From Branchiostoma floridae (taxonomy: Eukaryota > Chordata > Leptocardii > Amphioxiformes > Branchiostomatidae), in assembly GCF_000003815.2 (NCBI RefSeq), contig NC_049982.1, forward strand, positions 23,328,718 to 23,392,717: a stretch of 64,000 nucleotides of DNA, written 5' to 3'. Below, piece by piece: positions 1 through 64,000 of this stretch (within the stretch, counting starts at the first letter, position 1; each line of letters begins with the position of its first letter). The notes under the pieces were generated by a model. It was not told the DNA's origin. It did no database searches and saw only the letters and a list, made by a program, of their open reading frames with translations. The position numbers were made by a program, and so were the translations under genes.

Positions 1-66
1 GTTGTACCTTTAACAGTGTTGTATCCTGACGTTCCAGTGATTTTGTATCCCTGTGGAACATGTCAG

Positions 67-3000
67 GTTGTCAGGATAACCTGTACGGTGAGCTGTGTGA
101 CCAGGTGTGTGACTGTACCGGACTGGCCACTTGTAACCGGACCTTGGGCTGTGTCTGTCAGGAGGGTGTGTACGGCGAGGGGTGTCCAAGTCAGTCACTT
201 TTACAAACTGGATCTTCTATAGTCTTCAGCAAACCTCTTTTGTTTTCATAATTCAAATTTATGGCAAATGCGATTCAAAATTAAACCTGTTAGCACTCAC
301 GTAGATCACGTAGATCCAGGGCCACTTTCTGTTAAAACTAGCTGAAACTGAAAATTCTACACAAGAAACATTTTACACATATTATTTCACACATGTTATG
401 TTTAATATTTGTTTCTCAGTCATTTACACTGCCGATTGACTGTTAATATTTCTCATTTTTTGCTGTTTAATTCATCTTATATTTACTACACTTGTATTCT
501 GATTATTATTATCCTAGTTAAATGGGGGGTTGTAAAAGCCATGTAGGCTTCTCCCCTTCTCCCATTTAATTAATTTTCTTTACTCTATTGTTATTGTTAT
601 TGTTTTTATTTTCAAAATAGATAGATAAACAAACAACTCACATGTTGGCTCCCACCGCGACAGGGCCAGCTGCAGACGACGCAGGCTCCCAGACCACCCT
701 CCTGTCCATCAGTTTGACGTCAGGCGGAGTGGTTTTCCTCCTCCTCATCGCAATCTTCCTGCTCCACAGGCAATACACCATGATGCGCATGCGTGTGGGA
801 ACCATCACCGATCCAGAAGTCTGCAAACTCGGAAAGAATTTACAAGTATATTTTTTTCTGTAGCCCAGTTGCTTTCTAAAGATCTATGAGGCCGTTGAAG
901 TTGTCAGTGGTTGTTCTTTCCCTACAGCCTACCCAAACATCGCGATTCTTCATATAAAACAAATTCCATGATACTTTGAAACCCACAACCGTGAAACAAT
1001 GATCGTTCTGGGTATGTATGTTACACAAATTAAATCTCACTAAATGTTGCTGTTGTCCAAAACGAAATGAAAATCAGTACAGTACTTACAGTGTAATAAA
1101 TAAACGCTAAAGGGAAATGTCTTGAAACTCACCATCGTACGCTTCCTTACGTTTGAATTTCATCATACGCTTCCTTACGTTTAAATTTCTAACCGTCACC
1201 AGGCCGTGATGCCACGAGAACGAGGCCCGTCGTCAAGCAGTATCGACATGGACATGCTGAAGGAGAGGGAGATAGACAGAAACAGGCTGCAGTTCGGTCA
1301 GCTCCTGGGAGAGGGTGCTTTTGGACACGTAGTCAAGGCAACGCTCCAACAACCTGATGAAGACGACGTAGTGGTAGCTGTCAAGAAACTGAAAGGTAGT
1401 TTACTATAGCTATATATGAAGATAAATGTACAACATTATGACATAAAACATTCATTTGGAATTGTGGTCACACAACTATAAATCAACTGACATTATTGCA
1501 CAGTTCAATATGATGACTAAAGATCGAAAATCTGCTATTCTTTTGATTTCTTTCAATGTACAGACGACACAGAAACAACCACAAGAACAGCTCTTTTGAG
1601 GGAGACCTGTATCATGTTGTTGTGTGGTCATCATGACAACATCATCGGGCTCAAAGGCATCTGTTTTAGAGACGGTCAGTTCATTTCTTTACATCGTTTA
1701 TATGTGTATCTACTCAGTGCTGTACCATTGAAAGATGTGCAGAGGATGTCTATCTATGCTAACATGTAATCGAATATATGGGTGTGGCGTAACTGGTAGA
1801 GCCTTCGGCTCGGGATTTATATAGGTCTTGAGTTCGATCCCAGCCTTGCCATCGACGTTGTGCCTTTGGGAAAGGACTTAACACGACCTTCCTCACTTCA
1901 CCCAGGTGTAAAAAAAAAATGGGTACCTGACTTCGGTCGGGGAGGTAAAATATTACCTTCTGTCTGTACCGTGTATGTGGCACTGTTAATATAAGTTACA
2001 AAAGTCGAGTGCAGTGCCACATTGTCCTGGTCCAAAAAGCAAATAGACAAAAAATATATGGGTGATTGTGAAAGGGCCGTCTAAAATTACAACTGCCAAA
2101 TAGAGGTCAGCATTCCATGGCCATTTGGTTTTACGCGTTTTTTGCAACATTTAATCGTCTAGCTATATCACTTCTATCGCAACTTCTAAATTTGAATGCG
2201 TCCTATTGAGAAAAGAAAAAGATTGCAGTAGTCGACAAGTATATGTCTGCAAGTCTTCTGTTGAACAGCAACGTGAACAACGAAACTTTCCGTGGATTCA
2301 GCACCAGGGACAGAACGCTCCTACTTCTTCCGGCCTACCGCCACATCCAAAAGTTGTTTTTTTTTAAAGATGCAATTCTAGACGGTCGAAGTACGCGAAA
2401 ACATTTGAGATCGAGTCGGATCCAAACTTTTACCTTCAGAATATCTAATAATACACTGCTGGCAGCGCAGTTAGTTGTAAACACATGTGATATAAGGGTG
2501 CTGTAAATAGGAAAACCTTGCTACATGAACCTATATATAACGTTACATGACAGCATATTGCACCAAGCACGAAATCATAAGGTTTACCATACTATAGGTC
2601 CTCTACAACTGGTGCTGGAATATGCGGAACACGGGAGTCTTCTTCAGCTGCTGTGGACGCTACGTGCGGAGTCCAAACACAACATGGCGATCCTGTCCAA
2701 CAAACGGCACATCTTCGAGACCATGATGGTGGAGGTTTGCAGCGGGCTGGAGCATCTGGCGAGCAACAGGGTGAGATATTGATACAAAATACGTTTTCTC
2801 TATAACCAATTTTCAAAACGTCTTCCTGTGGCGACACGCCAACTGTATTAGGCCTTTTGGATGGGGACTTAAATCCGACGGCCCCACAGATCCCGGCGTT
2901 GTTGTTTTTGTCCCCCAAATTCTGCACTTAAAAGATTCCAATACGTTATCGACAACGAAGAGTAGCGGTGCTTGACTAAAACGTGAACTATCATCGGTCG

Positions 3001-5299
3001 AAAAATAATTACTTTTAGAGTTTACTGAAATTAATCCTACTGGTCAATATGTCATATCTACGTTTTTCGAGCACAGAAATTATCACGTACCGACCATTGC
3101 TCTTCCGACATACATTTACATAACAATGACACGACTGGATCGTTTCTATCTGTGCACAGCTGGTTCACCGAGACATCGCCGCCCGAAACATCCTGATTTG
3201 CGGGAAGGGAACCGCCAAGATCGCTGACTTTGGGCTGGCCCGGGACACGTACGCTGTAGGGTACCATCGGCAGGAGAGGGTAGGTCCGGAACACGTACGC
3301 TGTAGGGTACCATCGGCAGGAGACGGTAGGTCCGGAACACGTACGCTGTAGGGTACCATCGGCAAGAGAGGGTAGGTCCGGAACACGTACGCTGTAGGGT
3401 ACCATCGGCAAGAGAGGGTAGGTCCGGGAAACGTACGCTGTTGGGTACCATTGGCAGGAGAGGGTAAGTCTGGAACGCGTACACTGTAGGGTACCATCGG
3501 CAGGAGAGGGTAGGTCCGGGACACGTACGCAGTAGGGTACCATCGGTAGGAGACGGTAGGTCCGGAACACATACGCTGTAGGGTACCATCGGCAGGAGAG
3601 GGTAAGTCCGGAACACGTACGCTGTAGGGTACCATCAGCAGGAGACGATAGGTCCGGAACACATACGCTGTAGGGTACCATCGGCAGGAGAGGGTAGGTC
3701 CAGGACACGTATGCTATATGGTCTTGAGGACGAGTCTTCTCCATTTTTCGCTGTAATCATAAAAATGCTATGTTCATTAACGTATAGTTTGAATTGATTA
3801 AGTTATGATCAATCATAACACTATGCCTCGGAAGATGAAAAATTTCCTTATGGTCAGTTCTCGGGAAATTACAAACGTCTTTTAATGAGAGTGTCTGTGT
3901 TTTAACCAGGGTAATGACCTCTTACCTCTGAAGTGGATGGCACCGGAAAGCCTGAAGAACGAGGCTAAATTCACAGACAAGAGTGACGTGTGAGTATGTT
4001 GAGCGTCGTGTCATAGCAAACAAACACAAAATAAACTTCCCTTTGTTTTCATTCCTCCAATTCCTCCGTTATATTCTTGTGATAAAATAATAGATGGATT
4101 TTTGTTCCAGTAATGTATATAGTGATAGGATTAGGGTACTGACAATGATCATTACAATTATATTGTAGAGATGAGCAAGGTCATATAAGTGGCACCTTTT
4201 CCCATCTTCAACATTCCGAAGCACATATAGTGACAGACTTCCTTACTATACTTGCCAGGTGGTCTTTTGGGGTCCTGTTGTGGGAAGTTGCGCAGCTCGG
4301 CCGTACGCCGTACCCCGGGATGAACGGTGCAGACAGAATATATGATGCTCTGTATAACCACTTCAGACTCCCCATGCCACGGCTGTGTACAGAAGAAAGG
4401 TGAGGATGAGGTGCTGTACAAGAGACTTTGGGGTGGGAAGGGGGTTGCTGTGATGCTGATCATGGAGAGGGGGGTTGCTGTGATGTTAACGTTAATCACG
4501 CCACATACCCTCCGACACGTTCCGTTTGTACTTTAATTTAGGCTCGTTGAAGATGTTGCTTTATTGTCACTGTTCTTTATAAATGAAGCTGCTGCAAAAC
4601 GACTCTTGCAGTTTTTAATCCAACGCTAAACATCGATTGTGTCCACTTTACACGTCATAGATACTGTATGAGGGAAACCCTGATTCTTTCACACAGTGGG
4701 TTTTATGGCGTCAACGTACAGATGATGCCAACATAAATCGTTCGAAGCAAACATAGTTAGTGCGAATATCCGCCCTTTTATCATAACGCAGAGACAAACC
4801 TATAATAGCCGTACCATTCCCTATGGTACTATCAGATTAAATTGATGCATGTTATACTTTTTAGAAATCCCTATACAGGTACAGTATAATCCATATACTT
4901 TGCCCATAAAACAACCATTCATTCTATGCGCTGCTCATACAGGTACCGACTGATGCTGCAGTGCTGGAAGTTTAACGAGAAGACCAGGCTGGACGCCACG
5001 ACTGTAAGAAAACGACTGGAGGAAGATCCGAACGTAAGTTTTTGTTGCTGTTGTCGTTGTTGTTGTTTTAAAGGATTTGAGTCACTTCGTCAAATACAGG
5101 TGAGGGAAATACTGTTCACTGATACCTAAAATTCAATGTTTTTAGTAAGTGACGTTGCCTTTAGACTTTTCATAACACATTGCAACTGAACATAATATCA
5201 CTTTTTACAATGTTGTGTCTATGTTTTTCTTAGGGCTTCTTCTACTTCAATGCGCCAGTCGCAGCAATCGATGCCGCTGCACCAGTCACTTCGGTGTGA
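67..5299 (+). CDS. Receptor tyrosine kinase, 3' part of gene
   Basis: Exons 67-189, 676-845, 1203-1395, 1564-1674, 2598-2770, 3160-3279, 3910-3989, 4259-4399, 4943-5033 and 5234-5299 (stop TGA) join in phase with GT-AG borders. The first encodes a Cys-rich EGF/laminin-type repeat. The second has one membrane helix ([14 protein letters not shown]) with a basic stop-transfer. The rest form a full kinase domain: GEGAFG loop, VAVKK lysine, HRDIAARN catalytic loop, DFGLARD and [14 protein letters not shown] and the APE context are typical of receptor tyrosine kinases. EGF repeats before the membrane, and [10 protein letters not shown] in the hinge, recall Tie/FGFR-like receptors, but orthology is not assigned. 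It should be a plasma-membrane receptor that signals by tyrosine phosphorylation. The 5' exons lie outside the window. An AATAAA follows near 5814. Confidence 0.88.
1779..1990 (+). mobile_element. tRNA-derived SINE in kinase intron
   Basis: A polymerase III A-box-like segment (TGGCGTAACTGG, from 1785) and a B box (GAGTTCGATCC, about 1830-1840) have tRNA-like spacing. An A-rich stretch and a GGGTACCTGACTTCGGTCGG core follow. The element lies in the intron after the exon ending at 1674. The same downstream core recurs, diverged, in the reverse-oriented element near 54.9 kb. Confidence 0.7.
3245..3719. repeat. 46-bp minisatellite spanning an exon end and splice donor
   Basis: Ten 46-bp units plus a partial one start at 3245, 3291 and so on every 46 bp to 3705. 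The first unit holds the last 35 bases of the kinase activation-loop exon (to 3279) and the GTAGGT donor. The other units therefore carry diverged copies of coding end plus donor inside the intron. Units differ at a few positions; some donors read GTAAGT and one is damaged to ATAGGT. Confidence 0.93.
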
Positions 5300-6512
5300 G
5301 ACCACATTGGACTTCGGTACGAGACCAGTATGACGACTGTCTGGACAGAGCCAATGACCTCTACATGAACTGAGCGCCCTGGAGTCTTAATAATGAGAGT
5401 GCCTTTTGTTTATCCATTCGCGTTAACGGACTAATCTTCCAAGATATATTCAAGACATAAGAATTATGATAGCCTCGATATGATCGAAAAGCATTGCTAA
5501 GCAGATCTGAGTGTCTTCTTGTGTAATTTCCCCATGCATGTTAAGTGTTACTCCATCTAATGTTTTGCTCGTGAAGCAAACTGGTCTTGACACTATAGAT
5601 CTTTCCAAATGTTTACTGCCTTTTTGTCACCTAGGAAAACGTAATCGGCAGTGCTATCTGTGCCTTTATTAACACGAATGGCAGTCTGCTTATAATTCTA
5701 CTAGTAAACGACTATTTAATTGATGAAAAAATTAAGACAAAGGTGGAACAAGAATGTTGTTGGAGAAATGCGTTTTCTTCTTGCTTTGCTGGTAGCTACG
5801 TGTATAACTTTTTAATAAAGGAATCTATATGTAAGTAAACATAAATACTTTTGATGCACATGTCGCAGATATGATATCGCTATAATCATGGTATTTTATA
5901 CAATGAGATAAAGTGAATAGAGACCTTAGTATTGTCATATGTACCACGGAAACTACTTAGTACGCTTCTTGTGGCCACGCTAGTAACTACTTTCACGACT
6001 GTAGAGGATAATGTTCCCCCAAAATAAAAGCCAGCATTGAAAACAAGCAGGTCTGCTTCTCCTTTTTTCACAACCGTTGAATATTTTTCTTCATTTACAC
6101 CGAAGTATACTAAAATATGTCAAAAACAAAAGTATGCTTATTAATCAAAACGAGAGAGATGAAATAAGCCCTGCATACTACAAAATCACATCAATAAAAA
6201 AGTCAACCAGGCATATAAATCATTAGATTTCCCAGACTTTTTAACTTCTTTTGTACCATGTATGGTAGTTTTTACGTCCATTTGACGTAGGAATCCGCCC
6301 ATTTTGTTTTTTGAGGGGCCATTTTGACCACTGTGTAGGAGTCCGTCCACGAAGAAAGTAAACCTAACTCAAGATGACGGGCGGACAGAAAAGTCACCAT
6401 TATATTGTGGTCCAATAGCCAGTAAATGGCTTCCTCCCGACTACAGCAGTTACATTGTTTGATGGGCGAGCAACGTAACAGTGCCTGCCTAGGCAGCACA
6501 GCTCTTCGGACC
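5300..6512. other. Intergenic, convergent 3' ends
   Basis: The kinase 3' UTR, with AATAAA near 5814, occupies the left part. The right part precedes the terminal exon of the minus-strand gene. Short open frames here show no family features. Confidence 0.6.
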
Positions 6513-9500
6513 CTAGCACATGTCGATGTCGTCACCTGCAAGGTCAACATTTACATACGTTAAAGGCTACGTGCTGATTCATATGCATCCAAGATTTCGG
6601 ATGGTAGTGTGAATGCAAAACCTTTTAACGCTCAGACTTTACTACATGTAAATAAAACCTTACAGAGATGAGTTATATACAAGAAGAATAAAGTGTCTAC
6701 TTGTCCAACACTGTCTACGTCGTTTAGAAGATTACATGACGAATGATCATGAACAGTAAGCTACAAACCTTCGTCGGATTCTGGAGAGGACGGCTGAGAA
6801 GGTTGCTGTGTATGCGGAGATGGTGGCTGTACAGGCTGCTGAGATGGTGGCTGTACAGGCTGCTGAGATGGTGGCTGTACAGGCTGCTGAGATGGTGGCT
6901 GTACAGGCTGCTGAGATGGTGGCTGTACAGGCTGCTGAGATGGTGGCTGTACAGGCTGCTGAGATGGTGGCTGTACAGGCTGCTGAGATGGTGGCTGTAC
7001 AGGCTGCTGAGATGGTGGATGTACAGGCTGCTGAGATGGTGGATGTACAGGCTGCTGAGATGGTGGCTGTACAGGCTGCTGAGATGGTGGATGTACAGGC
7101 TGCTGAGATGGTGGATGTACAGGCTGCTGAGATGGTGGCTGTACAGGCTGCTGAGATGGTGGCTGTACAGGCTGCTGAGATGGTGGATGTACAGGCTGCT
7201 GAGATGGTGGATGTACAGGCTGCTGAGATGGTGGATGTACAGGCTGCTGAGATGGTGGCTGCAGAGGCTGTTGAGATGATGTCTGCTGAGACGAGGTCTG
7301 CAGAGATGACTGAGACGAGGTCTGCAGAGATGACTGAGAAGAAGTCTGTAGAGATGATCGAGACGAGGTCTGCAGAGATGACTGAGATGAGGTCTGCAGA
7401 GACGAAGACTGAGATGAGGTCTGCTGAGAAGAGGTCTGGAGAGACCACTCAGACGATGTCTGCTGAGACGATGTCTGCTGAGATGAGGTCTGGAGAGACC
7501 ACTCAGATGATGTCTGCTGAGACGATGTCTGCTGAGACGATGTCTGCTGAGACGACGGCTGAGATGATGTCTGCTGAGATGATGTCTGCTGAGACGGCTG
7601 AGTTGATGTCTGCTGAGACGATGTCTGCTGAGATGATGTCTGCTGAGATGGCTGAGTTGATGTCTGCTGAGATGATGTCTGCTGAGATGGCTGAGTTGAT
7701 GTCTGCTCAGGAGATGTCTGCTGAGACGACGTCTGCTGGAAAGGCTGAGACGGTATCTGTAGACGTTGCTGAGATAACGTCTGCCCAGGTGGCTGTGTTT
7801 CTTCCCGAGGAGACAGTTGAGGCGACACGTCAGGACTGGCGGATGCAGAGGTAACAGGCTCAACAGCATGTCCATCTTCGTCGGTTATGTCATCTGTGTA
7901 TGAGTTGAGATGTGATATACGTAATAGAAAGGCTTGCTTAAATAATACGTATGGCAAAGTTTCTTAGATAAAGATTTTGTTTCACAAAGAGAGACTTTGA
8001 AGAATTCAAAAGGCACAGTTGTTACATGAATAGTATCAATTACTAATCAAAATCAGTTCAACCTCACACAAGTGAACCCCTTTCAAGCAATTATCCTAGT
8101 GCTTTGGTGGTGTTTCGTATACCTGTGCGCTCTTACCGCCTTCTCCTTCTATCAGGAACAAGGCAAATCAGAGGTGAAAGACTTCGCTCCTTACAAAAAA
8201 CAAACAAAAATAATGATATTGGTCTACTAGTTTTACATTAGTCTAGTATTGCTTAAACCTTTTATTGTTTCATACTTTCTATGCTAACATTAGCTCTACA
8301 TCGCTATACGAAGAAGTCTTCCACTATAGCCATAATGGACACTAATGACAACAAACCTTCTTCCGACTCAGTAAACGGCGGTCTCGGTGTGTAAGGCGAG
8401 GGTGTTACCCAGTAAAACTCATCAGAAGAAGAAGAGGCATTGTCGTCGTCTGACGTTGCTCCGTCCAAAATGAGGAACACAGCTTGGTCGTGACCAAACG
8501 CGTCCTTGATTTCCCAGCCGTGCATGAGGCAGTCTGACACCTCTCGGATTCCGGTGCCGCTTCTACTGCCCACTTGAATGTCCCTATCAAGAAAATACCT
8601 TTGGTTATTATGGTCGAACCAACTGGGTAGTAAATTTTCATATCTTTTATGATATACTACATAAGGATGTTGTCATAGAACTCCTTAAATTTGTCTAGTA
8701 CCTAAATACGTATGGTACCTCTGTATTGCATTTGGTTGTTTATATTGTGGTAGGTGGGAAACTGAGGTTTTGGTGCTACTGGTGTTTCGGTTCACGGTTG
8801 AAACAATTCTTTAAGTAATACATTGAGAACATCGATTGTTGATTTCATAAATTTCTAGATACGTCATCGCGAAAACCGTGAAAATAAAACCACCGCGAAA
8901 GTTATAACATTTACACTTATATTCTCTATCAAAACTTTCCCTAACAGCGATGGAAACAGTAAAACTGGTTGATTATTACTTACACTACTTGTGCAGCCTG
9001 AAGCTCCGGGAGGTCAAAGTTCCTCTTCAGCCTCTTCAGTAGATCCTCATTAGTGTCTGCGGGAATCATGCATTGAAAGAAATGTCAATGTACGTTGTCA
9101 TCTATTGCCGTTAGTAAAGTTTGCGGCTAAATGTTTCTTCTATTCGGTTTGATTCAGGCTAGACAACGGTGGGTCGAATATAATAATCTTTAGTGCAATC
9201 TCATGCTAATTGCAAAAATACATGTATGAAAATACAATACATTATGTATAAAAACAACATATTATTCGCAAATTTAACTTGAGTAAATATGTCAATACAA
9301 ACTTCATATGCACAGCTTGTGAACAGGCCCGAAACAAGTACAGAATAAACAATGTCAGAGACTTTCTATTGCTGATAGCTGTAGCCTACAGACTCAAGTA
9401 AACAAACAACAAAAGTCTTTGGGTATAACATGGTATACGCTAACACATGCCATAGCCGTAAGTGTGGCAACTCGCACGCGGACATTAACTGATACATAAT

Positions 9501-9669
9501 TGTACCTGCAACACTAAATTTCACACATCTCAGCCGGCGTTCCCGAATCATTGTCTCCTCAAATTCCTCAAAAGAGCACTGTGGAATGGAGTCTGGAAGG
9601 AGGATAAATTTCCTCTCGATATACCAGACCCTGGTGTTGATACATGTGCAGCAGGGAAGGGAACACATG
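6513..9669 (-). CDS. Unrecognised protein with long Pro/Gln/Ser repeat region
   Basis: Five exons join in phase: 9669-9507, 9056-8984, 8583-8357, 7893-6769 and 6535-6513 (stop TAG). An in-frame stop lies upstream of the chosen ATG (9667-9669). The N-terminal ~150 residues look globular (FEEFEETMIRERRLR, then LLKRLKRNFDLPELQ, then SDCLMHGWEIKDAF) and could be a small ubiquitin-like or binding fold, but I do not recognise it. An acidic/serine stretch (DDDNASSSSDEF) follows, then about 370 residues of low complexity: QQTSS-type repeats and nineteen 8-residue QQPVQPPS/QQPVHPPS units. The C-terminus is acidic (PESDEGDDIDMC). Residues VQPPSQ suggest an extended, flexible or SH3/WW-binding tail. No signal peptide or membrane helix is seen. 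The function is unknown. Confidence 0.62.
6814..7269. repeat. 24-bp coding tandem repeat, 19 units
   Basis: Nineteen 24-bp units of the GCTGAGATGGTGGCTGTACAG type encode QQPVQPPS (GGC variants) or QQPVHPPS (GGA variants) on the minus strand. Because 24 is a multiple of three and the unit lacks stops, several frames on both strands stay open; these are shadows. Confidence 0.95.
7270..7745. repeat. Degenerate 15-bp-type coding repeat (QQTSS)
   Basis: Imperfect short repeats of gatgtctgctgagac type encode SSQQTS-like residues on the minus strand in the same exon as the 24-bp array. Unit order is irregular, with interspersed SEWSLQ and QPSQ variants. Confidence 0.8.
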
Positions 9670-10214
9670 TTGCTCCGAGTAAGATACGTGGTGAGGATGT
9701 CAATGTTCACCAGTGTTTACTTTCCGTATGTGTAAGCTAGCGTGGGCATGTTTGTCACACAGCTGTGGAACACCTGTAGTAGGTTGTTGGTTGGTACGTA
9801 CGTACATACGAGCCAATCAGCAGCTAAATAGATTAACATTTCTAAACCGGACGACGCTGACGACGCGTCTTCCACCTGGCTCCACACGTCGACACCTGGC
9901 GGCCGTTGAATGCACCGCACTGACAGGGGAGGACGTGTTGTAGCCTCTAAGTGGTTGTTGAAATATGAAATATGACTAAAAAGACGTCACATGAACTATG
10001 CGTGAATGCAAATACACACAGATATATTGCCCTCATATACTCTCCAGACCATGCCCCAAGGAAACAAGCTGGCATTATAATTACTTCCTTGTGCACATGT
10101 ACGATAGAGCCATAAGCATACCGATTTTCATACACTAGCACATTTCCGCTATTCTTGGCCTGAACTGAAGCGCTTCTTCGTGTTCTACTTGTGAATAGTA
10201 CTTCTAACTAAAGA
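9670..10214. other. Intergenic between divergent genes
   Basis: This holds the 5' flank of the minus-strand repeat gene and of the plus-strand secreted gene, so it may be a shared promoter region. A short GTACGTACGTACAT run lies near 9796. No TATA box or other site is convincing. Confidence 0.5.
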
Positions 10215-13200
10215 ATGATGAGTTCCACAGGTGTACCGCTGCGGTTTGTTGCGTGTGTACTGGTGATTGTGTGGAGCTGCATGTCCGGGGCATCTGAGTG
10301 CGGCGCGTGCGGGAATACCGAACCACAGCCCCCGGCCCCCGTGGAGGGTTGGTCCATCACTGCACAGGGAGACGTCAACCTGAACTGCGGAGACTTTGCG
10401 AACAAGGAGGAACTACAGATCACTCTGGCGTCCTGCTGTACAGGTGAGCAAATAGCTTTGGATAGTCTCCTTTGCAATTTTTTTGCAGCGGCGGCTTTTC
10501 GTGTTTGCGGGAGCGCTAATTCGTGAGTTTCAACATGGGTTCTCTAGCTGTGCTAGGAGAGGAGTGAGTTTACCGGGAAAAAAGTTTTACCGCACTCATA
10601 GTCCTTCTTCAAACTTGTGAATCAGCGCTGCCGCAAAAACATACGTCAGACGTCTGCAAAGGGGGCTATGATTGTGGCAAAATAAACGTCACGCCGACCT
10701 TGTTGAAGTAAGAAGCATCAAAGGAAAATGCTTTGTTTGATAGTAAGATAGTAAGACAAGTTTATTGAGTCTGGCGTCCAACAAGTTCGTTCTGCAGCAT
10801 CGATAGTGTAATCAACAACAAAAAGCCATCTGTTGCTTTGAAAAACTTTATCTCTGATGCTGAAAGCACTTATCGTAGTCAAGGTATTTTGAGATGTTTG
10901 AATCGTTGCGATTTCTCCAGCACCATGCACCATAGATACCAGGCTTGCCATACAGTAATTGCAAACATATACATATGAGGAGTATTTTGCACAAAAATAA
11001 TTGTCCTACATTCCCATACTAAAGAGACTTGTCTGACTTTCATATGTCTCCTCGACGCTGCAGAATTTAAGGTACCAGAAGTGAACGAAACAACGTGCTG
11101 TTCCGCACTGGAGGGGACATTGAGGTACGATGGGGCCACAAAGAGGATCGTCTTCTGCAATGGGCAGGTATTAACGTTAATTTGATCCTTGGTTTTCAAA
11201 AATTTGATAAGAAACTGTATAAGCGTATAGAAGATCATCATCATTACAATACGATACCCCTTATATTGTATGGCTTGACGGACAGAACTTTCATCATGAT
11301 CAGCACAGTGACTATAGGCTTTGTTTTAATATATATTGGCAGTGTTAGTTCACTAACGTTGGTTGCCGCTGCGAGGATGTATCCACATAACATTCAAATT
11401 TGGCAAACTAAGCTTTTTATCGTGTCCCTTGCATTAGAAATTGCGAGGCTAGCTTCTCCCAGTAACAAGGTTATAATAGGCTTGAAATAATTTTTTTTTC
11501 ATCGACAACATTTATCTATATCCTTATAACCAGGAATGGAAAACCCTGGCCATTGATGAACCAGCCGGGAAAGGCCTGTCCCAACCCGGCCATGTCCTGC
11601 CGTGAGATCTACCTGTCCGGTTCTTACGTCAGTGGTCTCTATTGGATCCGCACTGACCATCACAGCACTGTCCCAACGCAGGTTAAGTATGGAAGATATT
11701 TCATCTTCCGTCAAAAGGAAACTTTTGAACCACTTGCACATTACCAAAAATGTACATGTGTGAATAATACATGTGTGTACAATTCCTTGTGGATACTTGC
11801 CAAAAGCAACGATAGTTCGTTTGAAGACCAAGTTGACCAGGTACGGTATCAGCCAAATGAAATGTCAAGTGTCTATAAAGCATGTCAATAAAGTTCAAGT
11901 AGCTTTAAACACGTCTATAGATTTCCAGTATCTAAAAAACGTCTATAACTTCAAATATCTACTAAACACATGTCTTTGAAATTCAGATATCTATAAAACA
12001 TATGTCTTTACAATTCTTGTATCTTCTCTCTGATCCAGAAAATGATACATATGTGGTATATGTATCCCGTCTTCTTCACCTTGGAGTCTGATATTGTATT
12101 GAAACCCATATATCCCTCAGGTTTGGTGTGAAATGGAGTTCAACGGTGGAGGTTGGTTGCGTGTTTTCAACATGATGGCTAAACCAGGAATCACGGCATC
12201 GGCTGCTGAAATGTACAGCATCATAACGAGGTAAACTGATGGGCAAACTGTCCTTGAAACCTTCGCGTGTAAATTTTCTGGAAACAATATAAGTTGGACC
12301 GGATGGTATGAGACCTGAAAGTAGTTGCCATCATAGAATTCTTGTCTATTATTAGTAGACGTATGGTACTGTCGGGGGTGACAGTATCATTGTGGTTTTG
12401 CCTAAAATGTTGCTGTTGCCCATTTTTGGAAAGGAACATTAGAGAATATAATATTCCTTCACTGTTCAGGGAACTCATGCGATGCGACAGAAAATGTGGG
12501 CGACATGTCAAAAGTAAGGGCCCCTGACTCTCAACAGTCCTTGTCTCAAACATTTTCTCGATTTACATAACAATGCCCAAACGTAACCTGTTATGGTTGT
12601 ATGTATCTACATTTTGTTTTATTGACAGCAATGGACCGGTCCAAGCTGTTCTCTCCAACACCACCAGTACAGCTATCTTCACACAGGGCCTGAATCTGGG
12701 CGCGTACCATGAGGTGTGTTGTCGACTTTTTTCTTCATCAGGGGAAACACGTGTAGACCACAGGGAGAATAGCCTCTTATGAGGCTAATCGTGGATCAAA
12801 ATGAACTCAAACTCAAACGCCAAGTACCAATATGTATACAATGTCTTCCTTTACGTTCTGGACTGCAGTATAAACATCGCGTTCTATGTATGTAACGTTA
12901 TGTAAATAATTTACGTTTGTGACGGCATCTGTATTAAAGCAGCGACACATATGTTGCAGCGCAATGTAAACAAGTCAGAATCACCCTGAGGAATGTGATA
13001 GACGATCACTGAATACAATGTAAAAACAGCTGGTTGTGTACAAAGAACTTTGCCATAATAGATTTATTGAAACTTGCAGACAAAACAATACATGGCACAC
13101 CAACGCAGCTTAGCTGATATTGGGTGCCAACACAAATATATTGCCCCCTGCAGGTTGTGTACGGCTGGGCCAAGTCCTGTGATGACGTGGTGTCGCACTA

Positions 13201-13922
13201 TGGCTACTACCGTGACGATCTGGGTCTGAAGGGACATTGTTACATCGATGGCTTCTGTGGCGACGGCACTGTGGTGGCCACCATGACCAGCAGCGTCACC
13301 AAGGAAGTCAAGGAAATGAAGGTATGAATGTGTCATTTTGTTAGATTGTTATGTTAGCTACAGAAGAATGTAACGGTTTGTGGTATACACGAATCAAATG
13401 GATGCATCACGGAGCAAATCAAAAGCGTTCACTTTTAGTTAAAATACCCTGGTGTCATTTCAATACAACGTTACACATATGAATACATGTCAAGTATTTG
13501 TTTCATTACTCCGTTTATATTAATGTGACCGAAGGATTCTCTAGTGCAAAAGATATTTTGCCAGCAACTAGTAAAACTAAGCCTATTACATGCAACCCAA
13601 ATGTTGATGTAACTAGGAAAGACTAGTGTCACGTTCAACCAGGAAGGATTCGGACTTATAGAAAGGCTTTCTGTCATTGGCATTTTTATTTTTCCTAGAC
13701 CGGAAACCAACCGAACTACCCTCACGTGGGGCTGGGCTGGACAGGTCAGCAGATCACGTGGGGGTACGACCTGAACACGTCTCCTCATGGCCACAGGGGG
13801 AACTGGTACACCAGCTCCTGCTGTCTGACGGAAACACCGCCGACATCCGGGATGCTGGGAGCAACTGGCGCTACTCCATCCTCATCCGTTAGAGGAAGGA
13901 AATGCGAGGACAACATATCATA
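10215..13922 (+). CDS. Secreted fibrinogen-like/lectin-like protein, possibly frame-broken
   Basis: Exons 10215-10443, 11064-11167, 11534 (or 11565)-11681, 12121-12230, 12629-12713, 13154-13321 and 13699-13922. The start ATG opens a signal peptide (LRFVACVLVIVWSCMSGASE). The second exon has a CCSALEGTLRYD...FCNGQ motif seen in extracellular deuterostome proteins. The next has SCREIYLSGSYVSGLYWI, followed by VWCEMEFNGGGW, the signature of fibrinogen C-terminal-related domains. Later exons are Cys/Trp/Tyr-rich (HCYIDGFCGDG, GLGWTGQQ). It should be secreted and bind sugars or surfaces. Two oddities: EWKTL directly after FCNGQ is in a different frame from SCREIY, and an expected NWRYSILIR ending lies one frame off the open ending. 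Sequencing error, an alternative acceptor at 11565, or decay could explain these. Confidence 0.68.
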
Positions 13923-13984
13923 GAATGAGGGTCACTCGGTGTGTCTGTTTGTGTTTAAATGTGAGGACGTTTAATGCTACAACA

Positions 13985-14255
13985 TCATGTGAAATTTTGG
14001 TAAAGAAGACAATCATTTTCAATAGATTATATGCTATTTGCTGTTTGATTTGAATATTTAGTGAGACATGCAAGTCACCGTCACAAGATAAAGCAAGAAC
14101 TTTACAAAAATCTATATAAAACACGAGGACTTTTATTTTTACAATATGTGTAATTTCAGTAAAGAAGATAATCATTTTAATAGATTGCATGCTACTTGCT
14201 GCCTGATTTGAATATTAAGTGAGACGAGATAAAGCAAGAACTCTAAAAAACTCAT
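13985..14255. repeat. Direct repeat in 3' UTR
   Basis: Two diverged copies, about 13990-14106 and 14150-14250, share GTAAAGAAGA-AATCATTTT, ATGCTA-TTGCTG and GATAAAGCAAGAACT in the same order, with a small deletion in the second. Confidence 0.8.
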
Positions 14256-14611
14256 ATGGGGGTCTGAGGTCTTCAAACGATTGTTCAGCTCTGTACTAGT
14301 TTTCAGAAATATTGTTTCAAAATAGACACCGTTGGACGTCATATTACATGGTAGTTAGCAACATTCAAATAAAGGACAGTGTCAAATACAGTATGTTTAT
14401 TGATTAAAGATATTATTTCAAAACACATTTCGTCACGAAAATGTCATCGAATACTACAACCAACCCCATCTGGAGGCCTACATATTGGACATAATTTTAA
14501 TATGTAGCATCTACAGAAGTGGGAACAAGTATCTACCTCAATGTACAATTGTCAATAATTGTGTCCTAACAACGCCACAACCACTGCAGACTTACTTCAA
14601 ACCAGTTCATA

Positions 14612-14664
14612 ATCTGTATCTGTATCTGTATAGCCGGTATAACCGCCGTTCGGCGTAACACACC
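14612..14664 (-). mobile_element. CR1-like LINE 3' tail fragment
   Basis: About 50 bp (TCTGTATCTGTATCTGTATAGCC, then GGTATAACCGCCGTTCGGC) match the 3' end of the LINE fragment at 30222-30830. On the minus strand the element ends in an (ATACAG)n microsatellite tail, as non-LTR retrotransposons of this group do. Confidence 0.7.
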
Positions 14665-15659
14665 ATAATCACGATCCCTGCAAGACCTCCATTTCAATGT
14701 AGGACGTTTTAAACATTTTGAAACATTCAGCTGGCCGCGCCGACACGTAGACGACCTCGAAGACCAATCACTGTCAACCATGGTCTAGGAAGGGTTCAAC
14801 TATGCGTGACAGGGAATTTAGACCAGGAAGTGCATGGCAGAGTGCTATCTGGAAATACTCTAGGTCATAATTAGAATGGATGGGAGTTGCGGCGAGTGGC
14901 GTTTCAGATGCCTTTAAACATAATGAGAGGACTGACGGATCTTGAGGCCCTGTTTTGTAAAATCTAATTACTCCTTACCAAACCAAGCATTGTTAAACAG
15001 GTGATTATATTTACAAGGAATTTTGAGTACCGATACAAACATTCTTTATTCCAATAAAAATTTTCTCAGAACTTGTAAACATTGTGACAGAAACATTAAT
15101 CACAGAAGTGAACACATCCAACATCAAAATGCAAACCATCAGTGGCATCACACCAACTAAGTAATACTAATCTCAACACTAAAAGTATAAGCTAGGTTAC
15201 ACGTACACATCAACCAGCGATGAACCGCTAATTTTTCTTAGATCATTCACATGTGCTTCTAGTTGTTTTTGCGTTAAATTTGGAAGATATTACAAACGTT
15301 GTGATGGCGCTCTTGATTAGCGTCACCACTATATATAAAAATAAAAACATAAACGTAAACAATTTATACAAAAATACAAAATTGTAAGGAAATATGGCGA
15401 CTATACAAACATGATGAACTTAATTGTGCATGAAGCAAATGATGATGTCTTTAACAAAAGTTGTGGGAGGTGCAAGTCCGATCCCCTAACTGAAAGGAGA
15501 AAATTAAAATTGAACACAGGAATTCAGGACAAGTGTTCGAAGTTGTTCATAATATTGGACCCTATAGCCGGGCAAACTACATGCAAGGAGGTCCATTTGG
15601 GGTTGGTTGATTGCAAAGTACTGTATTTGTTCCCGAGCAAAACTTGCCCTACATGAATA

Positions 15660-15833
15660 AAAAAAGTTAACTGCAATGATGAATTCACACACATCACAAG
15701 GAGCCACAAGTAATAACCTCATGATAGTATTGTCTATATAGCTAACAGTTGTTATTGATTGCCATACATTGTACTTTAATTTGCGTGATTGTTGAGCAAT
15801 AAAGTTCAATCATTCATTCATTCAGTTGCCATC
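15660..15833 (+). mobile_element. Probable retroelement 3' tail
   Basis: A noncoding stretch ends in GAGCAATAAAGTTCAATC followed by ATTC repeats, resembling the 3' terminus of a non-LTR element or a processed 3' UTR. There is no coding evidence. Confidence 0.35.
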
Positions 15834-15866
15834 TTTTACTTACGACACAGAACCCAGATACGTATC

Positions 15867-16120
15867 TTATAAGTATATCCTCTCTGCTGTCAACCGTTCG
15901 CCAATGTCGATGAGCGCCTGCCTCAAAACCTCTCTGGTAGCTTCTCTTCCTTTGCTTTGTCTCCACCTTTCAAGCATTTCCCAGCACCTGTGGTCATTGT
16001 CACGCTCCGAGGTTTCAATAACTTTGATCTCGTTTCTGGTGAGCCCCAGCTTCCGCGCCAAGTCGTCCCACTTGTTGCTGACTGCATCAACAACGTCCTC
16101 GAAGTAATCGTTTACGTCAT
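15867..16120 (-). CDS. Terminal exon: death domain 2
   Basis: Eighty-four residues with death-fold signatures: NKWDDLARKLGL, then NEIKVIE, then CWEMLERWRQ, then VLRQALIDIGERLTAE. The W-x2-LA-x-LGL and W..ML..W patterns are typical of death domains in adaptor proteins. The protein ends right after the last helix (RIYL). Confidence 0.9.
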
Positions 16121-19100
16121 CTGTAATATGCATGAATTGGACAAAACGACCATACGAGGAAGAGTATTATGACAACGAACTTAATTGCATATCCATGCCG
16201 AACATGGTTTGAACAAATTGACTGAATCTTTTAATCACATGGTAGTTTTTATACAGATTGGATAAAATAACGTATGAGAATTTCGCGCAAAGAGAACTCA
16301 AACTCTAGAAAATTATGTTGTCACCTTTTCAAAGGTGCACTACCAAAGACCACAATCGCCGATCGACGAACTTGACATGTGTATTTGATTTTAGATAGCG
16401 ACTTTTCGTTCAATTTCTTAGCTTGAAGTTCACGAGGTAAACGATATCAAAACATTGATTCATTGATTTCAACAGATTGTATGAACAATCAAAATTAAGT
16501 GTTCGAAATGAGACATGCTTCAACAAGAGTTGGAGAACAGATTTGTGAAATATCAAATACCAAGTAGTGATTTTCACCTTTTACACTCGAGTCCGTCTGC
16601 ATTCCACTGGGACCTGCTCCATCGTCTGTTCGCAGAGGTTTAGATACTTTTCTCTTTTTCATTCGAGCAGATGATGACGAGGTACTTGTAGATCTTTTCC
16701 TGGACAGGCTTCCCGTGCTGATGTCACCACCTTACATGTAACAACAAGTATGTCTGCTCAGTGGATGTCTTCAACAAAGAGAGATACTTTGTAGAAATAG
16801 ATTTTACCAGATGAGATTGAAAAGTTTTGAACATTATTAAGCACTGTCAATTTTCCAATTGCAATTGAACCTCCACTTAAAATCACTTTTCATTTTTTTA
16901 AAATCGATCTCTTTTTTTACATAGTCATCTGTCTTCAGATGATCTTCATATAATTCAACACAACTACATCTCCAGTGATGACTTGTATCTAAATGTCCTT
17001 TTCTGTCTAATTATGAATATGGCGTCTTGCAAAAAGTTTGTATGGGAGCCATGGATACCTGAAGTACTCGGTGTATCCAGCAGTCGCCTCTTCACTGACT
17101 CCAGCAGCTCTGTTGGTGTCGACAAACCGCTGTCAGTTTCTTCTGCTGTGCAGCTTGGCGTGTAGTGCCCTGAATACATGCAACAGTCACTACCAGATCT
17201 GATTGTGTAAGTACTGTGCACACAGAATTAAGTAAGTACAATGAAGGTTAGGCATCCAAGATACCCAATACAAGCGAACGACTAAGTTCTGCAAACGGTC
17301 AGACATTTCAGACAACTTCCGTTGCCTTTCGGTTGCAACGAAACAAAATCTTTTAAAGCCTTAATATGTATGAATTAGTGCTTCAATACAATAACTCCTG
17401 TTGCTTGAGTTAAACCAGAAATTTCCATTGTAGTACCGTAGAAAGTCACTGGGAGACCCCTTATCGAACTTGACCTTCGTCTTCCACCTACTCATACCAA
17501 ATATCGTACAGGTCGCACATACACAACCAATCCACCATAGAAAAACCGAAAACATAACCTGCCCAAGACGATAATTCCTGACAGTGTCTTCGAACGTACC
17601 AAGCGTCACTTCTGAAATCAGTTTCCGTTCGTCGTTGTTGGTCTCCTCCTGCAGTTCCAAATGTAGCCGTGAGGTGTTGCTGCTCCAGATGTCTTGGCTA
17701 ACTTCGACGCGGAACGGTGCGTAGAATTTGTTATTGTCCAGGGTATCCTCAAAGATAAGGTACTGAAAATTTATTAAAAACTGATGCTGTATTATGTCGA
17801 ATTCCTCCAAGATGCAAGATACATATGGTTACAACAAACATGTAGATGCCAAGCTATATGGTCATATGAATGTGCCTTTTCACTCAGCTGTCTGTTATTG
17901 TTGATATGAAAGTCTAAATCATGCTATCTAAAAACACGTATTTAAATAGAATTTCATCAATTTTATATAGGTCGATACCAGCCTCTACTATATTTCAGCT
18001 ACGCAGCAAAAGAGGCCCAAATATATGGATAAGCTTACAAAAATAAGAGTTCGGAGACCTCATACCTCCATTAAATATTTAGCTTTTGGTCAGGGGCGGC
18101 CAATTGACCTGCACAGTAGAGCGCACTGTGTGTAACGTTGGTTTATCTGTAAAGAATTCTTTCATGGGCAAACTTTCTGATAGGGGAACAGAAGGATGTT
18201 AATTTTTAGAATCTGGCCAAAATTTGTGACTTTGGCCATACCTTGGCCGGTAATTGAATGGCTGCTTTGCGCCCAGGCGGACTGACCCTTTAGGGCTGGG
18301 TGAAATCCTGGTGTCATTTCAATCTTCCAGCTATAGCTCAATAAAATCTGACGATTATATTGAAAATCGAATCAGTCAAGTGACCACGATTATGAATGAC
18401 AATGGATAGATACCATTGTGTGAAGCAAAACATTACAACAAACCTCCGGTTTTACGGACACCGACACATCTCCGCCATTCGTAACCACTCCCTTGAGGTA
18501 GTATTTACGGCCTTGGTACAGATGGCAGGGCATGGTGTGGCAGTGTGATGAATGCCATTTCGTCTCGTCTTGTTCAATGGTCTATATGAATGTAGTATTA
18601 GTTTGTTCAATCACAGTAGGACAACTACTATATTATTCGCAATACATTTATGACTAAAAACTTTAAGGCAACATTACGGGGTAATGAACAATGTTTTTTG
18701 AAACTCCCTGGTATGCAATGAAATATGCGCAATTGTTCTTGACAAAATCAGTTTCTTTTGAAGGAAGTGTGAACCATATTATTAAGTATTCAAACATGGA
18801 CAAGTTTCTGCATTAGTAGAGGTGCCACCCTACATCTATATTGTATTTTCAGGTCATTGACATAATTTACTTTCACTTAACAAAATCACTTTTTCTAAAA
18901 TAGATGTATTGTGGTCATCATAAGGATGTGTGAACCACAATATTAAGTATACAAACATAGACAACTTGCATTAATAGAGGTGCCACCCTACATCGTTTTT
19001 GTTTATTCGGGACATTAACATAATTTATGCAACTGGGGTCATTCATTCGGCAAAAAGGAAGAAGGAGAAAGAAGAAAATCACACCAGCAAATATAGAAAC

Positions 19101-22100
19101 AAAATGTTTTTCCTATCGGACAATGTTGTAATACAGATTGAAGTACATTGAAATAGATTCAAGATTGAAATAGATTGACAGTGACTTCGATATTTCCTAA
19201 TCTAAGAGAGGTAAGTATATATTAGTCGTGTAAAATGATATAGTCGATTCCCTACCGCTTGCACGGTCCTATCGTTGGAGACGATGTAGACGTTCAGTAT
19301 GGAAATGCCGGAGCTCTCTAAGGAACGAAAGGCCGTGAATAAGCCTTTCCTAGAGACACTCCGTACTTTTTCCTTCTTTCCGGCCAACCCAAAATCACTT
19401 CCTTTCTTGAACCTGGTCACCGCGTGGGAAGAGGTGAGTTTTGTAACCGGCAGCAGCTCGGGGGAATTTCCCACCACGTGTACGACGTGTAAGTCTTGCC
19501 TTGTGACTTCTAAGAATTAGATGAAATGGGAACAATGTTATTTCTTAAACGGATTGTTTGAATATGTCAGAACCTATTCTAAAGATGCATTCTATTTGAA
19601 ATTGATGTCATCACTCATATTAATACAGCATGAATTCACTGTTTTATGAAGTCGCAATATCTTACTGGAACCTTATCCTCTAGATGCCATGGTGAAAGCT
19701 GCAACGAAATTCTATTTCTTACCTGTTATATCCGCGAGCACGTGTGGTAGTAGGAGGTCCACCGGCCCCTCCACGTCCTCACATTGGATAGAAAATAGCG
19801 GACCCACTGGCATCCACTCCTCCCCTTCCAGCGGCCAGCTGTAGTCGGACCAGTTCGCACTCCTGTAGGTCACGTTTAGTGGGTAGGGTGTCACCACACC
19901 CAGGCCAGTCCGTCTGCACATGTACTTCCCTTCACCTGGCAGGTGTAGGGACCTGATAGATAATAGTTAAACACGCATAATTAATAGTGACACAGTGGGT
20001 ACGGTGTCTATCATCTAAACAGTGACGTAACCATTTGAAACGGTCGTTGCCATTTCGTAACTTCTTTTGTGACGGAACAGAAGCAAAAACGTATAGGAAG
20101 CAATATTTCAAATAAAAACGGCAACAGTATATACAAATAAAAAGAAAGAAAGTTCACCATCTCAGGTTCACCTGGGTCACAATGCCTAAATCTTTACTCG
20201 ATACGCCGCGAAGAATCGCGGTGTGCTTATACACTTGTATGACGGAGCGTGCTGATACACGCAAAAGATGATGATTGTATTATGAGGTGCCATTCATCTG
20301 TTACAATACAGGAAAAGAGTCAACGACAAGCTCAAAATCTTTCACTTTCACACGAGTATACCGATTATCTGTCAAGCCGAAAAATAAATGTTGTGTACTG
20401 ATATGCTGTATGAACTGCAGTCTTGTCTTTGTAAACCTACTACAGTCACAGTGATTGTCACAATACGAGAGAAACGTGCCGCACTTTAAAGTGATGACTA
20501 ACCAGTTTTTGTCTTCATCCAAGTTTGGACTGAGCTCTGATAGCTGCACGCCATTCTGGTATTCCTGAGGTGTAAAGAAGGCATTCATTCGTCACAGATT
20601 ATGTACTAATTTTTGAAGGATCGTGGGGAAAAATTACTATATAAGCCACAAAATGCCATATAAGCCATATGAGCCACAAAAAGAATTCGATATCTATAGG
20701 GCTTTATCACGTGACGTCATCACCCCTTGCTCCCGTACACCGCCATGTTGGGGTCAATGCGATACAGTACAGCGAGGTTTCCGAAGGTCTCTAGAATATC
20801 AGAAGAAAGTGAAGTGGGTTGCACGATGCAAAAAGCCTACAACCTCAAGTACTATTTGCACTACAGAAATCGGGTGGAAATAACCCGTTTTTTATCAGTG
20901 AGGGAAAGTTTGACCACGTCCTTGGTTGCAGCGTGATCGAGAAAGTTCCGAAGTCTCATGCAAAAATGGGGACGCGACTGTAGGGCTGGGTTGCGGCAGT
21001 TCACAGACACTATGATAGCCAGTAACGTTGTACTTTTGTTTGATAGAAATTCTTCACGAACCTGGGGACATGTTCTTTCTGTTATTTCTTGTCTTCGCAG
21101 CTTGTCCTGCACTTTTTGCCTTTCCTGCTTTAGTGGTACATGCATGTATTTACGTTGTGCCGAAGTACGTACCCAGTCGAAAATTATCTGGCCCATCGTT
21201 TACTGCCTCGTCCAGATACAAAGTGTGTACTGCACACATTGCCTCTCAAAGTTCCAGCAGTAAGATTAGCTCTACTTATATGGCAGAAATCCACATTTGT
21301 TTCCGAGTCGTAACTAGTACATGCAGTCCATTTGTTTGTTTGTTCCCGGCAAATTTCACCGTTACCCGATGTGTGTAGGCTTTACCAGTGCTAGACCAAC
21401 ATCCCACCGCAAGACAAAATACCGTGATTATGAACCTAAACGTTTTGAAGGGAAGTTGTGCGTTGCATAAGAAATATTTTCAACTTTTACGGGGAGTTGC
21501 ATAGCGAGCCGCTGTGAGCCGCGCTTAAAATGGACCCCAAAATAGCCGACTTCGCTCGTTGCTATGGCGGCCGGGTAGTTGCTGAGGGGTGGATCACGTG
21601 ACTGAATAAGCCATATTGAATTATATAAAAACACCACTAAAACAGGAAAGACACTTAATGTTTAAAAAGATTCTGTTTTGCCCCCGATGACGATTTGATA
21701 TTCTCCTCTTTTCATTATACTGTATAGCGGACTGGAACACTTCAGAACTACGACATGGGAGTCATATAAAAGGCGGGAGGACCACATCTCACCTTGTATG
21801 CCTCCTGTACAGTTGTAGCCAGATCCAGTCTCCCGATGTTCTTGAGTGTCTCCTCCAGCTGCGACAGGTAGTGGAGCGGTCCGTAGGGAGTCTTGGTGCG
21901 CCAGGCCTTCAGCATCTGCAGTGCCTTCTGGGTGTTGTCGTCACCTATAATATTGTCCAGGACGGACTTTTCAAGTCCCAGCTCCTGTCCCAGCCGGGTC
22001 CATTCCTCACCAACAGCCTTGCTGATCTGGTACAACTGGGCCTCTGTCAAGCAAATGTAACATCAACTGCTTAAGTTTCATAAAACATTCCATAGAGATG

Positions 22101-25100
22101 TTGTTACGTTTGCCAGAATGGCTAAGGTTATTTTTAGGCTTGTACGTCTGTCTGTCTGTGAACAGTATAACTCGATGGATGCTGATGATATTTAGCAGGT
22201 GGGTAGGGGTCGGAAAAACGGCGGTCAAGTTCGATAATGCACTCCTTAGCGGCTTGCTAAGGTAATGCAGCGGAACCTCAATTGGTCGTGATTTTTAAGT
22301 GGTAGATAGCCCGTGGGGCGGAGAGTGAGTGCTGTGAGTTTGGCCTCTAGCGGTATATAGCCTAACTGAAGACTTGCATATTGAGATACTAATTATATGA
22401 ATTGACAGCTAATTTGTTTAATTAATGAGAAAAGTTCATAAATCCACAGCATTCCGTGATAGGACTTTCAAAGTTGTCACGTATGTTACTGAGAAAGAGG
22501 TCAGAGAGTAAAAGGTGTATGTTTGGGTCCCCTAGCGTCTTTTTTTGGAACTGCAGGAGCGGATTTAGTTTCAGACTTTGAAAGAGACTATAAAGGATGA
22601 AAGGATCATCATGATTTTTGGTATGCTGATAGCTTAAGTAATGCTTGATACAATTTGATATTAATCATGAAAATTCATATGAAATAAAATGTAATGAGTA
22701 ACACATTTATGTCTACAGACACCATTCTACATAATTAATTAACAAACCTGGTTTATTTGGCAAAGTTATGTGTTCGTTGAACTCTAGTTGGATCTATTTT
22801 AGCCCCTTGGGTACAGCAGGTACTTCTTATTCCGAACTGGGAACTCATAGACGAGGTCCCCCCAATGTTTTGAATGATTTATGATTTACCATTGATTTGT
22901 GGCTTATCAGTTCTGTGAGCAACTCTTGAGGAAGAAAAAACCTAACCCAGAGCTTAACATTTGGATCAAAGTTCATTTTATATGCTATGTTTATGTGATG
23001 GCGGAGGCAGATATCATTCAGGCTTACCCATTTCTTTGAGGTGTCCGTAACTGCCAGTATCTCCAGTATCTCTGCTTTCCCTACCCACTGTGTCACCTGG
23101 GCTGTCAGCTGGTTCTGGTGGTATCATTCCATAGTCCTCCTTTTTCTTGCAATAGTTGATAAATTTCTAGAGGTTCATTAAGGAATTACAAATGTACATA
23201 ATTCTACTACTTACACACGGTAGAGTGACGCCCACCGAGCCACACTGCTAATCTGTCAAAAAGGGTCCAACACCTACGATTTGGTGCGCAAGTATGTAAA
23301 CATCTGCCTATTCTGCCTGCACATTTGCCACTGAGACCCGTATTGTTTTCTACTACTTATATATCGACATCTCTAATATAGGACATACTATGGTATTATT
23401 AAACTCTTGTCCCGTAACTCTCCCTAAATTAATGATTTAGACTATGCAAGACAAGTGTACATCTTTGGGTACGTATAATGCAAAAGCGCCTTGATTCGCC
23501 AACACTGGCGCATGTTTCGTGTAAGACATCACGAAATCGCCGGCAAGCGCAGCCAGGGATGCGGGGGCTTTTCGGGGTTCGTGCCCGACCGCGCCGTCCA
23601 TGTGTAAGCCTCATCATCACGAAATACGCGACGATAATTAGCGTCACGAAATCGTTGGCAAGCGCAGCCCGACATGCCGGCCCTGTCGAGGTTCATTCCC
23701 AGTCTATGTAATGTATGGGTAATCTAAAATGTCCTGTAGTATCATACTAAAATCTCCTGTAGTATTGTAGTAGGTCTTACGTTACAAGGCTATCGCCACG
23801 CCACTGCTCGCGTACGGGACGACCTGGCCTTTCTGCCGTAAAAAAATATTGTGGTTGGCCGTTCCGACTGGTGGTATGACAATTTTTTATACGGATGGTC
23901 TAAATGTCCTGTAGTATTGTAGTATTGTAGTAGGTCTTGCCGTTGTAACGTTCGCGGGGTACACCACTGCTCACGTACGCGGCGACCTGAATTTTCTGCC
24001 GTGAAAGATGATGTCGTTGACCATTTCGACTGATGTGACATTATACGCATGGTTTAAAATGTCCTGTAGTATTGTATTATTGTAGTAGGTCTTACGAAAC
24101 ATCTGCCAGCATCTCTACCGTGCATTGCCACTTTCCCTGAAGAGTTTTTTTTTTCCGAAATGTAACCCATTTCCCCCCAAAGAATTAAATTCTCCTGAAA
24201 TAAGCCTTTTAGCCTATAAACGTAACATCCTTTTTTACTATTATCAAAAAGTAAGCCATTTTAATGTGTACCCCATCGACAATGTTAAATAAGTCTCTTT
24301 ACCGAAGGGCACAACACTACGGACAGCTAGGAATTTGAAGTTAGAACCTCCCGAGCGGTAACAATCCTGTGGTCAGATCCAATACTACTGAAGGTGTTGT
24401 ATGCCTCGCAGTTTTTTACCGAGTGAATTTTTTATTTACCAGAATGAAATCCACTTGGGTTTTGGTACCACTCATGTCGGATCTAAAAGTCCAAAGTTTG
24501 CCATGCTTTTTCTGGAAGTAGGTGTTGGTGACTACAAGACCAGCTTCATCATTTGCGTCGTAAAATGACATGTTAATTATGCAAATCGGTAGATAATTTG
24601 CATAATTGATTAGGAAATTTTGTAATCACGCTCAGTTACACTACCAAAAATGCTTTTTCTTGTTTATCTTGTTTGGCTTCCTCACAGAAAATTTATCTTC
24701 CAGGAGGAAAATTATTCTGTCCCCAAAAAATGCTAGAAAAAATGTGCTTGTCCATGGGGCAAGCAAATTTTTTTTCTTGTTACGTTTTTGAGAAAATTTG
24801 AGATTTGTTTTCTTGTATTTCTCAAAATGCCTTTTCTTGTTTATCTTGTTTTGCTTCCCCACAGAAAATTTATCTTCCCGGAAGAAAAAAAATCTTGTAT
24901 TTCTTAAGAACTTGAATCTGGTTAGAAGAAAACAAGAATTTCTAGATTTTTTCTTGCATTGTAAGAAAGAATGAGAAGATTTTGCTTAAATGTCTAAAAA
25001 ACATTTTGTTGTTTCTCGTTTTGCTTGAATTTTTTTCTACATTTTCTTCCTGCAAGAATGTTTTTCTTCATACAAGAATTGTCCATGGGGTAAGCAAAAT

Positions 25101-25596
25101 AAGAAAAAATCATGTTTCGTAGTGTACATTATAGGGCCATTGCAACATGTGAGATTTGTAACTGAGAAGGAGAAGAATACTGATTGATGTAGGTTATGCA
25201 AAATAAAGACCTAATTTGCATAATTAATTAGAAAATGCTATAATTTCATTGTGGTAAATGATGGGAACTTCTTACTTGTAGCATTTGGAAGGAACTCTAG
25301 TTTGTAAAGGTAAGTAGTTTAGACATGTTGGGAACCTTGGAAGATTATCCCAATTGGGCTAAAAGGTTTTGTAATAGATTAATGAACTGACAAGTGATGA
25401 AAGTGAAAGTGATGAAGTACAGCTAGTCATCTCTACCTGCTCATTCGCAGCGTTCACGCGGCTGTTGTAGGACCTGATTCGTTCGTCCACAGTCAGCCTC
25501 TCCTCCACTAACACCCCTACTGACGTCTGGTGGGCGCTGTCCGGCTCACCAGCCGGATCTAGCCAGAACCGGTCATCAGCTTCTTCATGTACCATC
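15867..25596 (-). CDS. Death domain - ZU5-UPA (FIIND-like) - death domain protein
   Basis: Exons in transcript order: 25596-25437, 23145-23028, 22043-21793, 20564-20503, 19952-19723, 19509-19256, 18581-18444, 17762-17600, 17170-17059, 16730-16578 and 16120-15867 (stop TAA). All phases agree, giving about 630 residues. Order: a ~90-residue acidic leader, death domain 1, ZU5, UPA, a Ser-rich basic linker and death domain 2. ZU5-UPA plus a death domain is known from PIDD, UNC5 and ankyrins; the ZU5-UPA pair as FIIND is known from NLRP1 and CARD8. This order with two flanking death domains is unusual. A role as a cytoplasmic or nuclear death-fold scaffold is inferred. The 5' border at 25596 follows an AG, so an upstream exon is possible. 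Introns carry dispersed repeats. It lies next to the RLR cluster on the same strand. Confidence 0.8.
16578..16730 (-). CDS. Ser-rich linker exon with nuclear-localisation-like cluster
   Basis: Fifty-one residues joining ZU5-UPA to death domain 2. LSRKRSTSTSSSS is followed by RMKKRKVSKPLR, a classic basic cluster that would act as a nuclear localisation signal. The phase is 1 at both ends. Confidence 0.7.
17600..20564 (-). CDS. ZU5-UPA (FIIND-like) module, five exons
   Basis: Exons 20564-20503, 19952-19723, 19509-19256, 18581-18444 and 17762-17600. The ZU5 part reads LHLPGEGKYMCRRTGLGVV, then WMPVGPLFSIQCED and VDLLLPHVLAD, close to the C-x-ETGLRFV, GPLLDI and LPHF pattern of FIIND domains. 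The UPA part reads LNVYIVSNDRTVQATIEQDE, then PCHLYQGRKYYLKG, matching FIIND HLYLxPND and PLxxGSxYxVS segments. At the place where human NLRP1/CARD8 cleave between Phe and Ser (PSFS context), this protein has DLHVVHVVGNSPELLPV: the upstream His is kept but the Phe-Ser pair is not. Self-cleavage at the usual bond is therefore doubtful. Confidence 0.78.
18769..19027. repeat. Intronic direct repeat
   Basis: Two copies of about 100 bp (18769-18871 and 18929-19027) share TATTAAGTAT-CAAACAT-GACAA and the exact AGAGGTGCCACCCTACATC block. Confidence 0.85.
21793..22043 (-). CDS. Exon: death domain 1
   Basis: Eighty-four residues: LYQISKAVGEEWTRLGQELGL, a VLDNII turn, ALQMLKAWRTK, then LSQLEETLKNIGRLDLA. 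The E-W-x-RLGxELGL and ML-x-W motifs mark a death domain. It sits N-terminal to the ZU5 module and differs from death domain 2. Confidence 0.9.
22130..22800 (-). repeat. Dispersed repeat copy, reverse orientation
   Basis: This intronic block matches 53345-54290 in reverse complement over several segments: GTCAAGTTCGATAATG against CATTATCAAACTTGAC, the ACCCCTACCCACCTRC-like block, and GTAACACATTT-TGT near 22698. It is noncoding, AT-rich and probably a non-autonomous transposable element. Confidence 0.7.
23525..24115. repeat. Tandem repeats, ~115-bp and ~155-bp units
   Basis: A GC-rich block with CACGAAATCGCCGGCAAGCGC repeats once after about 115 bp. It runs into two and a half copies of a ~155-bp unit starting with TCCTGTAGTATTGTAGTAGG at about 23751, 23908 and 24059. 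It is intronic; short open frames in it are accidental. Confidence 0.8.
24640..25320. repeat. Poly-T rich direct repeats and dispersed-repeat remnants
   Basis: TTTTCTTGTTTATCTTGTTT followed by ACAGAAAATTTATCTTCC occurs near 24650 and again near 24831. GTCCATGGGG-AAGCAAA occurs near 24750 and 25081. Flanking TTTGCATAATT-ATTAG segments near 24597 and 25213 resemble the dispersed family at 53.4 kb. Confidence 0.6.
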
Positions 25597-25624
25597 CTGA
25601 AGAATGCAATCAGTGTGTACTAGT

Positions 25625-25770
25625 AAGAAAGAAAGAAGGAAAGAAAGAAAGAAAGAAAGAAAGGAGGAAAGAAAGGAGGAAAAAAGAAAGAAATGATAAA
25701 AAGAGGGAAAGAACGAATGAAGTCAGGAAAGAACGATTGAAATAAGGAAAGAATGGGTGGAGGAGGAAAG
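25625..25770. repeat. (GAAA)n-type microsatellite
   Basis: An imperfect run of GAAA/GGAA units lies just upstream of the exon that carries the first ATG of the ZU5-UPA gene. Confidence 0.9.
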
Positions 25771-26284
25771 GAAGAAGAAAAGGTAATTCCTGGCTGCCGT
25801 TATGGTAATTTTTGTTGTTTTAATTTTTACAAATTGCAACACTTCATTTCCTTGAAAACCCAATGTTTGAATCTATGAAGAAGACACAAACCTCGAGGCT
25901 GACAAGTGTCAATAGAATGGGCCATGTTTTGATACCCAGTGTCATAGCAAAGTGGAAGGAAGGAGAACGTGATTCATTCCTTCAAACTGTGTGCTTGACC
26001 GGCTTGGATAGCGCCAAAGCCACCCACGAAAGCACAAGCTAACTAGTGAAGGAAACAACCTCTTCCAAATTTACAAAGGTCTAGTGGTCTTACTTTACCC
26101 CAAGGGCATTTCCGAGGAGTTAAGGTGGACTTTCGGTAAGCATAGTATCAAGAGTTGTTTCAGACCAACAAGGACACTACAAAAAATTCTTGCTTCTCCC
26201 CAAGGACAAAACAACAAAGGAAACTAGATGTAGTGTGCTGTACCATTTCTTGCCAGTGTGAAATAAACAAAGGACAGTACAGTG

Positions 26285-26345
26285 TAGAGAAACGTTGAGT
26301 TCAAATCGCGGACGCGTTAGTTTCGGTCCGACGGGTAGTAGCTCA
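26285..26345 (+). promoter_or_regulatory. RLR-promoter-like element, inverted
   Basis: CGTTGAGTTCAAATCG, then GTTAGTTTCGGTC and GCTCACCG, are the reverse complement of 36937-36990 at the RLR A 5' flank. The position is downstream of copy A and upstream of the ZU5-UPA gene. ACCGAAACT resembles an interferon-regulatory-factor half site; function is inferred only. Confidence 0.4.
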
Positions 26346-26534
26346 CCGAGACTAGTCAGACTCAAAACAGCAGTAAAAGCTTGCAGCAAAGGCAATACAC
26401 TATTATCATGCAAGCGTCTTACATATTATCTTTCTTATCTTCATTCAGAGTTATACATCTGAAATGATTTGACTTTACAAATCAAAATAGGGGAATGCAG
26501 ACGGCATAGGTGATGTTGCTGGAGAGATAATGCA

Positions 26535-27219
26535 TCAGTCGAACATTGGTTCATCTTCCTCCTCTTCTTCCGGCGTCTCCAGCATCCCGGAAATGTCGTC
26601 AGGGGTGATGCCTTCGACATAAAAGGGTGCGTTTTTCCACTTCCGGCAGGTCAGTCTCTGTCCGTCCGACTTCTCAATGACGAAAGACTCGATCTTCAGG
26701 GTGGGGAAGCTGGCCTGTCTGTACACCATCTGTATTCCCCAGTCTTGTCTGCAGTTTCTGGAAGAAAATGTGATAGGGGGTGTGAACAGAAGTACAAGCA
26801 CAGATACTTGTGGTTTGAGAGTGCAGCTGTACGTATGTATTACTCGGATGAATACAAAGCATCCTCAATCCTGATTCATTTGAGAGTGGAAGGGTCGCAG
26901 AGCAATATGGGTAGGACGTCTGAAGTAACCGGCTGCTCTTCCTGCTGGGAAAATAGCAGAAGTTCTACTGTAATGCTCACAGTTTCACACTGCAATGTGT
27001 AAAGTCACTGGTAATGCTTCTTACCTGCAGTATACTTTTCCGTTCTTTTCCCAGTCGTCAATCTTCTTGGGTGGGTGGGGCTTGATGATGATCCGTTGGG
27101 GAAACGTTTTGTCCACCACCACGTGATGGTTCTCCTTGACCTTGCGGAAGTCGCTGACATTGCAGGCGAACTCCTTGCACTTCACACACAGCAGCCTCAT
27201 CCCCTTTCCACGGATCTTC
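26535..27219 (-). CDS. RLR A C-terminal RNA-binding domain
   Basis: Two exons carry the RLR zinc-binding domain: [11 protein letters not shown] supplies one Cys pair, and [14 protein letters not shown] the other. KIESFVIE and an RKWKNAPF segment follow. The CxxC...CxxC-xx-WG layout matches RIG-I/MDA5/LGP2 domains that bind double-stranded RNA ends. The tail is acidic ([11 protein letters not shown]). Confidence 0.9.
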
Positions 27220-30200
27220 CTGTGTAGAAAAATAATCGAATCCTACTGTTTACTCTATGTATATGTATTGCTATCCATTATCCACTGTTGCCAAACTTTT
27301 GGGGCACTTCACTGACTGTGACACGTACTGTTGGCATGTGTAAGAGTTAAAAATCTACGCAAAGAAATTATTTGCTCGTCAATAAACATTTGAAAGTGTA
27401 AATTGCTCAATAGAAGCAAAAGCAGAAACCAGTCTTCTAGTACAAATGATAACTATGCTGTTGCCTACTTGGTTTTCCTCTGCATTTCCGTCAGCGCCTG
27501 TGCGAGATCTCTTTCCTTCTTGGACTCTTCTTGCAGACGTCGGACCTCCTTCATGAACACTTCCTGTTGTTCCCTCTGCATGTGCCACACCTGCAGCATG
27601 GCCTTCTCCATCAGCTTCTCCCGAATGGTGTTCAACTGCATATCAAAGATTTAGATTTATTGGAATTGCAGAAAATGCAGATGGTTAACGTTATGGGAGT
27701 AGTCACAGTCATGTATTCTTGTGAAATATCACTTCCACCTCCTCATATAGTAATGTTCAGCTTAGATTTTAATTTTTGCACTAGTACTACTTTTGCACAT
27801 TCGTCTGCAGACAAAACATCATAAAAGAAAAAAAACGTAACTCTTATAGACAATAGGAGCATGTTTTAGTCTTTTGTCAATATAGGCTCGTTCTCATTTA
27901 AATGTCCCTAGGGACGTCCACTTATACCTAAATGATGTACTCAAGAAGGTAAGTCCTTTCAAGAAAACAGGGTAAAGTATACTGTCGTAACAAACGTTAC
28001 CGGTAACGTTTGTTAACTGCTCTAGTATCTGTAATACATTATAAATGGGACCGAATATAATAAGTTGCCATTTTTTGGCTATGGTTAAAAGAGCAATTTT
28101 CCACAACCAGGTAGTTTTCACAGAAAATAAAGCTGATTTATTTTTCGACCAAAAAATGCCATTTTTTACATTTCAATGAGAACGAGTGCATAGCTGAAAG
28201 GAAAGCGGTTGATTATTCAAGCTAACTGTGGTTACGTTGCACCTTTTCCTTCAGGACATTTCCGCCTTCTCTTCCAGCGATCAGCACGGACTTACTGCCC
28301 TCAGCACGACCACGTCCTGTACAAAGGGAATGGAAGTCATTATAACTTTCGTGTTACGAGTATTTTGCTCGAAAATACAACAATATTCTGGTCAATGATA
28401 AACCAGTTTACTCGTCTCTTGTTCAGCAATATGTTGTCCATGTTTTGGTGTTGGAAAAAATGTCTGTGCATGAACATGTGGTTATGTGAAATTACCTCTG
28501 GTCTGCACCTTGCCTATCTCGTTGCCCACATAGTCATAGCGGAACACGAAGTTGCACTTGGCGATGTCTATGCCTTCCTCTGCCACAGAGGTGGAGATGA
28601 CAATCTTGTGGCCTCCAGTGTTGAATAGCTCCAGCAGCTCCACCTGCTGATTTTGTGTCATGCCTGCAGTGAACAGGTATCATGTGCTCAATACTCGAGC
28701 TCAATTATGTTGGAAAAGACAAAACCACAAACAGAAACGTCAATTTGTACTTTATTATAGACTGGCTAACTCACAAACAAGAGAGGAATATTTTCTGACT
28801 GTGCAGAAGGTCGATTTACACGTTTTTCCTTTTGATTGAGCAGGTACATTGCAACATTTAAACAACACGCTAAATGAATTGCATCCAGCTTACAGATCTT
28901 CAATAGAATACCAACACGCCCAACGTATAACCTAACCCTTGTTAGGTTAGGGTTAGGGTTATGAGTTAGGGGTTAGGGTTTAGGGTTTATGGTTAGGGTT
29001 AGGGTTAGGCTTGGGGTTAGGGTTAGGGTTAGGGTTAGGGTTAGGGTTAGGGTTAGGAGTTAGGAGTTAGAGATTAGGGTTTGGGTTTGGGTTTGGGTTA
29101 GGGTTGGGGTTGGGGTTGGCGTTAGGGTTATGGTTAGGATTCTACTGTATACTGAATACTGTAACATAAGGCATGTTACCCGTAGAGTCTACCTTTACTA
29201 GAAGTTGATGTGATTTTGTTTCTCAAACAGAATGCATAATGTTTACCTTCCGACAAATGTATAAAGTGAATTGTATAGAGCACATACTGAAATAGAAAAA
29301 TGTTAACGTGGAATCTCATTGACATACTCAGTGTTCTGCGACTAGTCATGTGAAGAGATTCACAGCACGTACAGCAGAAATTAATGCATCTAATCGAAGA
29401 GTTATCACCTCCTGTGCTCTCACTGGCTCCAGCGCCCACGAGCCTTCCCGGGTTGAGCTTTCTAAGATCGGGGTCCTCCTGCATCCACGTGAGTAGGGCG
29501 ATGGTGAGAGCTCGGGTCTTACAGAACAGCAGGCAGCGGGAGTCGGGCTTCTCTGCGTACGCCTGGAGGATCATGTTTTTCAGCTCGTCCAGTTTCGGGT
29601 TGGAGTACTTCGGATCTGCAGCATATTCCTGAAGGTACCCTTTTGCCTCTGCAAACGATAATACAAGAGCACGTCAGATTAGGGACGAATCAACGAATCT
29701 TATCGATGATTACTTTCGAATGACAATTGGCATATTTTGGAAATCGTCAGATGCAAACTCGGGAAGCTTGAATCGCCTTACGCCACTCGTCCCTCTCCTT
29801 TATAAATCACTGCACAGATTGTAATTTGCAATGGAAATATGAACAATTATAACCTATCTGTCACGTTTCCAGCCTTATGATTCTACGAGTCTACTTAACA
29901 GATTGGTAATAAAATCATAATTTGATTTGTTTACACAAAACCACGAATGTACGTACCTATGAAGTGCTTCACCAGATCTTCATCAGTGCCGTCAAAACCT
30001 TCTTTTTGCAGATCAGTCACGAATTTCTCAAGGTACTGCAGAGCATCTTTGGTCCGCGCGTCAGCGTTGATGGCGAGAGCATCGAAGTACTTCTGCAGTG
30101 GTTATGACGTACAGTATGTTGAGTTGTTTTGCATATTTGATGTGAGCCTTTCATGGTTTAAGTTGACGCGTATATGTAGTGTGGTTGTATGGCAATTTAA

Positions 30201-33200
30201 ATCGCTTCGCACTTCTGGCATTTCTGTATCTGTATCTGTATCTATATAGCCGGTATAACCGCCGTTCGGCATAACACACCAGCTTTGCAGGCACGTGGCG
30301 CGGCAGCAGCTGGTTATACTACACCGAACGACTCGTTACCCCTAACTTTTGCACATCTATCTGCAAGCGTTCTTTAAAACTACCGAGGGAAGATGCCCCT
30401 ACTGTACTTGGTGATAACAAGTTCCACTCTGCGATAGTTCGAATTTTTGAACACATCAATCCTAGGTTGTAATTGGTAACTCTGGTATTTGAAGGCATGA
30501 CTGTTTCTTGTTCTTTTTTGAGCTGGTATTAGATACTTATCCGTTGGTACGTCCACCAGTTTATTGGTCATTTTGTACATCATGGAAAGTCTGGACATTT
30601 TCCTTCTGTCTTCAAGTGACATCCACTGCAAATCTGTTTTCATTTTGGTAACACTAGAATCCCTGTTATAGTTGTTTGTACAGAATCGGGCAGCTTGGTT
30701 CTGTACCCTTTCAAGTTTATCTTTGTCTTTCTTTGTATACGGGTCCCATACTGTAGCAGCATATTCAAGGTTAGGTCTTACTAGTCTTACTAGCATTTGC
30801 CAATAATTATGTTGCATTAAAGTTTCGATGGAAAGGCATGGGACAACATTTTTTAATCATGTTCCTTCTCACTGTCAGATCCTCTGATTAATATGCTAAT
30901 AGTATAATCAAAACTACTCTGAATACAACTGCCACGTTTTCGCTGGGTCAATACGCTGATTTCCAGGAGATGGTAAAACTTACTCTAAGGTGTTCTGTGG
31001 CGGCGTGGATGGCTCGGCTGACTTTATCATCCTCGGTGATGATTGCACCCTTTCTAGCTAGGGTCACCACCCACTGTCATACGCCTGTTTCTCTCTTTGA
31101 CGGGGTGGCTTCAGCTCTGCTGTTGTCAGATGCTTTGATGCTGTGGAAAAAGAGAAGTGTAGTTATAGCCCACACCGTCATATCACAGCCATACAATTAT
31201 GATGATAATGCGGGGGGTCCTTGTGGATTCTTGTCTTATATACATATTGAAACGCCTTTTGAAATAAGAGTACTATGTCGATTTTCATGAGCCATTGGCT
31301 AAGACAGAAATGTGAGTGTCTATCTCACCTTCTATAGCCAGTGTGTTCTCAATGCCCTCCATGATCATGTTTACCCTCTCTGCAAACGGGTCTTCACTTC
31401 TTCCACTCACTGGTTTCACTTCTGCAAAATAAAAGTAGCGTTTGGGTATAACGTGAATTGCACACACTGCATTTACGCTTATCAATTCCACTTTACGTTG
31501 TTGGGAAAAGATGATAAACATTTGGCACTTCTTAATACACCACGCTGTTTTAGCTGTAGTCGGCTTAATTCCCTAACATTAACAATGGTTAACATTTACG
31601 ACAATAATACACAGGATATATAAGGCAACTTTTTACCTTCTTCAGGCTTTTGATTATATTTCTCCAGTTCGTCTTTGTGCTCTACAACCTGAGAAATCCA
31701 CGCTGCGTCCAGGTTGGCGCACGCTCCCAGGATATGTTCCACGGCTTCCTTCTGACTCTTCGCCTTCCCCACACCCAGGGAGGCGGTCAGGCCGATGATC
31801 TGCAAAGAAAAAGAAAAAGGGGACAACTGTGAGTGGATATTTTCGTAACCATATGAATAAAAGTTTGTGTTCACCAGGAAACCATGTTTCATGCTTGGGA
31901 ATGTAGTATTTTAGTTTCAGATGTAACTTCTTATCGATGTGTGATACCATCGAATTGAATCATCGAAATTGTATTGGCTATGCAATACTAGTATGTCTGA
32001 TGACCTATAGAACTACGTTGTTAAGCATCGTTGTAAAACCTGGAGTATTGTGTCACTATCAATTGTTACTACACATAAATGGAGATAAGTGTTCTTTTTG
32101 TCTTGTCTCAACGTGTCTGTCTCTGTGTGTCTGAATGTTGGTCTGGTTGTTGTCATGCATCCACAGTACTACTTCTGAGCTTTAATTCCTAAGAGAGTGA
32201 AGTTTGTCATCTCTCCCAAAAAATAATTTCATCAGGTTGGTAGAATATAAGATATGGGAGAATTCTTTTACACAACCAATTTGCACTCACTTTGCTTACC
32301 TTTTGGTGTCATCAGGTGTCTGAGGAAGATGTCTGAGAGTCAACGAAACGTAGGCAAAGTGAGATCAATTTTTTGTGTGTAAATGAATTTTCCTTTATCT
32401 TGTCTGCCATCTCTACTTGCAATACCTTACCTGTGGCAGCCTTGCGCTGCTCTGCTCCACCTTCTGCTTTATGTACCTGGTCATGATGGCGTTGTACGGA
32501 TCGTTCTTCTGGCAGTGGTGACACTCGTCAAAGATCAGCATGGAGAACGTGTCCAGCGTGATCAGCTCGTCCCTCAAGGCGTTCTCCAGAACCTGGGCAG
32601 TCAAGATGATGACGTCGTAATCGGGAAGAGTCTCCCCAACTGGAATGTCGGCTGTAGTTTCGCCACTAAGGGGCAAAATGTCGTACCTGGACGAAACAAA
32701 AGAAAATGAAGTCAAACCGGCCAGAGAAATTAAACGATCGGCTACGATACTACCCATTTGGAACATGCATGGTGTGGTTCAACCACGATGCGCCACGATG
32801 ATCGCTACGCTCGCTCGGTGGTTTATTTTGTGCTATACTATCGGACATAAAGCAGGTCTTATATCACACCTCGGGTCAGGACATTTATCTAATAGTATTT
32901 GTCTATCGATGGCACACAGCCATGCGTACAAAAGTACATAGATGTATTTCTATAAAGTTGACTATGGATGTCAGTAGCTGACTCACTTGGGACTTAGGTA
33001 TTCCCGGAACGCGTTGTACTGCTGTTCCACCAGCGGCACCTTGTTGAGCAGGAACACCACACGCCGCCGTGCATCCTCACCTGCTCCCACTTTTGGAACA
33101 TGGGAAGAGACGCTAAGTTAAATGGGTTTTCCATAGAAGACACAGACGGTATTCTTGAATTGCAATGACAAAGTAAATGTAAGAGAAAGTAAGGGAGCAA

Positions 33201-36200
33201 CTGAGGGAGGGGAGGTCGACCGGTCACGAGGGTACAGATGAGTATTAAATTTGGGGTTAAAATATACCTCTCAAGCTCCTTCTTACACTTTCTTCCTTTC
33301 TTCCTGGAAGTCTCTACAATCATCAACATTATTGAATTAAACTATATGGAGTAATTACCAAAGGCGGCACCGCCTTCCAGATGATTCCGAGTGATTTTGA
33401 TGGCCACGCGAGTCTTGCCACTACCGGTAGGTGCGCAGATGATGGTGTTCCGGCCTTCCAGTGCTGGTGTTGCCAGCTCCATCTGGTAGTCTCGCATGGG
33501 GATGTCCTTCAGTTCTTGTTGTTCGCCAGGCGGTTTGGTGGCTTGTAGAGGCGTCATCTTTTCACATCCTGTATTTAAAAAACGACATGAATGCACTAGC
33601 TGTAGTCATCATACCGTCACCGGTGCTTATCAGACAGCTAAAGTTACCAGTGGAAAAGTCTGGGAAGAGTGTAATGATGTGACAATTGTCTGTGTGTGTG
33701 CAATGGTGAAATCATAATCATCAAACAGTGCAGTCAGATTTTGACAATTTTTAATGACTTTTGATAATTACATTAAATAATATTTTTATTCGCAAGAAGA
33801 AAAGTAAGGTGCGTTTACGAAATAAAGTGGTATCTATTGACTTTGCTTTTTATTTTACCTTCTTTACCCTGCTTCTCATCAAAATCAAAACCGGCTTCTT
33901 GTAAGGCCGTTGATGGCGGTTTGACCTTGTTCACATCCAGACCAATTGTGGTCGGCGCTTCTGTCGGGATAGAGATGTTAGGTGTGTCCTCTTCTGAGTC
34001 TGCAGCTGCTCCGTATGTCGGCCTGGGAACTGAGGAAGAAAAAACGGTTATATAATAAACCGATATTGCTGTCAATCAAAAGTAGTCATGCGGTCAATAG
34101 GGGGGGGGGTGTTTGTTCGTGTGTCCAGTTTAACAATACACGTGCAGAATGTTGAAATTTTGAGATGCATCATCTACAATGGACACATTTACCCTAACCT
34201 GTGATGTATACGAAATGGACATGAATACAAGTTGTTAAGTGAATGATAATCGGTATTACCTTTTGCTAAGTCTTTGTTCCGGCCAAAACGTTCCATCGAC
34301 TGCCTCTTTCTCTTTGTACCTTTAAAGGAAATGGATTATGTTGTCATTTTTAATGTTTTATCTCAATAGGCTAGATTACTTGTTTATCTAACAAATTCAC
34401 TCTTTGCATGTAAGTCAATTGGTAACGTACCATAGTAAAGTTGATCTTTTTCCTAATTTGTAGAGCTTGTGCTTTGATCTTAGAGCTAGACAGGAATGAT
34501 AATAAAGATAGAACTGCATGCTTTACTCACCCGGGTACCCCTGATCTGACAGTAACTGCACAATTTTGACGGCAACTTCTGTGATGTCTTCTGCAATGTT
34601 GTCATATTGGATACGGTGAGCGCGGGTCTTCTTCAACAAGGGGAAGCGGTTGCCGACCTTTTTGCTAAAAGTTTCAAAGTTGTCTGTGTTTTGATCCAGC
34701 CAAATCGGGTAGAATTTCTTTTGATGAAACAAGGACTTTTCATACTCTAGTCTAGGCCAGTACTTATCCAGCAGATGATTACTTATGACAATAGTAACCA
34801 GCTTCAAACTTTCACTTTCAAGCGTGGACATGATTTTCTCTGAAATGTTCTCTCCTGTGCTGATTGACACCTCATCAAAGAAGATCTCCTCTTCATGTAG
34901 ATTTTGACCCAGTAGAGCTTTGTGAAGCGGTCGGACAAATGACTTCTTGTCCTCTCCGGCGTGGATGATGAACAAGCTGGGCCCTTTCGAAAGGAAAAAT
35001 TTTAAAAAAAATACCACGCTAAGTAACGAATATCAAGTAAAAAACAAGATGTACCAGCACACCAGAGAATTGATTAGGCTAAGAATATGCATGTTATTGA
35101 CAGGCTATGAAGACTTCTTAAAATCATTCAATTTCATGACGAAGGGACAAAATGCCAGAGACGTAATGGAGCCTCTGTGTCATGGCAATTGGCATAAATC
35201 TATGGATTAGTCTGTAATACAACTACATGTATAGTTTGAAGTAATTTTGTTTTATAAGGACCGTTCTGTTTAATTCTAGCCTTTAAACAAAGCTTGGAAA
35301 TAGCATAGCAGGGAAATAACAGGCAATACGTCTGAATGACAATTGATGTATCAATGCAATATGTATTATGAAAATTTCTATTATGGGTATCTATAATCAT
35401 AAAACTTGGAATTACCTCTTCTGGTGGGTTGTTGTATTGGTGAGGATGCTGGTACGACACTGCCTTCAATATGACTTGTACTTGCCACAGCTGTGGCAGG
35501 AACAGAGCCTCCGGACAAGGTTGGCTTAGGTTGACCTAATGGCGATTGATACATTATTTCAGATATCAAACAATACCGTCAAGGACAAAGGATTTATTAA
35601 TGATTCATTCCACCATGTATGAAGCTCAATATGCTGTTGCATCAGAACTTCCGCAGGATTAAATTTGTTGCCATATAGTCAGACGATGCCGACCAATCAA
35701 GATTCCCATTTTGAATGTTAGATTTACGATATCGATTATAATGCAAGATTTTTAATGTTAAAATACTATTATGATACAACATTAAGTTTGAAATAATGAT
35801 TTAAGATATGAACAATATAGTAGGAAACACAATGGCATGAAACTCAATGCAAGAACGTAAAACGATATCAAGTGCACACGCACCCATTCTTGTAGTGGCA
35901 CAATCCAAAACGATACATTTTTTTTCGTCCGCCATCTTTGTTTGTGTCCACAACATGGGCATATAACGTTGCCAGAGTTTTTACCTTGAAAACCTGTCTG
36001 AGATTGCCTTGGACTGACTTATTAGGCCGTTTGAAACAAATGAAAAATATTCTGGCCTTGCTATGCAGGCAGGGTCGACTTACGACAAGATTACAAGTCG
36101 ATTTGCTTAATACTGAGTTGACAACATATCGTACGTTTACCTGTGTCAGATTGAATACGCTTCCTTAGTCACTGTATATAAGGCGCCGTATTATATTATA

Positions 36201-36739
36201 GCTTGGACCTTCTCCGTTGCAATAGTGAAATAGAGAACATTAGGGTTTATAAAACAGGATGTTGTGAAGTGATTCACAACAGCTAACAGTAACAGGTAAA
36301 TCGGACTTCTAATAGCAGCATACCCTAGATTTTGCAGTAAGTTTAATGTAACGTTAAAGGAAATTGTTTTACAAATGGTTGGTATTATACTTCATTTATT
36401 AGTTTGTGTCTGATATTTCTGAATTGTTAAATTCAACATGTAACATCATTTTCACTTACTTGCATCACTCTCTTCCTGCAACAAGTCTGCCAGATGAGGA
36501 TAGGTTTCCTGCAGGATTTCACAAAACACGGGGAATGCAGTTGGGCCTCTGGTCTGTAGCAGGTCAATAAGTTCGTCCGCTCGCTCTTCGTGTGTTAGTT
36601 CCTGTTTTATGACCTCCTGTTTCATTGACGGCAGCAGAATACCTCGTTCTATCAGCTTGTTCACTACGTGGGTCACTCTCAAATCTCGTCTGATGTCAGG
36701 CAGTCTTCTTTGGAGAATGTCTCGGTGCTTGGACTCCAT
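26535..36739 (-). CDS. RLR copy A: CARD-TIR-helicase-CTD, with one frameshift
   Basis: Exons in transcript order: 36739-36460, 35535-35416, 34983-34531, 34319-34260, 34029-33859, 33568-33359, 33089-32987, 32686-32431, 31799-31637, 31421-31329, 31140-30984, 30092-29957, 29648-29409, 28663-28496, 28316-28243, 27635-27469, 27219-27025 and 26757-26535 (stop TGA). This is about 1090 residues. Order: CARD, Ser/Pro linker, TIR, basic linker ([11 protein letters not shown]), acidic linker, DExH helicase, zinc-binding C-terminal domain. RLRs are cytosolic RNA sensors; the CARD and TIR should be effector modules. Exon lengths equal those of copies B and C except exon 30984-31140. There a missing T near 31078, against copy C, puts a stop in frame. 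The gene is a recent pseudogene, a null allele or an assembly error. Confidence 0.85.
27469..31421 (-). CDS. RLR A second helicase domain and pincer
   Basis: Eight exons. Motif IV is [11 protein letters not shown]; motif V is [17 protein letters not shown]; motif VI spans two exons as [11 protein letters not shown]. The exon 27635-27469 is a long charged helix ([13 protein letters not shown]), the pincer arm typical of RLRs. The damaged exon 30984-31140 lies between motif III and motif IV and corresponds to the Hel2 insertion. Confidence 0.85.
27887..28186. mobile_element. MITE with ~19-bp terminal inverted repeats
   Basis: The ends CTCGTTCTCATTTAAATGT and ACATTTCAATGAGAACGAG are inverted with one mismatch. 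The 300-bp element is absent from the same intron in copies B and C. No clear target duplication is seen. Confidence 0.75.
28937..29140 (+). repeat. Interstitial telomere-like (TTAGGG)n block
   Basis: Long runs of GGTTAGGGTTAGGG with variants (GGGTTTGGG, GGGTTGGGG) lie in the intron between the motif IV and motif V exons of copy A. The same intron of copy C has a block at 60765-60909. Confidence 0.95.
30222..30830 (-). mobile_element. CR1-like LINE 3' end with reverse-transcriptase tail ORF
   Basis: The minus frame 30817-30380 encodes about 145 residues ending a non-LTR reverse transcriptase ([20 protein letters not shown], then [12 protein letters not shown]). The element ends in (ATACAG)n on the minus strand. 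It is 5'-truncated, sits in one copy A intron, and is absent from the matching intron of copy C (61822-62106). Confidence 0.88.
31637..33568 (-). CDS. RLR A first helicase domain
   Basis: Exons 33568-33359, 33089-32987, 32686-32431 and 31799-31637. Motif I is [13 protein letters not shown], motif II is [14 protein letters not shown] and motif III is [15 protein letters not shown] is the RLR form of the DExH box, and [10 protein letters not shown] is the Q-motif-like entry. All ATP-binding residues expected for an active first RecA domain are present. Confidence 0.93.
34531..34983 (-). CDS. RLR A TIR domain exon
   Basis: One 453-nt exon encodes 151 residues and nearly a whole TIR fold: [15 protein letters not shown] (strand A), [18 protein letters not shown] (BB loop), [22 protein letters not shown], and FYPIWLD. 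W-P-R-L-E places a Glu four residues after Trp, the position of the catalytic Glu in SARM1 and plant TIR NADases. The phase is 1 on both sides, so it can be inserted or skipped without changing frame. Confidence 0.92.
36460..36739 (-). CDS. RLR A N-terminal CARD exon
   Basis: The ATG at 36737-36739 starts [29 protein letters not shown] and [17 protein letters not shown] follow, ending with HLADLL. The RGPxAFxxFxxxL motif is characteristic of RAIDD/caspase-2/caspase-9 type CARDs rather than RIG-I CARDs. It suggests caspase recruitment by homotypic binding. Confidence 0.9.
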
Positions 36740-37159
36740 ATTTGTCAATTGAGTTCTGGCTATGATGCGGAAAGGTTGGCCACTGATTTTCACTATTTTT
36801 CTATGGTTTTTTCATAACAGATCCCTACGAATCAGAAGTGATCAGCTGTCCTAACATTTATGTTAATTCATTCAAAATAAAATCTTGGCTATTACGCGTT
36901 ACAATGGCCTGAAAGGTTGACAAAGCGGACCATTGTCGGTGAGCTGCATCCGACCGAAACTAACGAGTCGACGATTTGAACTCAACGGTTGTCAGTTTTC
37001 CGTCAGATCTAAGTACTATTCTAGCCTCACCTCAAACTCCCTGAAGCCTTACTGTCCAAATGTAACAACAGATATGCTTGATAAACACAGTAAGCGCCCC
37101 GTCATGATGATTCGTTCCAAACTATGCTGGCCAAGTGAAGTCGCCATGGCCGTTCACAT

Positions 37160-37187
37160 ACTTCCGGGTTGATATCTGTGACGTCAC
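37160..37187 (-). promoter_or_regulatory. ETS-like site and CRE at RLR A 5' flank
   Basis: CTTCCGGG (37161-37168; CCCGGAAG on the minus strand) is followed by the palindrome TGACGTCA (37179-37186). The same pair occurs at copy B (56963-56979) about 380-420 bp upstream of the ATG. Conservation between paralogues supports a promoter role. Confidence 0.55.
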
Positions 37188-37393
37188 AGAGGGGGTTACG
37201 TAAGCAGTCGAATAATGGCACCACTTGTTACCTCCATGAAATGTCATGGAGGTTATATTTTCACAAGCGTTTGTCTGTCTATTTGTCTTTCAACAAGATA
37301 ACTCAAGAACGGCCGGATATGGATTAGTTTCATACTTGTTGTGTTGGTGGAATGTAATGAAAGCTTGAAATGAGTAAATTTTGGAGCCCATAG

Positions 37394-38027
37394 TCAGGGG
37401 TGCCTAAGCATTTGCACGAACCCTATGAAATTCGTACGAATATTATGTGATACACACGAATCACTATGCGAAAACGCACGAATATTATGAAATACGCACG
37501 AATCACTATGCAAAAACGCACGAATATTATAAAATTCGCACGAATCACTATGTGACACACACGAACCTTATGAGATTTGCACGATCCTTATGCGAAATTG
37601 CGCAACCACTGCCGGGGTCACGTGACAGACGGAGCGGGATTTTCAAGATGGCGGCTTCTATCGGTGGCGACGGAAAATACGATGTAACACGCCAAAATGA
37701 AGAAAAACAATAGCTCACAGGCTATCAAATACATCTTTGCGACGGTAAATGTCCATTCCATGCCTTGAAATATAAATATCATGGGTAGAAACGCTCAAAA
37801 TCATACCTCCTCCCTGCCGCCGTTTTTGCATAAGGATCGTGCAAATCACATAAGGCTCGTGTGTGTCACATAGTGATTCGTGCGAATTTCATAATATTCG
37901 TGCGTTTTTGCATAGTGATTCGTGCGAATTTCATAATATTCGTGCGTTTTCGCATAGTGATTCGTGTGTATCACATAATATTCGTACGAATTTCATAGGG
38001 TTCGTGCAAATGCTTAGGCACCCCTGA
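37394..38027. mobile_element. 634-bp foldback element with long inverted arms
   Basis: TCAGGGGTGCCTAAGCATTT at the left end is the exact inverse of the right end. The arms extend inward about 200 bp through CACGAA-xxTATG repeats (for example ACGAATCACTATG). A 3-bp TAG flanks both ends (37391-37393 and 38028-38030). It is non-autonomous, with no transposase frame. Confidence 0.88.
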
Positions 38028-38592
38028 TAGCTGCTTTCCTTGGTACTCCAGCGCAATTTCTGGTTTTGCTATCACGTGCACTGAACAAGCAATGGTCACA
38101 AATTTTGAGTATTAGATAGCTCTTGTGCTCAGGAATAAGTAAATAACTTTAGGCCCCCTAGCGACTAGTTTTGGGATAGCAGGAAGTGGATAACTCAAGA
38201 AGGAAACAACGGATGTTCTTGATTTTTGGTCTGTAGGTAGCTTAGACAATGTTGTACAAGATAAAATACTAATTATGCAAAATAGGATTACATTTGCATA
38301 ATCGATGAGATTATTCTATCATAGCATTTTTTAATGTATCTCTTGTCCTGAACATGATATGGTATTGACATTTTAGTGGTAGATAGCTTTCAGCGCCATG
38401 CCAAAGTGGGGTTTCAGCCCCCTAACATTTATTTTTGGAACTGCAGGGGAATTTTTGTTAAGACATTCCAAAGAGGATAACTGCAGAAAGAAATGACGAA
38501 TTGACATCATGTTACGCACGAGGGTAGATTAGGCAAAGAATTCATAATGATATACATGTTATGCAAATGAGGCCTTAATTTGCATAATAAGT

Positions 38593-38616
38593 GTGGATGA
38601 TGAACAAGCTGGGCCC
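38593..38616 (-). pseudogene. 24-nt exact match to start of TIR exon
   Basis: The 24 bases at 38593-38616 equal 34961-34984, the 5' end of the copy A TIR exon including its splice-acceptor border. Flanks do not match. This may be a remnant of a lost TIR exon. Confidence 0.45.
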
Positions 38617-38659
38617 TAGAGTCATTTCTCGTTACAAGCTGTCTTCTATTGTCCTGTTT

Positions 38660-38940
38660 GGGCTTTAGTTCTCAACGAATCGTCATGCATGGCAACAGTT
38701 ATCGGCATCTACCCGTTACGAAGAACAGTGTGGCGTGGGGAGAAAATTTCCACAAAGACGGCAGAGAACCTCTGCATCGTATTAGGGGGAAGTACATCGC
38801 CTTCCCAACTTTGCGGACTGTAGGCCAGCAAGTAAATTGTATTGATGACATCCTCAATTGGAAAAAATATATAAGCATTACCCCTTTTGGGTCTAGCCGT
38901 CTCAACGAATCATCATGGCAACAGTCTTAGCCCTACGGTC
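38660..38940. repeat. Short direct repeat
   Basis: TCTCAACGAATC-TCATG-GGCAACAGT occurs near 38667 and 38891. Confidence 0.6.
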
Positions 38941-39871
38941 ATGACGATAATATGCAGCGCATGATTTAGCGCATCATGCTTCACCTCATTGAGGATGACT
39001 GCTTTCATTTTGTTTACTTTTAAGTGATAACTAGTACCTAGTCGCAAGAGTAGCTCAGTTATTTCTGTAGAAAGGTATGTAGACTCATCAGACTTTCACA
39101 AGTTTTACATCACACCGAGCTGGACGTGGTGAAATCCAACTAAAAAACGAAACATCTTGACCAAACCATTGGAAGGTACTAGTACTTCATGGGTACGTAG
39201 GCAGAGCCAAACACTTAAGCCTCGGATTGAAATATTATATCCCTACGTCCAGTATAACAATAGTGTGCCGTGATACATAAGTTATCGTACCACAATTTAG
39301 TCAGTTTCTGAATGCCAGTGAACGAACGTTTTTTGGCCAATTAAAAGCCAATACTTTATTCCATTGTAATAACACTCTGTTTGTATATTGCCTGCATATC
39401 CAAGCAAGCCGCAAAAACATCAGAAGAAACTACTTTTAGCGTATTTTGAGACATTCTAAGCGGACAAATCAACATTTGGGATTGTCATTCGAATCCGACG
39501 CTTACCTGTACTATCATTTTGTTATACGTACATGAAATATTACATTTATATCTATATACTAGTAGCAATGCCTTTGAATTGTCTGTCAGTTATACATAAT
39601 TAAACATTACGCATATATTAATGAAAAAAGCCTACATTTACATCATATATAACTCCACAATACCCTCTGTAAATAAGTATGAAATGATGGAATCAAAATA
39701 GCAGTAAAAGCTTGCAGCAAAGGCAATACACTATTATCATGCAAACATCTTACATATCACCTTACTTATCTTCATTCATAGTTATACATCTGAAATGATT
39801 TGACTTTACAGATTAAAATTGGGGAATGCAGATGGCATAGGTCATGTTGCTAAAGAGGTAACGATAATGCA

Positions 39872-40556
39872 TCAGTCGAACATTGGTTCATCTTCCTCAT
39901 CTTCTTCCGGCGTCTCCAGCATCCCGGAAATGTCGTCAGGGGTGATGTCCTTGACGTAAAAGGGTGCGTTTTTCCATTTCCGGCAGGTCAGTCTCTGCCC
40001 GTCCGACTTCTCAATGACGAAAGACTCGATCTTCAGGGTGGGGAAGCTGGCCTGTCTGTACACCATCTGTATTCCCCAGTTTTGTCTGCAGTTACTGAAG
40101 AAAATGTGATAGGGGTGTGAACAGAGGTACACGAACAGATATTGATATTTACCCCAAGGGACTGGTTTGAGCGTGTAGCCGTACGTATATGCTGCTTAAA
40201 TGATTACAAAACATCCTCAATGCTGAATTCTTTGGGACTGGATGGAACGCAGAGCAGTATAGAGTAACTGGTTGCTCCTACTGCTGGGAAGATAACAGAA
40301 GTTCTAATGTTATGGTCATAGTTTCACACTGGAATGTATACTCGCTGGTAATGATTCTTACCTGCAGTACACCTTTCCGTTCATTTCCCAGTCGTCAATC
40401 TTCTTGGGTGGGTGGGGCTTGATCTCGATCCGTTGGGGAAAGGTTTTGTCCACCACCACGTGGTGGTTCTCCTTGATCTGGCGGAAGTCGCTGACATTGC
40501 AGGCAAACTCCTTGCACTTCACACAGAGCAGCCTCATCCCCTTTCCGCGGATCTTC
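39872..40556 (-). CDS. RLR B C-terminal domain exons
   Basis: The same 195- and 223-nt exons as copy A, with about 95% similar residues. The Cys pairs are kept ([11 protein letters not shown], then a Cys pair before QNWGIQM). Small changes include YVKDITPDD for YVEGITPDD. The domain itself is intact. Confidence 0.88.
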
Positions 40557-40704
40557 CTGCAGAGAAAAAGAATCGAATCCTACTGTTAACTCAATGTATA
40601 TGTACTGCTATCCATGATCCACAGTTGCCAAACTTTAGAGACACTTCACTAACTGTGACACGTACTGTACGCGGGCATGTGCAAAGGAATTATTTGCTCA
40701 TCAA

Positions 40705-41055
40705 TAATAATAGCCTTTATTGCACATTCATGCCCTACCGGGCTAAGTACAGGCATATAGATACAAAAGGTAGTAATGCAGTACACATGGTTTCTAAAAC
40801 ATGGATTCTAAAACTAGTCTAATACATTTGTTCGGCTTCTTCTCGTTTCTTAGTAATGTTGAATATGTAGCTTGAGATGTGTTTGTATAATATCGTTCGA
40901 TCAAACCTCATAAGAAAAATGGATTTTTCAACACTAGACAAAGATTCAAAGCGAGGGAGCTTTCCTATGATATAGCTAAAAAGAATACTTCTATCATTAC
41001 TACATAAACTACAATCTAATAAAAAGTGGGCTTCATCTTCGACCTTGTTCATGAA
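40705..41055 (-). mobile_element. LINE 3' fragment in RLR B intron
   Basis: The minus frame 41052-40819 reads VEDEAHFLLDCSLCSNDR, the Cys-rich C-terminus common to non-LTR reverse transcriptases. It is followed by a 3' UTR ending in GCAATAAAGGC (minus). The insert lies between TCAAT and GAAAATT-CGAAACAGTGG, which are adjacent in copy C. Confidence 0.75.
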
Positions 41056-41782
41056 AATTCGAAACAGTGGAAATTGCTCAATAGAAGCAAAAGCAGAAAC
41101 CAGCCTTCTAGTAAAGATGATGCCTACTTGGTTTTCCTCTGCATTTCCTTCAAAGCCTGAGCGAGATCTCTCTCCTTCTTGGACTCTTCTTGCAGACGTC
41201 GGACCAACTTCATAAAGTCATCATGCTTCTCCCTCTGCATGTGCCACACCTGCAGCATCGCCCTCTCCATCAGCTTCTCCCGAATGGTGTCCAACTGGAA
41301 ATCAAAGGTTTAGATTTATTGGAATTACAGAAAATGCAAAAGATGGTCAACGTTATGGGATTATTCACAGCTAAATCATGTATTCTTGTAAAAGATCACT
41401 TCCACCTTCTTATATGATAATGTTTAGCTTTTTGCACTACTTTTACACATTATTCCCCAAACAAAACATCATTAAAAAACTCACTCTTATAGACAACAGC
41501 AGCATGTTTTAGTCGTTTGTCAATTAAGGGTTAATGACCCGCCCCAAGGTGTATATGGTGTGATAACGCCTGGTCCTTTTGCTATAACCACCGAATGAAA
41601 CCACCGTGTGAGCGAAGCGAACGAGGCGTTTTATGAGGCTTGGCATGTCAAGCCTTTTCCAAAATCTTATTGTACTAGTACTGTATTCATGATCATTCCT
41701 CTCCTGGGGTCTGATCTTTACTCCTTACTCTGTGCTATTCTGTTTTATTTATCTCTCATTCTGATTGGCCAGAGTCCTGCGT

Positions 41783-41856
41783 GTATCGCTCCTTCTGATT
41801 GGTCAGAATTTTTACTGGTGTCGAGGCAAATTCTGACCAATCAGAAGGAGCGATGC
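41783..41856. repeat. Long perfect-like hairpin
   Basis: A 28-nt arm (41783-41810, CGCTCCTTCTGATTGGTCAG core) pairs with 41829-41856 with one mismatch and an 18-nt loop. It sits within a ~430-bp insert (41520-41950) not found in the matching introns of copies A and C. Confidence 0.85.
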
Positions 41857-41997
41857 ACACCGGGCTGGCCGGAATCTATGTGTTACGGCATCATAACCAA
41901 CATCAAACAGGGCATTATGGTTGATCCGCGGCATCCGTCTATATAATAATATACCTTAAAGACAAACGCGGTCCATAATTCAACCTAGCTGTGGTAC

Positions 41998-44121
41998 CTT
42001 TTCCTTCAGGGCAATTCCGCCTTCCCGTCCAGCGATCAGCACAGACTTGCTGCCCTCTGCACGACCTCGTCCTGTAGAAAGGAAAATAGACATGATTATC
42101 ACTTTAAGGTTATTTCGTTCGAATATACAACAAAATTTCGATCAATGTCAATGATAAACCAGTTTACTAGTCTTGGCTGTTTTAGCTGTTTCCGGCTTAA
42201 TTACGTTAACATATTGGTGAACATTTACGACACAGGACATATAAGGCAACTTTTTACCTTCGTCTGGCTTTTGGTTATGATACTGCAGTTCGGCTTTGTG
42301 CTCCATAACCTGAGAAATCCACTCTGCGTCCAGGTTGGCGCATGCTCCCAGGATATGTTCCACGGCTTCCTTTTGACTCTTCGACTTCCCCACACCCAGA
42401 GAGGCGGTCAGACCGATGATCTGCAATCAAAGGGCAACATAGTTCTTGCCTGTGATCGATAGATAGCAGTAGTCCTTTAAATATGATTAGACATTTTCGT
42501 AACTGTGTGGATAAAAGTTCATCAGGAAACCTGTGTCATACTTAAGAATGTAGTATTTTAGTTTGAAAGGTAACTTCTTGTCGATATGTGATACCATTGA
42601 ATTGAATTATCAAAATTTCAAAGTGTATTGGCTATGTAATACTAGTATGCCCTATACAACTTCGTTGTTGAGTATCCTTGAAATACCTGGAGTAATGTGT
42701 CACTATCAATAGTTACTTCACATGAATGGAGGTAAACATTGTTTTTGGCTTGTCTGTCTGTCTTAATGTCTGTCTCCGTGTGTCTAAAAAATGTCGGTCT
42801 GGTTGTTGCCATGCATTCACTCACTCACTCTCACTCATCCTCGCCGCATATCAGACTTCGCTGAGGCGGGCATTCACAGTGTTACTTATGCGTTCTGTTT
42901 TCTTAAGAGGGTGAAGTATTCCATCTCTCCTAAAAATGATTTCATCAGGTTCGTAGAATACAGGATATAAGAGAAATCTTTTACACAACCAATATATGCT
43001 TCTTTGCTTACCTTTCTGTGTCCGAGGAAGATGTCTGAGAGGCAACGAAACGCAGGCAAACTGAGAACAAATTGATTGTATAAAAAAGTTCTCCTATATC
43101 TTGTCTACCTTCTCTAGTTCTCTAGCAATGCCTTACCTGTGGTAGCCTTGCGCTGCTCTGCTCCACCTTCTGATTGATGTACCTGGTCATGATGGCGTTG
43201 TACGGATCGTTCTTCTGGCAGTGGTGACACTCGTCAAAGATCAGCATGGAAAATGTGTCTAGCGTGATCAGCTCGTCCATCAGGGCGTTCTCCAGCACCT
43301 GTGCCGTCAGGATGATGACGTCGTAATCGGGAAGAGTCTCTCCAACTGGAATGTCGGCGGCAGTTTCACCACTCAGGGGCAAAATGTCGTACCTGAATAA
43401 AACAAAAGATAACGTCTAACTTAAAAGAGAAATTAAACAATCGTCTACGATACCACCCTATCTTTGGAAACCGCAAGCGCCTTACCAGTACAAACAAATG
43501 ATATGTGCATGTCTAGACAACGATGGATGGCAGTAAATATTCGCTTTGTCTATCAGGCTAGTCGAACTCACTTGGGACTCAGGTATTCCCTGAAAGCATT
43601 GCATTGCTGTTCCACTAGAGGCACCTTGTTGACCAGGAACACCACACGCCGACGTGCATCCACACCTGCTCCCACTTCTGTAATATAAAGACAGACGCAT
43701 TTTCGGTTAAATGTATTTCTTGAATTGCAAAGACAATAGAAAAGAAAATCCCGGGGAGGAGCCGGGAGAAAGTACCAAAGTGGGCAAATTGAAATAATTC
43801 GATCGAAAGTATATAATTGGAGGTTACAGCGTACTTCTTCTTCTTACAATTTCCTCCCATCTCCTTACCACCGCCGTTATTGAATAGAACTGCACTAAAT
43901 GTAGTACTTACCGAAGGAGGTACCACCTTCTAGATGTTCCCGAGTGATTTTGATAGCCACGCGAGTTTTGCCACTACCGGTAGGTGCACAGATGATGGTG
44001 TTCCGGCCTTCCAGTGCTGGCTCTGCCAGCTCCACCTGGTAGCCTCGCATGGGGATGTCCTTCAGTTCACTTTGTTCGAAAGGCAATTTGGCGGCTTGTA
44101 GAGGCGTCATCTTTTCACATC
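41998..44121 (-). CDS. RLR B helicase remnant: Hel1 intact, Hel2 core missing
   Basis: Exons 44121-43912, 43674-43572, 43392-43137 and 42420-42258 keep motif I ([10 protein letters not shown]), motif II (FDECHHCQ) and motif III (GLTASLGVG). The next exon is 42071-41998, [10 protein letters not shown], half of motif VI. The five exons carrying the Hel2 insertion and motifs IV and V in copies A and C are absent. Splicing 42258 to 42071 is phase 1 to phase 1, so the shortened protein stays in frame. Confidence 0.85.
42168..42182. other. Deletion junction inside RLR B intron
   Basis: Left of this point the intron matches copy A 28318-28418 (AAACCAGTTTACT); right of it the intron matches copy A 31543-31630 (GCTGTTTTAGCTGT). 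The join removed about 3 kb with five exons. Confidence 0.8.
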
Positions 44122-44346
44122 CTGTTGGGACAAACGACATGAATGCACTAGCTGTAGTCATCATAGTGTCACCGACGCTTGTTAGAAAGCATGCTAAGTT
44201 TACCACTGGAAAAAGTGTAATGATGTGACGGGTTCTGTGTAGGCAATGGTGAAATCATAATCATCAAACAGTCAAGTCAGATTTTGAAACAAGAAAAGTA
44301 AGGTGCGTTTACGAGTGGTATCTATCGACATTGCTTTTTATTTCAC

Positions 44347-46766
44347 CTTCGTCGTCCTGCTTCTCAGCAAATTCGTCAAAACCGGCAGTTGCTGACGGTT
44401 GTTCCCTGTTTGACGCATCCAAACCAATTGTGATCGGCGTCTCGGAAACGATTGTCTCACACAGCAGAGGTTCGTATTTGTTAACAACATTCATGTGCAC
44501 CCGGTCCATGGCCAGTTCATCTGCAAGATCGTCATGTTTGGTCCTCCTCAGCCCCTGCAGGAACTGCCTGTACCAGCCGGGTGGGAATCGAGTCACTCGA
44601 TCGATGAGAGTGATCAGGGCTCGTGTGTTTCCATGGCTACGGGTTTCTGCCTCGATTTGATCCTATAAGACACATTATTGGGGGTCGACACAGATTAACT
44701 ATAAAAACAGTGCAGATCACTTTGTCTATAAATCATCTACATGCAGACACTAAGGCAAAACTAAATTCAATGCTGTGTAAACGCTAATCTACCTACCTTG
44801 TCTTGATCTGACAGACAGGGAAGGTGTGGCAACATCTCCATAGCAACGACCACCTGCAGTTGCGGTGCCCACAGCTGTAGGAGGCGCTTGAGGGGAGTCA
44901 TATCCTGGATTGTCTCTCGACCCTCCATGATAGCCTTGATAAATTTATACCCTGTTGGATGCACAGCCTTTATGTTAGTTTGTCATGCATAGGAATCACT
45001 TGGAGTAAACATTCCCAATTGGCCTTTGCTTCCTATTTTACTAATAGAAACCATAGCGTTTACCTGAGTTCTCCAGGGAATTTAGAAATGCCTGAAACCA
45101 CCCCGGCTGCTCGCACGTCTGTAGTTTCAGCAGAAGTGTCTGCATTGCCTCGGCTGGTCCCTTGTTTCTCTCATCAGCAATGATGGTTCTGACAAACCCC
45201 AAACCTTAACAACAGAAAAAGGCAGTATAGCTTACAAATTAAATTTACACCTTGCATGTATATTAGATCCCAGCATACAATTTACTTATATAATTAAAGT
45301 ATTGTCCATAATCCATGCAAATAATGGGCAGGGTGTGTGAGCAAAATTTCTTGAACTACTCAAACCCATACAGAAGAAAACAACTTACCATTGTCAAAGT
45401 AACTCATAAGGTGGACGACGATGTTACCAGGAATGACCGTGTCCTTTAAGGCCCCCTCTCACTTGACGTGCGGCACGCTTGCGGGATTGCTGCGTTCCGA
45501 AGATGCTCTATTAATTTTCAGAGATTATTAGCGAATTTTCGGACTTGCTTGATGTTCAGAGCGCCTAGTGGACACAATTAGTCTGTAGAGAGAATACCCT
45601 GAGTCTGAGTAGTGGGGATTCATCACGAACTGCGCGCAGCTCCTAACAGAACAGCGTCTGCAAAGAGCATTAGGCCCCCCNNNNNNNNNNNNNNNNNNNN
45701 NNNNNNNNNNNNNNNNNNNNNNNNNNNNNNNNNNNNNNNNNNNNNNNNNNNNNNNNNNNNNNNNNNNNNNNNNNNNNNNNTACGTATTGCGCAATATCCG
45801 AATCATAAAAAATCGAAGAAAATAACAAAACAGTGACGCAGTGAACGAACGCAGCAATGCCGCAAGCGTGCCGCACGTCAAGTGAGAGGGGGCCTTTAGT
45901 AGCGGGGCGAACGCCTCCAGAAGGGCCTTTCCCAGCTCGTCCGTGGCCGGGATGGGCTCTGACTTGGTGTCTGTGCCGTCTGTTCCTGGCAATACGTCAG
46001 CAGCATCTGTTTGAGAGTAAAATTTTCAGGAAACAACAGGTCAACTTTCTCTTATTTTATGTCGCAGTTAAATCAAATTTTAAACCAACTTGTGTGTGAT
46101 CAAAGCTGTTGACACAGACATATGAAGTCACTTTCCACATCTCCCCTATTATCATGCTCGGACATTATATTTGTGATGTTGACGTTCCCACTATCATCGA
46201 ATCCGACTTTACAGTTGTATGTTTGTGTTTGCAAGTTAAGTTTAGATGTGAAATTTGAAAATGAGACGTAAAATAAGCAACAGTTACGATAAACTACAAA
46301 ACATGACTGCAAAAAAAGTTTTATTAATCTTTCCGCCGAATGGATTTTGTTAGTCAATTATAACTTCAACGTTATTGGCCCGTTAAACTGAATTTTAAGT
46401 GAAAGAAAGAATTCAAAGCAAAAATGTCGTCTATTGTTTTCCTGTAGTCGTCGGTGCTTGTCAGACAGCTTGATATTTTACTATTGGTAAAGTTTTCAAA
46501 AAGCAACATTGAGCAAAGGTGCTGTAATGATATGACAAGGTTCTGTGTTCGTAATCGTTAAATTATAGTCATCAAACAGTAAAGTCAGAAAAATGAAAAT
46601 TCTTTTACAAAAGAGAGGCATCTATTGACTTTACACTTTGCTTTCATTTCACCTTCTTCCTCTTGCTTCTCAGCAACCTCTTCAAACCCGGTTTCTTCTC
46701 GTAGGGCGTCCAGACCAATTGATGTCAGCGCCTCCGCGACTGTTGTATCGTCTTCTGAGTCTGCAG
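44347..46766 (-). CDS. RLR B CARD pair, second set, with linker
   Basis: Exons 46766-46653 (acidic linker), 45985-45389 (first half of CARD1, split by a MITE), 45204-45064 (second half: ADERNKGPAEAMQTLL, CEQPGWFQAFLNSL), 44951-44797 (CARD2 first half: LLQLWAPQLQV, MLPHLPCLSDQDK) and 44662-44347 (CARD2 second half: GWYRQFLQGLRRTKHDDLA, plus linker TIGLD). GWF-x-FL-xxL is the RIG-I/MDA5 CARD signature. Each CARD split by one intron matches RLR gene structure. Confidence 0.8.
45449..45895. mobile_element. MITE inserted in CARD exon, TTA target duplication
   Basis: The terminal inverted repeats start AGGCCCCCTCTCACTTGACG and continue to about 50 bp, perfectly mirrored at 45845-45895 apart from small differences. 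TTA flanks both ends (45446-45448 and 45896-45898). The paralogous exon at 49917-50063 is uninterrupted at the same codon. A 3-bp TWA duplication fits PIF/Harbinger-type elements. The centre contains the assembly gap. Confidence 0.9.
45681..45780. other. Assembly gap, 100 N
   Basis: One hundred undetermined bases lie inside the MITE; the true length is unknown. Confidence 1.
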
Positions 46767-47039
46767 CTGTAGTGCCATTGATCAAACAAATATCATATCA
46801 ATGTATCAAATCAGATTAACAGAAGCAAAATTTGTTCAACATACTTTTGGAAGATTAAAGCGACAAAGTCCATGCTGTCTGAATCAAATGACGGCGCAAT
46901 TGAAATTGGTGCTAGCTAAGCGTGCATTGTTTTTTAACATGTATTCCATGCAATTTCTATTTTTCAACTAATTATATTTCAGCCATACCATAGGAATGGT
47001 GAAATATATTGTATTCGTAATGTTTTTTTCTCCTGTCAA

Positions 47040-47640
47040 ATCTTCAAATCGAATCATCTTCGTCGTTCCTGGACCAAATGACCTGAAATTTGGTACAAGG
47101 GTAGAGTGGGTCAATACCATTAGGCGTTTTTTTCCATGTTTTCATATTTTTCGTTAAAATGATTTTATTGGTTTTTTTGGCAATTTTTATGTATGTTTTG
47201 GCCCCCTGTACCCTGGTATTACAGCCGAATGACTTGAAATTTTGTACAGAGGTGCCTTGATTACATGCCTACATAGATTCAATAACAGTTTTGGCATAAG
47301 ATACAACAAAATTCTTAATTTCGCGATTTTTTGACAGAAAAGGGACATTTTGGGCTCCTGTATGCTCGTTTTACAATCAAATAACCTGAAATTTGGTATA
47401 GGAGTGCCCTTCACATATGTGCACATGGATTCAATAACGACTTTGGCATACAGTACAACAAAATGCAAATTTTGCGATTTTTTTGCCATCTTTTGACAAA
47501 AATAGGACATTTTTGGCTCCTGTACCCTCGTTTTACATCCAAATGACCTGAAATTCGGTAAAGGGGTGCTCTAGATATTTATTCAAATGACTCATATATA
47601 ATTTCGGACATGAACCGCTTAAAAATGATACATTTGAGGA
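47040..47640. repeat. ~160-bp tandem repeats in intron
   Basis: Diverged units contain GGCTCCTGTA-CCTCGTTTTAC, then AATGACCTGAAATTTGGTA and TTTGGCATA-AGTACAACAAAA. They start near 47193, 47350 and 47512, with an earlier weak one near 47060. Confidence 0.8.
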
Positions 47641-47945
47641 TTTTTCATGTCATTTTCCAATGGCCACAGGGGTCAACAACCTGGGGAGGGAGATGGCTGA
47701 AATATACTGTATTTGCTCTCAAGCAAATGTCGGCCTTTCTAGTTTGAACAATTTCCTTTCATTTTCTTTTTACAGTGTTTGTGGACGCGGCGGCCATGCA
47801 ATAATAGCACTTGCTGATTTCGTTCATACGATGCTAGTCCAATGTCCATCTTAGCAGGATTTCAGTTAAACCTCTAAGTGGAGCTAGAGTAATATCAATA
47901 AGTGAAATGGAAAATAAGTGAATGGGTTATTGTGAATTTTCATAC

Positions 47946-50063
47946 AGCCTGTAGAGTCTGATTCGTCGCCATCTTTATGTTCGTCGTCCTTCTCTCTGTC
48001 ATCCTTGTCGCCAGGATAGATGCCCGGGAGAACCTCCTCTTCTGTTCATGTAAATCAATGATAAGTTCTATTTGACATGTTGACAGGCTGTAATCATTTC
48101 AAATCCAACTTTACGGGGCTTTGTGCCACTAAGAAAATTCAATATATTTGGGAATTATAGTCATTGTGCCCTTATTCTAATGGGATTGTACTAGTCCAAT
48201 GGTGTCTGCAGCAATCTCTTTCTTTCATGTTGAATACAAATCAGGCCCTTGAAACTCCGGCGGTGCAGTCTTTGTTCGCTTTAGCGCATTCTGTGATCAG
48301 GCAATATGTACTGCAGCGTTACAAGCTCGTATGACTAACAGTGCGATGTATTGTGCTAATTGGCAAAAGGGGGAGTTCAATACACCTGATAAACAGGAAC
48401 ATTAAGGACCAAAATCTCCCTAGTGCTCAGCTTTTGAAAATCCCTTACCTGTCTTTATGTCTTCCAGCTCATCAGCAAGGCCGTCGTGCTTGCTCCTCCT
48501 CAGCCCTTCCAGGAACTGTGTGTACCAACCGGGTCCGCATCGAGTCACACGGTCGATGAGAGTGATTAGGGCACGGGAGTTGCCATAGAAACGGTTTTCT
48601 GTTTCGACTTGTTCCTATAAAGAAACACACTTTGAAATCAAGCACAACTTAACTTTTCTTTCATTTGAAAAATTTACTGAATAATTTTGCAACACTGGGA
48701 CAAAACAACGATCACGTTGATCATTCCGTCCGTAAAATCTGCATGTAGACATATGTAGCTCCATAACTGTGAAGTATATGTGAAAGTGAAATATAGGGAC
48801 AAAAGTGAAAGTACTTTTGACTAGAATAAATGCATTACTGTTACTAGCTACATCTGCATGTACTGAATACAAACATGTCAACAAGAAAATTCGATGCTGT
48901 GTAAACGCTAGTCTTCCTACCTTGTCCTGATCTGACAGACAGGGAAGGTGTGGCAACATCTCCATAGCAACGGCCACCTGCAATTGCGGTGCCCACAGCT
49001 GTAGGAGGCGCTTGAGGGGAGTGAAATTCTTGGTTGTCTCTCGGCCCTCCATGATAGTCTTTATATGACTGTAGCCTGTTGAGTACAAAACCTTCAGGGT
49101 AATTTGTCAGGCATAAGAATCACTTGAAATAAACGTTCCCAATTGGCCTTTGCTTGCATTTACTAATAGAAACCATAGCGTTTACCTGAGTTGTCCAGGG
49201 AATTTAGAAATGCCTGAAACCATCCCGGCTGCTCGCACGTCTGTAGTTTCACCAGAAGTGTCTGCATTCCCTCAGCTGGTCCCTTGTTTCTCTCGTCAGC
49301 AATGATGGTTCTGACAATCCCCAAACCTAAACAACAGCAAAAAGGCAGTATAGCTTATAGAGAATAAATTGTCTTTGTTTTCCTGCTTTGGTTGAGAAGC
49401 ATTATTAACTTGAGCACTAGTACTAGTATCTAGATATTACTTGATGAATGCAGTTCTTGGCATGCTTTTCTATTCATATTTTCAACACAATGGATTGCAT
49501 ACATCTTCAATGCATCAATATAGTCCATACCATTGTTTTTCAAAGCTGGTGAAACTAACGTTTTCGTAAATGATCTAGCGAAATGCTAGGCTTTTTACAA
49601 AAGTCACCTTTCACATCTCTATCCGATAATGATGTTTGTTTTGATTTAAAAGTCTTTATCGCGATACATTAATTTTGGAGATATACATATCAGTGCTTGC
49701 ATGAATATATTATCCTTATGAAGGCTGAATTGGGTTTAAAACGTGATTTTCATTCGTAAGGCATAGATTAGATTCGAACCTTTTTATTATATGTTCTAGA
49801 TCCCAGCATCGAATCTACTTATATGATAAAAGCATTGTCCATAATCCATTAAAATAATAGGCTTGGCGTGCGGGCAAAATTTGTTGAACTACTCAGACTC
49901 ATACAGAAAATCTTACCGTTGTGAAAGTAGCCCATCAGATGGACGACGATGTTGCCAGGAATGACGGTCTCCTTCAGTAGCGGGGCGAACGCCTCCAGAA
50001 GGGCCTTTCCCAGCTCGTCCCCGGTCTGAATGTGATCTGACGTGGTGTCTGTGCCGACTGTGC
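47946..50063 (-). CDS. RLR B CARD pair, first set
   Basis: Exons 50063-49917 (DELGKALLEAFAPLLKE, VVHLMGYF), 49326-49186 (ADERNKGPAEGMQTLL, GWFQAFLNSL), 49075-48921 (LKRLLQLWAPQLQV) and 48614-48449 (GWYTQFLEGLRRSKHDGLA), then acidic linker 48041-47946. Lengths of 141 and 155 nt match the second set at 44.3-46.0 kb exactly, showing a tandem copy of the whole CARD1-CARD2 block. This set is intact. Confidence 0.82.
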
Positions 50064-50929
50064 CTGTTGAAAAAATAGAAATGGATAAACATTTAAAAAA
50101 AACGTCTTGAATTTGAATCTTGAATGATCCTGTCATAATGTCAGTCTACAACAGGACATCTCTTGCATATATTTTACTTTTCCTCGGTTAGTTCCTAGAA
50201 GTAATTTCTATTTGATCAGTCTGTAAGGTTTCTTTCTTTACAAAGTCATCTATAACCGAATGAAGCATACTATTTGTACAGTACCGAAATTTAGTATTTT
50301 GTTTTCCCGTTCACGTGGCTTGCCTGAACCATAAATGCTTTCCTATGGGAAGATGTCCCCACGAAAAGTCATGGTAAACAGTAAATTTCACTTACTTGCT
50401 GCTATGCTGTTGTTCCAAGGATTACTGTTGGCGTCCATGCTTTCATCATCTGAAAAAGACACATGGGAAACATGTGATGTTCTTTACTAGTTACTTACTA
50501 GTTAATTACGAATGATTCATATCTCAAAGAAAAAGTTAATATTGTACCCAATGATCAGTAAAAAAAAACTGGCCTTACCTAAGCTAGAGTATCAAAATCT
50601 GATACAATGCTCGTGTCGGGGCCGGCAAGGGAAAAACTATTTTGATACAGTGTCATTTTAATAAAACCCAACTTTAGGAATATAAGCTACTTACAAATTA
50701 TATCTGATAGCTAATGGGCTGAATAAAGTATCCTAAGTATCATGTCGCAAAAGCTATTCAGAGTGCCGTATATACGCATTTAGCTATTCTCTGAGCCGAG
50801 ATTGGGTCGCTCCCGACATTTCCTGATCATGATTGTTAACAGCCTTTATCCAAATTGAATTATGCAGATGAATTTCCATTCGTGCATTGTTAATGCTTTA
50901 TTAACATCAAACAGAAATAACAGACTTAC

Positions 50930-51265
50930 CTGCTGATTTCTTTGTGTCCTCTACAAGGGCCATCCTGTTTTCAAGCCTGAGGATTCGTGATTCAATTATA
51001 GCAAACCGTTCCTCCTCTTCAATGTTTTCTACAGATTCTTGCCTTTCTTTCCATTCATTCCCCCTTTGCTCATTGTTTTTCTGTGGTTGATCCTGCAATG
51101 ATTCTCTTTTTTCTGACAGATACCTCACTTGAATTGCCACACTGTCGCTTTCAGCAGCCTGTTCAGCAGCTTGGTGCTTGCCTACGTCCAGTTTTGCCAT
51201 CAGCTGACGACCTTTCTGAGCACTTCGTTGCTGCGGTGGTGTGGACATTTCCTGGGTCACATTGT
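50930..51265 (-). CDS. RLR B coiled-coil exon
   Basis: One 336-nt exon (112 residues), highly charged and Gln/Glu-rich. A heptad-like region ENIEEEERFAIIESRILRLE suggests a coiled coil for oligomerisation. No counterpart is seen in copy A. A short exon at 50449-50396 lies between it and the CARDs. Confidence 0.65.
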
Positions 51266-51995
51266 CTGAAATTGAAACATTTTTAAAATCATTTTACTAA
51301 TCACTGACCGATAGGTAACAGCTTATTCTTCTTGCAAATGCGGAACAGAGTTTACCTGTTTCCCCTTCTTTTCATTACAGATGTAATTACTATGGCCATA
51401 TCGCCATGGTTTGCCAGAAGGTGCGAAATTTCTCTTATTTGTTTGCATGTAATTGTGTGATTATTCTACAACTGTTACAATAGGTGAAGTCATAACTAAG
51501 TCATAACTAAGTGCACTAGCTTGATTTTTGCTGTGGTTCTGACTATTGAAGAAGCCACACAAGGCGAAACTAGTCTGAAGTTGGGCTTGAACAGAGTTCT
51601 ACGTGGGAACTATGAGGTTACAGCGTCTTTTCTGAAGATGTGCCGTGAGTGTATACGGTTAGCTTGAGGTTGCCCACTACCATTTGCTCGCTTGGTAGCT
51701 TACTTTGATAGTAAATGTTTTACCTCAACATTGTACTTTGATGTAATTCCTACACGGGAATAATGATGAAGGTTACTAATAGCTAAAACAGTCTGCTTTA
51801 CTGACCTGAATGGCACTGAGCTGACAGCAAAGTCTGAACAATTGCATGTGTTATCCTAAAATAAGGTAAATTTATCAAGATGACTCTTTACATGTAAGTC
51901 AATTGACTTACCTTTTCCTAATAGATATGTAGACATTGTTCTTTGATCTAAGTACTAAAGAGAAAAAATAACGAATGTAAAATTGTCTTACTCAC

Positions 51996-52448
51996 CTGGA
52001 TGGCACTGATCTGACAGTAACTGCACGATTTCGATGGCAACATCTGTGATGTCTTCTGCAATGTTGTCATACTGGATACGGTGAGCGAGGGTCTTCTTCA
52101 ACAAGGGGAACCGGCTCCCGACCTTTCTGCTGAAGGCTTCAAAGTTGTCTGTGTTCTGATCCAGCCAAATTGGGTAGAATTTCTTCTGATGAAACAAAGA
52201 CTTTTCATACTCTAGTCTAGGCCAGTACTTATCCAGCAGGTGATTACTTATAACAATAGTAACCAGCTTCAAAATCTCACTTGCAAGCGTGGACATGATT
52301 TTCTCTGAAATGTTTTCTCCTGTGCTAATTGACACCTCATCAAAGAAGATCTCCTCATCAGATAGGTTTTGACCCCGGAGAGCTTTGTGAAGTGGTCGGA
52401 CAAATGGCTTCTTGTCCTCACCAGCGTGGATGATGAACAGGATAGGTC
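51996..52448 (-). CDS. RLR B TIR domain exon
   Basis: The same 453 nt as copy A and open throughout. [48 protein letters not shown] and [11 protein letters not shown] are all kept. Differences are few and conservative, with no stop, although the surrounding gene is damaged. Confidence 0.9.
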
Positions 52449-53198
52449 CTGTCCAGAGGAGAGTAATACACCAAATATTACCACACTAAATGAGTAGAAA
52501 GGCCACAGCAAGAAAATTAACGGATGAAACCAGCGCGCTCATTTCCTCTACGGGGATGGTCATATAGACCAAAATAGGCAAACATGGTGTGTTGTAGCCT
52601 AATAATCATACTTGTAGAAGTGACACTAGGGAGGTAGCCATGACTATAGTAGCTGAAGTGAAACTTGTTGGATAGTTGCCACCAATAGTTGCCACCAATA
52701 TGGAAGCCATGAAGGTAGTTGCCAGCTTGGCAAGTGATACCAGTGTACCACTCTAGTGTAACTTTTTCACTTCTTTGTTACAGGAATGAATGCCTTGTTA
52801 GTTGTGATGCCACGTTTTGTCACTTCAAATCTTGTTACGACATTTATGCTGTCTATTTTGAAAATTTATCCATTTTTTTTACCATCATGATTTTCTTTCG
52901 CGCTATCCAATTATTTTGGCACTCTGCATAGGATGTCATCCATAAAATGTACTTGCTGTGGCCTAAGTGAGGGAGGCGTGGGGAGGGAGGCTTGGAGTGG
53001 CAGACAGGGATAGATGGAAAGAGGGAGTGGTGTAGGGAGAAAAATGAACCTTTTATGGTCACTGAGGTTATTTTTAGCTCTCATACATGTAATTATCCAG
53101 TTCTTTTGTCAATGGTGTTCAAAGCAATAAACATGTATGGTAGTTGATTTAACGAAAATGTCACCATTGGGAAACGATAGATATTTAAAGAATAGTAC

Positions 53199-53313
53199 CT
53201 TTTCTGGTGGATGTTTGCATTGCTGAGCATGCTGGCAAGGTCCTACTTTGACTACGACTTGTACTTGTAGATGGTATAGTGGCTGGAGCGGGAACAAAGC
53301 TTATTAGGCTGAC
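53199..53313 (-). pseudogene. RLR B linker exon, frame-broken
   Basis: This is homologous to copy A 35416-35535 (VPA-A, STSTSR, PA, TRKG remain), but it is 115 nt long instead of 120. Entering in phase 1 hits a stop about 20 codons in, and the downstream frame is shifted. The exon is phase 1 on both sides in copy A, so skipping it keeps CARD and TIR in frame. Confidence 0.7.
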
Positions 53314-53344
53314 CTGAGATTTATGATTGATAAATTATTGATTA

Positions 53345-54290
53345 CTAGAGCTCCACGAACACATATCTTTGCCAAATAACCTAGGTTTGTTATGTAGAAT
53401 GATGTTTGATTTATATAAATGTGTTACTCATTTTATTCCATATGCCTGGAGTTGGTCTATAAAATTTCGCCATTAATCATGCAAATTAGATCCCAATTTA
53501 CATAATTAATATCAAATTGTATCCCTCTTTCTCAGTTATATACGTGACTACTTTGAAAGTCCAGCAGTGGATTTATTAACTTTTTCATTAATTACACAAA
53601 TTAGCTGTTGATTTATATCTCGTTAAGTACGTTTTCACTTACGCTATCTACAAACCAAATATCATGACGATCCCTCAATACGTTCATATTTGAGGTCTTC
53701 ATTTGCATAATTGATAACTATCATCATTTCTCTCTTTCTCAGCCACATATGCGACAAGTTTGCAAGCTCTATCATAGAATGCAGTGGATTCATAAACTTT
53801 CCTCATTAATTATGCAAATTAGCTGTTGATTGGAATAATTAGTATTTCATTATGTTAGTCATCACTCATTCTATCTACATACCAAAAATCATGATGATCC
53901 GTCAACACGTTCTCGAGTTATTCTCGCCCGAAGATTGAAAGAAAACCGACGCCTGCAGTTCCAAAAGTTGCTAGGGGGCTCAAACTCACAGCACTTACTC
54001 TCTGCCCTAAGGGCTATCTACCACTCAAAAATCATGACCATAGCATCTCCAAAACATGAGATATCAAAAATTGAGGTTCTGCTGCAGTACCTTAGCAAGC
54101 CGCTAGGAGGTCCATTATCAAACTTGACCTTCGTTTTCCCGACCCCTACCCACCTACCAAATATCACCAGTATCCATCGAATTCTCGAGTTATACTGTTT
54201 ACAGACAGACAGAAAGACGTACATACAAGCCTACCTAAACATAACCTTAGCCATTCTGGCAAAGGTAACTAATTCAATTTGAGACAAAGT
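53345..54290 (+). repeat. Dispersed repeat copy
   Basis: AT-rich noncoding block with recurrent ATTATGCAAATTAGC and ATCATGA-GATCC motifs, ending in AACTTGACCTTCGTTTTCCC, then CGACCCCTACCCACCTACC. The same family is inverted at 22130-22800, and fragments occur near 17.43, 24.6, 25.2, 37.25-38.6, 55.1 and 57.6 kb. Confidence 0.75.
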
Positions 54291-54879
54291 CAGTGACACC
54301 TCTCTCGGCTTATTCGGACACATTTGCCAAATTAGTGTGAAAATCTGAATTCTTATCCAAGGGGTGCCACCAGATCAGCGGTAATTGGACATTTTGCATG
54401 TGAAAGAATAGACTTTGAGGGCGTTCCCTCGCTAGAAATCTACTGGATGAGTTTCAGTAACATTCCCCCCACCCTGTCTGAATAGGGTTAAAGCAAACAA
54501 AACAAAACATGATAATCAGTCATCATGAAAGGGATAAACTTACAAGGACAAATAAGTGTGGCAATAGAAATTATTGTCATGGCGACGGTTTTGTTGTTTT
54601 GATTGTTGTTGTAGTTTTCTATCCATTCGCCTGTCTACATGTATGGTGATTGTCGAAGTCTTAGCAAAGAAAGCTATTTTCTCATAGATTATGTAAATGG
54701 ACGTTATTTGCATCATTTATGTCTGATAATTTAACTTACTGTAGCTGCCAAATGTAACAAGATTGAGATTGTTCTTATTTTACACTGTGATATTGTGACG
54801 ATTTCTCATTCATTTTTCGTCGCTATGACGTCAATACGACTGTCCACATTTAATAAAGTGGCCATACGCGTGGCTGTCC

Positions 54880-55070
54880 TCAAACACGATACCCCAATTT
54901 AACGTCCTATCCGAGGGGAGGCCCTAATAACCGACACTAGGTACTCATTTTCACCTGAGTGAGGTGTGGAAAGAGCACGAGATCGGTAGCACATCAAGGG
55001 ATTCGAACCAAGAACCCCTGAATTATGAATCAAAAACCCTGTCGATTGCGCGACCCAACACATACAATTT
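54880..55070 (-). mobile_element. tRNA-derived SINE, reverse orientation
   Basis: On the minus strand GGTTCGAATCC (54999-55009) is a B box preceded by a tRNA-like segment. CTCACTCAGGTGAAAATGAG followed by TACCTAGTGTCGG matches the core of the SINE at 1.8 kb. Confidence 0.6.
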
Positions 55071-56310
55071 ATGTCTACAGATATTTCTCTCTTTTTCAGT
55101 TACATGTCTCATATGTATGAGTGTACCATCATGAAATGCAGTGGATTCATAAACTGCCCTCATTGATTATGCAAATTAGCCCCTGATATGCGTGATTAGT
55201 ATTCGATTATGTAAGGCATCTTCAAAGCTATCTGCATTCCAAGTATCATGACTATCCGTTAATCCTTTCCCGAGTTGAAACCCCTCCAAACGGACGATGT
55301 TAGTACGCAGGCGCGGAAAAATTCATGTAAATTCCATGTTTTATTGTCAATCGGACATATACCATACTGTTAGGCTAGCTCTAGAGGCGTTGCCAAAAAC
55401 AGACGTACTTTAGCACTGCCCGCGGCCATGTTTTTCTTCGTTCGCCATCTTTGTTTTGCGGTGTCACGAAATACCTTACAGTGTCTTAAGCTTGACATGG
55501 GCCCTGACATGGTCAGCCTGCTAATGTTAACACTACTTGAGATAGTAAGTAATGCCATGTCTGACATGGAAATGTGAAAAGTTGAGTAGTTCCAAGTAAC
55601 ATTAATATCCTGCCTTTTCCCCCAGACGTAAGGTCTAGCCACCGGCCATAAACACTTGATAATCTACGTCGTTCGGCCCACGCTCATTCTCTGGTTTAAT
55701 CGATGGTTTTGCGAATCGCCGCCAGGCCTCATGAAACCATGTGTACTCCTTGTGCTTGATGTAAAGTCTTTATCATTTCCTGAACCATGCCTCAGAACAT
55801 TATCTGGACATCCTACAAGGGTGATATTTTTTTGCATTATATACCATGCCGCGCATTTCTTCCAATTTTCTTCACGGTGTACGATAAATAATGCTTGGGT
55901 TAACATATTCAGATTGTATTAAGCAAACACAACACCTGACACGAAAAATGCACCATCCCTGAACTTTGACCCCCACTGGTGTAGTTAAACGTAAATAATT
56001 GTTTTACCTCGTCATTGGCATGGCGACCTGGTTTGTATATAGACATTCTGTCGGTGTATCAATCTCTGTAAAAAGACCTTTCTTGTTCCTTTTTAGCAAG
56101 GTACAGGTCACAACAACGACAAGTATGTAAAATTATCATAGATCTAGTCAAACACAGAAGTTCGACTGATAAAACAAGAATAATTGTGACTTTCAGGTTA
56201 GTTAATCTGTAAATAAATTGACCTCCTTTCGTCTCTGTTCCCATATAATGCAATCAATCGCAATCATATGATTGTACAGGCAGAATCGTATACAAATCAA
56301 GATGACTTAC

Positions 56311-56587
56311 TTGCGTCACCTTCTTCTTGCAGCAAGTCTGCCAGATGGGGATAGGTCTCCTGCAGTACTTTACAAAACACGGGGAATGCAGTCCGGCCTC
56401 GGGTCTTCAAAAGGCAGATAAGTTCATCCACTCGCTCTCCCTGTGTTTCCTTACTATAGATGTCCATTCCCATGGGCGGAAGCAGAATGCATCGTTCGAT
56501 CAATTGGGGGATTACGTACTTCACCCTCAAATCTCGTCTGATATCAGGAAGTCTTCTCTGCAGAATATCCCGGTGCTTGGACTCCAT
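56311..56587 (-). CDS. RLR B N-terminal CARD exon
   Basis: ATG at 56585-56587. The first 22 residues are the same as in copy A, and LLKTRGRTAFPVFCKVLQETY is close to it. It keeps the RAIDD/caspase-9-like RGxxAFxxF signature. The donor (GCAA|GTAAGT) is in phase 1 as in copy A. The exon is one codon shorter. Confidence 0.9.
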
Positions 56588-58330
56588 TTGCCACCTGTCG
56601 GTTCAGGCTACGATTTCAAATTTCACAACTGGGATTTCATGGGGTTTTACGGATCACCGGTGAGTACCTGCCCTACCATGAAGGCTAGGTCTTGGCTATT
56701 ACAAGTTACAAAGGTCACAAAGTTTTACGACAAAGCAAATTAGTTTCGGTGAGCTGCACCCGAAACCGTCGCTTCGACGACATGAACACAACTGCTGTCG
56801 GTTTTCCAACAGACACTAGGGACTTCTCAAACACCCTAAAGACTTAATGACCAATTGAACCACACCTATGCCCGCCAAACACAATAAGAACCCTGTCGTG
56901 TCGACAAGTTAGAAACTAACAATTCGTACTGACCGAGAGAAGTCGCCATGACAGTTTACTTGCTTCCGGGTTGACGTCACGACAGGTAGGTGGGTATTGG
57001 CGCGCGGTGTAAACAGCCGCGTACTCGTGATGATATCACATTTACGACTACTTCATCCGGCATTTCCCGATATCAGCCAACACGTATCAATATACTAATA
57101 TTCACCGATATTCATATGTACTGTATAATGGTGATGCCCATGTAATTTTATATATTGACGAGGCCTGTCTCGTTCTTATGACATATTCTCGTGTTGACAT
57201 GATCCTTCTGACGCCAGCCTTGACCCCCTATCCGGATCATTCCATTTTGAAGGAAAATGGGTGAGGATAGGTTAGTAGGCTGCCCGGTGTGCTTTGAATG
57301 AACTTGTGCGGTTTTGTGAGTACTTCTTGAAAGTGTATCGTCAATTCAGGTTATTAGACTAATACTTGAGGCTTCTACTTGCCCTTCGGATTTAATTGTT
57401 AGACTAAATAAAGCCAAAATATGGAGAACAATTGAGATTCGTTCTGAAACTTAGCTTTTAGTCTCCCTCCCGATAACAGGTACTCGTAAACATTTATTTA
57501 ATATCTCGAAAAAGTTCTGCTCGAAAAGGACAAAGGGTGCACAACTCGGCACTATGGCCAAGGATGTGATATGTGATAAATTGTCGGTATGATGTAGCCA
57601 ATAGTAACATAATAAAAATAAAATGATAAACACATTCATGTCTACCAAAAGCATTCTTCATGATAATCCTTGTTTATTTGAGGTAGGTATGTCAACACTG
57701 ATCTCCTTATGATATATTGGGGATGCAAGGCGTGTCATACCTGTTTCGTTTCTACACATTTCTAATGTTTCATTCATTCTTCTGGATAGCAGTGAACGAA
57801 CGTTTTTTAATCAATAGTAATCTTTCATTCCAATAAAGTTGTGACATATTTGTAAGTTCCCTGTACATGTATATCCACTCATCATGCCACAAAAGCCATT
57901 AAACGAAGCTACTCTGGAAATATCAACATTTAAGATTTTATTAAGTGCGTGAAATATCGCATTCATATAATAAGCGGCTTGCCTACATTGTTCCAGCAGC
58001 AATGTTAGTGCCTTTCAATTATACATAACATATTCGTATATATCTATGAAACAGCCTAAATTTACGATATTTAATTTACATATATAATACCACAATCAGT
58101 TACCACATACCACAATACCGTCGGAAAATACTTCTAAAACGACAGACTCACAATCAGCAGTAAACGCAGTAAAAGCTTGCAGCAAAGGCAATACACTATT
58201 ATCATACAAACATCTTACATATCACCTTACTTATCTTCATTCAGAGTTATGCATCTGAAATAACTTGACTTTACAGATTAAAATTGGGGAATGCAGACGG
58301 CAGGGGTAACGTTGCTGAAGAGATAATGTA
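56588..58330. other. Intergenic between RLR B promoter and RLR C 3' end
   Basis: A block at 56735-56800 (TTTCGGTGAGCTGCACCCGAAACC) resembles the copy A flank at 36937. A dispersed-repeat fragment lies near 57.6 kb. The shared RLR 3' flank begins near 58166. Confidence 0.6.
56963..56979 (-). promoter_or_regulatory. ETS-like site and CRE at RLR B 5' flank
   Basis: CTTCCGGG (56963-56970) runs directly into TTGACGTCA (CRE 56972-56979). It matches the pair at copy A except for a shorter spacer. Confidence 0.55.
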
Positions 58331-61300
58331 TCAGTCGAACATTGGCTCATCTTCCTCCTCCTCTTCCGGCGTCCCCAGCATCCCGGAAATGTCGTCAGGG
58401 GTGATGTCCTCGACGTCAAAGGGTGCGTTTTTCCACTTCCGGCAGGTCAGCCTCGATCCGTCCGGTTTCTCCAGGACGAAAGACTCGATCTTCAGGGTGG
58501 GAAAGCTGTACACCATCTGTATTCCCCAGTCTTGTCTGCAGTTCCTGTGAAGGAATAAGTACAACACGTTATTCATTCACAACAACGAGGTGGAGTATTG
58601 TTTCGCGGGTGTCTATCCGTCTATCTCAGATAGGTGTGGAAGGGGGCCTTCGTTCGACGGTACGGACTTATTGAGAATTGTTAAGATGCAGCATGTAAGA
58701 CTTCCTGAGAGGCACAATTGCTGTCAGACAGTTGGAGACTGTGGCTATATGTGGTTAATCAAAATTGTATGCTAGTATGTCTAGTATGCTATCTGCTCCC
58801 CGAGGATAAAGTTGTGGGGCTGTGTTTTCTTTGTGATACAGGAAAGGTAGCAAAGCAGTAAGGGTAAGGATTGGAAGTCTGATATCTCTGATTGCCTTGT
58901 TACTGCTCGACACATAGTTTGAATAGTTCTGTAATAGTTTTTTTTATGGGGGGTAGTGTAAGAAGTCTGCTGCTCTTCGCACAGTTTGATACTCTAATAT
59001 TCATCGTACCTGGTAATGACTCTTACCTGCAGTATACTTTTCCGTTCATTTCCCAGTCGTCAATCTTCTTGGGTGGGTGGGGTTTGATGTTGATCCGCTG
59101 GGGAAAAGTTTTGTCCACCACCACGTGGTGATTCTCCTTGATCCGGCGGAAGTCGCTAACATTGCAGGCAAACTCCTTGCACTTCACACACAGCAGCTTC
59201 ATCCCCTTTCCACGGATTTCCCTGTATCGAAAAGAAATCGAATTCTACAGGTTACTCTATGTATCTGTACTGCTATCCATAATACACAGTTGCCAAAATG
59301 TTTGGGTACTTCACTGACTGTGACACGTGCTGTGGACATGTGTATAGTTAAAATCTACGCAAAGAAATCATCGTCAATGAAAATTTGAAACAGTGGAAAT
59401 ACTCAATAGAAGCAAAAGCAGAAATTAGTCTTCTAGTAAAGATGATAACTATACTGTGTCACCTACTTGGTTTTCCTCTGCATTTCTTTTAGCGCCTGCG
59501 CCAGATCTCTCTCCTTCTTGGACTCTTCCTGCAGACGTCGGACCTGCTTCATGAAGTCTTCATGTTTCTCCCTCTGCATGTGCCACACCTGCAGCATGGC
59601 CTTCTCCATCAGCTTCTCTCGAATGGTGTTCAACTGGAAATAAAAAATTGGGTATATTGGAATTGCAGAAAAGGCGAAAGATGGTTAACGTTACGGGAGT
59701 ATTCAGAGCTAAATCATCTACTAGTATTCTTGTGAAATATCACTTCCAACTCCTCATATCATAATGCTCAGCTTAGATTAATTTTTGCACTACTTTTACA
59801 CATTCTTTCCCAGACAAAACATCATCAAAGAAGTAAACGTAACTCTTGTAGACAATTGCAGCATGTTTTTAGACTCCCTGCATCCTATGATCCAATTACT
59901 GAGAAAAATTTAGGTGAGTCCAATTTTTTTGTTGGATATTACAGTTAAACTATTTAAAATTACTTCTGGCAACACAGATGAACTTTCAAGTTATGTTTTT
60001 TAGTCGTTGCAGTATGTTTATAGCTTAAAGAAAGACGGTTGATAATTCAAGCTAAATGTTGTTACCTTTTCCTTCAGGACATTTCCACCTTCCCGTCCAG
60101 CGATCAGCACGGACTTGCTGCCCTCAGCACGGCCACGTCCTGTACAAAGGAAAATAGACGTGATTATCAGTTTTATGTTATTTCGTTCGAAAATACATCG
60201 ATATTCTGATCAATGATACAAATGTTTACTAGTCTATTGTTTATAGCAGTCGTTTGTCATTGTTTTGATGTTGGAAAAATGTTTGTGTATGAACATGTGG
60301 CTATGTGAAATTACCTCTGGTCTGCACCTTGCCTATCTCGTTGCCCACATAGTCATAGCGGAACACGAAGTTGCACTTGGCGATGTCTATGCCTTCCTCT
60401 GCCACAGATGTGGAGATGACAATCTTGTGGCCTCCAGTCGTGAACAGCTCCAGCAGCTCCACCTGCTGGTTTTGGGTCATGCCTGCAATGAACAGCTAGG
60501 TATCATGTGCTCAAGCCTCGAGCTCAACTATGATGGAAAAGTATAACCTCCACACACACACGTCACTTCTGTAATTTCTGACAGACTGGCTTACAAGAGA
60601 GGAATGCATTCCTTGTCTGTGAAGAAGATTGATTTACACTTTTTCCCTTTGATTGAATAGGTACATGGCAACTTTTGAACAATACGCCAAATAAATGGCA
60701 CCCAGCTTACAGATCTTCAATAGTATACCAACACGCCCAACATATAATTTAACCCTGGTTATGTAAGGGTTAGGGTTTGGTGTTGGTGTTGGGTTTGGAG
60801 TTGGGGTTAGGGTTTTGGTTAGGGTTAGGGGTTAGGATTTGTGGTTTGGGTTAGGGGTTTGGGTTGGGGTTGGGGTTAGGGGTTGGGGTTAGGGTTAGGG
60901 TTAGGGTTTTAATACTGTGTAACGTAAGGATTGTTGCCCGTAGAGTCTACCTTACAAGAAGTCGATGTGATTTTGATCCTCAAACAGAATTCATAATGTT
61001 TAGCTTTACCTTCCGACAAATGTCTGAAATGGATAGAGCACATATCCTGAAATAGAAAAAATGTGAACGCGGAACCTCATCGACATACTCAGTGTCATGT
61101 GGCTAGTCATGTGAAGAGATTAACAGCACATGCAGCTGAAATTAATGCATGTATTCGAAGAGTTATCACCTCCTGTGCTCTCACTGGCTCCAGCGCCTAC
61201 GAGTCTTCCCGGGTTGAGCTTACGGAGGGCCTGGTCCTCCTGCATCCAAGTGAGCAGGGCGATGGTGAGAGCTCGGGTCTTACAGAACAGCAGGCAGCGG

Positions 61301-64000
61301 GAGTCTGGCGTCTCTGCGTACGCCTGGAGGATCATGTACTTCAGCTGGTCCAGCTTCGGGTTGGAGTACTTCGGATCTGCGGCACATTCCTGAAGCCTCT
61401 CTTTTGCCTCTGTCAATGATAATACAAGTACCCGTCAGATTTGAATGACAATTGGGCATATTTTGCAAATCGTTGTCGAGGACATCATTTGATGCATACT
61501 TGAGAAGCTTGGCTCGACTTAGTTCCTCTCCTCGACAAATCACTGCAGCTGACTTACACTGGAAAGATGAAAATGTATTTTATCAAATGCATGGTGTCTT
61601 CTAAGTCTACAATACTATTTTTCATATTTGTAATAGAATTATCATTGATTTGTTTACACAAAACCACAAATGTGGCATAACGTACCTGTGAAGTGCTTCA
61701 CCAGATCTACATCGGTGCCGTCAAAGCCTTCTTTTTGCAGACCAGTCACGAATTTCTCAAGGTACTGCAGAGCATCTTTGGTCCGGGCGTCAGCGTTGAT
61801 GGCGAGGGCATCAAAGTACTTCTGCAGTGATTATAACGTACAGTACGTTTAGTTTTCTTTATATTTGATGTACGTAAGATTTGAGAGGGGTCAAGAGTAT
61901 GTCTGTACGGAAATTCAAATCGTTGTCTATTTGGCCAGTTACAATTGAAAGTCCAGGGTCAATATCTTATCTTTTTTTTATTAACATTTTCTTATTGTAA
62001 GTTTCTGTAATAGATGTCTACAATGAAAATGCGAAAACTACTGCCACGTTTGCTTATTTGCTGGTTCAATGCAATGATTCTATAAAATTCAAATGGCAAA
62101 ACTTACTCTGAGGTGTGTTGTAGCGGCGTGGATGGCTCGGCTGACTTTCTTATCCCTGAGTGTTGCACCCTTCCTAGCTAGGGTCACCACCCACTGTTCA
62201 TACGCCTGTTTCTCTCTTTGGCTGGGTGGCTTCAGGTCTGCTGTTGTCAAATGCTTCGATGCTGTGGAAAAAAGAGAAATATAATTGTGGACCACGCCAT
62301 CATACAACAATCAGCAATCAAGAACACGCCAAGAATGGTCAACGAATCCCCAAAGAAAAGGATCACTGCTCCTTTGTTATGTATCCAATAATCCTATATG
62401 TATATAGAATTTAACTATCTATATCTATGTCATATTTCGTCTTTTTTTTACATAAATGCCTGGAATCTATTTCAAGGTCTTTGAAAGAAAATAACAGTAT
62501 CAATTCTATTGATAGCCATTGCAAAGGCAGAAAGCGAGTCTATCTCACCTTCTATAGCCAGAGTCTTCTCAATGTCCTCCATGATCATGTTTATCATATC
62601 TGCAAACGGGTCTTCACTTCGTCCACTTACAGGCTTCACTTCTGCAAAATAAAAGTGATGGTGAAGTACCTTCCAGCATTGTCAGCTACAGAAATGACAG
62701 ATTACACTGTTACAGTAGAAGCTACAAATTGAATCGACAGTGGAATGGTACACATGACATAAGAGATATCTCTACCTTCGTCAGGTTTCTGGTTGTATTT
62801 CTGCAGCTCCTCTTTGTGCTCCACAACCTGAGAAATCCACTCTGCGTCCAGGTTGGCGCACGCCCTCAGGATATGTTCCACGGCTTCCTTCTGACCCTTC
62901 GCCTTCCCCACACCCAGAGAGGCAGTCAGGCCGATGATCTACCAAATTGAAAATAGTACTTGCAATGGACTATTTCAATTGTTGATACTATGAGTCATGT
63001 AAGCGCGCATATGTCTTGTATATGGAGAAATGTTTATCAGTGAACATTATTGCATGTTTGAGGATGTAGTATTTGTTTCAAATGTGACTTCTTGAATATA
63101 TGTAATACATAGGTAATGACTGTTGTCAAACATCCTCAGTGCTACTACTGGATTTGTATTGTAAAGTCTACCATCTCTAGTTATAATACTCACCTGTGGC
63201 AGACTGATGCTGCTCTTCCTCTCCACCTTCTGCTTGATGTACCTGGTCATGATGGCGTTGCACGGATCGTTCTTCTGGCAGTGGTGATACTCGTCAAAGA
63301 TCAGCATGGAGAACGTGTCCAGCGTGATTAGCTCGTCCCTCAGAGCGTTCTCCAACACCTGGGCTGTCAGGATGATGACGTCGTAATCGGGGAGAGTCTC
63401 CCCAACCGGAATGTCGGCTGTAGTTTCTCCACTAAGGGGCAAAATGTCGTACCTGGATAAAACAAAAGAAAACTTGAAAGAGAGAGAAATTAAACGATCG
63501 TCTACGATACCACCAAAAGCGCAATCGCCTTACAAGCACACAAATTGTTAAGTACATGTCTGGACAACGATGGATGGCAGTAAAAATTGGCTTTGTCTAT
63601 CATAGGCTAGTCGAACTCACTTGGGACTCAGGTATTCCCGGAACGCATTGTACTGCTGTTCCACCAGAGGCACCTTGTTGACCAGGAACACCACACGCCG
63701 CCTTGCCTCCACACCTGCTCCAACTTTTGGAACATATAAATAGACTCATTCTCGGTTAATTGGATTTCCCGTAAATGATACCGAAAGTGTTAAAATAATT
63801 CTTGAATTGCAAAGAAAATAGAAGATGGGGAGCCGGGAGAAAGTACCGAAGTGGGCAAATTGAAAAAATTTGATCGAAGGTATGGTATCGGAGGTTACAA
63901 CGTACTCCTTCTTACACTTTCCTCCCTTCTCCTTACCACCACCGTTATTGAATAGAACTACACTAAATGGAGTAATTACCAATGGTGGCAGCACCTTCTA
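58331..64000 (-). CDS. RLR copy C: helicase-CTD, N-terminus outside window
   Basis: Exons in transcript order: beyond 64000 to 63980, 63723-63621, 63452-63194, 62938-62776, 62641-62549, 62261-62107, 61821-61686, 61409-61170, 60482-60315, 60139-60066, 59633-59467, 59221-59027 and 58544-58331 (stop TGA). All phases agree and no stop interrupts. Motif II is FDEYHHCQ rather than DECH. Motif III is kept in the 62938 exon, motif IV in [11 protein letters not shown], motif V in [14 protein letters not shown], and motif VI spans [11 protein letters not shown]. The Hel2-insertion exon reads [12 protein letters not shown], which shows the lesion in copy A. The C-terminal domain lacks three residues (YSFPTLK for [10 protein letters not shown]). 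Whether it has CARD and TIR modules cannot be seen here. Confidence 0.88.
60765..60909 (+). repeat. Interstitial telomere-like block in RLR C
   Basis: Diverged GGTTAGGGTT/GGGTTTGGGG repeats lie in the same intron and orientation as the copy A block. Unique flanking sequence (CAACACGCCCAAC before, GTAGAGTCTACCTT after) matches copy A. Confidence 0.93.

Follow-up and report, generated by a model that had tools for sequence, protein, structure and literature searches.

A predicted CARD-TIR-RIG-I-like receptor chimera in a tandem immune gene cluster of Branchiostoma floridae

In a tandem cluster of RIG-I-like receptor (RLR) genes of Branchiostoma floridae, one gene, referred to here as copy A, is probably chimeric, and its likeliest reading from sequence is a single transcript carrying a CARD and a TIR domain ahead of the RLR part. 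The window analysed was the whole stretch of 64,000 nucleotides in which copy A lies (contig NC_049982.1, positions 23,328,718 to 23,392,717). This reading is supported by an in-phase GT-AG exon chain, the lack of any RLR CARD exon between TIR and helicase, a junction that can be mapped, and low dN/dS. Against it stand a frameshift in exon E11, an exon (E4) without a homologue, weak acceptors of E2 and E3, the occurrence at a single locus, and a published prediction of the B. floridae cluster, whose available text gives RLRs and 'toll-like' genes as separate entries (PMC4565553). A working full-length protein is less certain than the CARD-TIR-RLR transcript, since E11 is frameshifted in the assembly.

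Exon chain and domains of copy A

Exon modelling and splice-site reading gave copy A as a series of 18 exons on the minus strand (36739-26535), in the order Apaf-1-like CARD, TIR, RIG-I-like helicase and C-terminal domain:

36460..36739, minus strand: E1, start codon and CARD (Apaf-1/RAIDD/caspase-9-like), donor in phase 1
35416..35535, minus strand: E2, CARD-TIR linker, weak acceptor
34531..34983, minus strand: E3, TIR domain, GTGAGT donor in phase 1 common to copy B
34260..34319, minus strand: E4 (putative), 20 residues, basic, optional because E3 to E5 is also in phase
33859..34029, minus strand: E5, RLR CARD2-helicase linker after the first codons
33359..33568, minus strand: E6, helicase motif I (APTGSGKT)
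31329..33080, minus strand: E7-E10, helicase domain 1 with DECH, and the start of Hel2i
30984..31140, minus strand: E11, Hel2i, with a frame break compared to copies C and D
27025..30092, minus strand: E12-E17, remaining Hel2i, helicase domain 2, pincer and first half of the C-terminal domain, open
26535..26757, minus strand: E18, end of RIG-I_C-RD and stop codon (ending at 26535)

All 17 introns have GT-AG borders, and the five from the CARD to the first helicase exon are all in phase 1. Phases agree through exon 10, E1-E10 are free of stops, and E12-E18 contain none in their own frame. Because of the E11 frameshift, the two halves were scanned separately against Pfam. The first gave CARD (47.7 bits), TIR_2 (33.1), ResIII (76.3) and DEAD (68.6), and the second gave Helicase_C (60.7), RIG-I_C (52.6) and RIG-I_C-RD (115.4). 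The SF2 helicase core is thus present, with ResIII, DEAD and Helicase_C all over the cut-off, and so is the Hel2i/RIG-I_C insertion, which the frameshift splits into the C-terminal piece scored above and an N-terminal piece of 17.5 bits (cut-off 23.2). The RIG-I_C-RD translated from E17-E18 bears two CxxC pairs, which we take to be the zinc cysteines. The RLR-CARD model CARD_2 matched the E1 CARD weakly (29.7 bits in one scan and 25.3 in another; cut-off 28.2), and a profile search found no twin RLR-type CARDs between the TIR and the helicase of copy A, whereas such CARDs were found before copies B, C and D. A homologue search with E4 gave none. The first-pass annotation had claimed that copy A joins a CARD and a TIR to a RIG-I-type helicase and C-terminal domain in phase; the exons, GT-AG borders, Pfam matches and phase 1 introns agree with this, but the frameshift in E11 had been missed.

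The matrix used to score splice sites around the joint had a training set of just 30 donors and 30 acceptors, and the helicase part of copy A itself contributed 12 of each. On this scale the E2 acceptor (-0.7) falls under all 30 training acceptors, the E2 donor scores 9.4, and the E3 acceptor is weak (3.9). The donor of the TIR exon E3 is strong (9.2, a score reached by 2.2% of 580 GTs in the locus), and the E5 acceptor is fair (7.7, reached by 2.5% of 677 AGs). A GT donor follows the TIR in all 12 TIR loci inspected by eye (out of 57 TIR matches), which indicates that genes do not usually end with the TIR exon. The glutamate of the TIR W-x-x-x-E motif, presumably the catalytic residue, is invariant in 13 of 13 aligned TIRs (again out of the 57); signalling TIRs can also retain it. 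One PDB match of the TIR bears the title NAD(+) hydrolase AbTIR, and an AlphaFold model of the copy A TIR from a single sequence had a mean pLDDT of 52.4.

The probable fusion junction and the neighbouring copies

Copies B, C and D of the cluster have ordinary twin RLR CARDs ahead of the helicase. The neighbouring features in the window were the following:

56311..56587, minus strand: CARD exon of the gene upstream of copy B, 74% identical to that of copy A
52006..52446, minus strand: TIR exon of the same gene, 90% identical to that of copy A
about 50913..51293, minus strand: exon of the same gene, coiled-coil by eye; if its donor is unused, a stop and AATAAA come next
48465..50025, minus strand: first twin RLR-type CARD set ahead of copy B, lacking its own helicase
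44513..45941, minus strand: second twin RLR-type CARD set, adjoining helicase B, with an N gap at 45681-45780
39872..44121, minus strand: copy B helicase and C-terminal domain, E10-E14 without a good match
58331..63714, minus strand: copy C helicase and C-terminal domain, with matches to E7-E18 but none to E6; an N gap follows

It had been proposed that copy B repeats the CARD-TIR start and that the fusion is therefore not a single assembly accident. Between the TIR and the helicase of copy B, however, lie the coiled-coil-looking exon and both twin RLR CARD sets. Copy B was therefore rejected as independent support: it keeps RLR CARDs beside its helicase, and the CARD-TIR-RLR order was seen at a single locus. 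The coiled-coil-looking exon had no Pfam match, and no counterpart of it was found in copy A. Beyond the window, the twin RLR CARD exons of copy C and a CARD-TIR-TRADD-like series were found (L044). In both B and C the donors of the coiled-coil-like exons look compatible with the acceptors of the RLR CARD1 exons, as a single very long gene spanning CARD-TIR and RLR would require, but in both a stop and AATAAA come after this exon. In copy A, the end of E9 and the start of E15 are both in phase 1.

The joint of copy A was located from where the homologies to its neighbours end:

34010..34386, minus strand: fusion junction; similarity to the CARD-TIR gene lying upstream of B stops at 34386, RLR homology starts at 34010 (copy D) or 33957 (copy B), and 34385-34081 has no matched source
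34000..34080, minus strand: joining piece with intron end, acceptor and first E5 codons, resembling an exon beside a MAVS-like CARD

The joining piece matches positions 842-921 of another locus (L057) at 75% over 81 columns, in the same sense, with E = 3e-9 in a 104-kb stretch, and this match adjoins the MAVS-like CARD match. By its alignments E5 is itself a mosaic, and the indels noted in its alignment with copy D have lengths divisible by three. The homology boundaries together with this MAVS-side acceptor piece suggest that copy A is a mosaic built from genes of the cluster. On the assembly sequence, a misjoin of distant loci was rejected: the 981-base junction stretch has four genome matches, of which the only full-length one is its own locus and the other three lie in the same cluster, and the homologies run on locally on either side of the junction.

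The likeliest origin is recombination within the tandem cluster, which would have placed the 5' portion of a CARD-TIR gene ahead of the linker exon from an adjacent RLR with twin CARDs, with a short piece like the MAVS-like neighbour providing the splice acceptor at the joint. In the process the CARD-TIR gene would have lost its 3' exons, and the RLR gene its twin CARDs. Since the introns concerned are all in phase 1, the joint would be spliced through as one transcript. From what is typical of these families, the C-terminal domain and helicase would bind viral RNA and multimerise along it, which would gather the N-terminal CARDs and TIRs. The CARD may then act by CARD nucleation with Apaf-1/caspase-9-type partners, not by RLR-type CARD-MAVS contacts, and the TIR by TIR assembly, possibly with NAD+ cleavage. 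Signalling without MAVS, as the first-pass annotation had it, is at most an inference: the cluster also contains RLRs with twin CARDs, as well as a CARD_2 match that may represent MAVS.

The E11 frameshift and alternative readings

Compared with copies C and D, E11 of copy A (31140-30984) carries a one-base deletion and a three-base insertion, so that the frame stops after helicase domain 1 and no single open frame runs across helicase and C-terminal domain. A genome search with E11 returned three matches, A, C and D, and no second allele was found. In pairwise comparisons with B, C or D, copy A showed a dN/dS of 0.13-0.23 in the CARD, TIR, helicase and C-terminal parts. Past E11, the changes specific to A were 20 non-synonymous to 19 synonymous, compared with 21 to 48 for C and D combined (Fisher p = 0.04), and this borderline difference hints at relaxed constraint there.

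These data bear on whether copy A is a recently dead relic, in which a chimera formed or decayed by array recombination now yields either nothing or no more than a CARD-TIR-helicase-domain-1 fragment. The frameshift and the borderline non-synonymous excess would fit such decay, and copy B, lacking matches to E10-E14, indicates that the cluster sheds parts. Yet only one frame-breaking lesion occurs in 3,260 nt of modelled exon, its one-base difference could be an assembly error, and past the lesion dN/dS is still 0.17-0.18 for A-C and A-D, far under 1; a relic is, on balance, quite improbable.

It is also unlikely that the locus holds two genes, namely a CARD-TIR gene cut short in the RLR linker exon, where it would read past the donor to a stop, and an LGP2-like RLR that starts at a Met in E6. 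Such a Met lies in frame ahead of the helicase, and the unspliced E5 frame ends in 'RYHFIS*' followed by AATAAA, the second of two such motifs, which B and D lack. For B. japonicum an amphioxus LGP2, of the CARD-less class, has been reported (Liu et al. 2015, as cited in PMC5752451), and LGP2 and separate 'toll-like' genes were predicted in the B. floridae cluster (Korithoski et al., PMC4565553). The AATAAA motifs were rejected as decisive, because the first overlaps the E5 donor and occurs also in B, where a helicase follows. Furthermore, the strong E3 donor is conserved in B, E5 is still in the frame of the RLR linker, with a good donor (9.1) ahead of E6, and less than 1 kb separates the TIR from the first helicase exon. 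Set against LGP2, an RLR that has no N-terminal signalling domains, copy A lacks RLR CARDs, but its CARD-TIR exons are predicted to splice in phase. One chimeric transcript is preferred.

Comparison with known receptors and significance

Like vertebrate RIG-I, MDA5 and LGP2, copy A has a helicase with Hel2i and a RIG-I_C-RD. Best PDB bit scores were 211.9 (MDA5), 211.4 (RIG-I) and 170.1 (LGP2) for its first half and 275.9 (RIG-I), 211.6 (LGP2) and 202.3 (MDA5) for its second. It differs from them in lacking twin RLR CARDs, in the Apaf-1/RAIDD/caspase-9-like CARD and TIR in front, and in the Hel2i frameshift. RLR cores with foreign N-terminal signalling domains, as in copy A, have been reported in lophotrochozoans (Death, DED, IG, SAM and CASc), where the available text does not have TIR among the named types and leaves four single-species 'X' types undefined; the same study counted seven RLRs in B. 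floridae (Yao et al. 2022, PMC8998645). An immune adaptor domain, TRADD-N rather than TIR, is fused to RLR-like receptors in cnidarians and brachiopods, and in lancelets shuffled adaptor proteins have undergone lineage-specific expansions (Kaur et al. 2021, PMC8195603). TIR has been recombined in amphioxus as well, with 28 domain combinations of which 20 are amphioxus-specific; the main text of that study contains neither 'RIG-I' nor 'helicase' (Zhang et al. 2008, PMC2575513).

The cluster of copy A is probably the RLR-IPS1 cluster described for B. floridae (Korithoski et al. 2015, PMC4565553), where RLRs and IPS1 share 100 kb with three 'possible toll-like receptors' that bear CARDs and with a duplicated dual-CARD ORF. 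In the available text of that study the RLRs, with twin CARDs for RIG-I and MDA5, and the 'toll-like' genes are kept separate and no fusion is reported. The literature searched contained no TIR-RLR fusion, and the first-pass annotation likewise knew of no described receptor with this order. Grafting of domains onto RLRs and shuffling of TIR in amphioxus are already known; the TIR-RLR combination appears to be new.

It would be going far, and we hold it doubtful, to propose that lancelets have, or had very recently, an RNA sensor with a CARD and a potentially NAD+-cleaving TIR on one chain, which would turn RNA binding into TIR output with no need of MAVS, would stand alongside canonical twin-CARD RLRs in the cluster, was pieced from three neighbouring immune genes, and would be an animal counterpart of TIR-effector defence sensors. 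Should copy A prove to be expressed, and its frame open in other animals, a single chain would couple the sensing of cytosolic RNA to TIR output, and the gene would provide a traceable case of immune receptors swapping signalling ends among tandem neighbours with same-phase introns. It raises the testable question whether MAVS is bypassed in lancelet RLR signalling. With the usual RLR front end lost, virus detection could, as predicted here, be wired directly to a different alarm through a signalling module from a neighbouring gene.

Exon structure and domains of copy A

Genome-wide searches covered the 513-Mb assembly (431 contigs), in which the window is C4:23328718-23392717. Every gene copy considered here is encoded on the minus strand. 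The gene parts in the window, belonging to a tandem cluster of RIG-I-like receptor (RLR) genes (copies A to D), include:

36739-26535 (-), copy A, exons E1-E18 (E1, CARD; E3, TIR; E5, RLR linker; E6, first helicase exon; E11, Hel2i exon with broken frame)
56587-56311 (-), CARD of the gene upstream of copy B
52446-52006 (-), TIR of the same gene
44121-39872 (-), helicase and C-terminal domain of copy B

Copy A was read exon by exon and checked by script, giving 18 exons (3,260 nt in total) and 17 introns, GT-AG throughout. The CARD, E2, TIR, E4, E5 and E6 are joined consecutively by five phase-1 introns, and therefore the frame is kept if E2, E4 or E5 is skipped. Pfam matches above the cut-off were CARD, TIR_2, helicase parts, RIG-I_C and RIG-I_C-RD; CARD_2 on the CARD scored 25.3 in one scan and 29.7 in another (cut-off 28.2), and TIR PF01582 was under its cut-off at 17.2. 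The nearest solved structures were an Apaf-1-based design, Apaf-1, RAIDD and caspase-9 for the CARD, and MDA5 and RIG-I for one half of the helicase and RIG-I for the other. The TIR had eight structure matches at E <= 0.01, with bacterial TIRs ranking first. The exon chain, phases and Pfam matches thus agree with the first-pass annotation that a CARD and a TIR are spliced in phase onto a RIG-I-type helicase and C-terminal domain, except that the frame is broken in E11, leaving E1-E10 and E12-E18 open.

Fusion junction and neighbouring copies

A genome-wide TIR query gave 57 matches; among these, 12 loci were read by eye, and in all 12 a GT donor follows the TIR. An ORF starting like IQTLLYLTPS lies within 1.5 kb downstream at nine of the 12, A and B being among the three without it. 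Splice sites of copy A were scored with a matrix built from A, C and D (30 sites of each type): the E3 and E5 donors reached 9.2 and 9.1, and the acceptors of E5, E4, E3 and E2 reached 7.7, 5.0, 3.9 and -0.7.

Homology of A to the CARD-TIR gene upstream of B runs down to 34386, and homology to the RLR copies starts at 34010 (D) and 33957 (B). Positions 34080-34000, comprising the intron end, the acceptor and the first codons of E5, matched 842-921 of L057, a stretch outside the window, in the same sense (75% over 81 columns, E = 3e-9 in a 104-kb stretch). Because this match at the start of E5 is followed by the RLR match, E5 reads as a mosaic exon, and an L057-like sequence is a plausible source of its acceptor. 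The L057 segment (reading frame VPRPTSGAAAG) looks like a proline-rich exon start similar to the first codons of E5. It lies a few hundred bases past a CARD_2 match (C4:23422743-23422913 (+), 36.9 bits, one stop in frame), a candidate for the published cluster's IPS1/MAVS gene.

Exons for RLR-type CARDs, matched by CARD1 and CARD2 pieces and by PF16739, stand ahead of the helicase in C and D and, as two sets, in B; none of these pieces was found between the TIR and helicase of A, which also lacks the coiled-coil-like exon following B's TIR. CARD plus TIR pairs are located upstream of A, B and C, with none upstream of D in the stretch read. B's TIR is followed by an exon judged coiled-coil-like by eye, and C's by a TRADD-like exon, whose Pfam score of 18.6 bits misses the cut-off of 23.7, and a similar coiled-coil-like exon. 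Since in B and C this exon is followed by a stop and AATAAA, their CARD-TIR series look like genes separate from the ordinary RLRs downstream. Copy B, with its own RLR CARD exons, therefore does not repeat the fusion as had been proposed, and the CARD-TIR-RLR arrangement was seen once, in copy A. Genome-wide, 11 RIG-I_C-RD matches were grouped into six loci (A-D, C4:20.86 Mb and C1:15.12 Mb); the TIR query gave no match near the latter two, and at C1:15.12 Mb the sequence read directly reached some 250 bases upstream of its helicase.

Several other arrangements were observed. B's counterpart of E2 (53188-53334 (-)) does not continue the reading frame of the CARD exon, and B's CARD and TIR are in phase when it is omitted. 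A twin RLR CARD set without its own helicase (48465-50025 (-)) shares 90% identity across 473 bases with the set adjoining helicase B, and resembles the dual-CARD ORF reported beside B. floridae MDA5. Helicase B had no good match to E10-E14; by A's exons the E9 end and E15 start are phase 1, and B's remaining exons are constrained (dN/dS to A 0.19-0.23), so B is possibly an in-frame RLR without Hel2i and most of helicase domain 2. Upstream of copy C, outside the window (L044, C4:23396.9-23401.9 kb), is a series of CARD, TIR, TRADD-like and coiled-coil-like exons, and CARD and TIR matches alternate at C12 ~20.44-20.49 Mb.

The E11 lesion and constraint

Relative to C and D, E11 of copy A lacks one base and carries three inserted ones, so that a stop is reached after helicase domain 1. 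A genome search with this exon matched A, C and D only. The lesion may be real, as a fixed mutation or a null allele, or may come from an error in the assembly. Pairwise dN/dS (Nei-Gojobori script; gap and stop codons dropped, weakly aligned exons excluded) was 0.22 for the CARD and 0.16 for the TIR (A-B), and 0.23 (E6-E9, A-B), 0.15 (E7-E9, A-C) and 0.13 (E6-E9, A-D) for helicase exons. Past the lesion it was 0.17 (A-C) and 0.18 (A-D) for E12-E18, and 0.19 (E15-E18, A-B). Changes private to one copy, excluding codons that differ in all three (8 before and 9 after the lesion), did not differ before it (A 10 N : 18 S; C plus D 8:23; Fisher p = 0.57) and were borderline after it (20:19 against 21:48; p = 0.04). 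These values point to past constraint on the parts of copy A, and hint that it has recently relaxed downstream of the frameshift.

Relation to known receptors and proposed function

No TIR-RLR fusion is described in the parts consulted of the open-access literature searched. RLRs with grafted N-termini are already known (Yao et al. 2022, PMC8998645), cnidarians and brachiopods have RLR-like receptors with a fused TRADD-N (Kaur et al. 2021, PMC8195603), and TIR domain shuffling is known in amphioxus (Zhang et al. 2008, PMC2575513). The B. floridae RLR-IPS1 cluster is described as having 'toll-like' genes separate from the RLRs (Korithoski et al. 2015, PMC4565553).

The chimeric locus itself is well supported, a single CARD-TIR-RLR transcript is likely, and a working protein is uncertain. 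If one is made, binding of viral RNA would fall to its helicase and C-terminal domain, and multimerisation on the RNA would cluster the CARD and TIR, whose signalling might bypass MAVS. The WPxLE glutamate, which we take to be the catalytic residue, is invariant in 13 of 13 aligned TIRs, so the copy A TIR could cleave NAD+.
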